From NCBI GenBank assembly GCA_027365345.1, contig DAHXNO010000135.1, forward strand, positions 1 to 54,288: a DNA stretch of 54,288 bases. The letters run 5' to 3'. Positions 1-54,288 of the stretch are shown here, one piece after another (within the stretch, counting starts at the first letter, position 1; the number at the start of each line of letters is the position of its first letter). A model generated the notes under the pieces. The model searched no databases. It had not been told where the DNA came from and worked only from the letters and a program-made list of their open reading frames with translations. The position numbers and the translations under genes were made by a program. Source of the stretch: Granulicella sp. GTDB taxonomy: Bacteria; Acidobacteriota; Terriglobia; Terriglobales; Acidobacteriaceae.

Positions 1-50
1 TTTTTTTGCCCGCCGCAAAACAGTAGGTTCATGGAGATAGGAGTTTTACG

Positions 51-2252
51 ATGAATCGACGGTCAGGGAGGCTTTGCAGATTGGGCGTGACGGCAGCAAT
101 GGCGGCGGCGATGGCGGCTGGGGCCGCAACCGCACAGCATGGGCAGGAGGGTGGAACTCCCCAGGCGGTCGGCTTTGGACCGTCGAATCCGTTTTATGCA
201 CCCAGCACCCTGCCCTTCCAGGCGCCGCCCTTCGACAAGATCAAAGACGCGGACTATCAGCCGGCGATCGAGGCCGGCATTCAGCAACAACTGGATGAGA
301 TTGCCGCCATCGCCAAGAATCCGGCTGCGCCGACCTTTGATAACACGCTGGTGGCTATGGAGAGATCGGGACAACTGCTGAACCGGGTGACGCAGGTGTT
401 CTTCGCGATCACCCAGGCGAACACCGATCCCACACTGGAGAAGGTGCAGGACGCAGTGACTCCCAAGCTGGCAGCGCTGCAGGATGCGATCTACCTCAAC
501 GACCGGCTCTTTGCCCGGGTGCAGACGATCTATGAGCAGCGCGCCACGCTGCATCTGGATCCTGAGTCTCTGCGGCTGGTGGAGGTGGACTACCGCCTGT
601 TTGTGAAGGCCGGCGCCAAGCTGAACGACGCCGACAAGGCCAGGCTGAAGAAGCTGAATGAAGAGGAGGCGGTGCTCTCCAACGCCTTTACGAATCAACT
701 GCTGGCCGGGACCAAGGCGGCCGCCTTCCACACCCTGGATCAGGCCATGCTGGCCGGGCTGAGCCCGGCACAGGTGGAGGCGGCGGCGCTCGCCGCCAAG
801 GGCCGGGGAGAGGGCGGATGGCTGATTCCGCTGCAGAACACCACCCAGCAGCCGGACCTGAGCTTGCTGAGCAACCGGAGCGCGCGCGAGCAGTTGTTCC
901 AGGACTCCTGGACGCGCACCGAGCGCGGGGACGCCAATGACACCCGCGCCACCATCTCCCGTCTGGCTCAGGTGCGGGCTCAAAAGGCCGCGCTGCTGGG
1001 CTATCCGAACTACGCCGCCTGGGCGCTGCAGGACCAGATGGCCAAGACCCCGCAGGCGGCTCTGGAGTTTATGAACGCGCTGGTGGGGCCGGCGACGGCC
1101 AAGGCGGAGAGTGAGCAGACGCAGATTCAGGCGCTGATCGACCAGCAGGCCGCAGGTCAGGGTGGAGGGATGCGGAGCAGCGGTTTTCAGGTCCGCGCCT
1201 GGGACTGGAACTTCTACTCCGAGCAGGTGCGGAAGGCGCAGTACAACGTGGATGAGGCGGAGTTGAAGCCGTACTTTGAGCTGCACCGGGTGCTGCAGGA
1301 TGGCGTCTTCTATGCGGCCAATCAGCTCTATGGCCTCACCTTTCAGCGCCGCACGGACATCCCTGTCTACCAGCCGGATGTGATGGTGTACGAGGTCTTC
1401 GACGCGGACAAGAAGCCGCTGGCGCTGATCTACTTTGACTACTTCAAGCGCGACAACAAGGCGGGCGGCGCGTGGATGGACAACTTCGTCGGCCAGTCCA
1501 GGCTGCTGGGCACGCTGCCGGTGATCTACAACGTGGCCAACTTCGCCAAGCCGGCGCCCGGTCAGCCAGCGCTGATCAGCTTCTCGGATGTCACCACCAT
1601 GTTCCATGAGTTCGGCCATGGGTTGAATGGCATGTTCGCCGATACCATGTACCCCAGCCTCTCCGGCACGAACACGCCGCGCGACTTTGTTGAGTTTCCC
1701 TCCCAGTTCAACGAGCACTGGGCCAGCGATCCGCAGGTCTTCCGGCACTACGCTTTGAACTACAAGACCGGCGCTCCCATGCCGGAGGAGTTGGCGGCCA
1801 GGATGCGCAAGGCAGCCAAGTTCAACCAGGGATATCTGGTCACTGAGGCGCTGGCCGCGGCGGAGCTGGATATGCAGTGGCATCTGCTGCCGGCTACTGC
1901 GCCGCTGCAAGATGTGGATGAGTTTGAACGCCAGGCGCTCACCCGCACCCATCTGTATCTGCAAGCCGTGCCGCCACGCTACCGCTCCAGCTACTTTCTG
2001 CATATCTGGGCGAATGGATATGCGGCCGGCTACTACGCCTATGCCTGGACCCAGATGCTGGACGATGACGCCTTCCAGTGGTTTGAAGACCACGGCGGGC
2101 TCACGCGGGCCAACGGCGATCGGTTCCGCAGCATGGTGCTCTCACGCGGCAACACCGAGGATCTGGAGACGATGTACACCCGCTGGCTGGGAGCGCAGCC
2201 CAGCGTGAAGCCGATGCTCAAAGACCTGGGGCTGGTCCCGGAGGCGAAGTAG
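51..2252 (+). CDS. M3 family metallopeptidase (peptidyl-dipeptidase Dcp-like), exported
   Basis: A 733-residue zinc oligopeptidase of the M3 family, which trims short peptides; Dcp relatives remove C-terminal dipeptides. The zinc-binding HEFGH motif is at residues 519-523, within TTMFHEFGHGLNGMF, and the usual C-terminal M3 region follows (FLHIWANGYAAGYYAYAW). The first ~28 residues (RRSGRLCRLG, then an Ala/Met-rich stretch ending AATA-Q) look like a secretion signal, so a periplasmic role is inferred; the cytosolic E. coli Dcp has none. A purine-rich GGAGATAGGAG precedes the ATG. It converges on the gamma-glutamyltransferase gene, another peptide-processing exported enzyme. Peptidyl-dipeptidase versus oligopeptidase A specificity cannot be settled from sequence alone. 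Confidence 0.93.
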   Translation: MNRRSGRLCRLGVTAAMAAAMAAGAATAQHGQEGGTPQAVGFGPSNPFYAPSTLPFQAPPFDKIKDADYQPAIEAGIQQQLDEIAAIAKNPAAPTFDNTLVAMERSGQLLNRVTQVFFAITQANTDPTLEKVQDAVTPKLAALQDAIYLNDRLFARVQTIYEQRATLHLDPESLRLVEVDYRLFVKAGAKLNDADKARLKKLNEEEAVLSNAFTNQLLAGTKAAAFHTLDQAMLAGLSPAQVEAAALAAKGRGEGGWLIPLQNTTQQPDLSLLSNRSAREQLFQDSWTRTERGDANDTRATISRLAQVRAQKAALLGYPNYAAWALQDQMAKTPQAALEFMNALVGPATAKAESEQTQIQALIDQQAAGQGGGMRSSGFQVRAWDWNFYSEQVRKAQYNVDEAELKPYFELHRVLQDGVFYAANQLYGLTFQRRTDIPVYQPDVMVYEVFDADKKPLALIYFDYFKRDNKAGGAWMDNFVGQSRLLGTLPVIYNVANFAKPAPGQPALISFSDVTTMFHEFGHGLNGMFADTMYPSLSGTNTPRDFVEFPSQFNEHWASDPQVFRHYALNYKTGAPMPEELAARMRKAAKFNQGYLVTEALAAAELDMQWHLLPATAPLQDVDEFERQALTRTHLYLQAVPPRYRSSYFLHIWANGYAAGYYAYAWTQMLDDDAFQWFEDHGGLTRANGDRFRSMVLSRGNTEDLETMYTRWLGAQPSVKPMLKDLGLVPEAK

Positions 2253-2287
2253 ACAGGACGGGCTATGTTTGTAGCGGGCGTTCTGTC
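2252..2287. terminator. hairpin between convergent genes
   Basis: GACAGGACG (2252-2260) pairs with CGTTCTGTC (2279-2287) with one G-U pair, and GCTA/TAGC pair inside it. It fills the gap between the converging M3 peptidase and gamma-glutamyltransferase genes. There is no T-tract, so it may be a weak or bidirectional terminator. Confidence 0.4.
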
Positions 2288-2297
2288 GGGGGTTGGT

Positions 2298-4166
2298 TCA
2301 GTAGCCTGCGGCCTTGCCGAAGGTGTGGCGATGGTCGTGGCCGCCCAGCAGCTCGCCGCCAGCCGGATCCACCGCGATCAGCTCGCTGTCACCCCAGACG
2401 CCGGCGGACTTCTCATCGAACTCCGCGGCGCGGCGGACGGTGTAGCCGCGGGCCTTCATCTGTTCCACGGTGGCGACGGGGAAGGCTTTCTCAAACTGCA
2501 GTACGTCCGGAAGGTACTGATGATGGAATCGCGGCGCATCGGCTGCAGCCTGGATGTTCAGATGGTTATCCACCACGCTGATCAGGTCATTGGACACGGT
2601 GGTCATGATGGTGGATCCGCCGGGAGAGCCCAGCACCAGGCGCAGCTTGCCGGGCGTACATCCGGCCGGCAGAGGGGTGAAGTAGACGCTGCCTTGCGCG
2701 TTTGAGCGGCCCGGGCCACCCGCGGTGCAGACCGGGGGGTCGCTGACGATGGTCGGCGTCATGGAGGAGAGCGGACGCTTGCCCGGCGCGATAGCGTTGG
2801 CTGCGCTCTGGATCAGGCCGAAGCCGTTGGGCACGCCCACCTTGGAGGTGAAGTCATCCATCTCATCGTTGAGCAGAAAGCCCAGGGGGTCCACCGTCAC
2901 CCCGGAACCAAAGCCGAAGTTCAAAGTGTAGGTGCTGGCGACGGCGTTCCCATCCGCGTCCACGATGGAGAAGTGCGTGGTCTGGTTGGATTCGAGGTGG
3001 GGATGCAGCGGGGTGGATGCGGCGGGTAGAAAGCCGGCCGGCCGAGCCAGCTTGGCCGATGGGGTGGGATAGAAGGGATCGATGGTCTTGCGCCAGGCTG
3101 CGGCGTAGGCCAGCGAGGCCATCTGGTTCAGAGGCATGCGGTTGAAGTCCGGGTCGCCCAGGTAGGCGCCATGGTCCATGAAGGCGCGGCGGAAGGCCTC
3201 CGTGATGATGTGAATCTGGTTGGCGGAGCGATCTGGACCCAGGCTGGGAAGGTTGTAGCCGCTCAGGATGTTCAGGATCTCAATCAGCACGATGCCGCCG
3301 GAGCTGGGTGGCGGCGCGGTGAGCACATCCAGGCCGCGATAGTGACCCAGCAGCGGCGTACGCACGCTCACCCGGTAGCGGGCCAGGTCCTGGGCGGTGA
3401 TCAGGCCGCCGTTGGCCGCCTCAAAGGCGGCGATCTGGGCGGCCATCCTGCCGTGATAGAAGCCGGCGGGATCCCTGGCGATCCGCGCCAGCGTCGCCGC
3501 CAGTTGAGGCTGGCGGAACGTCTCCCCGGTTTGATAGAAGCGGCCGTTGCGCTGAAAGATGCGGCGCGAGGCGGGGAACTGGGTGAGGTTGCCGGCGTGC
3601 AGATATCCTGCCTCCTGGGCAGAGAGGACGAAGCCGTCCCGGGCCAGCCGGATGGCCGGTTGCATCACCCGGGCCAGCCCCAGACGGCCAAAGTGCTCTT
3701 CCGCATAGGTGAGTCCGGCCACTGTGCCGGGTACGCCGGAGGCGTTGAAGCCGGTGATCGATCGCTGGGGAATCACGTTCCCGGCTGCGTCCAGGAACAT
3801 GTTGGCGGTGGCCGCTCCGGGCGCCTCCTCCCGGTAGTCGAGGAAGATGGGCTGTCCGCCGTTCAGTTGGTTATTGGATGGGCGGATCAGCATGAAGCCG
3901 CCTCCGCCGATGTTGCCCGCTTCAGGGTAGACCACGGCCAGAGCGAAGCCGACGGCCACGGCCGCATCCACCGCATTGCCGCCCTCATGGAGGATCTGGA
4001 GCCCGGCGTCGGTCGCGTCGTGGTGGACGGTGACCACCATCGCGTGGCGGGCGCGAACCGGCTGTTCCGCCAGGTAGTTTGCAGGGACCTGGGCCGGCGT
4101 GACCGCAGCCAGGGAGGTCAACAGCAGGGCGGCAAAGACAGAGCGGAGCACCGGGGTGGAAGACAT
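2298..4166 (-). CDS. ggt: gamma-glutamyltransferase
   Basis: Gamma-glutamyltranspeptidase, an N-terminal-nucleophile hydrolase that cleaves or transfers the gamma-glutamyl group of glutathione and related peptides in the periplasm. The self-cleavage site ESNQTTHFSIVD is intact; the threonine that becomes the small-subunit N-terminus is about residue 396. Glycine-rich family motifs are visible near the N-terminus (GNAVDAAVAVGFAL, GGGGFMLIR). The frame is open back to 4310, but ATG at 4166 gives a clean signal peptide (SSTPVLRSVFAALLLTSLAAVTPAQ), so that start is chosen. The roughly 620-residue length is normal to slightly long for the family. The small subunit carries a short insert after VSDPPVC with a pair of cysteines. 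Divergent from the Hsp20 gene. Confidence 0.93.
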   Translation of the reverse strand: MSSTPVLRSVFAALLLTSLAAVTPAQVPANYLAEQPVRARHAMVVTVHHDATDAGLQILHEGGNAVDAAVAVGFALAVVYPEAGNIGGGGFMLIRPSNNQLNGGQPIFLDYREEAPGAATANMFLDAAGNVIPQRSITGFNASGVPGTVAGLTYAEEHFGRLGLARVMQPAIRLARDGFVLSAQEAGYLHAGNLTQFPASRRIFQRNGRFYQTGETFRQPQLAATLARIARDPAGFYHGRMAAQIAAFEAANGGLITAQDLARYRVSVRTPLLGHYRGLDVLTAPPPSSGGIVLIEILNILSGYNLPSLGPDRSANQIHIITEAFRRAFMDHGAYLGDPDFNRMPLNQMASLAYAAAWRKTIDPFYPTPSAKLARPAGFLPAASTPLHPHLESNQTTHFSIVDADGNAVASTYTLNFGFGSGVTVDPLGFLLNDEMDDFTSKVGVPNGFGLIQSAANAIAPGKRPLSSMTPTIVSDPPVCTAGGPGRSNAQGSVYFTPLPAGCTPGKLRLVLGSPGGSTIMTTVSNDLISVVDNHLNIQAAADAPRFHHQYLPDVLQFEKAFPVATVEQMKARGYTVRRAAEFDEKSAGVWGDSELIAVDPAGGELLGGHDHRHTFGKAAGY

Positions 4167-4424
4167 AGACGTGCGGGAACCTCCAACGATGAGTGTAAGG
4201 ATACCGTTCCCGAGAAGATTCTGGATGCCGGCACGGATTCTGCGGCCTGACTCGCCGGGGTCTGCAGCCCGCAGGGTGCGAATCAAGCTACCCATAAAAA
4301 TCTTAGTCACTTTCTATCATTTTTTATGCAACCATTTGACTACGATTGCGTCTATACTGGTATCGGGTTGGGAGATGGCAGCATGAACTCCGCCCCTGAG
4401 AACTCTTCTAAGGAGAAATTGGCT

Positions 4425-4916
4425 ATGACGTTGACAGGTTTGGCTCCATTTCGCAGTGGATTGAATGATATGGCTCTTCTTCAGAACCGTTTGAACTCCA
4501 TCTTTCAGGACTTTGCCCGTCCCAGCGAAGGTGCCGAGGCGCTCCTGGCGGGTAACTTCATTCCTGCCGTCGATGTGTATGAGGACGAGCAGAAGCTGAT
4601 TCTGAAGCTCGAGGTTCCAGGCATTCCCAGGGAAGCTTTGGACATCCGCGTCGAGGGGCGGACGCTGACGGTGAAGGGCGAGCGCAAGTTCGAGAATGAG
4701 GAGAAGGAGGAGAACTTCCATCGCATCGAGCGCCGCTATGGCAGCTTTACCCGCGCCTTCACCCTGCCGTCCACGGTAGACACGGAGAAGGTGGACGCCA
4801 CCAGCACGGACGGAGTTCTGAGCATCTCGTTCGCCAAGAAGCCAGAGGCTCAGCCGAAGCAGATTCAGGTTCAGGTTGCTTCGGGCGAGAAGAAGCATGT
4901 GGAAGCCAAGGCGTAA
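4425..4916 (+). CDS. Hsp20/alpha-crystallin small heat-shock protein
   Basis: An ATP-independent holdase that binds unfolding proteins and passes them to ClpB/DnaK for recovery. The 163-residue protein has the alpha-crystallin domain (FIPAVDVYEDEQKLILKLEVPG through TDGVLSISFAKK), including the diagnostic GVL motif, and a charged Lys/Glu tail. The frame opens at 4326, but AAGGAGAAATT sits 9 bases before the ATG at 4425 and the family similarity begins there, so that start is used. clpB follows on the same strand after a strong terminator, so the two are neighbours but probably separately transcribed. Confidence 0.93.
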   Translation: MTLTGLAPFRSGLNDMALLQNRLNSIFQDFARPSEGAEALLAGNFIPAVDVYEDEQKLILKLEVPGIPREALDIRVEGRTLTVKGERKFENEEKEENFHRIERRYGSFTRAFTLPSTVDTEKVDATSTDGVLSISFAKKPEAQPKQIQVQVASGEKKHVEAKA

Positions 4917-5289
4917 TGCCTGAAGTTGGCGGAAAGTTGGCGAAGCTGAAGTTGGGCGGAACGCGGATCGGAGCCTGTGCCGGCGGCCTTACCCGGCAGC
5001 CGACAGAGAAACGAAGACCGCGATCCCGCCCCCTTGGACCCCCGGACGCATGCAGTCGCGAGACTTCCGGGAGTTACAGGAGTTGTAAAACTGGGGCGAG
5101 TCCAGAAGCAACTTCCGGATTCGCTCCAGTTTTTCTGTCTTAAGTCTTGATAAGTCTCAATCGGCGATAGCATGGCCTCGGAGAGGGAGTGCCAGGGCAA
5201 GGGCCGGAGGCCGCAGGATTTTCATGGGGTGTTGAGAGTGGAGATGTTGGCCGGCGTCAGTCCTGGCCGGCGTCAGGAGGAGAGCGAGA
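4917..5289. other. hsp20-clpB intergenic region
   Basis: 373 bases with no credible gene. It holds the strong terminator at 5087-5134 and, just beyond it, CTTGATA at 5146-5152 followed 11 bases later by CGATAGCAT. That pair resembles a sigma-32 heat-shock promoter only loosely. clpB has a good ribosome binding site, AGGAGGAGAG, just before its ATG. Confidence 0.5.
5087..5134 (+). terminator. strong intrinsic terminator after hsp20
   Basis: AACTGGGGCGAGTCC (5089-5103) pairs with GGATTCGCTCCAGTT (5117-5131) over 15 positions with two G-U pairs. Inside, GAAG/CTTC pair around a CAA loop. Flanking AAAA (5087-5090) and a TTTTT run (5130-5134) lengthen the stem and give the U-tract; the A-tract on the other arm makes it potentially bidirectional. 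Confidence 0.8.
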
Positions 5290-7926
5290 ATGGCCATCAA
5301 GTGGGACAAGTTCACGGTGAAGTCGCAGGAGGCGCTGCAGGCGGCGCAGAGCAGCGCGGCGGAGAATGGGAATCCAGAGGTGTTGCCGCTGCATCTGATG
5401 GCGGCGCTGCTGCAGGACAAGGAGGGTGTGGTGCGCGCGGTCCTGGAGAAGGTGGGCGTGGCCGTGCCGCAGTTGCAGACCACGCTGCTGGGCGCCATTG
5501 CGAAGCTTCCCAAGGTGCAGGGCGCAGCGCAGCAGCCGGGGATGAGCGCGGAGCTGACCCGGGTGCTGGAGGGAGCCTTCCACGAAGCCTCTACCTTTAA
5601 GGACGACTACGTCTCCACGGAGCATCTGCTGCTCTCCCTGGCCAGGCAGAGGCAAGGGCCGGTACAACTGGCGCTGACGGCTGAAGGAGCCGACCATGCG
5701 GCGATTCTGAAGGCGCTGCAGGCGGTGCGTGGGTCGCAGCGCGTCACCGACCAGAACCCGGAGGGCAAGTTCCAGGCTCTGGAGAAGTATGCCAAGGATC
5801 TGACCGAGATGGCGCGGCGCGGCAAGTTGGATCCGGTGATCGGCCGGGACGAGGAGATCCGGCGCGTCATTCAAGTGCTCAGCCGCCGGACCAAGAATAA
5901 CCCGGTGCTGATTGGGGAGCCTGGGGTTGGCAAGACGGCCATTGTGGAGGGTCTGGCGCGCAGGATCTTTCAGGGCGATGTGCCGGAGGTGCTGCGGGAG
6001 AAGCGCGTTATCTCGCTGGACCTGGGATCGATGCTGGCCGGGGCCAAGTTCCGGGGTGAGTTTGAGGATCGGCTCAAGGCGGTGCTCAAAGAGATCGAAG
6101 AGTCCAACGGCCAGATCATTCTGTTCATCGACGAGCTGCATACGTTGGTGGGCGCCGGAGCGGCGGAGGGGGCCATCGACGCCAGTAATATGTTGAAGCC
6201 TGCCTTAGCTCGCGGAGAGCTGCGCGCCATTGGAGCCACCACGCTCAATGAGTACAGGAAGTACATCGAGAAGGATGCGGCGCTGGAGCGGCGCTTCCAG
6301 ATCGTCTTTGTGGGCGAGCCCAACGTGGAGGATACGATCGCGATTCTGCGCGGCCTTCGGGAGCGCTATGAGACGCACCATAAGGTGCGCATCAAGGACT
6401 CGGCGCTGGTGGCCGCGGCTGAACTCTCTCACCGCTATATCTCTGACCGCTTCCTTCCGGACAAGGCGATTGATCTGGTCGATGAGGCTGCGGCGGCGCT
6501 TGCCATCCAGATCGGCAGCGTGCCGGTGGAGATCGATGATCTGGAACGGCGCTCCATCAGCCTGGAGATTGAGCGCAACGCGCTGAAGCGCGAGAAGGAT
6601 GCCAACTCCCGCGAGCGCCTGGAGGAGGTGGATCGCGAGCTGGCCGGTCTGCGCGAACAGATCGCCGCTCTGCGCGCGCGCTGGCAGAAGGAGAAGGGCG
6701 CCATCGGCGAGGTAGCCGCGCTCAAGCAGCGGCTGGAGCAGATGCGCTTTCAGGCCGCCGAGGCCACCCGCAAGGGCGACCTTCAGCGGGCTGCCGAGCT
6801 GCAGTACGGCGAGATTCCCAAGGCGGAAAAGGAGCTGGCGGCGCTCACCCAGAGCCAGGACGCCGGCGCGGCGGACGCCCGCTCCGGCCACGCCACCCGC
6901 CTGCTCAAAGAGGAGGTGGATGAGGAGGACGTGGCCCGGATCGTCTCCAAGTGGACGGGAATTCCGGTAGCCCGGATGCTGGAGGGTGAGGTGCAGAAGC
7001 TCACCCAGATGGAAGATCGTCTGCGGCGGCGAGTGATCGGCCAGGACGAGGCGCTGATTGCCGTGGCCAACGCGATTCGGCGCTCGCGCGCGGGGCTGAG
7101 CGATCCGCGGCGTCCCATCGGCTCCTTCATCTTTTTGGGGCCTACCGGCGTGGGCAAGACGGAGACGGCCCGCGCGCTGGCGGAGTTCCTGTTCGATGAC
7201 GAGCAGGCGATGGTGCGGATCGACATGAGCGAGTACATGGAGCGCCACGCCGTAGCGCGTCTGATTGGCGCGCCTCCCGGCTATGTGGGCTACGATGAGG
7301 GCGGGCAGCTCACCGAGGCGGTGCGGCGGCGGCCTTACTCAGTGGTGCTCTTTGATGAGATTGAAAAGGCGCATCCGGATGTCTTCCACGTGCTGTTGCA
7401 GGTGTTGGATGACGGGCGGCTGACGGACTCCAAGGGAAGAACCGTGGACTTCAAGAATACGGTGCTGATCATGACGTCCAACATCGGCGCCGGCCATCTG
7501 GCCACTGTCTGGGCTAAGGGTCAGGAGGGTTTTGCAGACGCCACAGTGCGGGTGCTGGAGGAGCTGCGCCAGCACTTCCGTCCGGAGTTTCTCAATCGCG
7601 TGGATGAGATGGTGGTCTTCCATCCGCTGGCCGAATCGCAGCTTGCGCACATCGTGGACCTGCGGGTTGCGGACCTGGAGAAGCTGCTGGCGGACCGGCA
7701 TATCAGCCTGGAGCTGACCGATGCGGCGCGCAAGGCGATCTTCAAAGCCGGCTACGATCCAGCCTATGGTGCGCGGCCCCTGAAGCGGGCGATTCAGCGC
7801 CTGGTGCAGGACAAGCTGGCGATCAGGATCCTGGACGGCACGGTGCTGCACGGCGACCACGTAGTGGTGGACGCAGGCGCGGAGGGGCTGGAGTTCAACG
7901 TCCAGCGCCCCGCGCCCGCGGCGTAA
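5290..7926 (+). CDS. clpB: ATP-dependent disaggregase ClpB
   Basis: The Hsp100 chaperone that extracts polypeptides from aggregates with DnaK. The domain order is complete over 878 residues: N-terminal Clp repeat domain (~1-145), first AAA+ module with Walker A GEPGVGKT at 209-216 and Walker B LFIDELH, the coiled-coil middle domain (~400-530, rich in Arg/Glu/Leu) that distinguishes ClpB from ClpA/ClpC, and the second AAA+ module with GPTGVGKTE around 617 and [14 protein letters not shown]. The ClpP-docking loop of ClpA/X is not apparent. The start is set by AGGAGGAGAGCGAG before the ATG. Downstream of the small heat-shock gene, so this is a heat-shock locus. Confidence 0.98.
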
Positions 7927-7955
7927 AGCCCGCGGAGGGGCCGGGCGCCTGGGCG

Positions 7956-7983
7956 GGCAGGCGTTCCAACCCGCTTGCCTGCC
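7956..7983. terminator. hairpin between clpB and the methyltransferase gene
   Basis: GGCAGGC (7956-7962) and GCCTGCC (7977-7983) form a perfect 7-bp stem with a 14-base loop in the 69-base gap between two convergent genes. There is no T-tract, so its role as a terminator is tentative. Confidence 0.35.
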
Positions 7984-7995
7984 AGGCTGATTGGG

Positions 7996-8694
7996 CTAAC
8001 CCGGTTTGATCGCAGTTACGGAGTATTGGCCGCCCAAGGGGATGCCAGCCAGATAGGGCTCCAGCGCTCGCAGACCCGAGAGCATGCGGGGAAAAAACAG
8101 ATGATACCGAACCTTTGGATCGCTCCATCCGCTGTTGCGATAGCGCTCCACGAGCTGCTTTGAGCGGATCAGGTGAGCGTTCGCGTCGAACGGGCAGTGA
8201 TGGACGGCGTTCACCGTGAGCGGATTCAGCGGGTTATGTTCGAAGATCCCGAGCATTCCACCCGGGCGCGTTACACGGAACAACTCACGCAGCCAATGCA
8301 CATGCTCGGCGTGGTCAATGTGGTGGAAGACGCACGCCGAAAAGGCCAGGTCAAACGAATCGTCGGCGGCCGGCAAGCGGTTGCCTTGAATCTGCAAACC
8401 GGCAGCAGCGCCGGGAAAGCGCTCTTGGGCAACCTCCAGGCTGCGTGCGGAGACATCGGCGCTGGTCAACTGGGCGGAGGGAAAGTAGCGGCGAAAGTAG
8501 GGAGTGGAATTACCCACGCCGGAGCCGAAGTCCAGGATCCTCTCTGGCTGAAGATGGCGCTTGCCGGCCATCTGGGAGAGCTCGCGTACCTTGTACTCAT
8601 GGAAGAACTCAGGCCCTTCTCCGGTGGCGGAGACGGCTTGACGCAGCAACTGGTCATACTCGCTGGCGAAGCTATCGAATTCAGCAGAATCCAT
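7996..8694 (-). CDS. class I SAM-dependent methyltransferase
   Basis: A 232-residue methyltransferase of the UbiE/Methyltransf_11 type. Motif I, ILDFGSGVG, is at 53-61; the acidic SADVS follows at 78-82; the post-motif FDLAFSACVFHHI is at 114-126. The substrate is not evident. It is the first gene on the edge of the glycan region, and small methyltransferases of this class are common in polysaccharide loci, but it points away from the neighbouring membrane proteins and shares no operon with them. GAGGGATCTC before the ATG supports the start. Confidence 0.85.
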   Translation of the reverse strand: MDSAEFDSFASEYDQLLRQAVSATGEGPEFFHEYKVRELSQMAGKRHLQPERILDFGSGVGNSTPYFRRYFPSAQLTSADVSARSLEVAQERFPGAAAGLQIQGNRLPAADDSFDLAFSACVFHHIDHAEHVHWLRELFRVTRPGGMLGIFEHNPLNPLTVNAVHHCPFDANAHLIRSKQLVERYRNSGWSDPKVRYHLFFPRMLSGLRALEPYLAGIPLGGQYSVTAIKPG

Positions 8695-9034
8695 GAGATC
8701 CCTCGCCCATCAGGTCTCGATGATAGCAGGGAAAGAATCGGCCACCACCGTGATATATCTTCGTTGGTATGGCTGGGTCGAGGCTGCCTCCATCTCAATT
8801 ACCTCCTCCTAAAGAGCGCCACATCTAGGTGCCAGGAGAACCGAAAATGCCGCCTCTCAGAGAGCCGCTTAAGAGGAACGCTTTCCCGGATTCCCGCAAA
8901 GAACGGAGTTCAAAGAACCTTCAGCATGCAAAGCCCAATTTAAAATACTGGGACTTCCGTCCAGGCAGGCAACTCTATCGCGGAGCAGCCTACCTCAAAC
9001 TCCTCGGCTTGCCTAATACTACGGAGGGCATTGC
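8695..9034. other. divergent intergenic region
   Basis: 340 bases between the methyltransferase and the first glycan-region membrane protein. No convincing gene, RNA or paired promoter hexamers were seen. A GGAGG ribosome binding site for the downstream gene is at 9023-9027. Confidence 0.5.
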
Positions 9035-10639
9035 GTGTTGACCGGCACCGAAACGAAACAAGCATCTTCTCCATGGCTGCGGCTTCTCTTGCTCTTCGGA
9101 ATGTCCGTGGCTGTTGCCCTGCTGTTTGACTATGCGCTCAGTTGCCTTCTCTACGCTCGTCCGGGCTCGGACTCAGCCTGGCTTCTCTACGTGGCCGACC
9201 GCGTGTTGGCTGGAGCACGGCTTTACAGCCCAAGCATTACAGAGACAAATCCGCCCCTGATCGTCTGGTTCTCTGTGATTCCCGATCTTCTGGCACGGTG
9301 GCTTCCTTTTTCGCCGCTCCTGATTCTGAAGATCCTTGTGGCGGCGATGGTCTGCGCCGGCGCTGCGTGGTGTGCGCGAATTCTGTATGCTGCAAAGCTT
9401 GCCGCATCGCCACTGCTGCTTGGCCTCAGCTTCTGCGCTGTGGCCGCTGTGGAGGTTTCACGCGATCTGCTCGGCTATGGCCAGTTTGGCCAGCGCGAGC
9501 AGCTTGTGGTCATCCTGGTGTTGCCCTACCTGCTCTACGCAGCGTGCGGATCCAAACTGAAACTCGGCCTGGCGGAACGTATTGCGCTTGGCGCGGCCGC
9601 CGGCTGCGGCATCTGCGTCAAACCCCAGCAGATACTCCTTCTTGCCGCCGCCGAGCTTCTCCTCCTGCTGTGGACCCGTGATCTTCACCGCTTGAAGCGC
9701 GCCGAGCTTTTTGCAACCGCACTCACGGTCTGCGCCTATGTCCTTGCTGTCGCTCTGGCTACAAGCTATTACAGCCAGATGGTCCCACTCCTGAAGGACA
9801 CCTACTGGGCTTATGCGGATACCAGTAAGCTCGTACTCCTTCGCTCCGTATTGCTGGACTGGAGGGTTTGGCTGACCTTGGTTATCTGGTTAGGCGTCGG
9901 GAGATACCTCAAGCATCCTGCCGCGCCCCTCGCTCTTCTGGCTGCGGGTCTTGGCGCCGGGCTCGCGTATTGCATCCAGGGCACGGCCTGGGCCTATCAC
10001 CTATTCCCGTCGGAGGCCCTTCTTTATTGTGCGCTTGGATGGATGGCGCTCGATCTGCTTTCAACCGTGGCGGAGCCCACAGCCCCCCGCACTCTGGTCT
10101 TTGCCGGCCTGGCGCTTGTTCTTGTGGCCGTTTCGCTCCCCGCGTTCCTCGCCCGCGAGCGGCGTCAGCTTCTGCTGGCGGAGAAATATAGGTCGCCGCT
10201 CTCGTATTTGCTGGCGCAATACCCGCCACAGACCCCGGTCTACGTCTTTTCGACCAGCCTTGGTGAGTTCACCGATATCTTTCAGAACCGCCTTGTTTGG
10301 GGAAGCCGCTACGCCCACCTTTGGTTGCTTCCGGCAATCGTAGAGAACGAACGCGCGCTCTCCGGTGGCGCTCCGGCGCGCAAGACTCTTCCACCGGTCC
10401 GAGTGCGCGAGCTGGCCGTCATGCAGAGGTCCAATACAGCCGAAGACCTGCGCAGATGGAAGCCCAGATTTGTCATCGTGGAGCACTGCAGTCCCGCGGT
10501 TCCCTGCCAGGCCCTCGGCGCTATGAGCTTTGATCTGCTGCAGTGGTTTCTGGAGTCGCGGAGCTTCGCTGCGGAGTGGTCACACTACCAGCTACAATCC
10601 AGCGGCAGATTTTTCGACGTCTACCAACGGATTCCATAG
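9035..10639 (+). CDS. polytopic membrane protein, GT-C glycosyltransferase-like
   Basis: A 534-residue integral membrane protein with around a dozen hydrophobic segments. The first outward loop (residues ~38-75) carries acidic and proline-rich features seen in GT-C enzymes that use polyprenyl-phosphate sugars: PGSDSAWLLYVADRVLAG, then ETNPPLIVWF. A soluble C-terminal part (from ~385) includes YVFSTSLGEFTDIF and a cysteine pair in EHCSPAVPC. GTG at 9035 is the start, with GGAGG 7 bases upstream. The sugar and acceptor are unknown; assignment to GT-C rests on topology and loop features, not on a named family match. It begins a run of five such large membrane proteins. Confidence 0.6.
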   Translation: MLTGTETKQASSPWLRLLLLFGMSVAVALLFDYALSCLLYARPGSDSAWLLYVADRVLAGARLYSPSITETNPPLIVWFSVIPDLLARWLPFSPLLILKILVAAMVCAGAAWCARILYAAKLAASPLLLGLSFCAVAAVEVSRDLLGYGQFGQREQLVVILVLPYLLYAACGSKLKLGLAERIALGAAAGCGICVKPQQILLLAAAELLLLLWTRDLHRLKRAELFATALTVCAYVLAVALATSYYSQMVPLLKDTYWAYADTSKLVLLRSVLLDWRVWLTLVIWLGVGRYLKHPAAPLALLAAGLGAGLAYCIQGTAWAYHLFPSEALLYCALGWMALDLLSTVAEPTAPRTLVFAGLALVLVAVSLPAFLARERRQLLLAEKYRSPLSYLLAQYPPQTPVYVFSTSLGEFTDIFQNRLVWGSRYAHLWLLPAIVENERALSGGAPARKTLPPVRVRELAVMQRSNTAEDLRRWKPRFVIVEHCSPAVPCQALGAMSFDLLQWFLESRSFAAEWSHYQLQSSGRFFDVYQRIP

Positions 10640-10924
10640 GCCGGTCACAGCTCTGACGGCGTGGTGTTGCGAATCCGATCCTGGTGGCCACAGACCCACG
10701 TTTCGGTGTGGCTACGGGGGCCCCAATTGGGTTGTGATAGAAAGGAGGGGGTTAACAGCGTATGGGCTCGGGCGGGTGCCACCAAACTTGTTTATGGCGG
10801 TGGACAGCCGCACGGAAGCGGGCCGGGCAGCGGAATTGAAGGTGCGGGAATGACCGGCGTACGCCTTCGGAGTGTCCTGCGCTGCCCGCTGGTTATCGCG
10901 CCCCGGTTGAAGGGACGGCGCTGA

Positions 10925-12244
10925 ATGGGACGGAGCAACGTGATCCACGCTGTCAACGGGGCTATGCGGTCAGCAGAGCCGTGCGGAATAGAGCGCACGT
11001 TCTTTGCACTCTACCTGTTGTTCATCGCCTTGTATTCGATAGGGTTTAACGCGTTAATGTTGCGTGAAAACAACCCATACATTCTTGGGGACTGGCTGAT
11101 CAATTACAGCGGCGGGTTTGTCCGCCGTGGCCTGACCGGTGCGCTGGCGCTGATAGTACACGACATGACGGGAGTTCCGCTGGCGTGGGTGGTATTTGCG
11201 ATGCAGGTGAGCATCTTTCTGTTGTTCCTGGCTTGCGTGTACAGATTGTCAAAGGGAATTCGCTGGTCGTATCTGATGATAGCGGTGCTGTTGTCGCCTG
11301 CGACGCTGACCTTTACGGTCATGGACCCCTATGCCTCCGGCCTCCGGAAAGAAATTCTGCTGTTTGCCGCACTGGCGTTCGCGTTGTGCGTGCTTCTATC
11401 CGGCAGGCTGAAAGACTGGCAGCTGAGCGCCATGTTGAGCCTGATGCTGGTTGGGCTGGCTCTCTCGCATGAGGCTCTGATGATTGGAGTCCCCTATTTC
11501 TTTGCGGCTGTAGCGATCCAGACAAACAGCCCTCGGAGGGCTTTGAGAATCTGTGCGGCGCCGCTGGCTCTGGGCGGAGCGGCATTTCTGGCGGCTTTGC
11601 TCCGCCACGGAGATTTAGCTGTGGCGCAGACGATTTGCAGTTCAGTGGGCGGGACGCTGGGACCGTTTGTCAGACCTGGGACGCGTTTGCCGAGCAACGA
11701 TATCTGCAGTGGAGCTATCCAATTCCTGCCGCTGAGCCTCTTCCAGGCGCGCATGATGATTGCGCCCATGATTCGACAGTGGGGCCTGGTTCGGCTTTTC
11801 TGCCTGCTGGCGATTCCCACTTTTGTGCCGCTGATTGGGCAGTTTGCGCTGTTTTGTCGAGACGACAGGTTGCGCTTTGAGGTGGGCACGGTGCTTGGGT
11901 GTGCGCTGGCGTCGCTGCCGGCTACGGGGCTCCTGTTTTATTGCGGGCTGGACTGGGGACGCTGGATCCACATCCAGGCGATCTGCTTGATGCTTATGGC
12001 GATGCTGATTTCCCATCGGGCGGCAGTTGTCGCGGGAAAGGCGGGGCCGGCGAGGAGCCGCAATCCCTGGATTCATGCGGCAGCGTCGTCGGCAGTGCTT
12101 TTGTACGCGACCACATGGATGCTGCCGGCCGTTGGCGACCACGGAGAAAGACCCGGTTACCTGGATGTCGCACGGACCTTGCGTCACCTTCACCTACCGC
12201 CGCCCACCGCTCCGGGAGGGCCGATGAAGCTGGACCTGCACTGA
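10925..12244 (+). CDS. polytopic membrane protein of a polysaccharide locus
   Basis: A 439-residue protein with about ten hydrophobic segments. A conserved-looking loop follows the first segment, GDWLINYSGGFVRRGLTG (~57-74), a pattern seen in uncharacterised membrane proteins near glycosyltransferase genes. Function unknown; it may be a GT-C-like transferase or a polymerase. ATG at 10925 is used; a second ATG at 10964 (MRSAEPCG) is just as plausible. The 285 bases before it contain no supported gene. Confidence 0.6.
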   Translation: MGRSNVIHAVNGAMRSAEPCGIERTFFALYLLFIALYSIGFNALMLRENNPYILGDWLINYSGGFVRRGLTGALALIVHDMTGVPLAWVVFAMQVSIFLLFLACVYRLSKGIRWSYLMIAVLLSPATLTFTVMDPYASGLRKEILLFAALAFALCVLLSGRLKDWQLSAMLSLMLVGLALSHEALMIGVPYFFAAVAIQTNSPRRALRICAAPLALGGAAFLAALLRHGDLAVAQTICSSVGGTLGPFVRPGTRLPSNDICSGAIQFLPLSLFQARMMIAPMIRQWGLVRLFCLLAIPTFVPLIGQFALFCRDDRLRFEVGTVLGCALASLPATGLLFYCGLDWGRWIHIQAICLMLMAMLISHRAAVVAGKAGPARSRNPWIHAAASSAVLLYATTWMLPAVGDHGERPGYLDVARTLRHLHLPPPTAPGGPMKLDLH

Positions 12245-12309
12245 GTTCTGCGGCAGCAGGCGCTGGAATTGAGGGAGGCGCGGTGAGACGGATGGGAGTG
12301 GACCTGTAC

Positions 12310-12323
12310 CTGCCAATTGGCAG
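12310..12323. other. perfect 14-bp palindrome
   Basis: CTGCCAATTGGCAG is a perfect dyad in the 182-base gap between two convergent membrane-protein genes. No promoter is expected in this position, so it is either chance, a repeat fragment or part of a terminator structure. Confidence 0.3.
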
Positions 12324-12426
12324 CGCGCGGCGGGGTAGCCATCGGCGTCTTTGCCGGGATCGCAGGGCCGGGCGGACCGAGACGGTCAGCGTGCCGGAGT
12401 TCGACTTTGACACGATGAGAGCGTTC

Positions 12427-14172
12427 TCAGCGATCGCGAACGCGATTTTGCTGCCCGCTCCACTTGACCGACCGCACAAGGTAAGACGAGGGGTTGAAGC
12501 CGGGGTAGAACGCGGCCCAAAAGATCTGGAACTGGCGCTGGATCGCAGCCCGGAACCGCGAGTCTTTGCGGATGGCGATGCCATAGTTACCAGCGTCCGC
12601 GTACACGTCGTATTGGGCAAGCAGGGCCGGGTCAGAGAAGAGCACGCCGCGCTGGTAGGTGTAACTCGTGTTGGGCATCCAGATCAGGTCAGGCTTGCGC
12701 TTGAGGAAGCTCGCCACCTGGAAGCCGTGCAGAGCGATCTGCGGATCGTTGAGGCCGGCCATGTCGATGACGTTGGCGTGGGAGGCGCGCTCACCCAGAT
12801 AGCCGACCTCCGTGGAGGCGACGGTGACGCCAGGGGGCAGAGGAGCGATCAAATCGTCGGTGATGGCCAGCATCATCGGTTGCCACTCATAGGTTGGGAG
12901 CGGAGCTGTGGCCACGATGCGGAGCTGGGCAGGATCGTACTCGACGTGGTGACCGTGTTCAAGGAGCCGGAACTTCCGCTGCACCGCCTGCGAATGGAAG
13001 AGAAGGAAGAAGATCAGAAGCACGGCAACCACCGCGCCCCGGCTGCGTAGCGTGTTCCCCGGCCACGCATCGCTCTCTGCTGAACCCTGAGCCAGCCAGC
13101 GATCCAGCACCAGAACAGCGGGAACCACCAGCAGCGGCGCATACGGGACGTAGTAGCGGCTGTCAAAGCCCATGATCTGTGTCACCGTTCCCAGATAGGC
13201 GAATACCAGCGCGGCCGGTATCAGCCCGGAGAGCACCAGCCGCAGGTCGCGCCGGCGGGCGAGAAGAACCAGCGCGGCGACGAAGAGCTGCAGGGCGCTG
13301 AGGAAGGCGATGAGCATTAGGCTGGGATACCAGACGTCCGCATAGCCCCGGTAGGCGTTGCCGCCCTTCATATGCACGCTGAGCGGAACTGGCGTGCCGA
13401 AGTACAGCCGGCAGAGAGCCAGCTCCAGCAGGACCCCGGCGCAGAAGACCCCGTAGAGAAGGACGAACGACCGGAGCGGGGGCCGCCCCTCGCGGCGAGT
13501 CTTCTCATCGCCAAACGGTCCGGTGGGCAGCCAGCCCACCAGCGCAGGGAGCAGCAGCGTTACGAGCCCGGACTCCGGGCGGGCCAGGAACAGCAGAACC
13601 CCCACTCCCCCTGCCACGGTGGGAGGTATGCGGCCGGCGCGCCACAGCAGGCAGAGCCCCAGGAACAAGGCGCAGAGAGCGGTGGCCAGCATCGTCTCCA
13701 TGCCGTTGAACTGGTCGCCCTGGAAGAGCGTGGAGGCAAACAGCGGCGCCGCAATCAGCGCCAGCGTGAGCAGCGGCCTGCGCAGCCAGGTGCTCTGAGC
13801 ATTGGCCGTGACGGCCCAGGCCATCGCGATCACCGCGGCGATGGAACATGCCCAGGAGCCGAGCAGGAGCTGGGTCCAGGGGTCAGTCGGCAGATAGCTC
13901 AGCAGCAGGACGCAGAAGCTCCACAACAGCGAGGTGGGCCCATAGGTGTGTACGCCGTTCAGGTTCCAGGAAAAGCCAAGCCCGTGGCGAATGTTATGGA
14001 CGTAGCGCAGGAACATGTAAGCGTCGTCGAAGCTGAGCTTGTCGCGGCGCACCACCATCAATCTCTCGATGGAGGTGGCAGCGGCCTGCGCGAGTAACAG
14101 AGCCGCCGCCAAGTCGATAAGCCGACGCCGTCCGTCAACTTGCCTCGGCTTCTCCAGGCTGCTGTTCTCCAC
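12427..14172 (-). CDS. GT-C glycosyltransferase with arabinofuranosyltransferase-like first loop
   Basis: A polytopic membrane protein of about 581 residues. Its first periplasmic loop reads SFDDAYMFLRYVHNIRHG then GFSWNLNGVHTYGPTSLLW. This matches the pattern DDA-x4-RY-x2-N-x3-G-G-x3-N-x7-G-x-(T/S)-x-LW that I know from GT-C enzymes using decaprenyl-phospho-arabinofuranose (AftB-like proteins) and their unassigned relatives. The paired aspartates at ~49-50 are the expected catalytic/metal site. The frame opens at a TTG (14193), but GGAGG at 14179-14183 lies 6 bases before GTG at 14172, so that start is chosen. It sits 84 bases downstream of a second GT-C gene and the UbiA-family gene, on the same strand and probably in one operon. 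Confidence 0.68.
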   Translation of the reverse strand: MENSSLEKPRQVDGRRRLIDLAAALLLAQAAATSIERLMVVRRDKLSFDDAYMFLRYVHNIRHGLGFSWNLNGVHTYGPTSLLWSFCVLLLSYLPTDPWTQLLLGSWACSIAAVIAMAWAVTANAQSTWLRRPLLTLALIAAPLFASTLFQGDQFNGMETMLATALCALFLGLCLLWRAGRIPPTVAGGVGVLLFLARPESGLVTLLLPALVGWLPTGPFGDEKTRREGRPPLRSFVLLYGVFCAGVLLELALCRLYFGTPVPLSVHMKGGNAYRGYADVWYPSLMLIAFLSALQLFVAALVLLARRRDLRLVLSGLIPAALVFAYLGTVTQIMGFDSRYYVPYAPLLVVPAVLVLDRWLAQGSAESDAWPGNTLRSRGAVVAVLLIFFLLFHSQAVQRKFRLLEHGHHVEYDPAQLRIVATAPLPTYEWQPMMLAITDDLIAPLPPGVTVASTEVGYLGERASHANVIDMAGLNDPQIALHGFQVASFLKRKPDLIWMPNTSYTYQRGVLFSDPALLAQYDVYADAGNYGIAIRKDSRFRAAIQRQFQIFWAAFYPGFNPSSYLVRSVKWSGQQNRVRDR

Positions 14173-14256
14173 TTGTTTCCTCCGGGTATTCAATTCCTTG
14201 GCGTCGATTCGGCGTTACTCTTTGCTTCCGTCGCTGATCCGCCCTTGCCTGCGCGG

Positions 14257-15873
14257 CTAGCGGACAGAGGCGGACCGATTCCTCGTTGCGCCCTGCGGCC
14301 ATTCTACGGATAGAGCCTCGCCGCCGAAGCAGGGGCCCAGCGGAGAGACAATGGCGTCTTCAGCGGCGGCGGCCTCCGCGGTCCAGTTCCAGCCGTCCCG
14401 CCACTGGACCAGCAGATGCGGGCCGGGTTGTCGGATCACCTGATCGTAGTTCACCACCGGCAGCCGGGTGAAGTGGCGGAGGTTGCGGGCGGCGATGGAG
14501 TAGGTGTCGTGTTGCAGCCAGAGAACCTCCTGGCCGGCGTTGTAGAGCAGGGTGATGCGGCTGCGCAGGGCGGAGTCGGGCGTGTAATAGGAGTCGACGA
14601 AGAAGTTGCCCAGGCTCTGCTCGTAAAGCGGCTCGCCAGGATGCGCGGCCAGCGCCGCGGCCAGCGCTGGAGACGGCCGCAGGCTGGCCAGCAGAGCGGC
14701 GGAGTCCTTGCGCTCGTTCCGGATGTTGTGCAGGTTGACGGCCAACGCGGCGGCGGTGATCAGGGCCAGCGCCGCATAGTAGAAGGCGTTGCTGCGCAGC
14801 CTGCGCTCCAGCACGATGCCGAAGGTGGCGGCAAAGGCGATAAGCGCCGCGATGACGTAGCGAACCTCCATCGTGTGGGTGACAAAGCGGCCAAAGAGAT
14901 ATCCGAAGAAGGGTAAGAGCGCCGTGGAGGCCAGCGCTACCCAGATAGAAGCGGATTCATTCGCCGGACGGCGCTGGGAGCGTCTCCAGCCGGCCCAGGC
15001 CAGCGTCAGGGCCAGGATCAGCAGGATGGCGGCGGCCATCCGCTGCAGCGGTATGGGCCAGGTGGTGTAGCGCAGAAAGAGCTCACGATAGCCTTGGCTG
15101 ACGTCGTGAATGTTCACCCCGGTGATGTAGTAGTGCCGCCGGTAGACCATCAGGGCGGCGCGGAAGGGAAGAATCAGGCCAACCGAGGCCAGGCCCAGCG
15201 CCAGGGCCGTGACGACTCCCGCGTCGATGCGCCTGCGGATCAGGCTGCGGGAGAGTTCGCCCAGGGTTACGGGAATCAGGATCAGCACGCCGAAGTAATG
15301 GCTGGTGATGGCCAGGGCGATGGAGAGAGTTAAACCGGCCAAAGGAAGCAGGCGCGAACCGTCCCGGCTCTCCTCGCGTGAGCCGGCTTCTGCCGGGGGC
15401 TGTGTTGCGATCTGCCAGCAGAGCAGCGAAAGGGCGTAGAGGCCCAGCAGCAGGCCGTAGGGCCGTCCCTCCAGCGAGTAGCGGAAGCTGGCCGTGCAGA
15501 GGGGCACGGCCATGGCCACAATGGCGGCATGCTCCCCGGCCAGGCGGCGAACCAGAAAGAAGAGGCAGAGTTGGAAGAGCAGAAATCCGCCCAGCGCGGG
15601 CAGGCGCAGCGCCATCGCGTTGCGTCCGAGCAGGTCCATACACAGATGGGAGAGCAGATGGTAGGTGGGAGGGTCCAGCGAGATCGGGTGGTGGAGCTGG
15701 ACCAGGATCACCTGTTGGAAGCTGGCCACGCCGTCCGAGTAGAAGGAGAGAAACTCATCGTTCCACATCAGGCGGACGTGCGACCAGAGCAGAGAGAGCG
15801 AGGCGCTGAGCAGCAGGAAGAAGGCGGGCAGCAGATAGGAGCCGGCGTTTGCTCTGGAAGGGGGCGGCTTCAT
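14257..15873 (-). CDS. GT-C glycosyltransferase (GT39/ArnT-like)
   Basis: A 538-residue polytopic protein. The first loop has the acidic WNDEFLSF, typical of GT39/ArnT-like enzymes that take sugar from a polyprenyl phosphate, followed by SLDPPTYHLLSH and, later, EGRPYGLLLGL. The frame is open to 15891, but ATG at 15873 has GGGGAGG four bases upstream and overlaps the stop of the UbiA-family gene as ATGA, so this is the likely start. It is clearly paralogous to the divergent gene at 17212-18885 (shared LRLPA, CLF-x-VRRLA, RPYGL, NIR-x-ER). Specificity unknown; coupling to a phosphoribosyltransferase-like gene suggests a pentofuranose donor. Confidence 0.72.
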   Translation of the reverse strand: MKPPPSRANAGSYLLPAFFLLLSASLSLLWSHVRLMWNDEFLSFYSDGVASFQQVILVQLHHPISLDPPTYHLLSHLCMDLLGRNAMALRLPALGGFLLFQLCLFFLVRRLAGEHAAIVAMAVPLCTASFRYSLEGRPYGLLLGLYALSLLCWQIATQPPAEAGSREESRDGSRLLPLAGLTLSIALAITSHYFGVLILIPVTLGELSRSLIRRRIDAGVVTALALGLASVGLILPFRAALMVYRRHYYITGVNIHDVSQGYRELFLRYTTWPIPLQRMAAAILLILALTLAWAGWRRSQRRPANESASIWVALASTALLPFFGYLFGRFVTHTMEVRYVIAALIAFAATFGIVLERRLRSNAFYYAALALITAAALAVNLHNIRNERKDSAALLASLRPSPALAAALAAHPGEPLYEQSLGNFFVDSYYTPDSALRSRITLLYNAGQEVLWLQHDTYSIAARNLRHFTRLPVVNYDQVIRQPGPHLLVQWRDGWNWTAEAAAAEDAIVSPLGPCFGGEALSVEWPQGATRNRSASVR

Positions 15874-17006
15874 GCAACCTCCCCGTTCCATGCGATCCTC
15901 TCCGCGGACGCCTTCCGGAGCCGCTGCTGGTCCCAGCGCGCGGCCACGGCTGGAGACCTCTGACGAAGCGGAAGCAGCACGAGAGTGGAACGTGAGACGG
16001 TTGCCGGGGTCGCCTGCCGCAACGAGGAGGTAGTGGTAGGCAGGGTAGGAAGAAAGATCTGCTCCAGACGCGGTAGGCGCAGAAACAGCAGAATGCCCAT
16101 CACCAGCACGGTTGCGGAGAAGGAGGCCATCAGCAGCGGCTCACGATAGAGCTTCTCCGGGTTCTGCACCGCGCTATCCGGTTTGAAGGCTAGCCGCAGG
16201 TAGATGGCCATAGTGAGCGCGACCAGAGGAAAGCTGAGGATCAGCTCGATACGGTAGCGGATGATAAAGGCACCCAGAAAGAGCATCGCCGCAGAGGCGT
16301 AAAAGACCACGGAGACCAGCAGAGACTCTGGCGTGTAGCGCTTGAAGGAGGCACGATAGGCTCCGGCCAGCCCGTGGTCACCGGAGTGGTGCAGTTCAGA
16401 GAGTTCGCTGAAGCGCTTGAGGGCCATAAAGTAGCAGCCGATCATCCAGTAGGCCAACAGAAGAGACACGGGCGGGATCAGCACACGGGTGACGGCGTAC
16501 CAACCCAGCAGCATGCGCAGCGGGTTGTTGATGGACTCGGTGAGGACGTCCAGGTAGGGAACGTCCTTGGTGCGGATGGGCGGGAAGTTGTACAGGCAGC
16601 CCATGATCCACAGGATCAGCGCCACCAGGGCAAAGATTCTGGAGATGGTGAGGGCGATTGCGATGCCGGCGGCCATCATCAACAGCCACTGGGCGTAGGC
16701 CCAGGGGATGCTCACCAGGCCGCACGCTGCGGGACGGTTCTTCTTGATGGGATGCAGACGGTCGAAGGGAGCGTCCAGCACCTCGTTGATCACGTAGTTG
16801 CTGCACGCCACCAGGGTGATGGAGACCAGGGCCAGAACCAGGGTGCGGATCAGGTGCAGGTTGAACAGCGCCGGGTCAACGCTCAAGGGGACGATAACGC
16901 CGGGCAGGACGAAGAGGTTCTTGATCGAGTGGTCCAGCCGGGCGATGGCGAGGTGAGCTCTGAGCCGGTCTCGAACCGGTAGGCTGGTGCGCTCGCGTTG
17001 AGACAT
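15870..17006 (-). CDS. UbiA-family decaprenyl-phosphate phosphoribosyltransferase-like protein
   Basis: A membrane prenyl-acceptor transferase. The best match is the DPPR synthase branch of UbiA, which joins PRPP to decaprenyl phosphate in the first step toward decaprenyl-phospho-arabinose. Evidence: RLDHSIKNLFVLPGV (~23-37); N74-E-V-L-D78-x3-D82-R-x-H85-P-x-K88 followed by RPAACG, aligning with the family's NDxxDxxxD-R-x-HP-x-K-x2-RP-x-A-x-G; then YLDVLTES, FMALKRFSEL and YTPESLL at the expected spacings. The usual second motif Asp is Glu here (NE for ND). The length of 378 exceeds the ~300 usual for the family because of a ~65-residue Pro/Arg/Ser-rich C-terminal tail whose end overlaps the next gene by four bases. 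Other UbiA enzymes (quinone or heme) fit the HPxKxxRP signature less well. Confidence 0.8.
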   Translation of the reverse strand: MSQRERTSLPVRDRLRAHLAIARLDHSIKNLFVLPGVIVPLSVDPALFNLHLIRTLVLALVSITLVACSNYVINEVLDAPFDRLHPIKKNRPAACGLVSIPWAYAQWLLMMAAGIAIALTISRIFALVALILWIMGCLYNFPPIRTKDVPYLDVLTESINNPLRMLLGWYAVTRVLIPPVSLLLAYWMIGCYFMALKRFSELSELHHSGDHGLAGAYRASFKRYTPESLLVSVVFYASAAMLFLGAFIIRYRIELILSFPLVALTMAIYLRLAFKPDSAVQNPEKLYREPLLMASFSATVLVMGILLFLRLPRLEQIFLPTLPTTTSSLRQATPATVSRSTLVLLPLRQRSPAVAARWDQQRLRKASAERIAWNGEVA

Positions 17007-17048
17007 CGGCAGGGTGCTCCCGGGGGCGTTTTCGTCGGCTACTGATGG

Positions 17049-17087
17049 AGAGTATAGCGTGGGGGTCTGCGGCGGACGATATACTCT
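17049..17087. promoter_or_regulatory. mirror-image -10 boxes between divergent glycan genes
   Basis: AGAGTATA (17049-17056) and TATACTCT (17080-17087) form a perfect 8-bp inverted repeat with a 23-base centre. Each arm reads TATACT toward its own gene: the UbiA-family gene on the minus strand (leader of about 40 bases) and the GT-C paralogue on the plus strand (about 120 bases). Matching -35 boxes are poor, so this could instead be one operator. Confidence 0.4.
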
Positions 17088-17211
17088 ATGCTATTGCGCA
17101 AAGCTCAGGGCCGGGGCAGGTCTGGTCCAGCGTCGATCCTGTGGTGAGGGAAATCTCTGATTCGTATGTCTATCCCGGTTCGTTCCTCCGTCTCTATGCC
17201 TGCCTCCTTCT

Positions 17212-18885
17212 ATGCCGTCCAACACTGACCGTCCAGATATGGCTGGAGGGAGACCCTCCCTTCGAATCGCGGGGATGCCGGCCGCGGCGATCGCATTGCT
17301 TCTGCTCTCGGCGGCGGTTGCGTTGGTGCGTTCCCACTATCAAGTTCTGGGAGTGGACGAGTATGGATTCGGCTTGCTGGACTTTGACCGTGACTCCAGC
17401 CTTTTCCGCCTGCTCCATGTGCAACTGACCACACCGCTCTCCCTGGACCCCATCGGTTACAACGTTCTGGAATACGCTCTGATTCAACTGTTCGGCAAGG
17501 GCGCATTCGTGCTGCGGCTGCCGGCAATCGCTGGGTACCTGGTGATGCAGGCGTGTCTATTTTATTTTGTGCGCCGGCTTGCGGATGAAAAGGCCGCAAC
17601 CGTTGCGCTGGCCATCCCCGCGCTGGCCGGAACCGTGGTCTATAGCGCAGTCTCTCGGCCCTACGGCCTGTGGCTGGGCCTCTCGGCGCTGGCGATGCTG
17701 TGTTGGCAAACCGCCGCCCGTCAGCATCTCCGGCGGACTGCCGCGCTCGTTGGCCTGGCGCTGTCCCTGGTTGCGGTGGTGAACACGCAGTATTATGCGG
17801 TTCTGCTTTTCGTTCCCCTGTGTGCAGGGGAAGCTGTCCGCTGCCTGGAGAGGAAGGCGGTTGATTTCCCGGTCCTCGCGTCGCTCTTGATAGGAATGTC
17901 CGGCCTCCTGATTGGCTTGCCGTTTGTAAAGGCTACCGCTCCTTTTCGCGCGCTTCACACCCCAATCGACAACCCCTCCATTCACTTCATCCCCCACGCC
18001 TATCTGTGGCTAGTGGTGGGTTTTGCTGCCTTAAGCGTGCGCGCCCAACATCTGATTGGCCTCGGCACCGCCCTCTTGCTGCTGGCTTTGGCCGCCGGAT
18101 TTGTACGTCTCCGTTCGCGAGTGGTGCTGCGGCTCCCCTCCGCCGAGCTGGTCTTTCTGTTGTTGCTCTCCGCGTTTCCGCTCCTGGGGTACGTGTTGGC
18201 GCTTGCTGCTACGCACTATGTGGAGGGACGTTTTATTCAGCCCGCCGTCATCGGTATGGCAGCTCTGCTGGCCATCCTGGCGGCGCCTCTGCTGCAGCAA
18301 AGGTCGGTCGGCCGCGTGGTTCCCTGGCTGCTGTTTCTCGCCATCGCCGGAACGGGGGCAGCGAATATCCGCACCGAGAGAAGCCGCTCGCGGAGCATGT
18401 TGGCATCATTGATTCCGGACCGGGCGACTCAGGCCAGCCTGGATCAATTCCGTGGCAGGCCGATTTATTGTGTGAATCACTTCCAATTCGAGTTCATCCA
18501 TTACTACTCGCCAAGCCCGGAGATCCGGTCTCGGGTCACGCTGGTCGCCCCAAGGCCCTCGGACTTTCCGAATGGCCCGGGCGCGGATGTATCCAGACAG
18601 ACGGCCAATATGGTGGTGGATGGCCTGCCAAACGTGGTGACGTATGCAGCGGCCTCGCAACCTGGCACAGAGAACCTGTTTCTCTTTCCTGACTATCCGG
18701 ATGACTGGTCCGTTCGCGCCCTGGCAGACTCCCATGCCCGGATTGAGCCAGTGGGAAAGATTTTAGCGTCCATGCTGGCATCCGTTCACTTTCCGCCGGC
18801 GGCAGAGGCAGAGCCGGGTAACTCCGCAGCGACTCCTGTCAGTCCGCCGCCTCCGAACTCGGCTCGGGAGATAGACTCTCGGTAG
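17212..18885 (+). CDS. GT-C glycosyltransferase, paralogue of the 14257-15873 gene
   Basis: A 557-residue polytopic membrane protein. It has the acidic VDEYGF in the first loop and TPLSLDPIGYNVLEY, LRLPAIAGYL, CLFYFVRRLADE, SRPYGLWLGL and NIRTERSRS, each with a counterpart in the gene at 14257-15873, so the two arose by duplication. A difference: the glutamate before RPYGL in the paralogue (EGRPYG) is valine-serine here (VSRPYG), which may mean a changed substrate. The C-terminal soluble part (~390-557) is longer and ends in a Pro-rich tail. No ribosome binding site is obvious at ATG 17212; ATGs at 17239 and 17275 are alternatives. Divergent from the UbiA-family gene. Confidence 0.68.
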   Translation: MPSNTDRPDMAGGRPSLRIAGMPAAAIALLLLSAAVALVRSHYQVLGVDEYGFGLLDFDRDSSLFRLLHVQLTTPLSLDPIGYNVLEYALIQLFGKGAFVLRLPAIAGYLVMQACLFYFVRRLADEKAATVALAIPALAGTVVYSAVSRPYGLWLGLSALAMLCWQTAARQHLRRTAALVGLALSLVAVVNTQYYAVLLFVPLCAGEAVRCLERKAVDFPVLASLLIGMSGLLIGLPFVKATAPFRALHTPIDNPSIHFIPHAYLWLVVGFAALSVRAQHLIGLGTALLLLALAAGFVRLRSRVVLRLPSAELVFLLLLSAFPLLGYVLALAATHYVEGRFIQPAVIGMAALLAILAAPLLQQRSVGRVVPWLLFLAIAGTGAANIRTERSRSRSMLASLIPDRATQASLDQFRGRPIYCVNHFQFEFIHYYSPSPEIRSRVTLVAPRPSDFPNGPGADVSRQTANMVVDGLPNVVTYAAASQPGTENLFLFPDYPDDWSVRALADSHARIEPVGKILASMLASVHFPPAAEAEPGNSAATPVSPPPPNSAREIDSR

Positions 18886-18927
18886 AGTGCAGCAGAGAAA
18901 GTTCGGGCCGGATAAGCTAATGTAATT

Positions 18928-18952
18928 GGGAGTTCCCCCGGCTTTGCCGGGG
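18928..18952. repeat. intergenic palindromic repeat, copy A
   Basis: GGGAGTTCCCC followed by a hairpin: CCCCGGC (18936-18942), loop TTT, GCCGGGG (18946-18952). The first 11 bases recur exactly at 41473-41483, and the hairpin core recurs at 19108-19126, so this belongs to a dispersed family. Confidence 0.65.
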
Positions 18953-19077
18953 AGGCAGTCAAACTTTGAGGATTCCGGGAGTATGCCCCCCAGTTGTTGC
19001 AATTCGGGTTGCAACTGGCTTCCGCACAGTAAAATTCTTGCATTTGCGGTTGCTGTTGCTTTTCACGGTTGCGATCA

Positions 19078-19094
19078 GGCCCCTTTGAGGGGCC
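19078..19094. repeat. palindrome GGCCCC-TTTGA-GGGGCC
   Basis: Perfect 6-bp arms around a 5-base loop, 13 bases before the next palindrome. It is part of the same repeat-rich block. Confidence 0.55.
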
Positions 19095-19101
19095 AGCAAC
19101 C

Positions 19102-19134
19102 GTAAAGCCCCCGGCTCTGCCGGGGGATATTTAC
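19102..19134. repeat. intergenic palindromic repeat, copy B
   Basis: CCCCCGGC (19108-19115), loop TCT, GCCGGGGG (19119-19126): a perfect 8-bp stem. Flanking GTAAA (19102-19106) and TTTAC (19130-19134) extend the dyad. The core matches copy A except for the loop. Confidence 0.65.
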
Positions 19135-19231
19135 TTTTGGAGATGGGGCTGGGCTGTGGGTTCCGGCCCAGGAAGCGGCCAGAGGTGCGGAAGAGCCAGA
19201 ACACGGCAGAACCGGAGCGCAGAAGAATTGC

Positions 19232-20983
19232 ATGAAGAAAGCGATTGTGATCGGAGCTGGGCCGGCGGGGCTGACCGCGGCGCTGGAGTTTCTGCGCCGC
19301 ACCGGCGTGCAGCCCATTGTGCTGGAGGCATCCGAAGAGATCGGCGGAATCTCCCGGACCATCCGCTATAAGGGCAACCGCATGGATATCGGCGGCCATC
19401 GGTTCTTCTCCAAAAGCGACCGCGTGATGCAGTGGTGGATGGACCTGATGCCGGTGGAGCAGGCGGAAGGGCCTGTGGAGGTGAGTTACCAGGGGCAGCA
19501 GAAGACCGTGGTCGTGCCGGTGGCCGTGGAAGAGGAGCCTCCGCTGCGCGGTATGGGACCGCTGGAGGCTGCAGCGAGCCGGGTCGCGGACGCCGGTGCC
19601 AAAGAGGTGAGCGCCGAGGAGTTGGCCGAGCACGTGCCGACTGTGACTGTGGTGGCCCCGGCGGCTGCGAAGAGCGACGACCTGGTGATGCTGGTGCGGC
19701 CGCGAAAGAGCCGGATCTACTACCTGCGCAAGTTCTTCGACTACCCCATCAAGCTGAATGGAACCACGCTCTCCAATCTGGGCCCGCTGCGAATGATCCG
19801 GATCGGCGTCAGTTATGTGAACAGCCGCCTGCGGCCCATCCAGGAAGAAAAGAGCCTGGAAGACTTCCTGATCAACCGCTTTGGGCGGGAGCTCTATCTT
19901 ACCTTCTTCAAGAGCTATACCGAGAAGGTCTGGGGAACTCCCTGCCATACCATCTCAGCGGAGTGGGGAGCGCAGAGGATCAAGGGGTTGAGCCTTACGA
20001 CGGCGCTCAAGCACTTTGTACGCAAGCTGCTTTCGCCCCGGAGCGGCGGACCGGCGCGGGCGCAAGACGCCGGCGGTCAGGCTGGCGCACGAACTGCCGC
20101 GCAAGACATCGCCCAGAAGGGCACCGATACCTCACTCATCGAGCGTTTTCTCTACCCCAAGTTCGGCCCGGGGCAGCTCTGGGAGCACGTTGCGGAACGG
20201 GTCACTGCGATGGGCGGCGAGATCCACATGGGATGGAAGGTAGTAGGGGTGGAGGTGGAGGGAACGCGCGTGACCGCGGTCGAGGCCAGCAACGCGGCCG
20301 GGGAGCGCCGCCGGTTTGCGGGAGACTACTTCCTCTCCACGATGCCGATGCGCGACCTGGTGCGGGCGTTGCGGGTGGAGGTTCCAGCCTCTGTGCGGGA
20401 GGTGAGCGAGGGGCTTGAGTATCGGGACTTTATCACCGTGGGCGTGCTGGCCAACCGGCTGGACGTCACGGAGACGGACAAGACGCGGATCAAGGACACG
20501 TGGATCTACATTCAGGAGCCGGATGTTCTTCTGGGCCGGCTGCAGATCTTCAATAACTGGAGCCCGTACATGGTCTCCGATCCCACCAAGGTGTGGATTG
20601 GCCTGGAGTACTTCTGCTATGAGAGCGATCCGCTCTGGAGCATGCCGGATGAGGAGTTGAAGCGGTTTGCCGCCGGCGAGCTGGAAAAGATCGGCATCCT
20701 GAGCACCCGCGAGGTGCTGGACGCCCATGTGGTGCGGGTGCCCAAAACCTATCCTGCGTACTTTGGAACCTATAACCGGTTTGCCGAGTTGCGCGAGTGG
20801 ATCGATCGCTTTGACAATCTGTTTCTGGTGGGCCGCAACGGCATGCACAAGTACAACAACCAGGACCACTCGATGCTTACCGCCATGGCTGTGGTGGATG
20901 GAATCGCCGCCGGCTTTGTGGATAAGGATGCGGTGTGGGGAATCAACTCTGAGCAGGAGTACCACGAGGAGAAGAAGACCTAG
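19232..20983 (+). CDS. FAD-dependent oxidoreductase, UDP-galactopyranose-mutase/HemY-like
   Basis: A 583-residue flavoprotein. The dinucleotide-binding motif IGAGPAG is at 7-13, followed by LEASEEIGG. Further family motifs are [32 protein letters not shown] and the C-terminal FAD motif [19 protein letters not shown]. This set is typical of COG1232 proteins often found beside glycosyltransferase genes and loosely related to UDP-galactopyranose mutase. The reaction is not established; rearrangement or oxidation of a sugar donor is an inference from context. It has two low-complexity insertions, at about residues 87-150 (Glu/Ala/Val-rich) and 270-295 (Gly/Ala/Arg-rich), that look species-specific. 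The preceding 346 bases are full of palindromic repeats. Confidence 0.75.
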
Positions 20984-21074
20984 GCTGCTGCGTGGAGCGC
21001 ATGGACTTGGCGGCGCGGCTGTGCAGGTTTCCTTCGCATTTTGTCCATGCGTCGTGCATGCAGAGGAGGTTGCA

Positions 21075-21461
21075 GTGACCTTTCAAAGGTGGATCGCCGT
21101 GCTGGTGTTGGCGGCGCTGGCGTTGGCGGTGTGGAACCGGCGGCGGATTTATGTGCGCGATCCGCTGGGGTCGGTGACGCGCAACGGGGTTGAGGAGCAG
21201 GGTGCGCAGGTGCTGGTGAGTTCCTCCGAGGATGTGCTGGTCCAGAACTACAACGCTCCGATGTACGTGACGCTGATCCAGCGGGAAGACCGGGTGGGTA
21301 CCCCTGCGGAGATTCATTGCGTGGCGTATGTGGCTTGCCTGCTGGACGCGGACCAGCCGGCGTTGCTTGCCCCGGAGCAGGGAGTGACGGTCACCATGAA
21401 GGGAGACACGGTGGAGTATCGCGATGCGGACGGGCGCGAGACGGTGGTCACGCTGCGATAG
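21075..21461 (+). CDS. small membrane-anchored protein of unknown function
   Basis: 128 residues starting at GTG, with AGGAGG (21064-21069) five bases upstream, which decides the start although the frame is open from 20727. One hydrophobic segment (~6-19, WIAVLVLAALALAVW) is followed by a basic NRRR and a soluble domain that appears beta-rich (SSEDVLVQNYNAPMYVTLIQ) with two cysteines in HCVAYVACLL. The topology suggests an inner-membrane anchor. It follows the flavoprotein gene by 91 bases and may be co-transcribed. I do not recognise the family. Confidence 0.65.
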   Translation: MTFQRWIAVLVLAALALAVWNRRRIYVRDPLGSVTRNGVEEQGAQVLVSSSEDVLVQNYNAPMYVTLIQREDRVGTPAEIHCVAYVACLLDADQPALLAPEQGVTVTMKGDTVEYRDADGRETVVTLR

Positions 21462-21499
21462 AGAGGCAGGAGGGAACAGCGAGCAAGATTGGTGGGCAA

Positions 21500-21529
21500 G
21501 CGCAGTAAGCATGCCGCTTACGGATGCGC
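21500..21529. terminator. bidirectional hairpin overlapping the folK end
   Basis: GTAAGC (21505-21510) and GCTTAC (21516-21521) form a perfect stem with loop ATGCC. GCGCA and TGCGC extend it around a GGA bulge. It lies where the small membrane protein gene and folK converge, and includes the folK stop codon. Confidence 0.45.
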
Positions 21530-22033
21530 TGGAGTCTCTTCCTGCGCGAGCAGGTTGAGCAGGTCACGGATTGAGCGGCGCAGGATGGGGTGTTCCAGAT
21601 CCGGGGCGATCTCGGCGAGCGGAGCCAGAACGAATCGGCGCTGGTGCAGCGCCGGGTGGGGAAGGGTGAGCGCGGCGGTGGAGAGGATCTCGGGAGAGCC
21701 GCTGTCGCCCCTGCACAGAAGCAGATCCAGGTCGATCACCCGTGGTCCCTTGGGATGGAGCTGCCCTGCGGCTGAGCGGTCGCGGCCCATCGCGCGTTCG
21801 ATCTCCAGCAGGCGATGGAGCAGCTCCAGCGGTGCAAGCTCTGTCTGCAGCAGGGCAGCGGCGTTCACGAATCGCGGCTGGTCCAGGTAGCCGACCGGGT
21901 CTGTGATGTGGAAGCTGGAGACGGCGGTCACCTGGCCCCTTGCGTCCAGGCGGCGCAGAGCCTCCTGGAGGTTGGCCGAAGGGGATCCGAAGGGCGACGG
22001 GAGATTGGAACCCAGAGCGATGGCAGCGATCAT
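21518..22033 (-). CDS. folK: 2-amino-4-hydroxy-6-hydroxymethyldihydropteridine pyrophosphokinase
   Basis: HPPK, which transfers pyrophosphate from ATP to hydroxymethyldihydropterin in folate synthesis. Family marks: IALGSNLPSPFG at the N-terminus, SSFHITDPVGYLDQPRFVNAA, LLEIERAMGRDR and the metal/ATP site GPRVIDLDLLL, then LPHPALHQRRFVL. ATG at 22033 (MIAAIALGSN) gives the normal ~171-residue length; the frame is open 17 codons further. It is downstream of lpxC on the same strand with a 325-base gap. Confidence 0.93.
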   Translation of the reverse strand: MIAAIALGSNLPSPFGSPSANLQEALRRLDARGQVTAVSSFHITDPVGYLDQPRFVNAAALLQTELAPLELLHRLLEIERAMGRDRSAAGQLHPKGPRVIDLDLLLCRGDSGSPEILSTAALTLPHPALHQRRFVLAPLAEIAPDLEHPILRRSIRDLLNLLAQEETPAHP

Positions 22034-22358
22034 AGAGAGTACCAAAGAGCACAAGGAACAGCAGGGTGGAGCGTCAGGTGCCACGCTAAGACGATGCGAG
22101 AGCCAGGCCGGTTCCGAAATCGCTTGAAGAGGCTGTGCGGCATCAGGCCCCAGCCCGGTCCGAACCGGCTTCGAGCGCGAACAGAGAGCCCCGGCCTCCC
22201 AGAAGGTCCCGGTCCGGTAGGTCCGGCAGCGGCAGACCGATCGCTACCAGGGCCTGGGCGGCTTCCTGGGAACCGGCGGGCATTCTTACCGACGGTGTGG
22301 CATTGCGGCAACCGGGCACAGCTCTGCGGCGGGCTGCAAAAACTCTTTGGTGGACATT
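22034..22358. other. lpxC-folK intergenic region
   Basis: 325 bases. A 114-codon minus-strand open frame runs from 22374 (inside lpxC) to 22030, ending in an ATGA overlap with folK. Its translation is Pro/Arg/Ser/Gly-rich and looks like a by-product of high GC, so it is not called a gene. Several CCGG-rich inverted repeats lie at 22150-22250. Confidence 0.4.
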
Positions 22359-23339
22359 TCAAATATGTTGCCATTCGAGGGCGGCTGAGGGGTTCTCGGC
22401 GCGCGGCGGGAGGGCCGGCTGCGGCTCATCCTCATTTTGGTAACGGTGGGTCAGCTCCCACGCGGAGCGATCGCGGAGCAGCTTCTGCACCAGCGCGGTA
22501 TGCATGGCGTGGCCGGCGCGCTCCGCTACCACGCGGCCCCAGATGCGGCGGCCGGCCAGAGCCAAGTCTCCGATCAGGTCCAGGACCTTATGGCGGACAA
22601 ACTCATCCGGGAAGCGTAGCGGCCCGTTGAGCACTGAGCCCGGCCGGGCAGGCGTCGTGCGGGAGACGATGATGGCGCAGCCGTCCGAGACGCCGCGGAT
22701 CAACCCCATATCGCGCAGCATCGCCTCGTCCTCTTTGAAGCCGAAGGTGCGCGCCGGAGCAATCAGGTCGGTGTAGGCCCCGGCCTCCAGATCGCCAATA
22801 AAGGCGTCATGCCCAATGGGCTCCGGAAAGTCGATGGAGTAGTGAATGGAGTAGCCGTCGCCGGGATAGACGCCGATAAACTTTTCCGTTGCCCCGGAGC
22901 CCTCCCGCACCTCAACCGGCTTCAGGATGCGTAGATACTCGCGCTTGCGGCGCTGGAGCTTGAGGCCGGCGGCAAGGATCGCCGACACATACGGCAGGGC
23001 GCTGCCGTCAAGGATGGGAACCTCAAGGTTGTCCAGCTCCACAATCAGGTTGTCCACGCCCAGGCCGATCAGGGCGGAGAGCAGGTGCTCCGTAGTCTGG
23101 ATCAGCACTCCCTGGCGGGTGAGGGAGGTGGCGTAGGAGACGCGAGCCACGTTGCGTCCAGTGGCGGGGATCTCAAAGTTGTCCAGGTCAGAGCGCCGGA
23201 ACACTATCCCCGACCCCGCCGGCGCGGGCACCAGACGCATCGTTACGGCCGCCCCGGAGTGCAAGCCAATCCCTTGAAAATCCAGAGCTTGCTGAATCGT
23301 CTGTTCGAATTGAGGATAACGGGACAGAAAACGCTCCAC
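22359..23339 (-). CDS. lpxC: UDP-3-O-acyl-N-acetylglucosamine deacetylase
   Basis: The zinc deacetylase that commits UDP-acyl-GlcNAc to lipid A synthesis, so the organism makes a lipid A-based outer membrane. All metal and catalytic positions are present: TTEH85, H250-K-V-L-D254 and G-H277-AMH, with the same spacings as E. coli H79, H238, D242 and H265. The N-terminal signature TIQQALDFQGIGLHSG is intact. At 326 residues it has a ~30-residue tail beyond the catalytic core. The only start upstream of the conserved region is GTG at 23339, without a clear ribosome binding site. Confidence 0.96.
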   Translation of the reverse strand: MERFLSRYPQFEQTIQQALDFQGIGLHSGAAVTMRLVPAPAGSGIVFRRSDLDNFEIPATGRNVARVSYATSLTRQGVLIQTTEHLLSALIGLGVDNLIVELDNLEVPILDGSALPYVSAILAAGLKLQRRKREYLRILKPVEVREGSGATEKFIGVYPGDGYSIHYSIDFPEPIGHDAFIGDLEAGAYTDLIAPARTFGFKEDEAMLRDMGLIRGVSDGCAIIVSRTTPARPGSVLNGPLRFPDEFVRHKVLDLIGDLALAGRRIWGRVVAERAGHAMHTALVQKLLRDRSAWELTHRYQNEDEPQPALPPRAENPSAALEWQHI

Positions 23340-23383
23340 AAACGCTGCCGCTTAAGCCTATATCGAAAGCAAGAGGCGAAGAG

Positions 23384-23401
23384 TGTGGCAAATTTACCAC
23401 A
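23384..23401. promoter_or_regulatory. operator-like palindrome between lpxC and the M20 gene
   Basis: TGTGGCAAATTTACCACA is an 18-bp dyad with 16 symmetric positions, placed in the 119-base divergent gap. Size and AT-rich centre fit a repressor site; no regulator can be named. Confidence 0.3.
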
Positions 23402-23458
23402 GTTGTGTTCGGGGGGTTCGGGTTTGGACGCGGTCCGCTCTGGGTTTAACGTAGTGGA

Positions 23459-24613
23459 ATGCGTGTCCAGGATTTGGAACAGGTGGTAGCGGCCGGCGAG
23501 AAGCGGTTGAAGGCCAGGCTGCGGGAGCTGGTGGAGATGGAATCCCCCAGCGACGACAAGGCAGCGGTAGACCGCGCGGGCAACCTGGTGCAGGGCTGGG
23601 CTCAGTCTATGGGCGCCAAGGTGAAGCGGCATCGGCAGAAGCACTACGGGGATGTGCTGGAGCTGCAATTTGGGCTGGCCCCCAGCCGGGCGAGCTGCGG
23701 CGGCCGCCGTCAGGGCCGGGTTCTGCTGCTCGGCCATCTGGACACCGTCTGGCCACTGGGGACGCTGCGCCAGATGCCGTGGAGGGAGTCAAACGGAAGG
23801 CTGTGCGGCCCCGGGGTCCTGGACATGAAGGCTGGGGTGGTGATGGCGTTGGAAGCCATCGCCGCGCTGCAGAAGCTGGGTGCCGAAAGGCCGGTAACCC
23901 TGCTGCTGGTGAGCGAGGAGGAGGTGGGCAGTCCGGTCTCGCGGCCCATTACGGAGTCCGTGGCGTCCAAATCGGATGCCGTGCTGGTGCTGGAGCCGGC
24001 CCAGGGGCTGGCCTGCAAGACCGCGCGCAAGGGCGTGGGAGCCTATACCCTCCGCGTGGAGGGCGTGGCCTCCCATGCAGGGGTGGACTTTGAGCTTGGC
24101 CACTCCGCGGTGCGAGAGATGGCGCGGCTGGTGGAGAAGGTCTCCGGCTTTACGGATCTGTCCCGAGGGCTGACGGTGAACGTCGGGGTCATCTCCGGCG
24201 GGACGCGCTCCAACGTGGTGCCGGCCGAGTGCGTGGCGCAGGTGGATGTGCGCATCCGCCGCGCCCGGGATGCGCAGCGGGTGCAGCGCAGCTTTGCCGC
24301 CCTCAAGGTTACGGATAAAGCCTGCCGACTCACCGTCACCGGCGGCATCAACCGGCCGCCGATGGAGCGGAGGCAGGGCACTGTCAGGCTCTTTCGTCTG
24401 GCGCGCCGCCGCGCCGCCGAGTTGGGCCTGGATCTGGAAGAGGCTGCAACCGGCGGCGGATCGGACGGCAACTTCACCGCCGCGCTGGGCATCGCCACGC
24501 TGGACGGGATGGGCGCCGTGGGCGCCGGCGCGCACGCCCCCCAGGAACATGTGCTTAGCCGTCATCTGGTGCAGCGGACAGCGCTGCTGGCCGCCGTCTT
24601 GGCGGGAATTTAA
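23459..24613 (+). CDS. M20 family metallopeptidase (carboxypeptidase G2-like)
   Basis: A 384-residue dizinc aminoacylase/carboxypeptidase. Metal ligands and catalytic residues are seen in GHLDTVWP, GPGVLDMKAGVV, SEEEVGS and the C-terminal HAPQEHV. The dimerisation domain lies between them (GVASHAGVDFELG). Carboxypeptidase G2 relatives cleave C-terminal glutamate from folates and peptides; proximity to folK is suggestive only. No signal peptide is apparent, so it is probably cytosolic. Divergent from lpxC. Confidence 0.88.
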   Translation: MRVQDLEQVVAAGEKRLKARLRELVEMESPSDDKAAVDRAGNLVQGWAQSMGAKVKRHRQKHYGDVLELQFGLAPSRASCGGRRQGRVLLLGHLDTVWPLGTLRQMPWRESNGRLCGPGVLDMKAGVVMALEAIAALQKLGAERPVTLLLVSEEEVGSPVSRPITESVASKSDAVLVLEPAQGLACKTARKGVGAYTLRVEGVASHAGVDFELGHSAVREMARLVEKVSGFTDLSRGLTVNVGVISGGTRSNVVPAECVAQVDVRIRRARDAQRVQRSFAALKVTDKACRLTVTGGINRPPMERRQGTVRLFRLARRRAAELGLDLEEAATGGGSDGNFTAALGIATLDGMGAVGAGAHAPQEHVLSRHLVQRTALLAAVLAGI

Positions 24614-24620
24614 AGCTCGT

Positions 24621-25211
24621 CTAGAGACGCTGCGTCTGGCGTAGCAGGCGCACGGTGGCGGCGATCGGCAGGCCCATCACATTGAAGAAGTCGCCTTCGA
24701 TGCGTGTGATCCAGCGCGCGGCGTAGCCCTGAATGCCGTAGCCGCCGGCCTTGTCCAGGGAGTCGCCGGTGGAGAGGTAGTGGTTCAGCTCATCCTCCGG
24801 AATCGCGGAGAAGCAGACGTTGGTGGTCTCCACGTGAGTGCGGCACGCAGCGGCCGAACCGGGTAGAACCAGGGCCACTCCGGTGTGGACCCGATGGACG
24901 GCGTTGGAGAGCGAGCGCAGCATCCGCTCCGCCTCGGCCCGGTCGGCAGGCTTGCCCAGCACCACCTCTTCCACGCCACCGTCGGCAGCGACAGAGCCGA
25001 CCACAGTGGTGTCCGCGCCCAGCACGCTAGCTTCCGGATGCAGCGCATGCACGGCCAGCGCCTTCTCCCGGGCCATGCGCTCGACGTACGCTGTGGGAGC
25101 CTCATTGGGCAGAAGCGATTCGTCGATCTCGGCTGGAACAACCTCAAAGCGGACCCCGGCCTGGGCCAGCAGGCTGCGACGGCGTGGGGAGGCGGAGGCC
25201 AGGATCAACAT
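24621..25211 (-). CDS. maf: Maf-type nucleoside triphosphate pyrophosphatase
   Basis: Hydrolyses non-canonical or dTTP/UTP-like nucleotides to monophosphates. ILASASPRRRSLL at the N-terminus and the acidic VLGADTTVV are the family's active-site motifs; AGGYGIQGYAARWITRIEGDFFNVMGLP is the C-terminal signature. ATG at 25211 gives the typical 196 residues and overlaps the stop of the upstream mutarotase gene by seven bases (ATGTTGA), which implies translational coupling. The TTV variant in the signature is close to the dTTP/UTP pyrophosphatase type. Confidence 0.93.
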   Translation of the reverse strand: MLILASASPRRRSLLAQAGVRFEVVPAEIDESLLPNEAPTAYVERMAREKALAVHALHPEASVLGADTTVVGSVAADGGVEEVVLGKPADRAEAERMLRSLSNAVHRVHTGVALVLPGSAAACRTHVETTNVCFSAIPEDELNHYLSTGDSLDKAGGYGIQGYAARWITRIEGDFFNVMGLPIAATVRLLRQTQRL

Positions 25212-26152
25212 GGCCGGGGAGCCGGGTCTGGATCGGCGTAGGGCGTCTGGGAGATGCATGCCTCCGTGGTGTGCTGCTCCCCTGGCCCAAGGGTGAGGGC
25301 GTCGCTGGCCACGTTCGCTGTCTCCACGCAGACCATGGAGAGCCAGCCCTCCGGCGTCATGTCCGGGAGTTCGGCGGTCATGGAGCTCCACGGATTCCAG
25401 ATCACGGTGGTCCGGGAGTTGGACTTCTCCACGCGGATGCGGCGCTGATAGAGCGGGTCGTCCAACTCTACCGTGGCGCTGGTATCCAGATAGGGCCGGT
25501 CAGTCTGGCCCGTCAGCCGGAGCAGCGGCTCGCTCTGCAGCTTCACTTTGAACTCGTCTGTCTTGTCCAGAAAGCGAGTCTGCGCCAGCCCGTGGATGGC
25601 GACCTCTCGTACGTCGCCGACGGAGAAGTAGGTGTGCAGCGCATCTTCAAACCAAAGCGGCGCTGAGCCCTGGTTGCGGACGGTGAACCGCAGGCGAAGC
25701 TGCGCGCCCAGGGTGAGCTGGTAGACCAGTTGAAACTGGTCATAACCCAAACTCCGGCTCACGTCGCAAGGATCCAGCGTAAGCGTCAGATGCAGATCAT
25801 CCCCTGCCAGGGCGGCAAAGGCCAGCGTCCAGCCGCTTGTCCGGGCAAAGCCGTGGGAGGGGCCGTCGCTGCGCCGGCTCAACGGGTTCGGCGTGCGGTT
25901 GCCGAACCAGGGAAAGATGATCGGCACGCCGCCGCGGATAGCCTTGCCAGGCTCAAAGAGCGAGCGTTCGGAGAGGAACAGCACCGGCCGCGCTCCCGCA
26001 GGCTGCCACTGCGTCAGGTGCGCTCCGTGCAGATAGAGCTCCGCGTTGCAGGCTGGGGTGGTGACGCAGGCTTTGAGCAGGCCAGCTTCGGTTTGGGCAA
26101 AGTGAAGGATGCCGGGGATGCTGAAGTTGTTGGTGAGTGTGCGAAGATCCAT
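25205..26152 (-). CDS. D-hexose-6-phosphate mutarotase (YeaD-like aldose epimerase)
   Basis: A 315-residue galactose-mutarotase-fold enzyme that interconverts alpha and beta glucose-6-phosphate. YeaD-type marks are LYLHGAHLTQWQPAG, GVPIIFPWFGNR, SHGFARTSGW (active-site histidine), EDALHTYFSVGDV and VIWNPW. It is coupled to maf by overlap. No signal peptide, so cytosolic. Confidence 0.88.
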   Translation of the reverse strand: MDLRTLTNNFSIPGILHFAQTEAGLLKACVTTPACNAELYLHGAHLTQWQPAGARPVLFLSERSLFEPGKAIRGGVPIIFPWFGNRTPNPLSRRSDGPSHGFARTSGWTLAFAALAGDDLHLTLTLDPCDVSRSLGYDQFQLVYQLTLGAQLRLRFTVRNQGSAPLWFEDALHTYFSVGDVREVAIHGLAQTRFLDKTDEFKVKLQSEPLLRLTGQTDRPYLDTSATVELDDPLYQRRIRVEKSNSRTTVIWNPWSSMTAELPDMTPEGWLSMVCVETANVASDALTLGPGEQHTTEACISQTPYADPDPAPRPC

Positions 26153-26231
26153 CGATAGATAGTGTAGAGCCCGGGCGGCGGCTCGCGCCTGCGCTGGTCA
26201 CGATTTGGATAGACAGGCCGTCAGCCGCTCG

Positions 26232-27002
26232 TCAGTCGCCGGTCAGTTGCAGCTCATTCAGGTTGCGCTCCCCGGTGGGGCAGATCCGGAGCAGCGGGCA
26301 TGCCTTGCACTGGGGATCTTTGAACCTGCAGAGCGTCTGGGCGAGGAGCTGAACCAGGCGCTGGTGCTCTTCCAGCCTGGCAGCGTCCCAGGTCTCGGGA
26401 ACCAGGCGCAGCAGGCGCTCTTCCGTTGTGGCCGCGTCGGCGCGGGGGGTCAGGCACAGCCGCTGGGCCACGCGCAGATAGCTGGCGTCGATGGAAAGCG
26501 CGCGCCGGCGCAGAGTCGAGAAGCAGACCACGGCGGCGGAGATGTGGTGGTCCACTCCCTCGAACTGCTGTAGCCAGGTGCGGATCTTCCCGGTGCGGTA
26601 GCGCGCCAGGAACTCCAGGGTGAGCGAGCCCACGCGCGCGGTGATCTGCTCCAGCAAGGCCTTCAGGCGCAATGCCTTCTGCTCAGGAAAGGTGACGGCG
26701 GCGATGGCGCGCTCCAGTTCCGCGATGGAGGCGTCGCGAACCGGCTCCCAGTTGCCGGGGCCGGCGTGGAAGGCGCGCTCCAGGTCGCGCATCCCATGCT
26801 CCGCGGCCGCAGGCTGCGTGCGGGAGGCCAGCAGAGAGTAGATGAGCTGGGTCAGTGGGTCCGGGCTCTGCCGCAGCTTGGGCTCGCCGTAGTGGCCCAG
26901 CAGCAGGCGATGCACGCGCGGCAGCCTGTCGGCTTGCTCGGGGGTGAGCGGGCTGTGGGCTTCTTCCTGTTCTTCCGGGTTGTTGAGCTCTTCGTTCGGC
27001 AT
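26232..27002 (-). CDS. endonuclease III-like HhH-GPD protein without the usual lysine
   Basis: A 256-residue member of the helix-hairpin-helix base-excision glycosylase superfamily. The iron-sulfur loop is perfect: C235-x6-C242-x2-C245-x5-C251. The conserved aspartate is kept (IDAS, D172). In the hairpin, E. coli Nth has LPGVGRKTA with catalytic Lys120, whereas here it reads FEGVDHHIS with His153 at the lysine position. An enzyme lacking the Schiff-base lysine would be a monofunctional glycosylase, as MutY is, or have another role. About 27 acidic N-terminal residues precede the domain. Divergent from the GH3 gene across a 630-base gap. Confidence 0.8.
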   Translation of the reverse strand: MPNEELNNPEEQEEAHSPLTPEQADRLPRVHRLLLGHYGEPKLRQSPDPLTQLIYSLLASRTQPAAAEHGMRDLERAFHAGPGNWEPVRDASIAELERAIAAVTFPEQKALRLKALLEQITARVGSLTLEFLARYRTGKIRTWLQQFEGVDHHISAAVVCFSTLRRRALSIDASYLRVAQRLCLTPRADAATTEERLLRLVPETWDAARLEEHQRLVQLLAQTLCRFKDPQCKACPLLRICPTGERNLNELQLTGD

Positions 27003-27632
27003 CAGCGTCGGGAGCGGCTACGGCCACGATTTCATCTTGGCACAGTATCGCAGGAGTCGTCGCACTCCGCGTGGAGCCGAAGCGGCCGGCTTATGCAAGC
27101 CGCGCTTTGCAGCGCAAGGTGGGGGCTTTCAGCGCAGCTCTCGGGGCCAAAGACTCAGTCGATTCCAGAGAGGATCGTCTTCTTCTTCACTCCAGGTTGT
27201 CCCTAGCCACTCGCGTGGGTCGCCGGACCCAGGTCTGCCGGAATGGACCTCGTGGCCTGTTGTCTCACCCTTGGATCTCGACCCATGTCAGGCTCTCAGT
27301 TTCACTCCAAAGGCGTTCGTCATCGCTGGACTGCTGGCTTGCGGAAGCGTTTTTGGACGGGTTCGCGGCGACCGCTCAGGCTCATGCAACAGCCGCGTCA
27401 CATGCTCATGCCGATTTATCCGAGCCACGCTCTTCTCCGCGCCGCTCGGACACAACCAAACCTTGAAAAACTCCCTCGGACCGCTCTCCAGCGGAGCTTG
27501 CTTTCCGTTCGCCAGACTTTGTGTGGATGCGCTAGAGTGGTCATGCAGATCGGGTTGTAGCCAGTTCTCTGTCTACAGCGCTCTAACCGGCTGTCGCAAG
27601 CCTGAGCCCATTTCATCGGAGATTCACGAGCT
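27003..27632. other. long divergent non-coding region
   Basis: 630 bases between the endonuclease III-like gene and the GH3 gene. Open frames here (for example 27071-27466) have no recognisable protein character and overlap one another. No tRNA-like structure or paired promoter hexamers were found. It probably contains control sequences for the GH3 gene. Confidence 0.45.
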
Positions 27633-29948
27633 ATGTCAGAGAATGCTTCCAACTCCAGTTCGAATCTAAGTCGTCGTCGATTTCTCACCCTGGCCGGTTA
27701 TGGCGCGGCGATGGCCGCAACGGGAGCGCACCTGGCAGAATACGCCGAAGCCGAGCCCCTCCAGGCTATGGCTGCGGCCGGAGCCGACGGCTCGCTGGAT
27801 ACCGGACCCATCGCTATGGAGTCCTTTGACGCCGCACGCAAACGGGCGGCGGGCATCGTGGCCAGGATGACGCTTGCCGAGAAGATCTCGCAGTTCGGGA
27901 ACATGGCGGCTGCGATCCCTCGCTTGAAGCTGCCGCCCTTCAACTTCTATGCCAGTGAGGCGTTGCACGGCCTGATCCATGAAGGACCGATCACGTCATT
28001 CCCGCTGCCGCTGGCCATGGGCTGCTCCTGGAATCCTGCTCTGATTCACCAGGTCTTTACGGCGGTCTCCGATGAGATCTGGGCGTGGCACAAGAAGAAC
28101 GGTCAGGGGCTGGCGATGTTCTCGCCGCCAACGGTCAACATGGGCACGCGAGACCCCCGTTGGGGGCGCATCGGCGAAAACTACAGCGAAGATCCGTTCC
28201 TGGTGTCAAAGCTGGCTGTGGCCACCATTCGCGGAATCCAGGGCGACGATCCACATTTTCTGAAGAGCGTTGCGTGCGCCAAACACTTCATCGTGAATGA
28301 CACCGAAGACGATCGCGAGGAGACCTCGGCCTCCGTCGATCCGCGCAGCTTCTGGGAGTATTACAGCCGCGGCTTTGAAGCGTGCGTGCGCGAGGGGCGC
28401 GTGTTCACCGTGATGAGCTCGTATAACGCGATGAACGGCATTCCCACCACGGCCAATCCGTTCCTTTTGACCGAACTCCTGCGCAACCGGTGGGGATTCC
28501 GCGGCTACGTGGTCTCAGATTGCGATGCCGTAGGCGACATCACCCACACCCATCACTTTGTACCCACAGATGCGGAGGCGGCGGCCCTGGCGGTCAACGC
28601 CGGATGCGATATCAACTGCGGGAACACCCTGCCGCGTTACCTCGGTGAGGCTGTGGACAAGATGCTCATCAGCGAAGAGACCATCGACCACTCCCTGATT
28701 CGTTCCCTCACCGGCCGCATTCTGTTGGGCGATCTTGACCCGCTGCAAGCGAGTCCCTACCACACGATTCCCATCTCCTGCCTGGAGAGTCAGGAGCATC
28801 GCGATCTTTGCCGCGAAGCCGGCCGTCAGTCGGTGGTGCTGTTCAAGAATGAGAACAACGCTCTGCCACTGGATGCGAATAGCATCACAAAGCTCGCCGT
28901 CATCGGTCCCATGGCCGCGCAGTGCCACCTGGGCAACTACAGCGGAAAGCCGGAGCACCTGGTCTCTCCGCTCGACGGCATCCTGGAGCAGTTTGGTATC
29001 CAGCCGCCCGCGCCGCCCGCAACAACACAGAAGAACTCCCGGGCGCAGAAGCTCATGCCCGGGCAGACCTTCACCAACGGCAAGGTTCAGGTCCTGTATC
29101 AGCCCGGATGTTCCGTGTCGGAGGATATGGATACGGCGCTGTTTGACGCAGCCGTCAACTCGGCGCGCGGCGCGGACGCTGTACTGGTCTTTGTGGGCGA
29201 CGATCAGAGCATCGACAGCGAAGGCCGGGATCGCTCTTTTCTTCACCTGCCCGGAGTCCAGCACCAACTGGTGCAGGCTCTGTACGCCGCCAATCCCAAG
29301 ACGATTCTGGTGATCTCCTCGAACTGCCCGGTCACGGTCAACTGGGAACAGGACCATCTACCCGCCATCGTGGGCGGCATCTTCCTGGGTGAGGAACAAG
29401 GCCACGCGTTGGCTGACGTGATCTTCGGCGCCTACAACCCCGGCGGCAAGCTGGACACCACATGGTATCGCCACGCATCGGATCTGCCGGATTTTGAAAG
29501 CTACAACATCCGCTATGGCCGCACCTACATGTACTTCCAGGGAGTGCCGCTCTATCCCTTCGGTCACGGCCTTAGCTACGCTACGTTTGAATACTCTGAT
29601 CTCAAGGTCAGCAACAGCGCGCTGGCGCCCGGCGGCAGCCTGGGCGTAGAGATACAACTCAAGAACACCGGTCAGCGCGATGGAGATGAAGTTGTCCAGT
29701 TCTACGTGCACGTCAACGGCGGTACGGTGCAGCGCCCCATCCAACAACTGGTGGGCTTTGAACGTGTTCACCTGGCTGCCGGAGCCAGCAAGACAGTGCG
29801 GTTTACTCTGGACCACAACGAGAGAGCCCTCTCGTACTGGGATGAGCAGCGGCAGGAGTTCGTCGTGGATCCGGGCACTGTGGATCTCCTGCTCGGTTCG
29901 TCGTCAGCAGACATCCGGCTTCATCATGCAATCAAGCTGGAAGCTTGA
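27633..29948 (+). CDS. TAT-exported glycoside hydrolase family 3 (beta-glucosidase/beta-xylosidase)
   Basis: A 771-residue exo-acting glycosidase. It begins with a twin-arginine leader (SRRRFLTLAGYGAAMAATG), so it is exported folded. The GH3 N-terminal barrel has YASEALHG, VNMGTRDPRWGRIGENYSED and the nucleophile aspartate D296 in YVVSDCDAVGDI. The second domain follows (SVVLFKNENNALPLD), and the fibronectin type III-like end (GDEVVQFYVH, RPIQQLVGFERVHLAAG). SDCDAV and SEALHG are more frequent in beta-xylosidase-type GH3 enzymes than in simple beta-glucosidases; specificity remains open. A GGAG lies about 11 bases before the ATG. Confidence 0.93.
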   Translation: MSENASNSSSNLSRRRFLTLAGYGAAMAATGAHLAEYAEAEPLQAMAAAGADGSLDTGPIAMESFDAARKRAAGIVARMTLAEKISQFGNMAAAIPRLKLPPFNFYASEALHGLIHEGPITSFPLPLAMGCSWNPALIHQVFTAVSDEIWAWHKKNGQGLAMFSPPTVNMGTRDPRWGRIGENYSEDPFLVSKLAVATIRGIQGDDPHFLKSVACAKHFIVNDTEDDREETSASVDPRSFWEYYSRGFEACVREGRVFTVMSSYNAMNGIPTTANPFLLTELLRNRWGFRGYVVSDCDAVGDITHTHHFVPTDAEAAALAVNAGCDINCGNTLPRYLGEAVDKMLISEETIDHSLIRSLTGRILLGDLDPLQASPYHTIPISCLESQEHRDLCREAGRQSVVLFKNENNALPLDANSITKLAVIGPMAAQCHLGNYSGKPEHLVSPLDGILEQFGIQPPAPPATTQKNSRAQKLMPGQTFTNGKVQVLYQPGCSVSEDMDTALFDAAVNSARGADAVLVFVGDDQSIDSEGRDRSFLHLPGVQHQLVQALYAANPKTILVISSNCPVTVNWEQDHLPAIVGGIFLGEEQGHALADVIFGAYNPGGKLDTTWYRHASDLPDFESYNIRYGRTYMYFQGVPLYPFGHGLSYATFEYSDLKVSNSALAPGGSLGVEIQLKNTGQRDGDEVVQFYVHVNGGTVQRPIQQLVGFERVHLAAGASKTVRFTLDHNERALSYWDEQRQEFVVDPGTVDLLLGSSSADIRLHHAIKLEA

Positions 29949-30143
29949 ATGCAAGAATGCCCCAGCCGGTAGAGAAGGCTGCAACGAGGCAACGATCACC
30001 ACATCTGTCAGGTGACAACAGAAGCGCGGCGAACCTGCCGCCCTTGCCCATTGCGCTGACGGCGTGGCCCGGGGGGAACCGACGGCGTCTACCTCTCTAC
30101 TCGCCGTTGCAGGTTTTATAGCCTCAGTTCCCGTGTCTTGGAC

Positions 30144-30149
30144 TATAGT
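30144..30149 (+). promoter_or_regulatory. candidate -10 box for the phosphoesterase gene
   Basis: TATAGT 51 bases before the chosen ATG. No good -35 hexamer at 16-18 bases, so support is weak. Confidence 0.25.
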
Positions 30150-30199
30150 GGTTGCCGGCGAACTCGGTTCGTTCGCTATCCTCTTCTGTGAGGTGCAAG

Positions 30200-31711
30200 A
30201 TGGCCTATGACCAGATTCAACATGTCTTCGTTTTAATGTTGGAGAACCGCTCCTTCGATCATCTGCTGGGCTACTCCGGCCTCGCTGGGACCGACGCGGC
30301 CACCGGCCTTCCCGCCTCCATCGATGGGCTCACGGGAACGGAACAGAATATGGTTGACGGCGTAGCCTATCCGGTCACAGAGCCGGCGGATTACACCCTG
30401 AGCGTGGATCCCAGCCATGAGTTTCCCGATGTGCTCTGCCAACTGGCCGGCGCCGGCGCCGTTTACCCTCCCGGAGGCAGCTACCCTGCGATCGATAACT
30501 CGGGTTACGCCGTCTCCTACGCCGATGCCTGCATCAAGGCGAGACAGCCCATCGCGCCGGGCGAGATCCTGAAGTGCTACTCGGCCAGCCAGCTTCCTGT
30601 GCTTACAGCGCTGGCCACAGAGTTTGCCGTCTGTGACAACTGGCACGCTGCGCTGCCTGGTCCAACCTGGCCCAACCGGATGTTTGTGCATGCCGCCTCC
30701 TCTGCCGGACTCGATCACAGTCCAAGCGCCGCGGAGATCGCACTGTGGGAGTCAGTCTCAGGGTTCTCCTTTCCGAACGGAGACATCTTTGACCGCATCG
30801 CCGCCAGGAATGGAATGCGCTGGCGCGCCTACGCCGGAGATCTCTTCCCGATGATCTCGGCGCTCAAGGGCATCACCCTCGGCGATGTTCGCCAGTACGA
30901 CCACTTCGCATCCGACCTGGAAGGCCCGTTCCCCTATAACTATGTCTTCATCGAGCCCAGTTACAACCTGCTCCGCGACTATAAAGGCAGCACCTCGCAA
31001 CATCCGCTGGACGATGTACGGCTCGGCGAAGGACTGATCAAATCAACCTATGAGGCCATCCGAAACTCGTCCCTTTGGCAAAACAGTCTGTTGATCGTGA
31101 CCTGGGACGAGCATGGCGGCTTCTACGATCATGCGATCCCGCCGTCGGCTGTGGCCCCGGGCGATACCCAGCCCTCCACGGGATACAACAAGTACGGATT
31201 CACCTTTGAACAGTATGGGCCGCGCGTCCCGGGGATCGTCGTCTCGCCCTGGATTCCACGCCAGACCATCGATCACCGCTTGTACGATCACTCTTCTGTG
31301 CCGGCAACGCTGGAGGCGTTGTTTGGCCTGGCTCCGATGACGGCACGGGACGCCGCTGCAAACCATCTGCTCCCTCTGCTCTCGTTAGCAGAGGCGCGTC
31401 AGGATGCGCCGCGCACCCTTCCCGACCCGTTTGCGGGGCCAGAGGCTCCGATGCTTGCTCCCGCCACGCCCCTCGCCGAGAGCTACGCCGCTGCGACGCC
31501 TCCCAGCCGGCCGAATGACTCCATCAACGATGGAAACCTGCCTGTGATCTTGCAGGCAGCGATGCGCCAGGACTTCGAACTTTCGCCGGCAACCAGCCGC
31601 GCCGCGATCATCGCCAAGGTAGCAGCGCTCAAGACCCGCGCCGATGCGGCGACGTATCTTGCGGAAGTGGCCGCGAAGCGTCGGGCCTCCACAGCGCATC
31701 CGCTCAGCTAG
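30200..31711 (+). CDS. phosphoesterase family protein (phospholipase C/acid phosphatase type)
   Basis: A 503-residue member of the bacterial phospholipase C/AcpA phosphoesterase family, which cleaves phosphodiesters or phosphomonoesters. The N-terminal signature VFVLMLENRSFDHLLGY contains the metal and nucleophile region. Later motifs are WPNRMFVHAASSAG, FIEPSYN, LLIVTWDEHGGFYDH and RVPGIVVSPWI, matching the alkaline-phosphatase-like core. ATG at 30200 (MAYDQIQH) has GAGGT five bases upstream and is preferred to the open frame from 30152. There is no obvious signal peptide with this start, unusual for a family usually exported. It ends in an Ala-rich extension of ~60 residues. Confidence 0.88.
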   Translation: MAYDQIQHVFVLMLENRSFDHLLGYSGLAGTDAATGLPASIDGLTGTEQNMVDGVAYPVTEPADYTLSVDPSHEFPDVLCQLAGAGAVYPPGGSYPAIDNSGYAVSYADACIKARQPIAPGEILKCYSASQLPVLTALATEFAVCDNWHAALPGPTWPNRMFVHAASSAGLDHSPSAAEIALWESVSGFSFPNGDIFDRIAARNGMRWRAYAGDLFPMISALKGITLGDVRQYDHFASDLEGPFPYNYVFIEPSYNLLRDYKGSTSQHPLDDVRLGEGLIKSTYEAIRNSSLWQNSLLIVTWDEHGGFYDHAIPPSAVAPGDTQPSTGYNKYGFTFEQYGPRVPGIVVSPWIPRQTIDHRLYDHSSVPATLEALFGLAPMTARDAAANHLLPLLSLAEARQDAPRTLPDPFAGPEAPMLAPATPLAESYAAATPPSRPNDSINDGNLPVILQAAMRQDFELSPATSRAAIIAKVAALKTRADAATYLAEVAAKRRASTAHPLS

Positions 31712-32016
31712 CGCAGCGCATCGGCCCGACCAGATACGGCTCAATAGCTCGGAGCGGTCTCCAAGGGCTGCGTGCGCATGCCGGCGTTCTGCCGGAAGCA
31801 GCGCATCGCCGGCAACGATTGGCCGGGGCGCCTCTTCTCCCGCTGGCCTGCACTGTGCAGCGCAACGGACCACTCTGCCTGTTGCCGCCGGGCGAGAGTT
31901 CGTCAGGCGGCTGTGCGGTGTGGGCTGCAAGGAAATACAACGCCGCCTTGTGGATCGAACGGAACGCGGACCCATTGGAGGCGAGCAACGCAGAACCAAA
32001 CCACCGGCAACCGGTG
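31712..32016. other. convergent intergenic region
   Basis: 305 bases between the phosphoesterase and isoaspartyl peptidase genes. The frames seen here are reflections of the neighbours. No clear terminator was found. Confidence 0.45.
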
Positions 32017-33012
32017 TCAGGGTTTTGGTCCGTTCCGCGTGATGCCGAGTTGCTGCCCTGCGCGGGTGGCCCAACCCCAGGCCATGCGGGGCGTGTTGTG
32101 GGCGATGCCGATCTCCCCGTTCGGGGCGAGCAGGATGATTCCCCCATGGCCGCCCAGCCGGGTGAAGAGGTAGTCGATGGCTGCCGTGGCCGCGTCCTGC
32201 GCCGCAGATCCGGCAGCGACGCGGTCCACCGCCCACTTGCCCAGCACCAGCTTCATGATCGGCTCTCCCCAGCCGGTGAGAGAGGCTGCGGCCGAGAGGT
32301 TATCGGCGTAGCAGCCACAGCCGATCAAGGAACTGTCTCCCACCCTTCCGGGCGCCTTGCTGAGCGTGCCGCCCGTCGAGGTGCCCGCGGCCAGATGACC
32401 GTACTGGTCCAGCGCCACGGCGCCCACCGTGTCGTGGCCGCTATCCTGCCCGGTCTGGCCCTGCCCCACCCCACTCTTCGCCGTCGGCGAGTTCTCCGGC
32501 CCGGATCCTCCGGTGAACGTGGTGTCCGGCCGTCCGGCTGCCTGGGAGCGTTGGAACTCCAGCAGGCGCTCGCGCTCGCGTGGCACAATCAGCTCGCTGT
32601 TGTCGATCAGGCGCATGCCGTTCTCTTCGGCAAAGCTCTCTGCGCCGGCGCCCACGAAGTACACATGCGGGGAGCGCTCCAGGACCAGACGGGCGGCCTG
32701 GATGGGGTTGCGCAGGCGCTCCACGCAGGCCACGCCGCCACTGCGCAGGTCGGCTCCGTTCATCAGCAGGGCGTCGAGCTGCACTCGGCCATCGCGGGTA
32801 AGAAAGGAGCCGCGGCCGGCGTCGAAGGTCTCATCGTCTTCCATCACCGTCACCGCCGCCTCCACCGCGTCCACAGCGGAGCCGCCGCCGTCGAGTACGG
32901 ACCATCCGGCGCGCAGGGCGTTGGCGATGCCGTGCTGGTGAGGCGCTACGGCGTCGTCCGGCATCGCCCAGGCGCCGCCATGGAGGAGCAGAATCGGTTG
33001 CGGAAGGCTCAT
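32017..33012 (-). CDS. isoaspartyl peptidase/L-asparaginase (plant-type Ntn hydrolase)
   Basis: A 331-residue precursor that self-cleaves to alpha and beta subunits and hydrolyses isoaspartyl dipeptides or asparagine. The N-terminus has ILLLHGGAWAMP and DGGGSAVDAVEAAV; the nucleophile is T195 in GHDTVGAVALD, followed by GTSTGGTLSKAPGRVGDSSLIGCG. The linker before the threonine is Gly/Gln/Ser-rich. ATG at 33012 (MSLPQP) is used; the frame is open seven codons further, which would overlap the upstream gene. It follows the CDP-alcohol phosphatidyltransferase gene by 13 bases, and greA lies before that, so the three form an operon. Confidence 0.92.
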   Translation of the reverse strand: MSLPQPILLLHGGAWAMPDDAVAPHQHGIANALRAGWSVLDGGGSAVDAVEAAVTVMEDDETFDAGRGSFLTRDGRVQLDALLMNGADLRSGGVACVERLRNPIQAARLVLERSPHVYFVGAGAESFAEENGMRLIDNSELIVPRERERLLEFQRSQAAGRPDTTFTGGSGPENSPTAKSGVGQGQTGQDSGHDTVGAVALDQYGHLAAGTSTGGTLSKAPGRVGDSSLIGCGCYADNLSAAASLTGWGEPIMKLVLGKWAVDRVAAGSAAQDAATAAIDYLFTRLGGHGGIILLAPNGEIGIAHNTPRMAWGWATRAGQQLGITRNGPKP

Positions 33013-33025
33013 AGGAGCGTGCGTC

Positions 33026-33661
33026 CTAACCACGGGTGGCTTGCAGCTTGCGGCGTTCTGTCTCCAGATAGGTGTAGCGAATGCGATGGATCACCGTGAT
33101 GGTGGAGAAGACGGCCAGCACCCACAGCGCCGGCGCCATGGCGCCCCAGCGCTCAAAGAGCGCTCCCAGAATCACCAGGACCACCCGCTCCGGGCGCTCC
33201 ATAAAACCCACCTTGCAGGATCCGATCAGCGCCTCCGCTCGAGCCCGGGTGTAGCTGACCATCAGGCTCGCGGTCATCACAAAGGCCACCAGAAAGACGT
33301 AGAACAGGCGGCTGCCGCGAGCGTAAAAGACCAGCAGGCCAAAGAACAGCGCCACGTCGGAGTAGCGGTCCAGAACCGAGTCAAAGAAGGCGCCGAACAG
33401 AGACACCTGATTCGTCTGCCGGGCTACGCGCCCGTCGACCATGTCAAACAGGCCGGCCCCGATGATCACCAGGCCGGCATAGAGAAACATGCGGACGTAG
33501 TTCTCTGCCCTGGCATAGCCGAAGAAGAAAGCGGCCACCACGTTGATGATCAAGCCGATAAAGGTCAGGGTGTTGGGAGAGATCCTGGAGAGAGCCAGTC
33601 CGTTGACGATCTTTTGCAGCAGCCAGCCGCAACCCTTGCCGAAAGCACTTGTCCAGGTCAT
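33026..33661 (-). CDS. CDP-alcohol phosphatidyltransferase
   Basis: A 211-residue integral membrane enzyme that transfers a phosphatidyl group from CDP-diacylglycerol to an alcohol. The full catalytic motif is present: D73-x2-D76-G-x2-A80-R81-x8-G90-x3-D94-x3-D98. Five or six hydrophobic segments surround it. The alcohol is not evident; the SRISPNTLTFIG start and the position of basic residues resemble the phosphatidylinositol-phosphate synthase/PgsA-like group, but this is not decisive. It sits between greA and an isoaspartyl peptidase gene, gaps of 14 and 13 bases. Confidence 0.88.
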   Translation of the reverse strand: MTWTSAFGKGCGWLLQKIVNGLALSRISPNTLTFIGLIINVVAAFFFGYARAENYVRMFLYAGLVIIGAGLFDMVDGRVARQTNQVSLFGAFFDSVLDRYSDVALFFGLLVFYARGSRLFYVFLVAFVMTASLMVSYTRARAEALIGSCKVGFMERPERVVLVILGALFERWGAMAPALWVLAVFSTITVIHRIRYTYLETERRKLQATRG

Positions 33662-33675
33662 CGCGTCGAACCAGT

Positions 33676-34191
33676 CTAGCCGTTAGACTCCCCACTCCGG
33701 GCCGAGTCGTTTGACTCCTCAACCTGAATCGAGTCGTGAATCGTAGAGAGCTTCAGGATCTCCAACTCCCGCTTCCCGTTCGGGGTCACCACCGTGGCGG
33801 TGTCGCCCACTTCTTTGCCCAGCAGGGCCCGGCCGATCGGCGAGGTGGTGGAGATGAGACCCTTGGCCACGTCGGACTCCTCGCTGGTCACCAGTTTGTA
33901 GGTGAACTCCTCGTCTTTTGTGCTATCAAAGACTACCACCGTTGAGCCAAAACCAACCTTGTTCCGGGGAATGTTCTCCAGGTTTACCATGGCGAGTTCG
34001 CCCATGCGCTTCTTGAGCTGGCCCAGCCGGGCGTTCACAAACACCTGGCGCTGTTTGGCCATGTGGTACTCGGCGTTTTCCGAGAGATCGCCCAGAGCGA
34101 CCGCCTTCTTGATCTCCGCGGGGAGTTCGGTGGTCAGTTCGTATTCGAGCGCTCTGATCTGCTCTTCCAGAGCCTTCTTGATATCTTCCAT
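33676..34191 (-). CDS. greA: transcription elongation factor GreA
   Basis: Rescues backtracked RNA polymerase by stimulating transcript cleavage. The N-terminal coiled coil holds the two acidic tip residues in LGDLSENAEYHMAKQRQ; the C-terminal domain follows (FGSTVVVF, ISTTSPIGRALLGKEVGDTATV). ATG at 34191 (MEDIKKALEEQ) gives 171 residues; the open frame upstream is not GreA. The ~15-residue C-terminal Ser/Glu/Asn tail is an extension. First gene of a three-gene operon with its own TATAAT box. Confidence 0.95.
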   Translation of the reverse strand: MEDIKKALEEQIRALEYELTTELPAEIKKAVALGDLSENAEYHMAKQRQVFVNARLGQLKKRMGELAMVNLENIPRNKVGFGSTVVVFDSTKDEEFTYKLVTSEESDVAKGLISTTSPIGRALLGKEVGDTATVVTPNGKRELEILKLSTIHDSIQVEESNDSARSGESNG

Positions 34192-34234
34192 GCGGGCTTC
34201 TTTGCTGGCTGTCCGGGCAACCGCCGGAGAGCGG

Positions 34235-34254
34235 GGAGTCAAAACTCCATTATA
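34235..34254 (-). promoter_or_regulatory. greA promoter -10 box and adjacent dyad
   Basis: TATAAT on the minus strand (34254-34249), 58 bases before the greA ATG. Immediately downstream lies the dyad GGAGTTTTGACTCC (34248-34235) with 5-bp arms, which would fall at or near the transcript 5' end. The -35 region is not consensus. Confidence 0.45.
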
Positions 34255-34347
34255 CGAAAGCCCCGGCGCAGAGCACGCAGAAGACGCAAGGTAGACAGCC
34301 GAGCCGAGACAAGAGACAGTAGAGGCACAGGAGAACCGCACCCGCTC

Positions 34348-34836
34348 GTGGCTCATCCCCGCACTCTCGCGCTGGACGTCGGCGACCGCCGCATCGGCCT
34401 GGCCATCACGGACCCGCTGGGTCTGACCGCGCAGCCGCTCTTTACCCTCCACCGCACCAGCCTTGGCGCCGATATCAAAGCCATTGCGCGCTTTCTCCGC
34501 CGGCACAAGGTGGAGGTTCTGGTCGTCGGCCATCCTCTGCACGCGGATGGATCCCCTGGCCCCCAGGCGGCCAAGGTGCAGGCCTTTGTTCAGAGCCTGC
34601 AGCGAGATCTGCTCCCGGCCCATCCCAACCTTCGGCTGCATCTGTTGGACGAGCGTCTTACCACCCGTGACGCCCACGCCCTGTTGGACCGCTCCGGCCA
34701 TGCCCTTCGCCAGGGCCGCCAAGGCAGGCTGGAACGTCGGGAGATCATCGATCAGGTGGCCGCCGCTCTGCTGCTGGAGAGCTTTCTCTCCGCCAGCTCA
34801 CCGAGCCTGCTTCCGGGCCCGGAGACAGAGACCTGA
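34348..34836 (+). CDS. ruvX: putative Holliday junction resolvase RuvX/YqgF
   Basis: A 162-residue RNase H-fold nuclease of the RuvX/YqgF family (pre-16S rRNA processing or junction cleavage). LALDVGDRRIGLAITDPLG holds the first catalytic aspartate; VVGHPLHADGS, LLDERLTT and EIIDQVAAALLLESFL complete the site. The frame is open from 34063, but the real protein begins near LALDVG; GTG at 34348 is the only suitable start, with AGGAGA 13 bases upstream. Divergent from greA; mltG follows, a common neighbour. Confidence 0.88.
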   Translation: MAHPRTLALDVGDRRIGLAITDPLGLTAQPLFTLHRTSLGADIKAIARFLRRHKVEVLVVGHPLHADGSPGPQAAKVQAFVQSLQRDLLPAHPNLRLHLLDERLTTRDAHALLDRSGHALRQGRQGRLERREIIDQVAAALLLESFLSASSPSLLPGPETET

Positions 34837-35001
34837 ACGCCCAAGCCGTAACCTTGCGGATTCCGGCAGAGCTGTTCCCTGTTGTTCCGGCTCCAGTTGT
34901 TCCGGCCCCGTGTTGTTCCGCGTGACGATCGGAGGCGCCCCGCAAGGCAGGGCTCCTCCTGTGAAGCTGTAGACGCTGGTTAAAATCGAAGTGGAGGCGC
35001 G

Positions 35002-36000
35002 GTGCGGCTGCTGAAGTTCATTCTGGCGATGGCTGTGGGGGTTGCGCTCTGCGCGGGCTTCTTCCTGTATTTGCCCTACGGCCCTGCGGCGGAGACGTTT
35101 GTGGAGATCCCCGCCGGCATGAGCACCCTGGAGATTGCGCGCCAGTTGCAGCACCAGGGCGTTGTGCGCAGCGCGCTGGCCTTCGATGCCCTGGTGTTAT
35201 GGCGCTCCCTCCGCGCCCATCGACCGGCGCGGTTGGAGAACGGCGAGTACCGCTTTGACCATCCCGTGCGCATGGAAGAGGTCTATGACCGGATCCGGCG
35301 CGGCGATGTCTATACCATCACGCTGGTGATTCCAGAGGGGTTCAACATCTTCGATATCGCCAATGCCGTAGCCGCGGCGGGGTTGGATTCAAAAGAGGAC
35401 TTCCTCCATGCGGAGCAGATGGATACGCAACTGATCAGTGAGTGGGTGGCGCCGGGCCACGCGCCTTCGCTGGAGGGTTATCTGTTTCCAGACACCTACA
35501 AGTTCAGTCGTCATGCCGGGGCGCTCAAAATCCTGCAAGCCATGGTGAAACAGTTCCGTAGAGAGGCCAATCGGCTGGGCATCACCCCGGCGGAGGCGCC
35601 GCGGGTGGTCATCCTGGCCTCTCTGGTGGAAAAAGAGGTCCATCTCGATGGGGAGCGTTCCAAGGTAGCCAGCGTCTTTGAAAACCGCCTGGCTGCAGGG
35701 ATGCCGCTGCAGACGGACCCCTCCGTGATCTACGCGTCTCTGCTGCGCGGCGCCTGGACCGGAGTGATTCATCGCAGCGAGCTCCAATCGGACTCGGAAT
35801 ACAACACCTATACCCACGCCGATCTACCGCCCGGACCCATCTGCAATCCCGGGGCCGCCTCGCTGCGAGCCGCCCTGCATCCGGCCAGGACGAACTATCT
35901 GTACTTTGTTGCAGATGCCAAAGGCGCCACCCGGTTTGCCGCGACGCTCGCCCAGCACCATGCAAATGTAGCTGCCTATCGCGCAGCGGCAACGCATTAG
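35002..36000 (+). CDS. mltG: endolytic peptidoglycan transglycosylase MltG
   Basis: An inner-membrane-anchored enzyme that cuts nascent glycan strands and sets their length. One N-terminal transmembrane segment (~2-22), a LysM-like stretch (FVEIPAGMSTLEIARQL), then the YceG domain with LEGYLFPDTYKF, ASLVEKE (catalytic glutamate ~210), VFENRLAAGMPLQTDPSVIYA and YNTYTHADLPPGPICNPG. GTG at 35002 has GGAGG four bases upstream. The 332-residue length is normal. It follows ruvX on the same strand. Confidence 0.95.
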   Translation: MRLLKFILAMAVGVALCAGFFLYLPYGPAAETFVEIPAGMSTLEIARQLQHQGVVRSALAFDALVLWRSLRAHRPARLENGEYRFDHPVRMEEVYDRIRRGDVYTITLVIPEGFNIFDIANAVAAAGLDSKEDFLHAEQMDTQLISEWVAPGHAPSLEGYLFPDTYKFSRHAGALKILQAMVKQFRREANRLGITPAEAPRVVILASLVEKEVHLDGERSKVASVFENRLAAGMPLQTDPSVIYASLLRGAWTGVIHRSELQSDSEYNTYTHADLPPGPICNPGAASLRAALHPARTNYLYFVADAKGATRFAATLAQHHANVAAYRAAATH

Positions 36001-36139
36001 ACCGGCTCGGCCGTGAAGGGTTCTACCGGCGCGGCTGCGCACGGCGCGCCAGAGAGAGACCTGGAGTTCTGGAATGAATAACGATAAAGGTAAAAGATTC
36101 TGCAAGTTTCTGCATCCTGGAGGGCGGCAGTCGAGTCGA

Positions 36140-36145
36140 TATAAT
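36140..36145 (+). promoter_or_regulatory. candidate -10 box for the lipoprotein gene
   Basis: TATAAT 16 bases before ATG 36162. A start about seven bases downstream would leave only ~10 bases of leader and no ribosome binding site, so a nearly leaderless mRNA is possible. No good -35. Confidence 0.4.
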
Positions 36146-36161
36146 TGAGTCATTGCGATTA

Positions 36162-37052
36162 ATGAGGCATATTGGAGCGGCGTCGGTGCTGGTCGGGTTG
36201 ATGACAGCCGGGTTAACCGGTTGTTTTTCCACCACACGGCTTGTTCTCAAAACCCAGGCCCCAAGCGTCTATCAGACCGCCACCGTGGACCAGGTGGAGC
36301 GCCAGATCTCGGAGCGGGACCAGGCCATGAAGACCCTGAATGCGCAGGTGGAGATCACCGCGACCACCGGGGGAGGGAACGAAGGCAAGCTGAAGGAGTA
36401 CACCTCGTTTACCGGCTACATCTTTGTCCAGAAGCCAGACGATCTGCGGGTGATTCTGCAACTTCCGGTCATCGGCTCCCGCGCCCTGGACATGGTGAGC
36501 CGGGGCAACTCCTTTACGCTGATGCACGCCTCCTCGCACGGCAATGTCTGGGTTCAGGGGACGGATACGGTCACCACGCCCTCAAAGAACGGACTGGAAA
36601 ATCTGCGGCCGTCGATCTTTTTGAACTCCCTGCTGATCTCCGGAGTTCCCTCCGATCAGTACGTCACCATGACCGAGTCCAGCCGCGTGTTGCACCAGAG
36701 TCTGCGCCGCAAGACGGAGACAGTCGAGCCGGATTACAACCTGCTGGTCTTGGCGCGGAGCAACGGAAACATCCTGCACATGCGGCGCGTGGTGCACGTC
36801 AGCCGGGTGACCATGTTGCCCTTTCAACAGGACATCTATAACGACAGCGGCCAAGTGGTCACCCAGGCCACGTATGACGACTACCAGACCTACGGAGGCA
36901 TTCCGTTTCCATCCGAGATTACGATCTGGAGACCGCTGGACGAGTACTCCTTGAAGATCGAGGTGACCAAACTGAAGGTCAACCATCCCTTCGATACGGA
37001 TCAGTTCGAGCTGGAGATTCCGCCCGGAACCGCAGTGCAGAAGCTGCACTGA
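36162..37052 (+). CDS. lipoprotein, LolB/DUF4292-like
   Basis: A 296-residue lipoprotein: signal sequence, then the lipobox L18-T-G-C21. The mature part has the pattern of lipid-carrier-fold proteins: an early helix (VDQVERQISERDQAMKTLNAQVEIT), then beta strands (YTSFTGYIFVQKPDDLRVILQLPVIG, ALDMVSRGNSFTLM) and a C-terminal section with GGIPFPSEITIWRP. LolA/LolB-like lipoprotein handling in the outer membrane is an inference. The frame begins at a TTG (36153), but ATG at 36162 gives a better leader. Residue +2 after the cysteine is Phe, so no inner-membrane retention signal. Confidence 0.75.
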   Translation: MRHIGAASVLVGLMTAGLTGCFSTTRLVLKTQAPSVYQTATVDQVERQISERDQAMKTLNAQVEITATTGGGNEGKLKEYTSFTGYIFVQKPDDLRVILQLPVIGSRALDMVSRGNSFTLMHASSHGNVWVQGTDTVTTPSKNGLENLRPSIFLNSLLISGVPSDQYVTMTESSRVLHQSLRRKTETVEPDYNLLVLARSNGNILHMRRVVHVSRVTMLPFQQDIYNDSGQVVTQATYDDYQTYGGIPFPSEITIWRPLDEYSLKIEVTKLKVNHPFDTDQFELEIPPGTAVQKLH

Positions 37053-37143
37053 GCCCAAGCCCTGCCGCTGCGCTGTGCGCCGAGCCCGCAGCCGCTCCGC
37101 GGCGATGGCGGCTCTGGCTGCACGCATGGTGCCAGGCCCTGCA

Positions 37144-37686
37144 TCAGCGCGGATTCGGCCGCATGGGGACGGAGGCCGCCAATTGCTTGTCGTCGGGAAC
37201 GGACTGGCCGCGATGGCAGGTGTAGCAGGTGACCTTGGCCTTGCCTGTCAGCGGCGCCGGAACCTGCGTGAGATACTTCTTGTCAATCGCGGAGGTCATC
37301 CGCATCATCACCCTTGCCGCCCGCTTCTCCGGCTTGGCGTCGGATGCAAAATCCGGCTTATGGGTCTCAGGGTTGAACTGGTGGCAGTAGGAACAACGAA
37401 CGCCGAGCTGCTTTGAAAATCCTTTCATCACGACGATCAGTTGCTTGCGAGGGATCTTCCGTGGCAGCACCTTCAGGTTGGTGAACTTCTCGGGTATCCG
37501 CATGGGTGGGGGCATCATTCGACCAGGCGCTGGAGCGGGGGCCGCAGCAGCCGTCTGGCCAGAGCCTGGGGCGGAGGCCGGGGCGGCGTTCTGGACTCCC
37601 CACGCATTTGCGCCTGCTGAAAATCCCAACACCACCACCAAGGCGGTGGAGAAACAAGCAGTCCAGGGTGAACCAAAGATCTTCAC
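37144..37686 (-). CDS. exported diheme c-type cytochrome
   Basis: A 180-residue periplasmic electron carrier. A signal peptide (MKIFGSPWTACFSTALVVVLGFSAGANA) is followed by a Pro/Ala linker and two covalent heme sites, CSYCH at 98-102 and CYTCH at 154-158. The surrounding text (NLKVLPRKIPRKQLIVVMKGFSKQLGVRC in type, then AARVMMRMTSAIDKKYL and VTCYTCHRG) is that of a family widespread in Acidobacteriota and often labelled photosynthetic reaction-centre cytochrome c subunit, although no photosynthesis is implied. GTG at 37686 is chosen because GGAGG lies six bases upstream; ATG at 37701 is the alternative. Confidence 0.85.
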   Translation of the reverse strand: MKIFGSPWTACFSTALVVVLGFSAGANAWGVQNAAPASAPGSGQTAAAAPAPAPGRMMPPPMRIPEKFTNLKVLPRKIPRKQLIVVMKGFSKQLGVRCSYCHQFNPETHKPDFASDAKPEKRAARVMMRMTSAIDKKYLTQVPAPLTGKAKVTCYTCHRGQSVPDDKQLAASVPMRPNPR

Positions 37687-37846
37687 AGTGAGCCTCCGCA
37701 TCCCTTGATGAAGTCTATTCTGCCTCACCCTCCTCTGCTTTTGGAAGGCGGGCGCCTTCCGGGATACCCAGCAACAGGAAACCAGATACCCGGGAAACAG
37801 GAGCCATGCTGCAGACTCCGCGGGAGATCCGCCCTGGGCGCGGCCT

Positions 37847-38935
37847 TTACAGTAGACCCGCGCGTTGGGCGTGGCTGGCGATCTGCTGGTTGATCTGCAG
37901 AGCCAGAGCGAGCGCCTGCCGCCCTGCTTCCGCAGGCACGCGTGGCTGGGTTCGAGCCTCAACCGCGCGCAAAAAGTCTTCCAGTTCCAAACGCAGAGGT
38001 TCTGCCTTGGGAATCTCTGACCGGGAGAGAGAGAACCCTGCTGTAGGATGCTTCGCGGCTGCGGCTGCCTGGTCGTCCGTGGCGCTGCTCCCGCCGGCCG
38101 GCGGTAGCGGAGTTGCGGAGACGGCGCCCGAGGCCGAACCGGCGGCGAGCATCGCGCCGACTACCTCCGGGTCCACGCTGATTGTGAGCAGCTCCTGACG
38201 GGCAAAGTCCAGAGACAGGTACTGATGCGGCTGGAAGAGGCGGAGCTTGCGAACCTGCTCGGTAGAGACACGGCTGGCGGTGAAGTTGGCCACGCAGCCG
38301 GATTCGAATTCGACGCGAACATTGGCGATGTCGGTTCGGGCTGAGAGCACCGGCAGGCCCACGGCGCGGACCTCGCGGACCGGCGACTTGGTCAGGGTCA
38401 GGACGATGTCCAGATCGTGAATCATCAGGTCCAGCACCACATCCACATCGAGCGAGCGCGCGGTGAAGATGCTGAGGCGATGGGCCTCAAAGAACATCGG
38501 CTGGCGCAGCGCGGCCAGCGTTGCGGTCACCGCTGGGTTGAATCGTTCCAGGTGTCCGATGGCCACAATTCTGTGCAGAGATCGGGCCAGTTCCAGAACC
38601 CGGTCCGCCTGGGCGAGGTTCGGGGCAAAGGGCTTCTCAATCAGCACGTCCAGCCCGCCCAGCAGAAGCTCCTCAGCCAGCGCGCCATGATGGATGGTGG
38701 GAGCGCAGACCGAGGCGCAGTTCAGCGAAAGATTCGCGCTGAGCATCTCGGCGATGGAGGCAAAGCCAGGAATCGCGTAGGTGGAAGCAAAGTGGGAGCG
38801 GCGCTCGGCGTCCGGCTCCACCAGTGCGCTTAGCTGAACCAACCCCGGGAGGGCTGTCTGCAACTCACGATAGACGCGCAGGTGATTGCGTCCGAAGGCG
38901 CCGGAGCCAACCACGGCGGCATGAAGCGGCGGCAT
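37847..38935 (-). CDS. Gfo/Idh/MocA family NAD(P)-dependent oxidoreductase
   Basis: A 362-residue sugar or cyclitol dehydrogenase. The nucleotide-binding GSGAFGRNHLRVY is at the N-terminus and the catalytic-lysine motif LIEKPFAP about 90 residues later, with GHLERFNPAV and the C-terminal beta sheet domain after it. A Gly/Ala/Ser-rich insertion lies near 265-295. Substrate unknown. It starts two bases after the stop of the small gene at 38938, so the two form one unit. Confidence 0.88.
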   Translation of the reverse strand: MPPLHAAVVGSGAFGRNHLRVYRELQTALPGLVQLSALVEPDAERRSHFASTYAIPGFASIAEMLSANLSLNCASVCAPTIHHGALAEELLLGGLDVLIEKPFAPNLAQADRVLELARSLHRIVAIGHLERFNPAVTATLAALRQPMFFEAHRLSIFTARSLDVDVVLDLMIHDLDIVLTLTKSPVREVRAVGLPVLSARTDIANVRVEFESGCVANFTASRVSTEQVRKLRLFQPHQYLSLDFARQELLTISVDPEVVGAMLAAGSASGAVSATPLPPAGGSSATDDQAAAAAKHPTAGFSLSRSEIPKAEPLRLELEDFLRAVEARTQPRVPAEAGRQALALALQINQQIASHAQRAGLL

Positions 38936-38937
38936 GG

Positions 38938-39183
38938 CTACTTCTGCGCCGGGCTGCCTGTTGCGGCGGGTGGCAGCGGAGCCTCCACCGCCGCGCGGCA
39001 GCGCGTGTAGAGCTCAAAGAGCTGGTCAATCTGCTCCTCGGAGCGTGGAGCGGAGGGCAGACCAAACCCGGTGCCGGAGGCGCTCTTGTTGCCCAAGTGA
39101 ATGAACGGGGCAAGAAACTTGAGCAGATCCAGAGCGATATCTTCTGAGCGGCGGGCGGAGGAGCAGTTGGTGCTGGAATCCAT
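38938..39183 (-). CDS. small hypothetical protein coupled to the Gfo/Idh/MocA gene
   Basis: 81 residues from ATG 39183. The core (ALDLLKFLAPFIHLG, then GTGFG and SEEQIDQLFELYTRC) looks like a conserved helical protein rather than random frame. It lies directly upstream of the oxidoreductase with a two-base gap and GGAAAGG before its ATG. I do not recognise a family; a regulatory or assembly partner is possible. Confidence 0.6.
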   Translation of the reverse strand: MDSSTNCSSARRSEDIALDLLKFLAPFIHLGNKSASGTGFGLPSAPRSEEQIDQLFELYTRCRAAVEAPLPPAATGSPAQK

Positions 39184-39495
39184 AGGAGCCTTTCCGGGCA
39201 AGTTGTGAGAGCATCTGGGTGGTCTCCGCAGCCTCTCTTGAGGGCCTGGAACGGAGGCATCTTGCGGGCAAGCGCCGTCTTCAGGCTGCGCCGGCTGCAA
39301 CGATGTTCTCTAGCTGATGGTAGCGGTTCGGCGGAGATGGTTGCAACGAGTGCGCGTCCGCATCCACTTCGCAGGCAAGAGGGCCGACATCCCCAGGAAC
39401 CGGCTACCATAAACTTGTCCATAAGATTGTCCAGCGCCGTATCGGCTGGTCTCAGCTTCTGCTGTAGAGAAGGCGCGCAGGGGCCGAAAGGATTT
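39184..39495. other. divergent region before the HipA-like gene
   Basis: 312 bases between two divergent genes. The frame of the HipA-like gene is open throughout, but its first ~97 codons are Arg/Ser-rich and unlike the family. No clear promoter seen. Confidence 0.4.
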
Positions 39496-40365
39496 GTGTT
39501 GGCGGTTATAGCGGTGCAGACAATCCGGCGGATGCGTGGCGGAGCGCAGAGCCAGCTTATGCTGGGCGCGGATGGAAACCTCTGGGTGGTCAAGTTCAAG
39601 AACAATCCTCAACATCTGCGCGTGCTGGCGAATGAGTTGATCGGTACCCGCATCGCGGAGGCCGTGGGCCTCAGCGTCCCGAAGACGGATGTGGTGGAGG
39701 TCAGCCAGTGGCTGATCGACAACAGTCCCGGCATGGTGATGGATCTGGGCCGCGGAGTCCGCGAACGTTGCGCCGACGGCTTGCAGTTCGGCAGCCGGTA
39801 CGTTGGCGGTCTGATGCCTGGGCAGGTGGTGGACTACCTGCCTGAGCAACAGATGGATGAGGTGCGCAACCTGGCCGAGTTCGCCGGCATGCTGGTGGTG
39901 GACAAGTGGACGGGGAACTGCAACGGACGCCAGGCCGTCTTTGAGCGCCGACCCAGGGAGCGCAAGTATCGCGCCATCTTTATCGATCAGGGTTACTGCT
40001 TCAACGCCGGGGACTGGACGTTTCCTGACGCGCCGCTGCGCGGCGTCTTTGCCCGCAATCAGGTCTATGCCCCGATTCGCGGCTGGGAGAGCTTTGAGCC
40101 CTGGCTCAGCCGTGTGGAGCAGTTCCCCGCCGAGCAGCTCTGGAGGCTGGCAGAAGAGGTTCCGCCGGAGTGGTACGGCGGCGATCCGGCGGCCATCGAG
40201 CGCCTCATGGAGGCTCTCCTGGAGCGCCGAGAGAGGGTCAGGGAGCTGATCGGTCAATTTCGGCACTCGGATCGAGCGCCGTTTCCGCAATGGGGCGTGG
40301 GCGAGAGTTCATCCGTGCGGGCAAACGTTCCGGGTTCAGAGGCGGCAGGGAACTATCTGATGTGA
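39496..40365 (+). CDS. HipA-like kinase
   Basis: A 289-residue protein of the HipA_2 type, a kinase fold without the N-terminal HipB-contacting domain of classical HipA. Kinase landmarks are in order: VVKF with Lys33, NEL with Glu47, the catalytic loop D136-KWTGN-x-N143-GRQ, and the metal-binding D164-Q-G. All key residues are present, so it should bind ATP and transfer phosphate; the target is unknown. The start is GTG at 39496 (AAAGGA just upstream); TTG 39499 is possible. The DUF3037 gene follows 59 bases later on the same strand, and no hipB-like gene is nearby. Confidence 0.78.
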   Translation: MLAVIAVQTIRRMRGGAQSQLMLGADGNLWVVKFKNNPQHLRVLANELIGTRIAEAVGLSVPKTDVVEVSQWLIDNSPGMVMDLGRGVRERCADGLQFGSRYVGGLMPGQVVDYLPEQQMDEVRNLAEFAGMLVVDKWTGNCNGRQAVFERRPRERKYRAIFIDQGYCFNAGDWTFPDAPLRGVFARNQVYAPIRGWESFEPWLSRVEQFPAEQLWRLAEEVPPEWYGGDPAAIERLMEALLERRERVRELIGQFRHSDRAPFPQWGVGESSSVRANVPGSEAAGNYLM

Positions 40366-40424
40366 TGGTCGGGAAATTTGTGCGTGGAATGCGGATGTTA
40401 AGGCAAAATTGAGGGAAGGTCCCA

Positions 40425-41246
40425 GTGCGCGAACGGCTACAGTGCGAGTTCTCCCTGATCCGGTATGTGCCGGATGTGGTAAAGGGAGAATTCACCAACA
40501 TCGGCGTGGTGCTACGCGAAGCCGGGCGGGATGAGACCGCCACGGTGAGGTTCACGCGCGACTGGAGCCGGGTGCGCTGCATGGATCCGGATGCCGATGT
40601 AGAGCTGCTGGAGTCTCTTGAAGCGGAGATGGCGCAGCGCCTGCATGTTGGCGTGGAGCCACGGGTGAACGCCCGGCCGGTGCTTGAGACGCTGCAGGAC
40701 TCGCTCTCCAACAGCGTGCAACTCACCGAGATGCGTGGAACCCTGGCGGAGAGCCTGCCCGCGGAGATGGAACAACTGCTGCGGATGTACGTTGCGCCAT
40801 TGAAAGCTCCTCCGGCGCGCAAAAAGGCCACGGGCCGTCAGGCGATCGTCACCTCCATGCGGGACGCCTTTGAGCAGGCTGGGGTCTGGCGGTTGCTGCG
40901 CAAGAAGATCGCCGCTGCGGCGTATACGCAGCCCGGCGATCCTTTGAAGCTGGACTGCGGCTACCGCAACGGCAAGGTGCGGATCTTCCATGCTGTGTCT
41001 CTGGAGAATGACGTGGAGGGAGCCAAGGGAATCGCCTATTCGGCAGAGGCGCTGCGCGCAGGTGTGCAGCGTGCGGAGGGGCTGGAACTGGAGTTGACCG
41101 CGATTGTGGAGCGGATTGCGTCGGTGGCTGATCAGGAGCAGTACGGATTCGGGGTCAGCGTGATGGAACAGGAGGCGATCCGAGTGCTTACCGTGGCGGA
41201 CCTGGGCCGCGTTGCAGAGACGGCGAAGCGGGAGCTGCGCGTCTGA
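40425..41246 (+). CDS. DUF3037 domain protein
   Basis: A 273-residue protein whose N-terminus (FSLIRYVPDVVKGEFTNIGVVL, then VRFTRDWSRVRCM) is the DUF3037 signature. The biochemical role is unknown. GTG at 40425 is preceded by GGGAAGG at five bases. It pairs with the HipA-like kinase gene immediately upstream; from memory the two families are repeatedly adjacent, which suggests kinase and substrate, or kinase and regulator. Confidence 0.82.
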   Translation: MRERLQCEFSLIRYVPDVVKGEFTNIGVVLREAGRDETATVRFTRDWSRVRCMDPDADVELLESLEAEMAQRLHVGVEPRVNARPVLETLQDSLSNSVQLTEMRGTLAESLPAEMEQLLRMYVAPLKAPPARKKATGRQAIVTSMRDAFEQAGVWRLLRKKIAAAAYTQPGDPLKLDCGYRNGKVRIFHAVSLENDVEGAKGIAYSAEALRAGVQRAEGLELELTAIVERIASVADQEQYGFGVSVMEQEAIRVLTVADLGRVAETAKRELRV

Positions 41247-41472
41247 GAAGAGAAGAAGGCGGCACGAAACCTGGCAAAATCGTCTGACCTATGGATAGAC
41301 TCGCCTCGCTCACCGCACCCTTCCCCAATGATCGAAAGAACGATGTAGGCTCTCCGCGATTTCAGCGGGGCCGTGATGTTTGTAAAAGGTTGGGGCTTGC
41401 AATAGACGGTTTAACTCGGGAGATTTGCACCCTTCTCGCTGCATCTTATGCAAGTTCCAGGTGAAACCAAAC

Positions 41473-41498
41473 GGGAGTTCCCCGGGTCTGTCGGGGGG
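41473..41498. repeat. intergenic palindromic repeat, copy C
   Basis: GGGAGTTCCCC at 41473-41483 is identical to copy A. The hairpin CCCCGG...TCGGGG is imperfect, with a G-U pair. It lies more than 22 kb from copies A and B, which shows the element is dispersed. Confidence 0.55.
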
Positions 41499-41544
41499 TA
41501 GAGCATTTGCCCCGTAGGTGTAGTCCAGCAGATTGAAATGGATG

Positions 41545-41568
41545 GGCGTTTTCCCCAATGAAAACGCC
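41545..41568. terminator. perfect dyad GGCGTTTT-N8-AAAACGCC
   Basis: 8-bp arms around CCCCAATG in a gap between convergent genes. The AT part is on the loop side, which is not the usual terminator layout; an operator or repeat remnant is equally possible. Confidence 0.35.
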
Positions 41569-41796
41569 ACTGCACAATCGCTTTTGGATACCCATCAACG
41601 GGGAAAATGCTTTAGTTACTGGAGTTCAACGAGTGCGGTTGGCGGGCGAGGAATCGGGTAGGAGCATACCGAGTCTATCGTGCGTAGCGCATGAGTGGGC
41701 GGATGCGTGAATGAATCGTGCCCAGTAATGGCATTCTCGACCAAGGGACGGATTTCAGAGGACCGATGGAACCGAGATGGAACCGATAGTTTCGGG

Positions 41797-44322
41797 CTAA
41801 GATACCTGGAATGCAAGGTACTGCCGCGAGTTCACATCGGCCTTTGCAAAATAGACAACATTGCCCTCGAGACGGCCTGCGGAAGCATTGCGCAACGGCT
41901 TGCTGTCGGGCGGATGAATGTGTAGCGCCAGGTCGCCAGTGAAGGGCTGCTCAAAGTTGATCTCAATCTCCCAGGAACCATCCGGTTGCGCCAGCGTAGA
42001 CCAACCCAGGCGTCCAAAGCGTGTGGGACAGCGCCCGACGCGAATGCGCTCTCCGGAGGCAAACCAGTGCTTCGGCGCGCCCTTCTGCAGATGGCACACG
42101 TCGCGATTGCCTTCCTCATAGCACAACAACCAGCGCAGTCCCATCGCCGGCTGCAGAACGCTGTTGACCACAGCCGACCATCCGTAACGGCTGCCCTGTC
42201 CGGGCGCGCCTCCCGGAATCCACGCATCTTCTGGCGCATAGCGGTTTCCAGAGTCGGCTGCAAAACAGGTGAGCGCATAAAGCGTAAGCAGAAAGGGCCG
42301 ATAATCCTCCTGGCGAATGCGAACGGAGAGCGTTCCATGGGCCATGAAGTTTGAGGTACGTTGTTCGGCGCCGTCCGTGTTCAGTCCCACAATCTGCATC
42401 CCTGCAAGTTCGCGGTGGCGCAGAAAACCCAGATCGAGCGCCTCATCGCCCCAGTCCGCGGTAAACCAGTCCATCATGAAGCGGTGATTCTCATAGCTCT
42501 GCAACTCGCGCGGATTGTGGTGGATATCGCTGGGAGTGAACGGGCTGATACCCGCCTGCTTCATCTCCGCGGAACAGCGGCTCAGCGTGATGCGCAGCGA
42601 CTCCTGGATCAGGCCCCGCATCTCCGTGGCCACAGCCGAGTAACGTTCGCCGAGCGCCTGCCACTCCGGCCGGCTATGGTCCGCGGCAGCCCGATGCAGA
42701 CAGCGCGCGTGTTCGGCCAGGCCGCGCCACGTCCAGGTGGCATTTTGAAAGTAGTACGGATGGGATTGGGGAAAATCGTTCTGCGGATCGCCAAGATCGG
42801 CTTCGGGCGAGCCCCAGATAAGGCCGTGATGCGGATCGCCGGCCGGAAACGCCTGTTTGCTGTACTCATAGCGGGCCAGCACAAAGGCGAGCATTCGCTC
42901 CAGGGCGGGCAGTCTTGCGGCGAGCGCCTCCGCGTCTCCGCTGTAGTCGTAAGCGCGGGCGGAGTTGGCGAGGAACACTCCGGCATTCAGGGGCGCTTCC
43001 ACCTGGTCCTGCGTGTTGTACAGAAAATTTCCGTCGGGCAGGATGTAATGGTCAAGATAGTACTGAAAATATGGCTCGACCTCATCGGTCAAGTTCCATA
43101 ACTGATGGGCCCAGACAAACTCGTAATGGGCCACGGGAAACAGAGCATGGCTGCGCTCTGGAATCTTTGTATAGCCGCCCTCCCCAATCTGATATGTAGG
43201 CCGCAACCCCCGGTAACTCACCCGGGAAAGAGTTATTCCGGCGCGCGCCGCATCCAAAAGCCATTCGTCAGGGACTTCCACCGGCATCGAGTCTTCGTAG
43301 AAGTCCTGCCAGTGGTTCCATATGCCGGCGAGCGCCGCATAGAACTCCTCTGCCGAACAATGAACGTATCGCTGCGTCTCTGCCGCGGCGTCCGTGGAGC
43401 CCGCAACGGTGTAGCGAACCCGACCCATCATCCTGCCGTCCTCGCCCGGCGTCACCAGAACGATGCACTCATAGCCGGCTTGGTAGACAGGATTCCATAC
43501 AGCAACGTCGGCCACTGGAAGATAGCCCCCGAGCAGCGTGCGCTTGCTGTAGCCCGGCATGTACTGGTAGATCTGCGGATTGCCTCCAGGCAGCACGGAG
43601 GTGGGGTCGAAGACGCGGCCATCCAGATCCGGAGCCCAGGCGGACTTACCGTTTGCAACCCACTCGCGGCTGCTTCCATCGGCATTGAGAAACACCGAGC
43701 GCTCCGGACCGGCCTCTTCATTGCCCGCAAGCGCCCAGCCGATGTACTCCTCGCCCAGAGCGGCTACATTTTCATAGCATGGGTCTTCGTTGGAGTGCAG
43801 GATGTAGTTGCCTGAGACATCGGGGCCTGGAGTGTAGCGCGCGACGCGACGAAACCGGACCGCCTCAGGAGCGCGAACCGGCCGCGGCCGGATGCTGGAG
43901 AGGTGGCCTACAGCTTTGGGAATGCAGGCAATCACGCCACGATCGACGGTCACCATGGCGATAGCCCCGCGATGCGTGACGTGCTTTTCAAAGACCGCGG
44001 TAGCAGCGCCGTTGAAATTGGAGACAGCGAGTAAGGTCCAGCCATCGGCAGATGCGCCAATCTGCAGCGCCCCGGAGGTCGCGCGGCCTGCAAGCACCAC
44101 GCCCTCGCGCTTGATGGCGCTCACCAGCGGAGGGTGGGCCAACGCCTCGCGTTCGCCGGGCAAAAAAAGGCTGTACTCGTTCACGATGCGCTCCGGCGCG
44201 TAGGGTGAGTCTTGACCGCCGGCGCCGGCCAAGGCCCGCGCCAGGGGAGCAAGCCGAGCGACGTGCAGCGTCCCGGTAAAGCAAAGCCCCTCCAGAAAGC
44301 TACGGCGATTGCAGTGCAACAT
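41797..44322 (-). CDS. exported six-hairpin glycosidase-type protein of unknown specificity
   Basis: About 841 residues. A twin-arginine-like leader (CNRRSFLEGLCF) points to export. The central and C-terminal part has the look of an (alpha/alpha)6 barrel: repeated Trp/Tyr-rich helices such as HYEFVWAHQLWNLTD, DGNFLYNTQDQVEAPLNAG, HHGLIWGSPEADLGDPQNDFP and RFMMDWFTADWGDEALDLG. Acidic residues near WGSPEADLGD are candidate catalysts. No numbered GH family is assigned with confidence. ATG at 44322 is chosen: GGAGGG is nine bases upstream, whereas the GTG at 44331 touches it. It is the last gene of a three-gene operon with a GtaA-like and a GH127-type gene. Confidence 0.65.
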   Translation of the reverse strand: MLHCNRRSFLEGLCFTGTLHVARLAPLARALAGAGGQDSPYAPERIVNEYSLFLPGEREALAHPPLVSAIKREGVVLAGRATSGALQIGASADGWTLLAVSNFNGAATAVFEKHVTHRGAIAMVTVDRGVIACIPKAVGHLSSIRPRPVRAPEAVRFRRVARYTPGPDVSGNYILHSNEDPCYENVAALGEEYIGWALAGNEEAGPERSVFLNADGSSREWVANGKSAWAPDLDGRVFDPTSVLPGGNPQIYQYMPGYSKRTLLGGYLPVADVAVWNPVYQAGYECIVLVTPGEDGRMMGRVRYTVAGSTDAAAETQRYVHCSAEEFYAALAGIWNHWQDFYEDSMPVEVPDEWLLDAARAGITLSRVSYRGLRPTYQIGEGGYTKIPERSHALFPVAHYEFVWAHQLWNLTDEVEPYFQYYLDHYILPDGNFLYNTQDQVEAPLNAGVFLANSARAYDYSGDAEALAARLPALERMLAFVLARYEYSKQAFPAGDPHHGLIWGSPEADLGDPQNDFPQSHPYYFQNATWTWRGLAEHARCLHRAAADHSRPEWQALGERYSAVATEMRGLIQESLRITLSRCSAEMKQAGISPFTPSDIHHNPRELQSYENHRFMMDWFTADWGDEALDLGFLRHRELAGMQIVGLNTDGAEQRTSNFMAHGTLSVRIRQEDYRPFLLTLYALTCFAADSGNRYAPEDAWIPGGAPGQGSRYGWSAVVNSVLQPAMGLRWLLCYEEGNRDVCHLQKGAPKHWFASGERIRVGRCPTRFGRLGWSTLAQPDGSWEIEINFEQPFTGDLALHIHPPDSKPLRNASAGRLEGNVVYFAKADVNSRQYLAFQVS

Positions 44323-44346
44323 AGGCTTCACCCTCCGTTGACAGGC

Positions 44347-46437
44347 TCACGGCGTCTGTGTCCCCGAACCCAATGCCCACTTCTTCCACATCACCGGATC
44401 AGCGAGCATCTTGATAAAGACTCCTCCCACAACAGAGCGCGCCTGGAACCCTGTCTGTGCGCCCGTATCCGTGTCATACCAGTCGCTGAGAGGGACGCGC
44501 GTAGGAGTCTGCGTCATAAAGCGATAGACCGGCGCAACCAACTCCTGAAACTGCTGCGGATTGTCGGCCATGGTGGCCGTCCACAGCTCCCAATCGAGCT
44601 TGGTATAGCTGTGGCGATTGTCGAGCGGCACGCCGAAGGCGTTGTTGTGCCGCAGATAGAAGCGGATCTCCTGCTGCGCCAGCGTGGGCGGAAACAGATT
44701 CAGGCCCAGAATCCGATCCCATACCAGGTTGTACTTTTCGCTCCAGGTTCCCGGCAGATTGAAGGCCAGGCGCGTGTGGTCGCCATCGGCCGCCATGCGC
44801 ATCCACTGAGCGGCCATATCGTGCGCTGACCGGCGGTAGCTCTCCGCCTCGTCCTGTTTGTGCAGCATCTCCGCGAGCTGCGCATAGCTGCCTAACGCCA
44901 GAATGGCCTTCAGAGAGAGATTCGCATTGTGCGCAAGGTGTCCGGTAAAGTCGTCCGTACTGAGCTGGTTCTCCGGGTCCATGCCATTGGCGCGCAGCCA
45001 GGCGGCCCAGCGGGAGAGCAGCGGCCAGTACTCGGCGGCGAAGTGAGCATCTCCTTCGGCATGCGCGATGGCGTCGAACAGGATCAACATGTTGCCGCTC
45101 TCTTCCACGGGCATCTGATCCACCTCGCTCTTCGGGCCGCCACCGTAGACCTGGCCATTCGCCAGAGGATAGGTTCCCACATCGTGCGGCGCAAACGGCC
45201 ACGGCCAAAGCGGCAGGCGAGCATATTGAAGCACCGGGAGCATCTCAGCCTCCAGCAAGCGCGGGTTCAGCAGCAACAGAAGCGGCGCGGCTGGGTAGGT
45301 CACGTCTACTGTGTCGGTACAGCCGTTGCTGGAGTTCTCTTTGGAAAAGAGCAGCGGATCGCCATTGATGTCTGCCACGAGGGAAGCTGCGGCCAGGGAC
45401 TGCCGATACGCAAGAATGGCAAGCTGCGCGTAGTCGGAGCCGCCCGTCCTTTCCAGGTCGGCGGCCAGCTCGTGATCGAAGGCTTTGGCCCGAGCCAGGA
45501 GCGCGGGCTCCTGGCTTTCAGCCTGTTCCAGCATCTGCGCCATGGTCTGGCCGCTTCCCGCCCAATCATCGGGCATCTGCCGATGCAGGTACTCCACTGC
45601 CTCGCGGTCGTCATACGCCAGCATGGCGCCGCGATTGACGGGCGTGGCTGAGACGTTGCCCAGATCGAAGAAGACCGCCATCACCGGAAGGTTGACGCGC
45701 GGCGCGCGCGGCATGTCCAGGTCGTCGTTTGCCGCCAGGGTTCCCGTCGCTTCATCCTTGGTGAACTCATCCCGGCCGACGGTCTCGGTGGTCATCCCGG
45801 GCTGTTGCGGTGCTGCCAGGTCTGCCCAGCCCCAATCGATGCGCAGGTTGTCGCCTGCCTTGGCCAGCATGGGCTGCTGGTTTGTGCCCACATGCAGCAC
45901 CGTCATATCGCCCACGTGGCTCGCTCCCCACACCACCGGTTCCTGTTCATCGTTCACCGCCAGCATGGCGCTGGCCCCAAAGCCAAGCCGCACGGCATGC
46001 GGCCGGCCATCTACGGACCGAACGGTCCAGCTCAGATAGGTGAGCGGACGGGAGAGGATTTGCGGTTCCTGCGGCAGCGCCGGGGTAAAGAACGTCGCGG
46101 TCAGGTGGACTCCGGAGCCCTGAAAGTCGTAGATGGTCCGTGTGGGCCAGATGGCTCGCTCCACCTGCGGCAGAGCGGGAAACTGCCGATCGCCGCCCAT
46201 GAAGCGAAACGTCTTGCCGTCGATGCGAATGGAACCTGTGAGTTGCTGGCGGGTTCCGGTCCAGTGGCGGGTGGGGCCGCCGCTGAGCTGGTCATTGAAC
46301 GACCAGATGCTGAAGTAGGGGTTTTGCACCACCAGTGGGGTTGCGGGTGTGCGCACTGTGACGGGTTGCTGGGCAAAAGCGACAGCCGCTGCGGGCATCA
46401 AGAGGGAGAGAACACAGCATTTCCAAAGGCGCATCAT
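44347..46437 (-). CDS. GtaA-like DUF4965/DUF5127/DUF1793 family protein, exported
   Basis: A 696-residue exported protein (signal peptide LWKCCVLSLLMPAAAVAFAQ). VRTPATPLVVQNPYFSIWSF then TRHWTGTRQQLTGSIRIDGK is the N-terminal signature of the family named after fungal glutaminase A; the six-hairpin domain follows (YPAAPLLLLLNPRLLEAEMLP, VEESGNMLILFDAIA). Despite the name, bacterial members sit in carbohydrate-degradation clusters and are suspected glycosidases. It starts three bases after the stop of the GH127-type gene and ends 15 bases before the next gene's ribosome binding area, so it is co-transcribed. Confidence 0.82.
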   Translation of the reverse strand: MMRLWKCCVLSLLMPAAAVAFAQQPVTVRTPATPLVVQNPYFSIWSFNDQLSGGPTRHWTGTRQQLTGSIRIDGKTFRFMGGDRQFPALPQVERAIWPTRTIYDFQGSGVHLTATFFTPALPQEPQILSRPLTYLSWTVRSVDGRPHAVRLGFGASAMLAVNDEQEPVVWGASHVGDMTVLHVGTNQQPMLAKAGDNLRIDWGWADLAAPQQPGMTTETVGRDEFTKDEATGTLAANDDLDMPRAPRVNLPVMAVFFDLGNVSATPVNRGAMLAYDDREAVEYLHRQMPDDWAGSGQTMAQMLEQAESQEPALLARAKAFDHELAADLERTGGSDYAQLAILAYRQSLAAASLVADINGDPLLFSKENSSNGCTDTVDVTYPAAPLLLLLNPRLLEAEMLPVLQYARLPLWPWPFAPHDVGTYPLANGQVYGGGPKSEVDQMPVEESGNMLILFDAIAHAEGDAHFAAEYWPLLSRWAAWLRANGMDPENQLSTDDFTGHLAHNANLSLKAILALGSYAQLAEMLHKQDEAESYRRSAHDMAAQWMRMAADGDHTRLAFNLPGTWSEKYNLVWDRILGLNLFPPTLAQQEIRFYLRHNNAFGVPLDNRHSYTKLDWELWTATMADNPQQFQELVAPVYRFMTQTPTRVPLSDWYDTDTGAQTGFQARSVVGGVFIKMLADPVMWKKWALGSGTQTP

Positions 46438-46440
46438 GGG

Positions 46441-48504
46441 TTAATCCTCGCACAGCGGAAAGGCTGTAATGCGGAGTTTGGCGGCAGCATAAGGAATCAG
46501 GGTGAGCGTTGCTTCGCGTTCGTGGCTAGTGACAGGACTCAGCGGCAGGGGATTCGCCGCGCCATCCTCAGCCTGCCAGGGATCGAGCTCACGGGCGCGT
46601 ACCGTCATGCGGACGGGTGCGTGCTCGCGGCCAAACGGAGCCGCGCCGATCTCGCTCTCCGTGACCTGAATGCTCTTCTCCGGCGCGTCTGGATCGATAC
46701 GCAGAGCATAGTTCCACGGGGTGGAGGGAAACACCTCCCAGTCCGCGGTGAGTCCCTGGTTGCGCAGCTTCACCCAGTCCTCGCCCATGCCGTAGGAGAA
46801 GACCAGGGGACCACGTTCCACAGCGATCGAATCCCGATACCAGCGGGAGATTCGCGGCAGCAGCGGAAAGGAGAGCTCGACCCGATCGCCCGGCATCCAG
46901 GTGCGCTGAATGCATGCAAAGGAGCCTGGCTGGGGTAAGGGAAGGGAACGGCCGTTGACGCTGAGCAAAGTTCCGGAGGCCCACTCCGGAATGCGAAGCC
47001 GAAGCGGAAACGCGAGAGGCGCTTCGGGATGCACGCTGAGCCGCACGTTGCCGCGAAACGGGTACTCGGTCTCCTCGATCACTCGAACGGAGCGGCCTCC
47101 AAGAGTCGTGTTGACCTCGCAGGGAGCGTATGCCGTGGCGACCAGGCCTTCCTGGCGGCTGGGACCATGGCCGGAAGAGCGCATCCATAAGCTGGCGGCG
47201 AACTTTGGCCAGCCCTGGCTGAAGTTCGCTGTGCAACATCCGAAGTTAGGCGAGAGACCGTAAAGATTCGACTCCGGGCCGTCGCTTACCCATGGCTTGC
47301 GATGCAGGCTGCACTCCACCTGGTTGGGCTCTTGATCGTACTGATGCGCCCACATGTCGTCAGTAAACGTCCCTGGCAGCGCGTTGAACGCGAGAAGCTC
47401 CAGGCGATCACCCAGGGCCGCCTGCCCGGTGATGGAGAGAGACTGCTCAAGGGAGAACATGTACTCCACCACGGTGCAAAGCTCTGACCCGTGCGAGGGA
47501 TCTCGGCCTGCAAGGTGTTCGTCGCAGGAAAACATCCCATTCGGTAGGCCGTGGTATCGGTTCAGCTCCGCGATCATGTGGAGCGCACCGTCGCGGTCGG
47601 CTGCAGAACCAGAGACCATCCACCAGACGGGACCGGCTTTGATGGCCTGTCCGTTGTTAACGCCGTGCGTGGCTAGATCCTGATCGCTCAGGCCATGGTT
47701 GCTGTTCAGTTGCAGAAACTTCGCAGTTACCCCTTGGGTGTATGGAAAGGGGCTGGATCGCGCCACCCAGTCATAGCCTTGGTCGTGAAGCAACTTCGCC
47801 AAACGGAGCAGATAGGGAGAACCCGTGCGGTTATACAGCCAGATGACGCTGAGCACCTCGTCCTGCCAACGGAACCTGGCCCAGTCGCGCAGGGGGCGCC
47901 TGGGAAGTTCAGAGAGCTGAAAGCGCAGGTATCGGTCCATTACTGGAATTACTCGCGGATCGCCGGTGGCCTCCTGATACTGGGTCAGCGCCTTGAGCAT
48001 CACGATGGGCGGCCACCAATCGTCGCTGGAAGAAGGTCCAATCATCCCGTCGGGTCGTTGGTGGTCCAGCGTCCAGTCGAGGAACGGCTGCGCCTTTGCC
48101 TTCAGCGCCGGATCATCCAGCGTCCAAGCCAATGCGGCCAGCCCGTCAACGTAATAGGGACCTCGTTCCCACGCTTCGCCTGTGCCGCCCAACCAGCCGC
48201 TGTTGGGGCCAACGTCCGGCCATGTCTCGCCAAGGTGGCCGCTCAATCCATTCGCTTGGATGCGCAGTTGCCGCTCAAGCCAGCCGCGCGGACGAATCGA
48301 TCCGAGGGGGAGCAGATCGTACGTTCGCGGCCGCAACGGCAGCCGGTTCGCAATTACCAAAGAAGACGTGCCCGCAGCCGCCAGGCCGTCGTTGTGGAGG
48401 GCTGGGAACATGGTCGCCAATCCAGCCATCGTGCTTCTGCCGAGGAACTCACGGCGCGTGCAGAAGTGTACCCGCTTGCAGGATTGAATGATGGACCGGG
48501 GCAA
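46441..48504 (-). CDS. GH127-type (DUF1680) putative beta-L-arabinofuranosidase, TAT-exported
   Basis: A 687-residue enzyme of the GH127/DUF1680 group, which cleaves arabinofuranosides with a cysteine nucleophile held by zinc. The site is complete: E341-L-C343 and C423-C424 (FGCCTAN), matching E338, C340, C417 and C418 of the studied bifidobacterial enzyme. The N-terminal CTRREFLGRSTMAGLA is a twin-arginine leader. The start is TTG at 48504, backed by GAGGAG five bases upstream. It is the first gene of the operon. Related GH142/GH146 and L-rhamnose-type specificities are possible. Confidence 0.85.
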   Translation of the reverse strand: MPRSIIQSCKRVHFCTRREFLGRSTMAGLATMFPALHNDGLAAAGTSSLVIANRLPLRPRTYDLLPLGSIRPRGWLERQLRIQANGLSGHLGETWPDVGPNSGWLGGTGEAWERGPYYVDGLAALAWTLDDPALKAKAQPFLDWTLDHQRPDGMIGPSSSDDWWPPIVMLKALTQYQEATGDPRVIPVMDRYLRFQLSELPRRPLRDWARFRWQDEVLSVIWLYNRTGSPYLLRLAKLLHDQGYDWVARSSPFPYTQGVTAKFLQLNSNHGLSDQDLATHGVNNGQAIKAGPVWWMVSGSAADRDGALHMIAELNRYHGLPNGMFSCDEHLAGRDPSHGSELCTVVEYMFSLEQSLSITGQAALGDRLELLAFNALPGTFTDDMWAHQYDQEPNQVECSLHRKPWVSDGPESNLYGLSPNFGCCTANFSQGWPKFAASLWMRSSGHGPSRQEGLVATAYAPCEVNTTLGGRSVRVIEETEYPFRGNVRLSVHPEAPLAFPLRLRIPEWASGTLLSVNGRSLPLPQPGSFACIQRTWMPGDRVELSFPLLPRISRWYRDSIAVERGPLVFSYGMGEDWVKLRNQGLTADWEVFPSTPWNYALRIDPDAPEKSIQVTESEIGAAPFGREHAPVRMTVRARELDPWQAEDGAANPLPLSPVTSHEREATLTLIPYAAAKLRITAFPLCED

Positions 48505-48924
48505 CGCTGCTCCTCACAAGATACGCGACTATCCTAGCGTGGCGGCAAACCGCTGCGCATGGTTCATATGGTCTAGTGTCGTAAATCAGGGATTGGTTGG
48601 CGGAAGCGCCCCATCGCCACTGTGGACCGCTGCATCGAAAGGGTCTATGGAACTGGAACTGCGGAGCCGGGACCAGGGGCCAGGGACCAGGGATCAGCCC
48701 AACAGCCTCAACTTGCTGGGTGCGGAGTCTTTGAGCGAGACCCATTTCGCCATCCGGAGCACAGCGGCTTCATGGGCCAGGATGGAACGATGGGCGAAGT
48801 GGTCTCCACAGCTACGCTTCGCCGCAGCCCACCACCGTTCTCTGCATGCAGCGTCTCGCCCGGCATTCTTTCCGCATCCCTGGGCCGCTGTTGATTCCTG
48901 AGCACCCTTTGGCTCACAACTCGG
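48505..48924. other. region upstream of the GH127 operon
   Basis: 420 bases between two minus-strand genes. It includes a 7-bp tandem repeat (48669-48696). The operon promoter should be in the first ~100 bases above 48504, but no paired hexamers were found. Open frames here are Ser/Pro/Arg-rich and not credited. Confidence 0.5.
48669..48696. repeat. tandem 7-bp repeat, four copies
   Basis: GGGACCA, GGGGCCA, GGGACCA, GGGATCA in direct succession. Two copies are identical and two differ by one base. Confidence 0.75.
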
Positions 48925-50646
48925 TTAACCGATCTCCTCGGACCAGTTTTCCAGACAGGCCTTGAATTCAGACATGAACTTGCCCGCATCCGCGCCGTCA
49001 ATGATGCGATGGTCAAAGCCCAGGGCGAAGTGCTGGATGCTGCGGATGGCGATGCTGTCCTGACCATCCGGACCTGTCACCACAACCGGCTCCTTGTTCA
49101 GGCCGCCGATCCCAAGAATCGCAGACTGCGGTTGCGCGATGATGGGCAGTCCAAACTGCTCGCCGAAGATGCCGGAGTTGGTCAGGGTGAAGGTTCCACC
49201 CGCCACCTCCTCGGGAGCAAGCTTTTTGCTGCGGGCGCGCTCGGCCAAATCGACTACCGCGCGAGCTACCCCCAGAAAGCTCATGTCCTCCGCCTGATGG
49301 ATCACCGGGACGATCAGTCCCCACTCCAGGGCCACGGCGATTCCCAGGTTGATGTTGCGGTGGTACAGAATCGCCTCGCCTTGCATGGAGGCGTTGACGA
49401 TTGGATGCTTGCGCAGGGCCTGTACTGCGGCTCGCGCGATGAACGGCATATAGGTGAGCTTGACGCCGTTGCGCTGCTCGTACTTGCTCTTCTCTTTCTC
49501 GCGCAGCCGCACGATGCGGGTCATGTCCACTTTGAAGATCGTATGGACGTGGGGGCTGGTGGCCTTGGACTCCACCATGCGCCGGGCGATGATGGCGCGC
49601 ATTCTGGAGAGCGGCGCCAACTCGCCCGGCAGCGGTGTGGGCGCCTGCGCGGCGGGAGCGGGAGTGCTCGCCGCCGGCTGCGCAGTCCATGGGGTTGTGG
49701 GCGCGGGCGCAGCAACTGCCGCCGGCGCAGCTACGCTCGGTGGCACAACTACAGGTGCTGACGCAACGACAGGCGCACCTTGCAGGCGACGCAACACATC
49801 CTGCTTGGTGATGCGGCCTGAGGCTCCGGTTCCGGTGAGGCCGTGCAGATCGATGTTGTTCTCGGCGGCGATCTTGCGCACCAGCGGCGAGGACCGCACC
49901 GCCTCTGCTCCAGCCGCGCTCCCAGCAGCGCCGGAGCCGGCCGCGGCTCCCGCGGCAGGGGTTTGCGGCGCAGCCTGGGCATTGGAACTGGCAGGCGCCG
50001 CTGCCACGGAACCAGCCGCAGCTCCGCCGATGACAGCCACAACCGTATTGATGGTTACCGTCTTCCCCTCCTCCACCCGAATCTCGGAGAGAACACCCGA
50101 CGCGGGTGAGGGGATCTCCGCGTCCACCTTGTCGGTAGAGATCTCAAAGATGGGCTCGTCGCGGGCTACGTTGTCGCCCACCTTCTTCAGCCACCGCGTC
50201 AGCGTGCCTTCGGTGATCGACTCTCCCATCTGCGGCATCAGCACCTCGATGCCGGGGCCGGCCACAGGCTCAGCTCCAGCGGCAGACGCCTGCGTTGCGC
50301 CGGCGGGTTGCGCCGCGCTCGGCTTCTGCTGCGCGGCAGAGGTCGCAGGCGCCGAGCTGGGCTGCGGCTGGGCTGCGGTCGGCGTCGTGGGCGTTCCGGC
50401 CTGCTGGCCTGCCTCAAGGATCGCGCAGACGATGGTTCCCACTCCTACCGTTGCGCCCTCCTGCACCTTGATCTCGCCCAGGATACCGGCGGCGGGTGAG
50501 GGGATCTCGGCATCCACCTTGTCGGTGGAGATCTCGAAGAGGGGCTCATCGCGAGTCACCGCCTCGCCGGGCTTTTTCAGCCACTTGGTCAGAGTTCCTT
50601 CCGTGATGGACTCACCCATCTGGGGCATAACGACATCGATTGGCAT
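48925..50646 (-). CDS. 2-oxoacid dehydrogenase E2 (dihydrolipoamide acyltransferase), two lipoyl domains
   Basis: The core acyltransferase of a 2-oxoglutarate, pyruvate or branched-chain dehydrogenase complex. Domain order over 573 residues: lipoyl domain (DKVDAEIPSP, Lys43), Ala/Pro linker, second near-identical lipoyl domain (Lys173), long Ala/Gly linker, peripheral-subunit-binding domain (~252-290, VRKIAAENNIDLHGLTGTG), another Ala/Pro linker, and the catalytic domain ending in DHRIIDGADAGKF (His546, Asp550). The GESITEGTL start is more like the 2-oxoglutarate type, but substrate cannot be fixed. lipB and lpdA lie upstream on the same strand; no E1 gene is in the window. Confidence 0.93.
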   Translation of the reverse strand: MPIDVVMPQMGESITEGTLTKWLKKPGEAVTRDEPLFEISTDKVDAEIPSPAAGILGEIKVQEGATVGVGTIVCAILEAGQQAGTPTTPTAAQPQPSSAPATSAAQQKPSAAQPAGATQASAAGAEPVAGPGIEVLMPQMGESITEGTLTRWLKKVGDNVARDEPIFEISTDKVDAEIPSPASGVLSEIRVEEGKTVTINTVVAVIGGAAAGSVAAAPASSNAQAAPQTPAAGAAAGSGAAGSAAGAEAVRSSPLVRKIAAENNIDLHGLTGTGASGRITKQDVLRRLQGAPVVASAPVVVPPSVAAPAAVAAPAPTTPWTAQPAASTPAPAAQAPTPLPGELAPLSRMRAIIARRMVESKATSPHVHTIFKVDMTRIVRLREKEKSKYEQRNGVKLTYMPFIARAAVQALRKHPIVNASMQGEAILYHRNINLGIAVALEWGLIVPVIHQAEDMSFLGVARAVVDLAERARSKKLAPEEVAGGTFTLTNSGIFGEQFGLPIIAQPQSAILGIGGLNKEPVVVTGPDGQDSIAIRSIQHFALGFDHRIIDGADAGKFMSEFKACLENWSEEIG

Positions 50647-50717
50647 GGGTAACGGTCTCCGAGACTGATTACGGCGTCCACAGCGCAGATCGAAGGCGGC
50701 TGTGAAGCGACTTTCAA

Positions 50718-50723
50718 ATTATA
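50718..50723 (-). promoter_or_regulatory. E2 gene -10 box
   Basis: TATAAT on the minus strand, 72 bases before the E2 ATG; TTGTAC 19 bases upstream is a weak -35. An inverted repeat GAATCT/AGATTC (50756-50761, 50776-50781) between this and lipB may end the lipB transcript. Confidence 0.4.
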
Positions 50724-50823
50724 CGGTTCCAGCGAAAGCGAGGTACAAAATCGCTGAATCTATACCTATCAGTACAGATTCTCGATCCTGCGTTCGCAAG
50801 GAGGAAGTCGAAGGGTCAAAAGG

Positions 50824-51552
50824 TCAAGAGGTCGAAGGGTTCCTCAGAAGCTCCTGCAACGACTCCACAGCCAGCATCTGGCGTTGAAAGACGCGCCCGA
50901 AGTTGGCGGACACGCTAGCCGCTGCCTGAGCCATGGTAGGGGCCGGCCCTGGGACCTCCACTTCCAGTGAGGTCACCGCGCGATCGGTGATGCCACAGGG
51001 AACGATCCATTCAAAGTCGCGAAGATCGGTGGTGACGTTCAGTGCAAAGCCATGTGTGGTGATCGCCTGCGCCACATGAATGCCGATCGCCGCAATCTTC
51101 TTCTCGGGCACAGCGCCTCCGGCCAGGGTCCAAACCCCGGTGCGTTTGCAGATGCGCTGGGTGGGAACGCCGAAGTCTTTGCAAGCCAGGATCAGGGCTT
51201 CCTCTATCCTGCGAACAAAGTCGACCGGACCGAGGTGAGGCCCATGCTTGCCGGGCAAGTCGCCGCGCAGGTCGAAGATCGGGTAACCCACCAGTTGGCC
51301 GGGACCGTGATAGGTGACGTCCCCACCGCGGTTGATGTCATGGACCTCCACGCCGCGTGCGGAGAGCTGCTTCTGGCTGGCCAGGATGTTGGCGCGGGAC
51401 GCGTTGCGGCCCAAGGTCAGAACGGGTGGGTGTTCCAGCAGGATCAGGGTATCGCCAATGGCCCTGGCCCTGCGCGCCGCAGCGACCTCCGCCTGGATGC
51501 GCAGACCCTCTGCAAAGGGAACACGGCCGAGTTGGAGTAGATGGATGAGCAC
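50824..51552 (-). CDS. lipB: octanoyl-[acyl carrier protein]:protein N-octanoyltransferase
   Basis: Transfers octanoate from ACP to lipoyl domains, the first step in making lipoate on E2. GGDVTYHGPGQLVGYP is the family signature; the catalytic pair is Lys152 (KKIAAIGIHV) and Cys186 (VPCGITD). GTG at 51552 is the start, with AGGA five bases upstream. At 242 residues it is normal with a short tail. It lies between lpdA and E2, whose lipoyl domains are its evident substrates. Confidence 0.95.
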   Translation of the reverse strand: MLIHLLQLGRVPFAEGLRIQAEVAAARRARAIGDTLILLEHPPVLTLGRNASRANILASQKQLSARGVEVHDINRGGDVTYHGPGQLVGYPIFDLRGDLPGKHGPHLGPVDFVRRIEEALILACKDFGVPTQRICKRTGVWTLAGGAVPEKKIAAIGIHVAQAITTHGFALNVTTDLRDFEWIVPCGITDRAVTSLEVEVPGPAPTMAQAAASVSANFGRVFQRQMLAVESLQELLRNPSTS

Positions 51553-51633
51553 GGCGTCCTGGACCGTGCGCTGCGCTTCACGCGGCGCACCACAGATGAC
51601 ACTTGTTTGGAAAGCTCCCTGGCTGACAGGGGA

Positions 51634-53076
51634 TTAAACGTTCACCGCCATCCCCTCGACTGCCGCGAAGCCGTCCAGCAGGCTCTCCGCCAGCGTCGGA
51701 TGGGCGTGGATGGTGAACATCAGCTCTTCTACGGTCGCCTCCAGCTCCAGAGCCACCACGCACTCGGCGATCAGCTCGGTGGCCTGCGGACCGATGATGT
51801 GTACCCCCAGCACCTCGCCGTAGCGGGCATCGGAGACCACCTTCACAAAGCCCTCATGGGAGTCGATGATCGTGGCCTTGGAGTTACCCATAAAGGGAAA
51901 CTTACCCACCTTCACCGCATAGCCCTGCTCCCTGGCCTGAGCCTCGGTGAGTCCCACGCTGCCGATCTGGGGATCGCAGTAGGTGCAGCCGGGAACGCGC
52001 TCCTTGCGCACCGGACGGGCGTACTTCCCAGCCAGTTTGCTGGCCACCACGATGCCGCTCATGCCGCCCACATGCGCCAGTTGCGGCAGCCCCACCACAA
52101 TATCTCCAATGGCATAGACGCCGGGCTCGGTGGTCTCCATCCACTCATTCACCGGAATGAAACCGCGATCCAGGGTGATGTTCACCTTGTCGAGGCCGAT
52201 GTCGCTGGTGCGCGGCCCACGGCCCACGGCCACCAGCACCTTCTCGGCCTCCTTCACCTGGGGCTTACCTGCGGCATCGCTAAAGCTTACCTTGATGCCG
52301 GCCGCGGTCTTCTCCAGTTTCTCTACCTTGCAGCCGGTATTCACCTCAATGCCCCGCTTCTTGTAGGCGCGGGTAAGCTCTTTCGAGACCTCTTCGTCCT
52401 CCACGGGCACGATGCGGGGGAGCATCTCCAGGATGGTCACCTCTGCGCCAAAGCTGCGGAAGATGGAGGCAAACTCTACCCCGACGGCGCCCGAGCCGAT
52501 TACGATCAGCGACTTGGGCGGCGCCGACAGGGTGAGGATCTCCATGTTTGTGAGAATCGTCTCATCGGCCTGGTAACCGGGCAGCATGCGGGCGTCGGAA
52601 CCGGTGGCCAGCACTACCTTCTTGCCCAGAACCGAAGTCACCGTCTTCTTATCCGCTGCGGTTACTTCGAGGGTGAAAACGCCATCCCTGGCTGGGCCGG
52701 TCAGCCTTCCATGACCACGCACCACGGTGATCTTGTTCTTCTTCATCAGGAAGTCCAGGCCCTTGGTGTGTTTGGTCACAATCTCATTTTTGCGTTTGAG
52801 CAGGTTCTCCCAGTTCAGCCGGGGAGCGGAGACGCCGTCGATGCCGTAGCTCTCAGCGTGCTTCAGATGGTCCCAGACCTCTGCGGAGAACAGCATGGCC
52901 TTGGTGGGGATGCAACCCCAGTGCAGGCAGGTTCCTCCCAGCTTGTCGGTCTTTTCGATCAGGGCGACCTTCAGGCCAAGCTGCGCGGCGCGGATGCCGC
53001 AGGTGTAGCCCGCCGGCCCACCGCCGACGATGACCAGATCATAGATAGTCTCTGCCACGGGATGCACTCCATTCAT
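51634..53076 (-). CDS. lpdA: dihydrolipoamide dehydrogenase (E3)
   Basis: The flavoprotein that re-oxidises dihydrolipoamide on E2 with NAD+. VGGGPAGYTCGIRAAQLG binds FAD; the redox disulfide is in GGTCLHWGCIPTK; the NAD motif is IGSGAVGVEFASIF; the C-terminal HAHPTLAE carries the catalytic His-Glu pair. The usual GGTCLNVGCIP reads LHW here, a variant seen in several phyla. The first in-frame ATG is 53076; GTG at 53058, with GGAG eight bases upstream, may be the true start. lipB and E2 follow. Confidence 0.95.
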   Translation of the reverse strand: MNGVHPVAETIYDLVIVGGGPAGYTCGIRAAQLGLKVALIEKTDKLGGTCLHWGCIPTKAMLFSAEVWDHLKHAESYGIDGVSAPRLNWENLLKRKNEIVTKHTKGLDFLMKKNKITVVRGHGRLTGPARDGVFTLEVTAADKKTVTSVLGKKVVLATGSDARMLPGYQADETILTNMEILTLSAPPKSLIVIGSGAVGVEFASIFRSFGAEVTILEMLPRIVPVEDEEVSKELTRAYKKRGIEVNTGCKVEKLEKTAAGIKVSFSDAAGKPQVKEAEKVLVAVGRGPRTSDIGLDKVNITLDRGFIPVNEWMETTEPGVYAIGDIVVGLPQLAHVGGMSGIVVASKLAGKYARPVRKERVPGCTYCDPQIGSVGLTEAQAREQGYAVKVGKFPFMGNSKATIIDSHEGFVKVVSDARYGEVLGVHIIGPQATELIAECVVALELEATVEELMFTIHAHPTLAESLLDGFAAVEGMAVNV

Positions 53077-53327
53077 CAAGTCTGCCGCAGGTTGAGCGAG
53101 GCTTCGCGCAGCAGTCTTCCAGCTTCACTGGAATCTCTAGTTTACGGCAACTGCTCTCTGGCCGTGGCCGACCCGCATTGGCACTGGGCCGTAGAGTCTG
53201 GGGCCGCGCAGCATCAGTTCGTTGCTCAGGGTGCAAGGCCTGGCAGCCGCCGGGTTCATCGCCCGCGCTGGGCTGCGAGTCTTCTTGCCCGGCCTCCAGA
53301 AACACCTCGCGGTGGCTCCCAGAAGCC

Positions 53328-54288
53328 TTACAGCAGATTGGCGGCGTCTTTGGCGAAGTACGTGACGATGAACTCAGCGCCTGCGCGGCGGATGCCGAGC
53401 AGGCTCTCCAGCATGGCGCGCTCCGGCTCCAGCCAGCCGCGTTGGAAGGCGGCCTGCAGCATGGAGTACTCGCCTGACACCTGGTAGGCCCCCATGGGCA
53501 GATCGAAGCGGTTGCGCGCCTCGCGGATCACATCCAGATAGGGCATGGCGGGCTTCATAAGCAGCATATCCGCACCCTCGGCAATGTCCTGCTCTATCTC
53601 CCGCATCGCTTCGCGCAGGTTGGCCGCATCCATCTGATAGGTCCGCCGGTCGCCAAACTGCGGAGCGGAGCCGGCGGCTTCGCGGAAGGGTCCGTAAAAG
53701 GCTGAAGCAAACTTCGCGGCGTAGCTGAGGATCGGGGTGTTGGAGTTGCCTGCCTGGTCCAGGGCGGAGCGAATGGCTCCCACCCGGCCGTCCATCATGT
53801 CGCTGGGCGCAACCACGTCCGCCCCGGCCTGGGCCAGGGATACTGCAGTGGAGGCCAGCAGCGCCACGCTGGGGTCGTTCTCCACCACAAAGCTCTCGCC
53901 TTGCCTGCGCACCACGCCGCAGTGCCCGTGCGAGGTGTATTCGCACAGGCAGACATCAGCCATCATTACCAGGCTAGCGGCAGCCGAGGTCTTCTTGAGA
54001 GCGCGCAGACCGCGCTGCACGATGCCATCCTCCGCCCAGGCGCCGCTGCCCTCTTCGTCCTTGGTCTCTGGAACGCCGAACAGAAGCAAGCCCCCGATTC
54101 CCAGCGCGGCACAAACCTCGGCCTCTTTCACAGCCTCGTCGATGGAGAGGTTGAAGACTCCGGGCATGCTGCCGATCTCGCGCCGGACCCCCACCCCTTC
54201 GCAGAGAAATACAGGGTAGATCAGCGCGGAGGGTTCCAGGCGCGTTTCGCGGACAAGGGACCGCAGTGCGGCCGAGGAGCGCATACGG
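53328..54288 (-). CDS. hemB: porphobilinogen synthase (5-aminolevulinate dehydratase), 5'-partial
   Basis: Joins two 5-aminolevulinates to porphobilinogen in heme synthesis. The zinc-type cysteine cluster [14 protein letters not shown] is present, as are the two active-site lysines ([27 protein letters not shown]). The window ends at the N-terminus: an in-frame ATG sits at 54284, but family members usually have a further 8-15 residues before RSSAALR, so the real start is probably outside. 248 bases separate it from lpdA; a small hairpin TTCCAG/CTGGAA (53117-53133) lies in that gap. Confidence 0.94.

Follow-up and report, generated by a model that had tools for sequence, protein, structure and literature searches.

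Systems composed of a polyprenyl-phosphoribose synthase, a flippase and a GT-C glycosyltransferase are, according to PMC11127046 (2024), widespread, and that paper describes the three-component pentofuranose system of Citrobacter youngae O1/O2, with ORF15 as a HAD-UbiA fusion, ORF14 as flippase and ORF12 as the GT136 enzyme. It also cites pilin arabinosylation in Pseudomonas aeruginosa, where a PPPRS is proposed to serve a GT-C in a Gram-negative host, a case whose likeness to the locus presented here is one of description, not of sequence. For the mycobacterial decaprenyl-phospho-arabinose pathway, PMC10994848 and PMC12041299 assign roles to individual residues of Rv3806c (PRPP and Mg) and of AftB, respectively.

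Here we describe a gene cluster in a window of 54,288 nucleotides (the whole stretch of DNA analysed) from Granulicella sp., family Acidobacteriaceae. In this soil-type Gram-negative, the gene set probably charges a membrane lipid with a five-carbon sugar, which membrane glycosyltransferases then receive. All seven genes are present as full open reading frames, at the positions given in the initial annotation:

9035-10639, plus strand: polytopic protein, GT-C-like by look alone (534 aa, 10 hydrophobic segments)
10925-12244, plus strand: polytopic protein (439 aa, 9 hydrophobic segments)
12427-14193, minus strand: AftB-related GT-C with a DDAY motif at residues 56-59 (588 aa, 8 hydrophobic segments)
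14257-15873, minus strand: PMT_2 (GT39-like) GT-C coupled to UbiA; alternative start at 15891 (544 aa when read from 15891; 8 hydrophobic segments)
15870-17006, minus strand: UbiA-fold polyprenyl-phosphate phosphoribosyltransferase-like protein (378 aa, 8 hydrophobic segments)
17212-18885, plus strand: divergent PMT_2 GT-C, paralogue of 14257-15873 (557 aa, 8 hydrophobic segments)
19232-20983, plus strand: FAD oxidoreductase of the PRK07208 family, amine-oxidase/UGM-like but not canonical UGM (583 aa, no hydrophobic segments)

The first two products, the further polytopic proteins of the initial annotation, matched no Pfam or NCBIfam family; for 10925-12244, a partial homologue (88%) lies at the end of relative locus L010 and another (35%) in L037. 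By Pfam, no GT-A or GT-B transferase appears among the 28 window proteins scanned, a set that leaves a ClpB-like and other ORFs outside. Similar to the Citrobacter system, a PRPP-type UbiA stands beside GT-C genes, and in some relatives of the window type (the UbiA branch to which the 15870-17006 product belongs) the run extends to genes for a HAD phosphatase and a flippase-like protein. On the other hand, the cluster yielded neither a fused nor a separate HAD phosphatase nor a flippase family (no Pfam or NCBIfam match among its proteins), its UbiA lies outside the HAD-UbiA fusion group, and its GT-Cs are PMT_2 and AftB-related in a comparison that held no GT136 sequence. As separate observations, a single GtrA copy is located elsewhere in the genome (contig C8), and a PF04185 phosphoesterase, which we do not reckon part of the cluster, is encoded 9 kb away at 30152-31711.

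The UbiA protein matches the Pfam UbiA family (E 2.4e-20), and its NCBIfam ranking is headed by PRK08238 (2e-26) and DPPR synthase (3.8e-21), both under their cut-offs, ahead of prenyltransferase PRK12884 (1e-9), heme O synthase (4e-7) and the best 4-hydroxybenzoate octaprenyltransferase model (6e-4). The DPPR-synthase signature recognized initially, NExxDxxxDRxHPxKxxRP, begins at residue 74. The best solved relative in the PDB is mycobacterial Rv3806c (8j8j, E 9.6e-10), and the same donor-bound entry was the top structural match of the AlphaFold model (pLDDT 89.9; Z 26.7 to 8j8j_A, rmsd 2.8 over 285 residues), the runner-up among different proteins being an archaeal UbiA (Z 23.5). In an alignment of 46 sequences, comprising 44 of the 77 relative loci, the window UbiA and the HAD-UbiA of the same genome, the counterparts of Rv3806c R22, K28, Y70, N73, D77, K87 and R90 are invariant in all 46, R22 being mapped onto the window UbiA by ungapped extension only. 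Judged by its relationship to Rv3806c, the protein is thus a predicted phosphoribosyltransferase type with most PRPP and Mg residues kept; the invariant residues and the donor-bound match both argue for PRPP-based pentofuranose chemistry.

It is highly improbable that we are instead dealing with an ordinary UbiA prenyltransferase (quinone, heme or isoprenoid) beside unrelated GT-C genes. Superfamily membership and the PRK12884 match would suit such an enzyme, as would the YNFPPxR loop, which we take to resemble general UbiA proteins, but the NCBIfam ranking favours DPPR synthase, K28, Y70 and K87 are without counterpart in L147, another UbiA protein of this genome (in a table from which L148 is absent), and the UbiA gene overlaps that of a GT-C.

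Not all donor contacts are retained: Q135 of Rv3806c is replaced by G, Y157 by N and K208 by A, and the counterpart of D74 is E. The first two changes recur in 11 of 11 window-type rows, among which position 208 is variable. According to PMC10994848, Q135 contacts the ribose, Y157 the 5'-phosphate (with moderate effect) and K208 the pyrophosphate side, and in Citrobacter ORF15 alanine at the Asp matching D74 left activity barely detectable (PMC11127046). The changed residues hence suggest that the substrate may differ, and they count against a PRPP-based module. A donor or acceptor other than PRPP and undecaprenyl phosphate, with the GT-Cs transferring that other sugar, would fit the replacements at Q135 and Y157 but is nonetheless unlikely, as most 5'-phosphate and pyrophosphate contacts (K28, Y70, R22, K87, R90) are retained, and the HAD-UbiA fusions are also without Q135 (T in four of four).

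Phylogenetically, Rv3806c and four HAD-UbiA fusions group without the window type, with support of 98/97 in an 18-row tree and 100/99 in a rebuilt unrooted tree, the Rv3806c row being a fragment on a long branch. In the 18-row tree, L147 and the archaeal UbiA sit on very long branches, the latter beside the Rv3806c group (82/62), and the window-type rows form an unresolved set; the rebuilt tree leaves out L147 and the archaeal protein. Both trees hold 10 of the 77 window-type relatives, and neither holds L148, the fourth UbiA protein, or heme and quinone enzymes of known function. Within this sampling, the window UbiA falls outside the group of Rv3806c and the fusions, a split that would also suit a different donor, and the genome's own member of that group is a HAD-UbiA fusion on contig C177. 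The window type appears under record titles such as Acidobacteria, Planctomycetes, Gammaproteobacteria, Nitrospira and others, although titles of MAGs can be wrong. A literature search, which did not extend to the supplementary species lists of PMC11127046, returned no earlier description of this branch.

The translational coupling proposed for UbiA and the GT39-like GT-C can be read directly on the minus strand, where the junction is GTTGCATGAAGCCG and the UbiA stop TGA overlaps an ATG of the GT-C gene (ATGA); the GT-C frame has a second possible start 18 bases earlier, at 15891. Of 72 related loci with an intact downstream side, 13 show an identical four-base overlap between UbiA and a GT39-like homologue. 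The products of 14257-15873 and 17212-18885 both match PF13231 above the cut-off (3.6e-07 and 1.1e-06), and they are 32% identical across 505 aa (E 4e-57, eight proteins searched), bearing out the divergent paralogue on the plus strand. A profile of the PMT_2 GT-C had no PDB match at E 0.1.

For the second GT-C, the arabinofuranosyltransferase-like loop noted earlier is the DDAY motif, and the relationship to AftB emerged by profile. While the single sequence gave chance matches only in the PDB and an eight-row profile none, a profile of 24 relatives (20 of 26 ORFs plus four others, the window ORF itself being among the six left out) recovered AftB (9dlf/9dlh) at E 1.5e-32, with the next match at 0.33. 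Five of six AftB residues, D62, T91, E172, R221 and R372, are retained, and T274 is replaced by S; according to PMC12041299, D62 is the catalytic residue of the DD motif and the other five are donor contacts. Fold comparison of the model (pLDDT 70.8) indicated a GT-C fold without singling out AftB (PimE 17.6, ArnT 17.5, AftB 14.9). By profile and conserved residues, the protein is accordingly a predicted AftB relative.

The flavoprotein at 19232-20983 had been called galactofuranose-mutase-like, a label that is wrong in the strict sense: despite a distant flavoprotein similarity to UDP-galactopyranose mutase (GLF), it scores as PRK07208 (NF005546; 812 bits, cut-off 418). A canonical UDP-galactopyranose mutase is ruled out by 31 bits against TIGR00031 (cut-off 304) and by PF03275 (GLF) being without match in the genome. 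A homologue is present in 18 of 77 loci of UbiA relatives, and a word search of the literature found no paper on PRK07208.

Neighbourhoods of related UbiA genes supply partners that point to a pentofuranose module. A polytopic protein lies directly downstream of UbiA in 35 of 72 untruncated loci, and a HAD phosphatase gene immediately precedes it in 9 of 77. In L081, too, a HAD gene precedes UbiA, but a methyltransferase gene separates the two. L083 runs flippase-like (PF01943, 28.8 bits, cut-off 28.2), HAD, UbiA, polytopic protein, and L080 runs UbiA, GtrA (PF04138), HAD, polytopic protein; by gene content, these two match the published system (PMC11127046). Counted against a module are the 37 of 72 loci where the same test detected no polytopic partner directly downstream, together with the missing HAD and flippase in the cluster itself. 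A methyltransferase gene directly adjoins UbiA in L044, L061, L081 and L104, and is one gene away in L042, which would suit a different donor, whereas the HAD neighbours fit a phosphorylated product.

The genome search for DprE1 and DprE2 recovered both, on contig C127. DprE1 matches the PDB DprE1 at E 4e-72 and NF053785 with 337 bits (cut-off 500) over a fragment that the end of the contig truncates, and DprE2 reaches 207.6 bits with NF053786 (cut-off 250). Given the NCBIfam ranking, the structural match to Rv3806c and the presence of these two genes, neither outcome that the initial annotation named as refuting it was encountered within the computational checks. We then consider linkage across 120 genomes of the family and 297 of the phylum, many of them drafts, so that linkage across contig ends is missed. 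With HAD-UbiA counted via a stand-in (an open frame of at least 480 aa), it is found in 33 of 37 DprE1-positive genomes and within 5 kb of DprE1 in 22 of these 37. DprE1 lies beside a window-type UbiA in none of nine genomes having both (apart meaning another contig or more than 20 kb), nor in any of 77 window-type loci within the flanks covered, short flanks limiting this count. In three relatives of the same family (L109, L110, L111), HAD-UbiA, DprE1 and DprE2 form one run, for which related chemistry is expected; this locus is separate from that of the window, and in the present genome its parts are split over C177 and C127.

These data bear on an arabinan reading, where the window UbiA would feed DprE1/DprE2 and the AftB-related and PMT_2 GT-Cs would build D-arabinofuranosyl chains or caps. 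We regard it as doubtful, even though both genes are present, the AftB relative retains most of its catalytic and donor-contact residues, and DprE1 occurs in 9 of 11 window-type genomes versus 28 of 109 others (Fisher 4e-4, kinship not corrected), an enrichment that fits arabinose use and counts against ribofuranose as default. Rv3806c groups with the fusion, DprE1 is in relatives linked to the fusion and not to the window type, and two window-type genomes (G008, G042) show weak DprE1 matches only (1e-5, 4e-5) and a single UbiA match each, with a query that can miss fusions (G095 has DprE1 yet one UbiA match). The initial interpretation thus holds for the DPPR-synthase-like UbiA, the AftB relative and DprE1/DprE2. 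The assignment as a decaprenyl-phospho-arabinose locus is not supported: the Rv3806c fold, most PRPP residues, an AftB relative and DprE1/E2 are shared with the mycobacterial pathway, but the UbiA is outside the Rv3806c group and unlinked to DprE1/E2.

Owing to the UbiA placement, the genome's own DprE1, DprE2 and fusion, the DprE1 linkage and the two genomes without strong DprE1, the locus is better interpreted as a second module for lipid-linked pentofuranose, with the three-component systems of PMC11127046 as near counterparts, whose publication in 2024 also means that a glycan system of this kind is no longer undescribed. We lean towards a glycosylation module that leads from PRPP via UbiA and the GT-Cs to a periplasmic acceptor, with ribofuranose by default. 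The window UbiA would move 5-phosphoribose from PRPP onto a polyprenyl phosphate, of which undecaprenyl phosphate is the probable form; the 5'-phosphate would be removed by a phosphatase encoded at another site in the genome, for which the HAD domain of the fusion is a candidate, and a putative flippase would bring the lipid-linked sugar to the other face of the membrane. There the coupled PMT_2 GT-C, perhaps joined by the AftB-related GT-C and by the divergent paralogue, would pass the pentofuranose to the acceptor. It is possible that arabinose is supplied in trans, where DprE1/DprE2 could convert part of the ribofuranose to arabinofuranose. More tentatively, one cell may run two polyprenyl-phospho-pentose lines with GT-Cs of their own, HAD-UbiA with DprE1/E2 for arabinofuranose and the window-type branch for another sugar. 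In L107, from a genome of the same genus, a GalE-like gene separates the flavoprotein gene from that of UbiA; in such a two-line arrangement it would set the sugar identity, by analogy with ORF13 in Citrobacter.

If true, lipid-linked pentofuranose chemistry would belong to the normal repertoire of a Gram-negative family that is not known for such chemistry, a single genome would encode two entry enzymes for it, and, it is suggested, DprE1/DprE2 in this family would belong to another locus. The second UbiA branch would offer a concrete test case for which sugar is handled, and AftB-family enzymes outside mycobacteria would become available for comparison.

All seven genes named in the initial annotation, which had proposed a lipid-linked pentofuranose (arabinan-like) glycan system at 9035-20983, are present as complete open frames, and translational coupling is apparent from the sequence, the stop of the UbiA gene overlapping a start of its downstream neighbour in an ATGA. 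As contig C175, the window belongs to a draft genome of 4.2 Mb in 208 contigs, and the features referred to here are:

12427-14193 (-), AftB-related GT-C protein
14257-15873 (-), PMT_2 GT-C protein
15870-17006 (-), UbiA protein, 378 aa
17212-18885 (+), PMT_2 GT-C protein
19232-20983 (+), flavoprotein
22359-23339, LpxC

The presence of a predicted LpxC fits a Gram-negative envelope. Two long ORFs, 41797-44331 (-) of 844 aa and 51541-53487 (+) of 648 aa, lack a Pfam match at 1e-5, and a GH127 (beta-L-arabinofuranosidase family) protein at 46441-48504 (-) places a furanose hydrolase some 25 kb from the locus.

The UbiA protein (Pfam UbiA, 2.4e-20), whose nearest relatives are in records titled Acidobacteria bacterium and Granulicella, did score closer to DPPR synthase than to heme or quinone prenyltransferases. 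The leading NCBIfam models, all matches being under cut-offs, were PRK08238 (2e-26) and decaprenyl-phosphate phosphoribosyltransferase (3.8e-21), followed by a general prenyltransferase model (1.1e-9), chlorophyll synthase (8e-8), heme O synthase (3.8e-7) and 4-hydroxybenzoate octaprenyltransferase (best 6e-4). The top PDB sequence match was mycobacterial Rv3806c (9.6e-10). Donor-bound Rv3806c was the top structural match of the AlphaFold model (pLDDT 89.9), with Z 26.7 and 2.8 A over 285 residues, ahead of an archaeal UbiA at 23.5. In Rv3806c, pyrophosphate is contacted by R22, K87, R90, Y138 and K143 (K208 contributes further charge), Mg by N73 and D77, the 5'-phosphate by K28, Y70 and Y157, and ribose by N73 and Q135, according to the part of the description considered (PMC10994848). 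Counterparts of R22, K28, Y70, N73, D77, K87 and R90 were present in 46/46 aligned sequences. Q135 is replaced by G, Y157 by N and D74 by E in all 11 rows of the residue table belonging to the group of this protein (window type), and the K208 position is A in the window and variable among the other rows. Given these substitutions, the enzyme may act on a different substrate.

Turning to the GT-C proteins, those at 14257 and 17212 are PMT_2 members (Pfam) and, as proposed, paralogues. The arabinofuranosyltransferase-like assignment of the 12427 protein was also borne out: no Pfam family was found, while a profile of 24 relatives retrieved AftB from the PDB at 1.5e-32 (next match 0.33). AftB residues with described roles (PMC12041299, in part), D62, T91, E172, R221 and R372, correspond to D57, T87, E166, R205 and R346, with S272 at T274. 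Since the AftB-related family is broad (63 of 297 phylum genomes sampled), this kinship does not settle the sugar. A single-sequence search with the window copy found relatives in 4/120 family genomes, the window's included. At one locus (L102), whose genome gave no match to window-type UbiA, the AftB-related GT-C is flanked by ORFs resembling, by inspection, a GT-B glycosyltransferase on one side and a polysaccharide-export protein on the other, a setting that suggests use in exopolysaccharide.

Four PF01040 members were detected in the genome. One, encoded on contig C177, joins HAD and UbiA in a single fusion protein (PRK08238 at 575 bits against a cut-off of 351), the architecture also described for Citrobacter ORF15 (PMC11127046, in part). 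In an 18-row tree it groups (support 98/97) with three fusions of relatives and with Rv3806c, which is represented by a fragment of 246 residues and has a long branch; without two very long branches, the unrooted tree splits these five rows from 11 window-type rows (100/99). The fusions keep D74 and Y157, with T at Q135 in 4/4. The genome is accordingly predicted to hold two such UbiA enzymes, not one.

The genome encodes a DprE1 homologue, truncated at the beginning of contig C127 (4.4e-72 to DprE1 in the PDB) and followed by DprE2. Linkage of DprE1 to the window-type UbiA was not observed. Among 120 family genomes, window-type UbiA (E < 1e-100) occurs in 11 and DprE1 (E < 1e-50) in 37, and the two lie apart in 9/9 genomes having both; DprE1 was found in the flank of 0/77 window-type loci, several flanks being short. 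DprE1 is instead within 5 kb of a HAD-UbiA in 22 of the 37, and three loci (L109, L110, L111) display the order HAD-UbiA, DprE1, DprE2 (DprE2 cut off in L111). Arabinofuranose supplied by DprE1/E2 acting in trans might nonetheless reach the window module, and the presence of DprE1 in 9/11 window-type genomes versus 28/109 others argues for it. Two genomes (G008, G042) hold weak DprE1 matches only, with one UbiA match each; the UbiA search can miss fusions, because G095 has DprE1 yet shows one UbiA match.

Among the 77 window-type loci found, a polytopic protein directly follows UbiA in 35 of the 72 not cut off, and not in 37; in 20 of the 35 it is a PMT_2 GT-C homologue. A flavoprotein homologue occurs in 18/77 loci and an upstream HAD phosphatase gene in 9/77. 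The nearest described kind is the three-component system (PMC11127046, as far as covered), which has a phosphatase and a flippase, neither of them matched by Pfam or NCBIfam in the window cluster. The full set is seen at two loci: L083 reads flippase-like gene (scoring close to the cut-off), HAD, UbiA and polytopic protein, and L080 reads UbiA, GtrA, HAD and polytopic protein. In L107, of the same genus, a GalE-like gene at 5751-6833 (+), with TGGSGFFG and YGKSK by inspection, lies between flavoprotein and UbiA; it had no relative among the other 90 sequences compared. It is possibly a sugar-setting epimerase, of which the window has no counterpart. In L044, L061, L081 and L104, UbiA is adjacent to a gene for a methyltransferase that begins with a Cys-rich stretch, and in L042 this gene is one gene off; its product may act on the lipid-linked sugar or serve another step. 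The number of paralogous proteins beside UbiA varies between the close relatives L010, L012, L013 and L014, as expected for a variable surface glycan.

Aggregated, the initial observation is confirmed and its interpretation partly supported: the window module most likely produces a lipid-linked pentofuranose and puts it to use, with ribofuranose as the default product of such a predicted enzyme without an epimerase.
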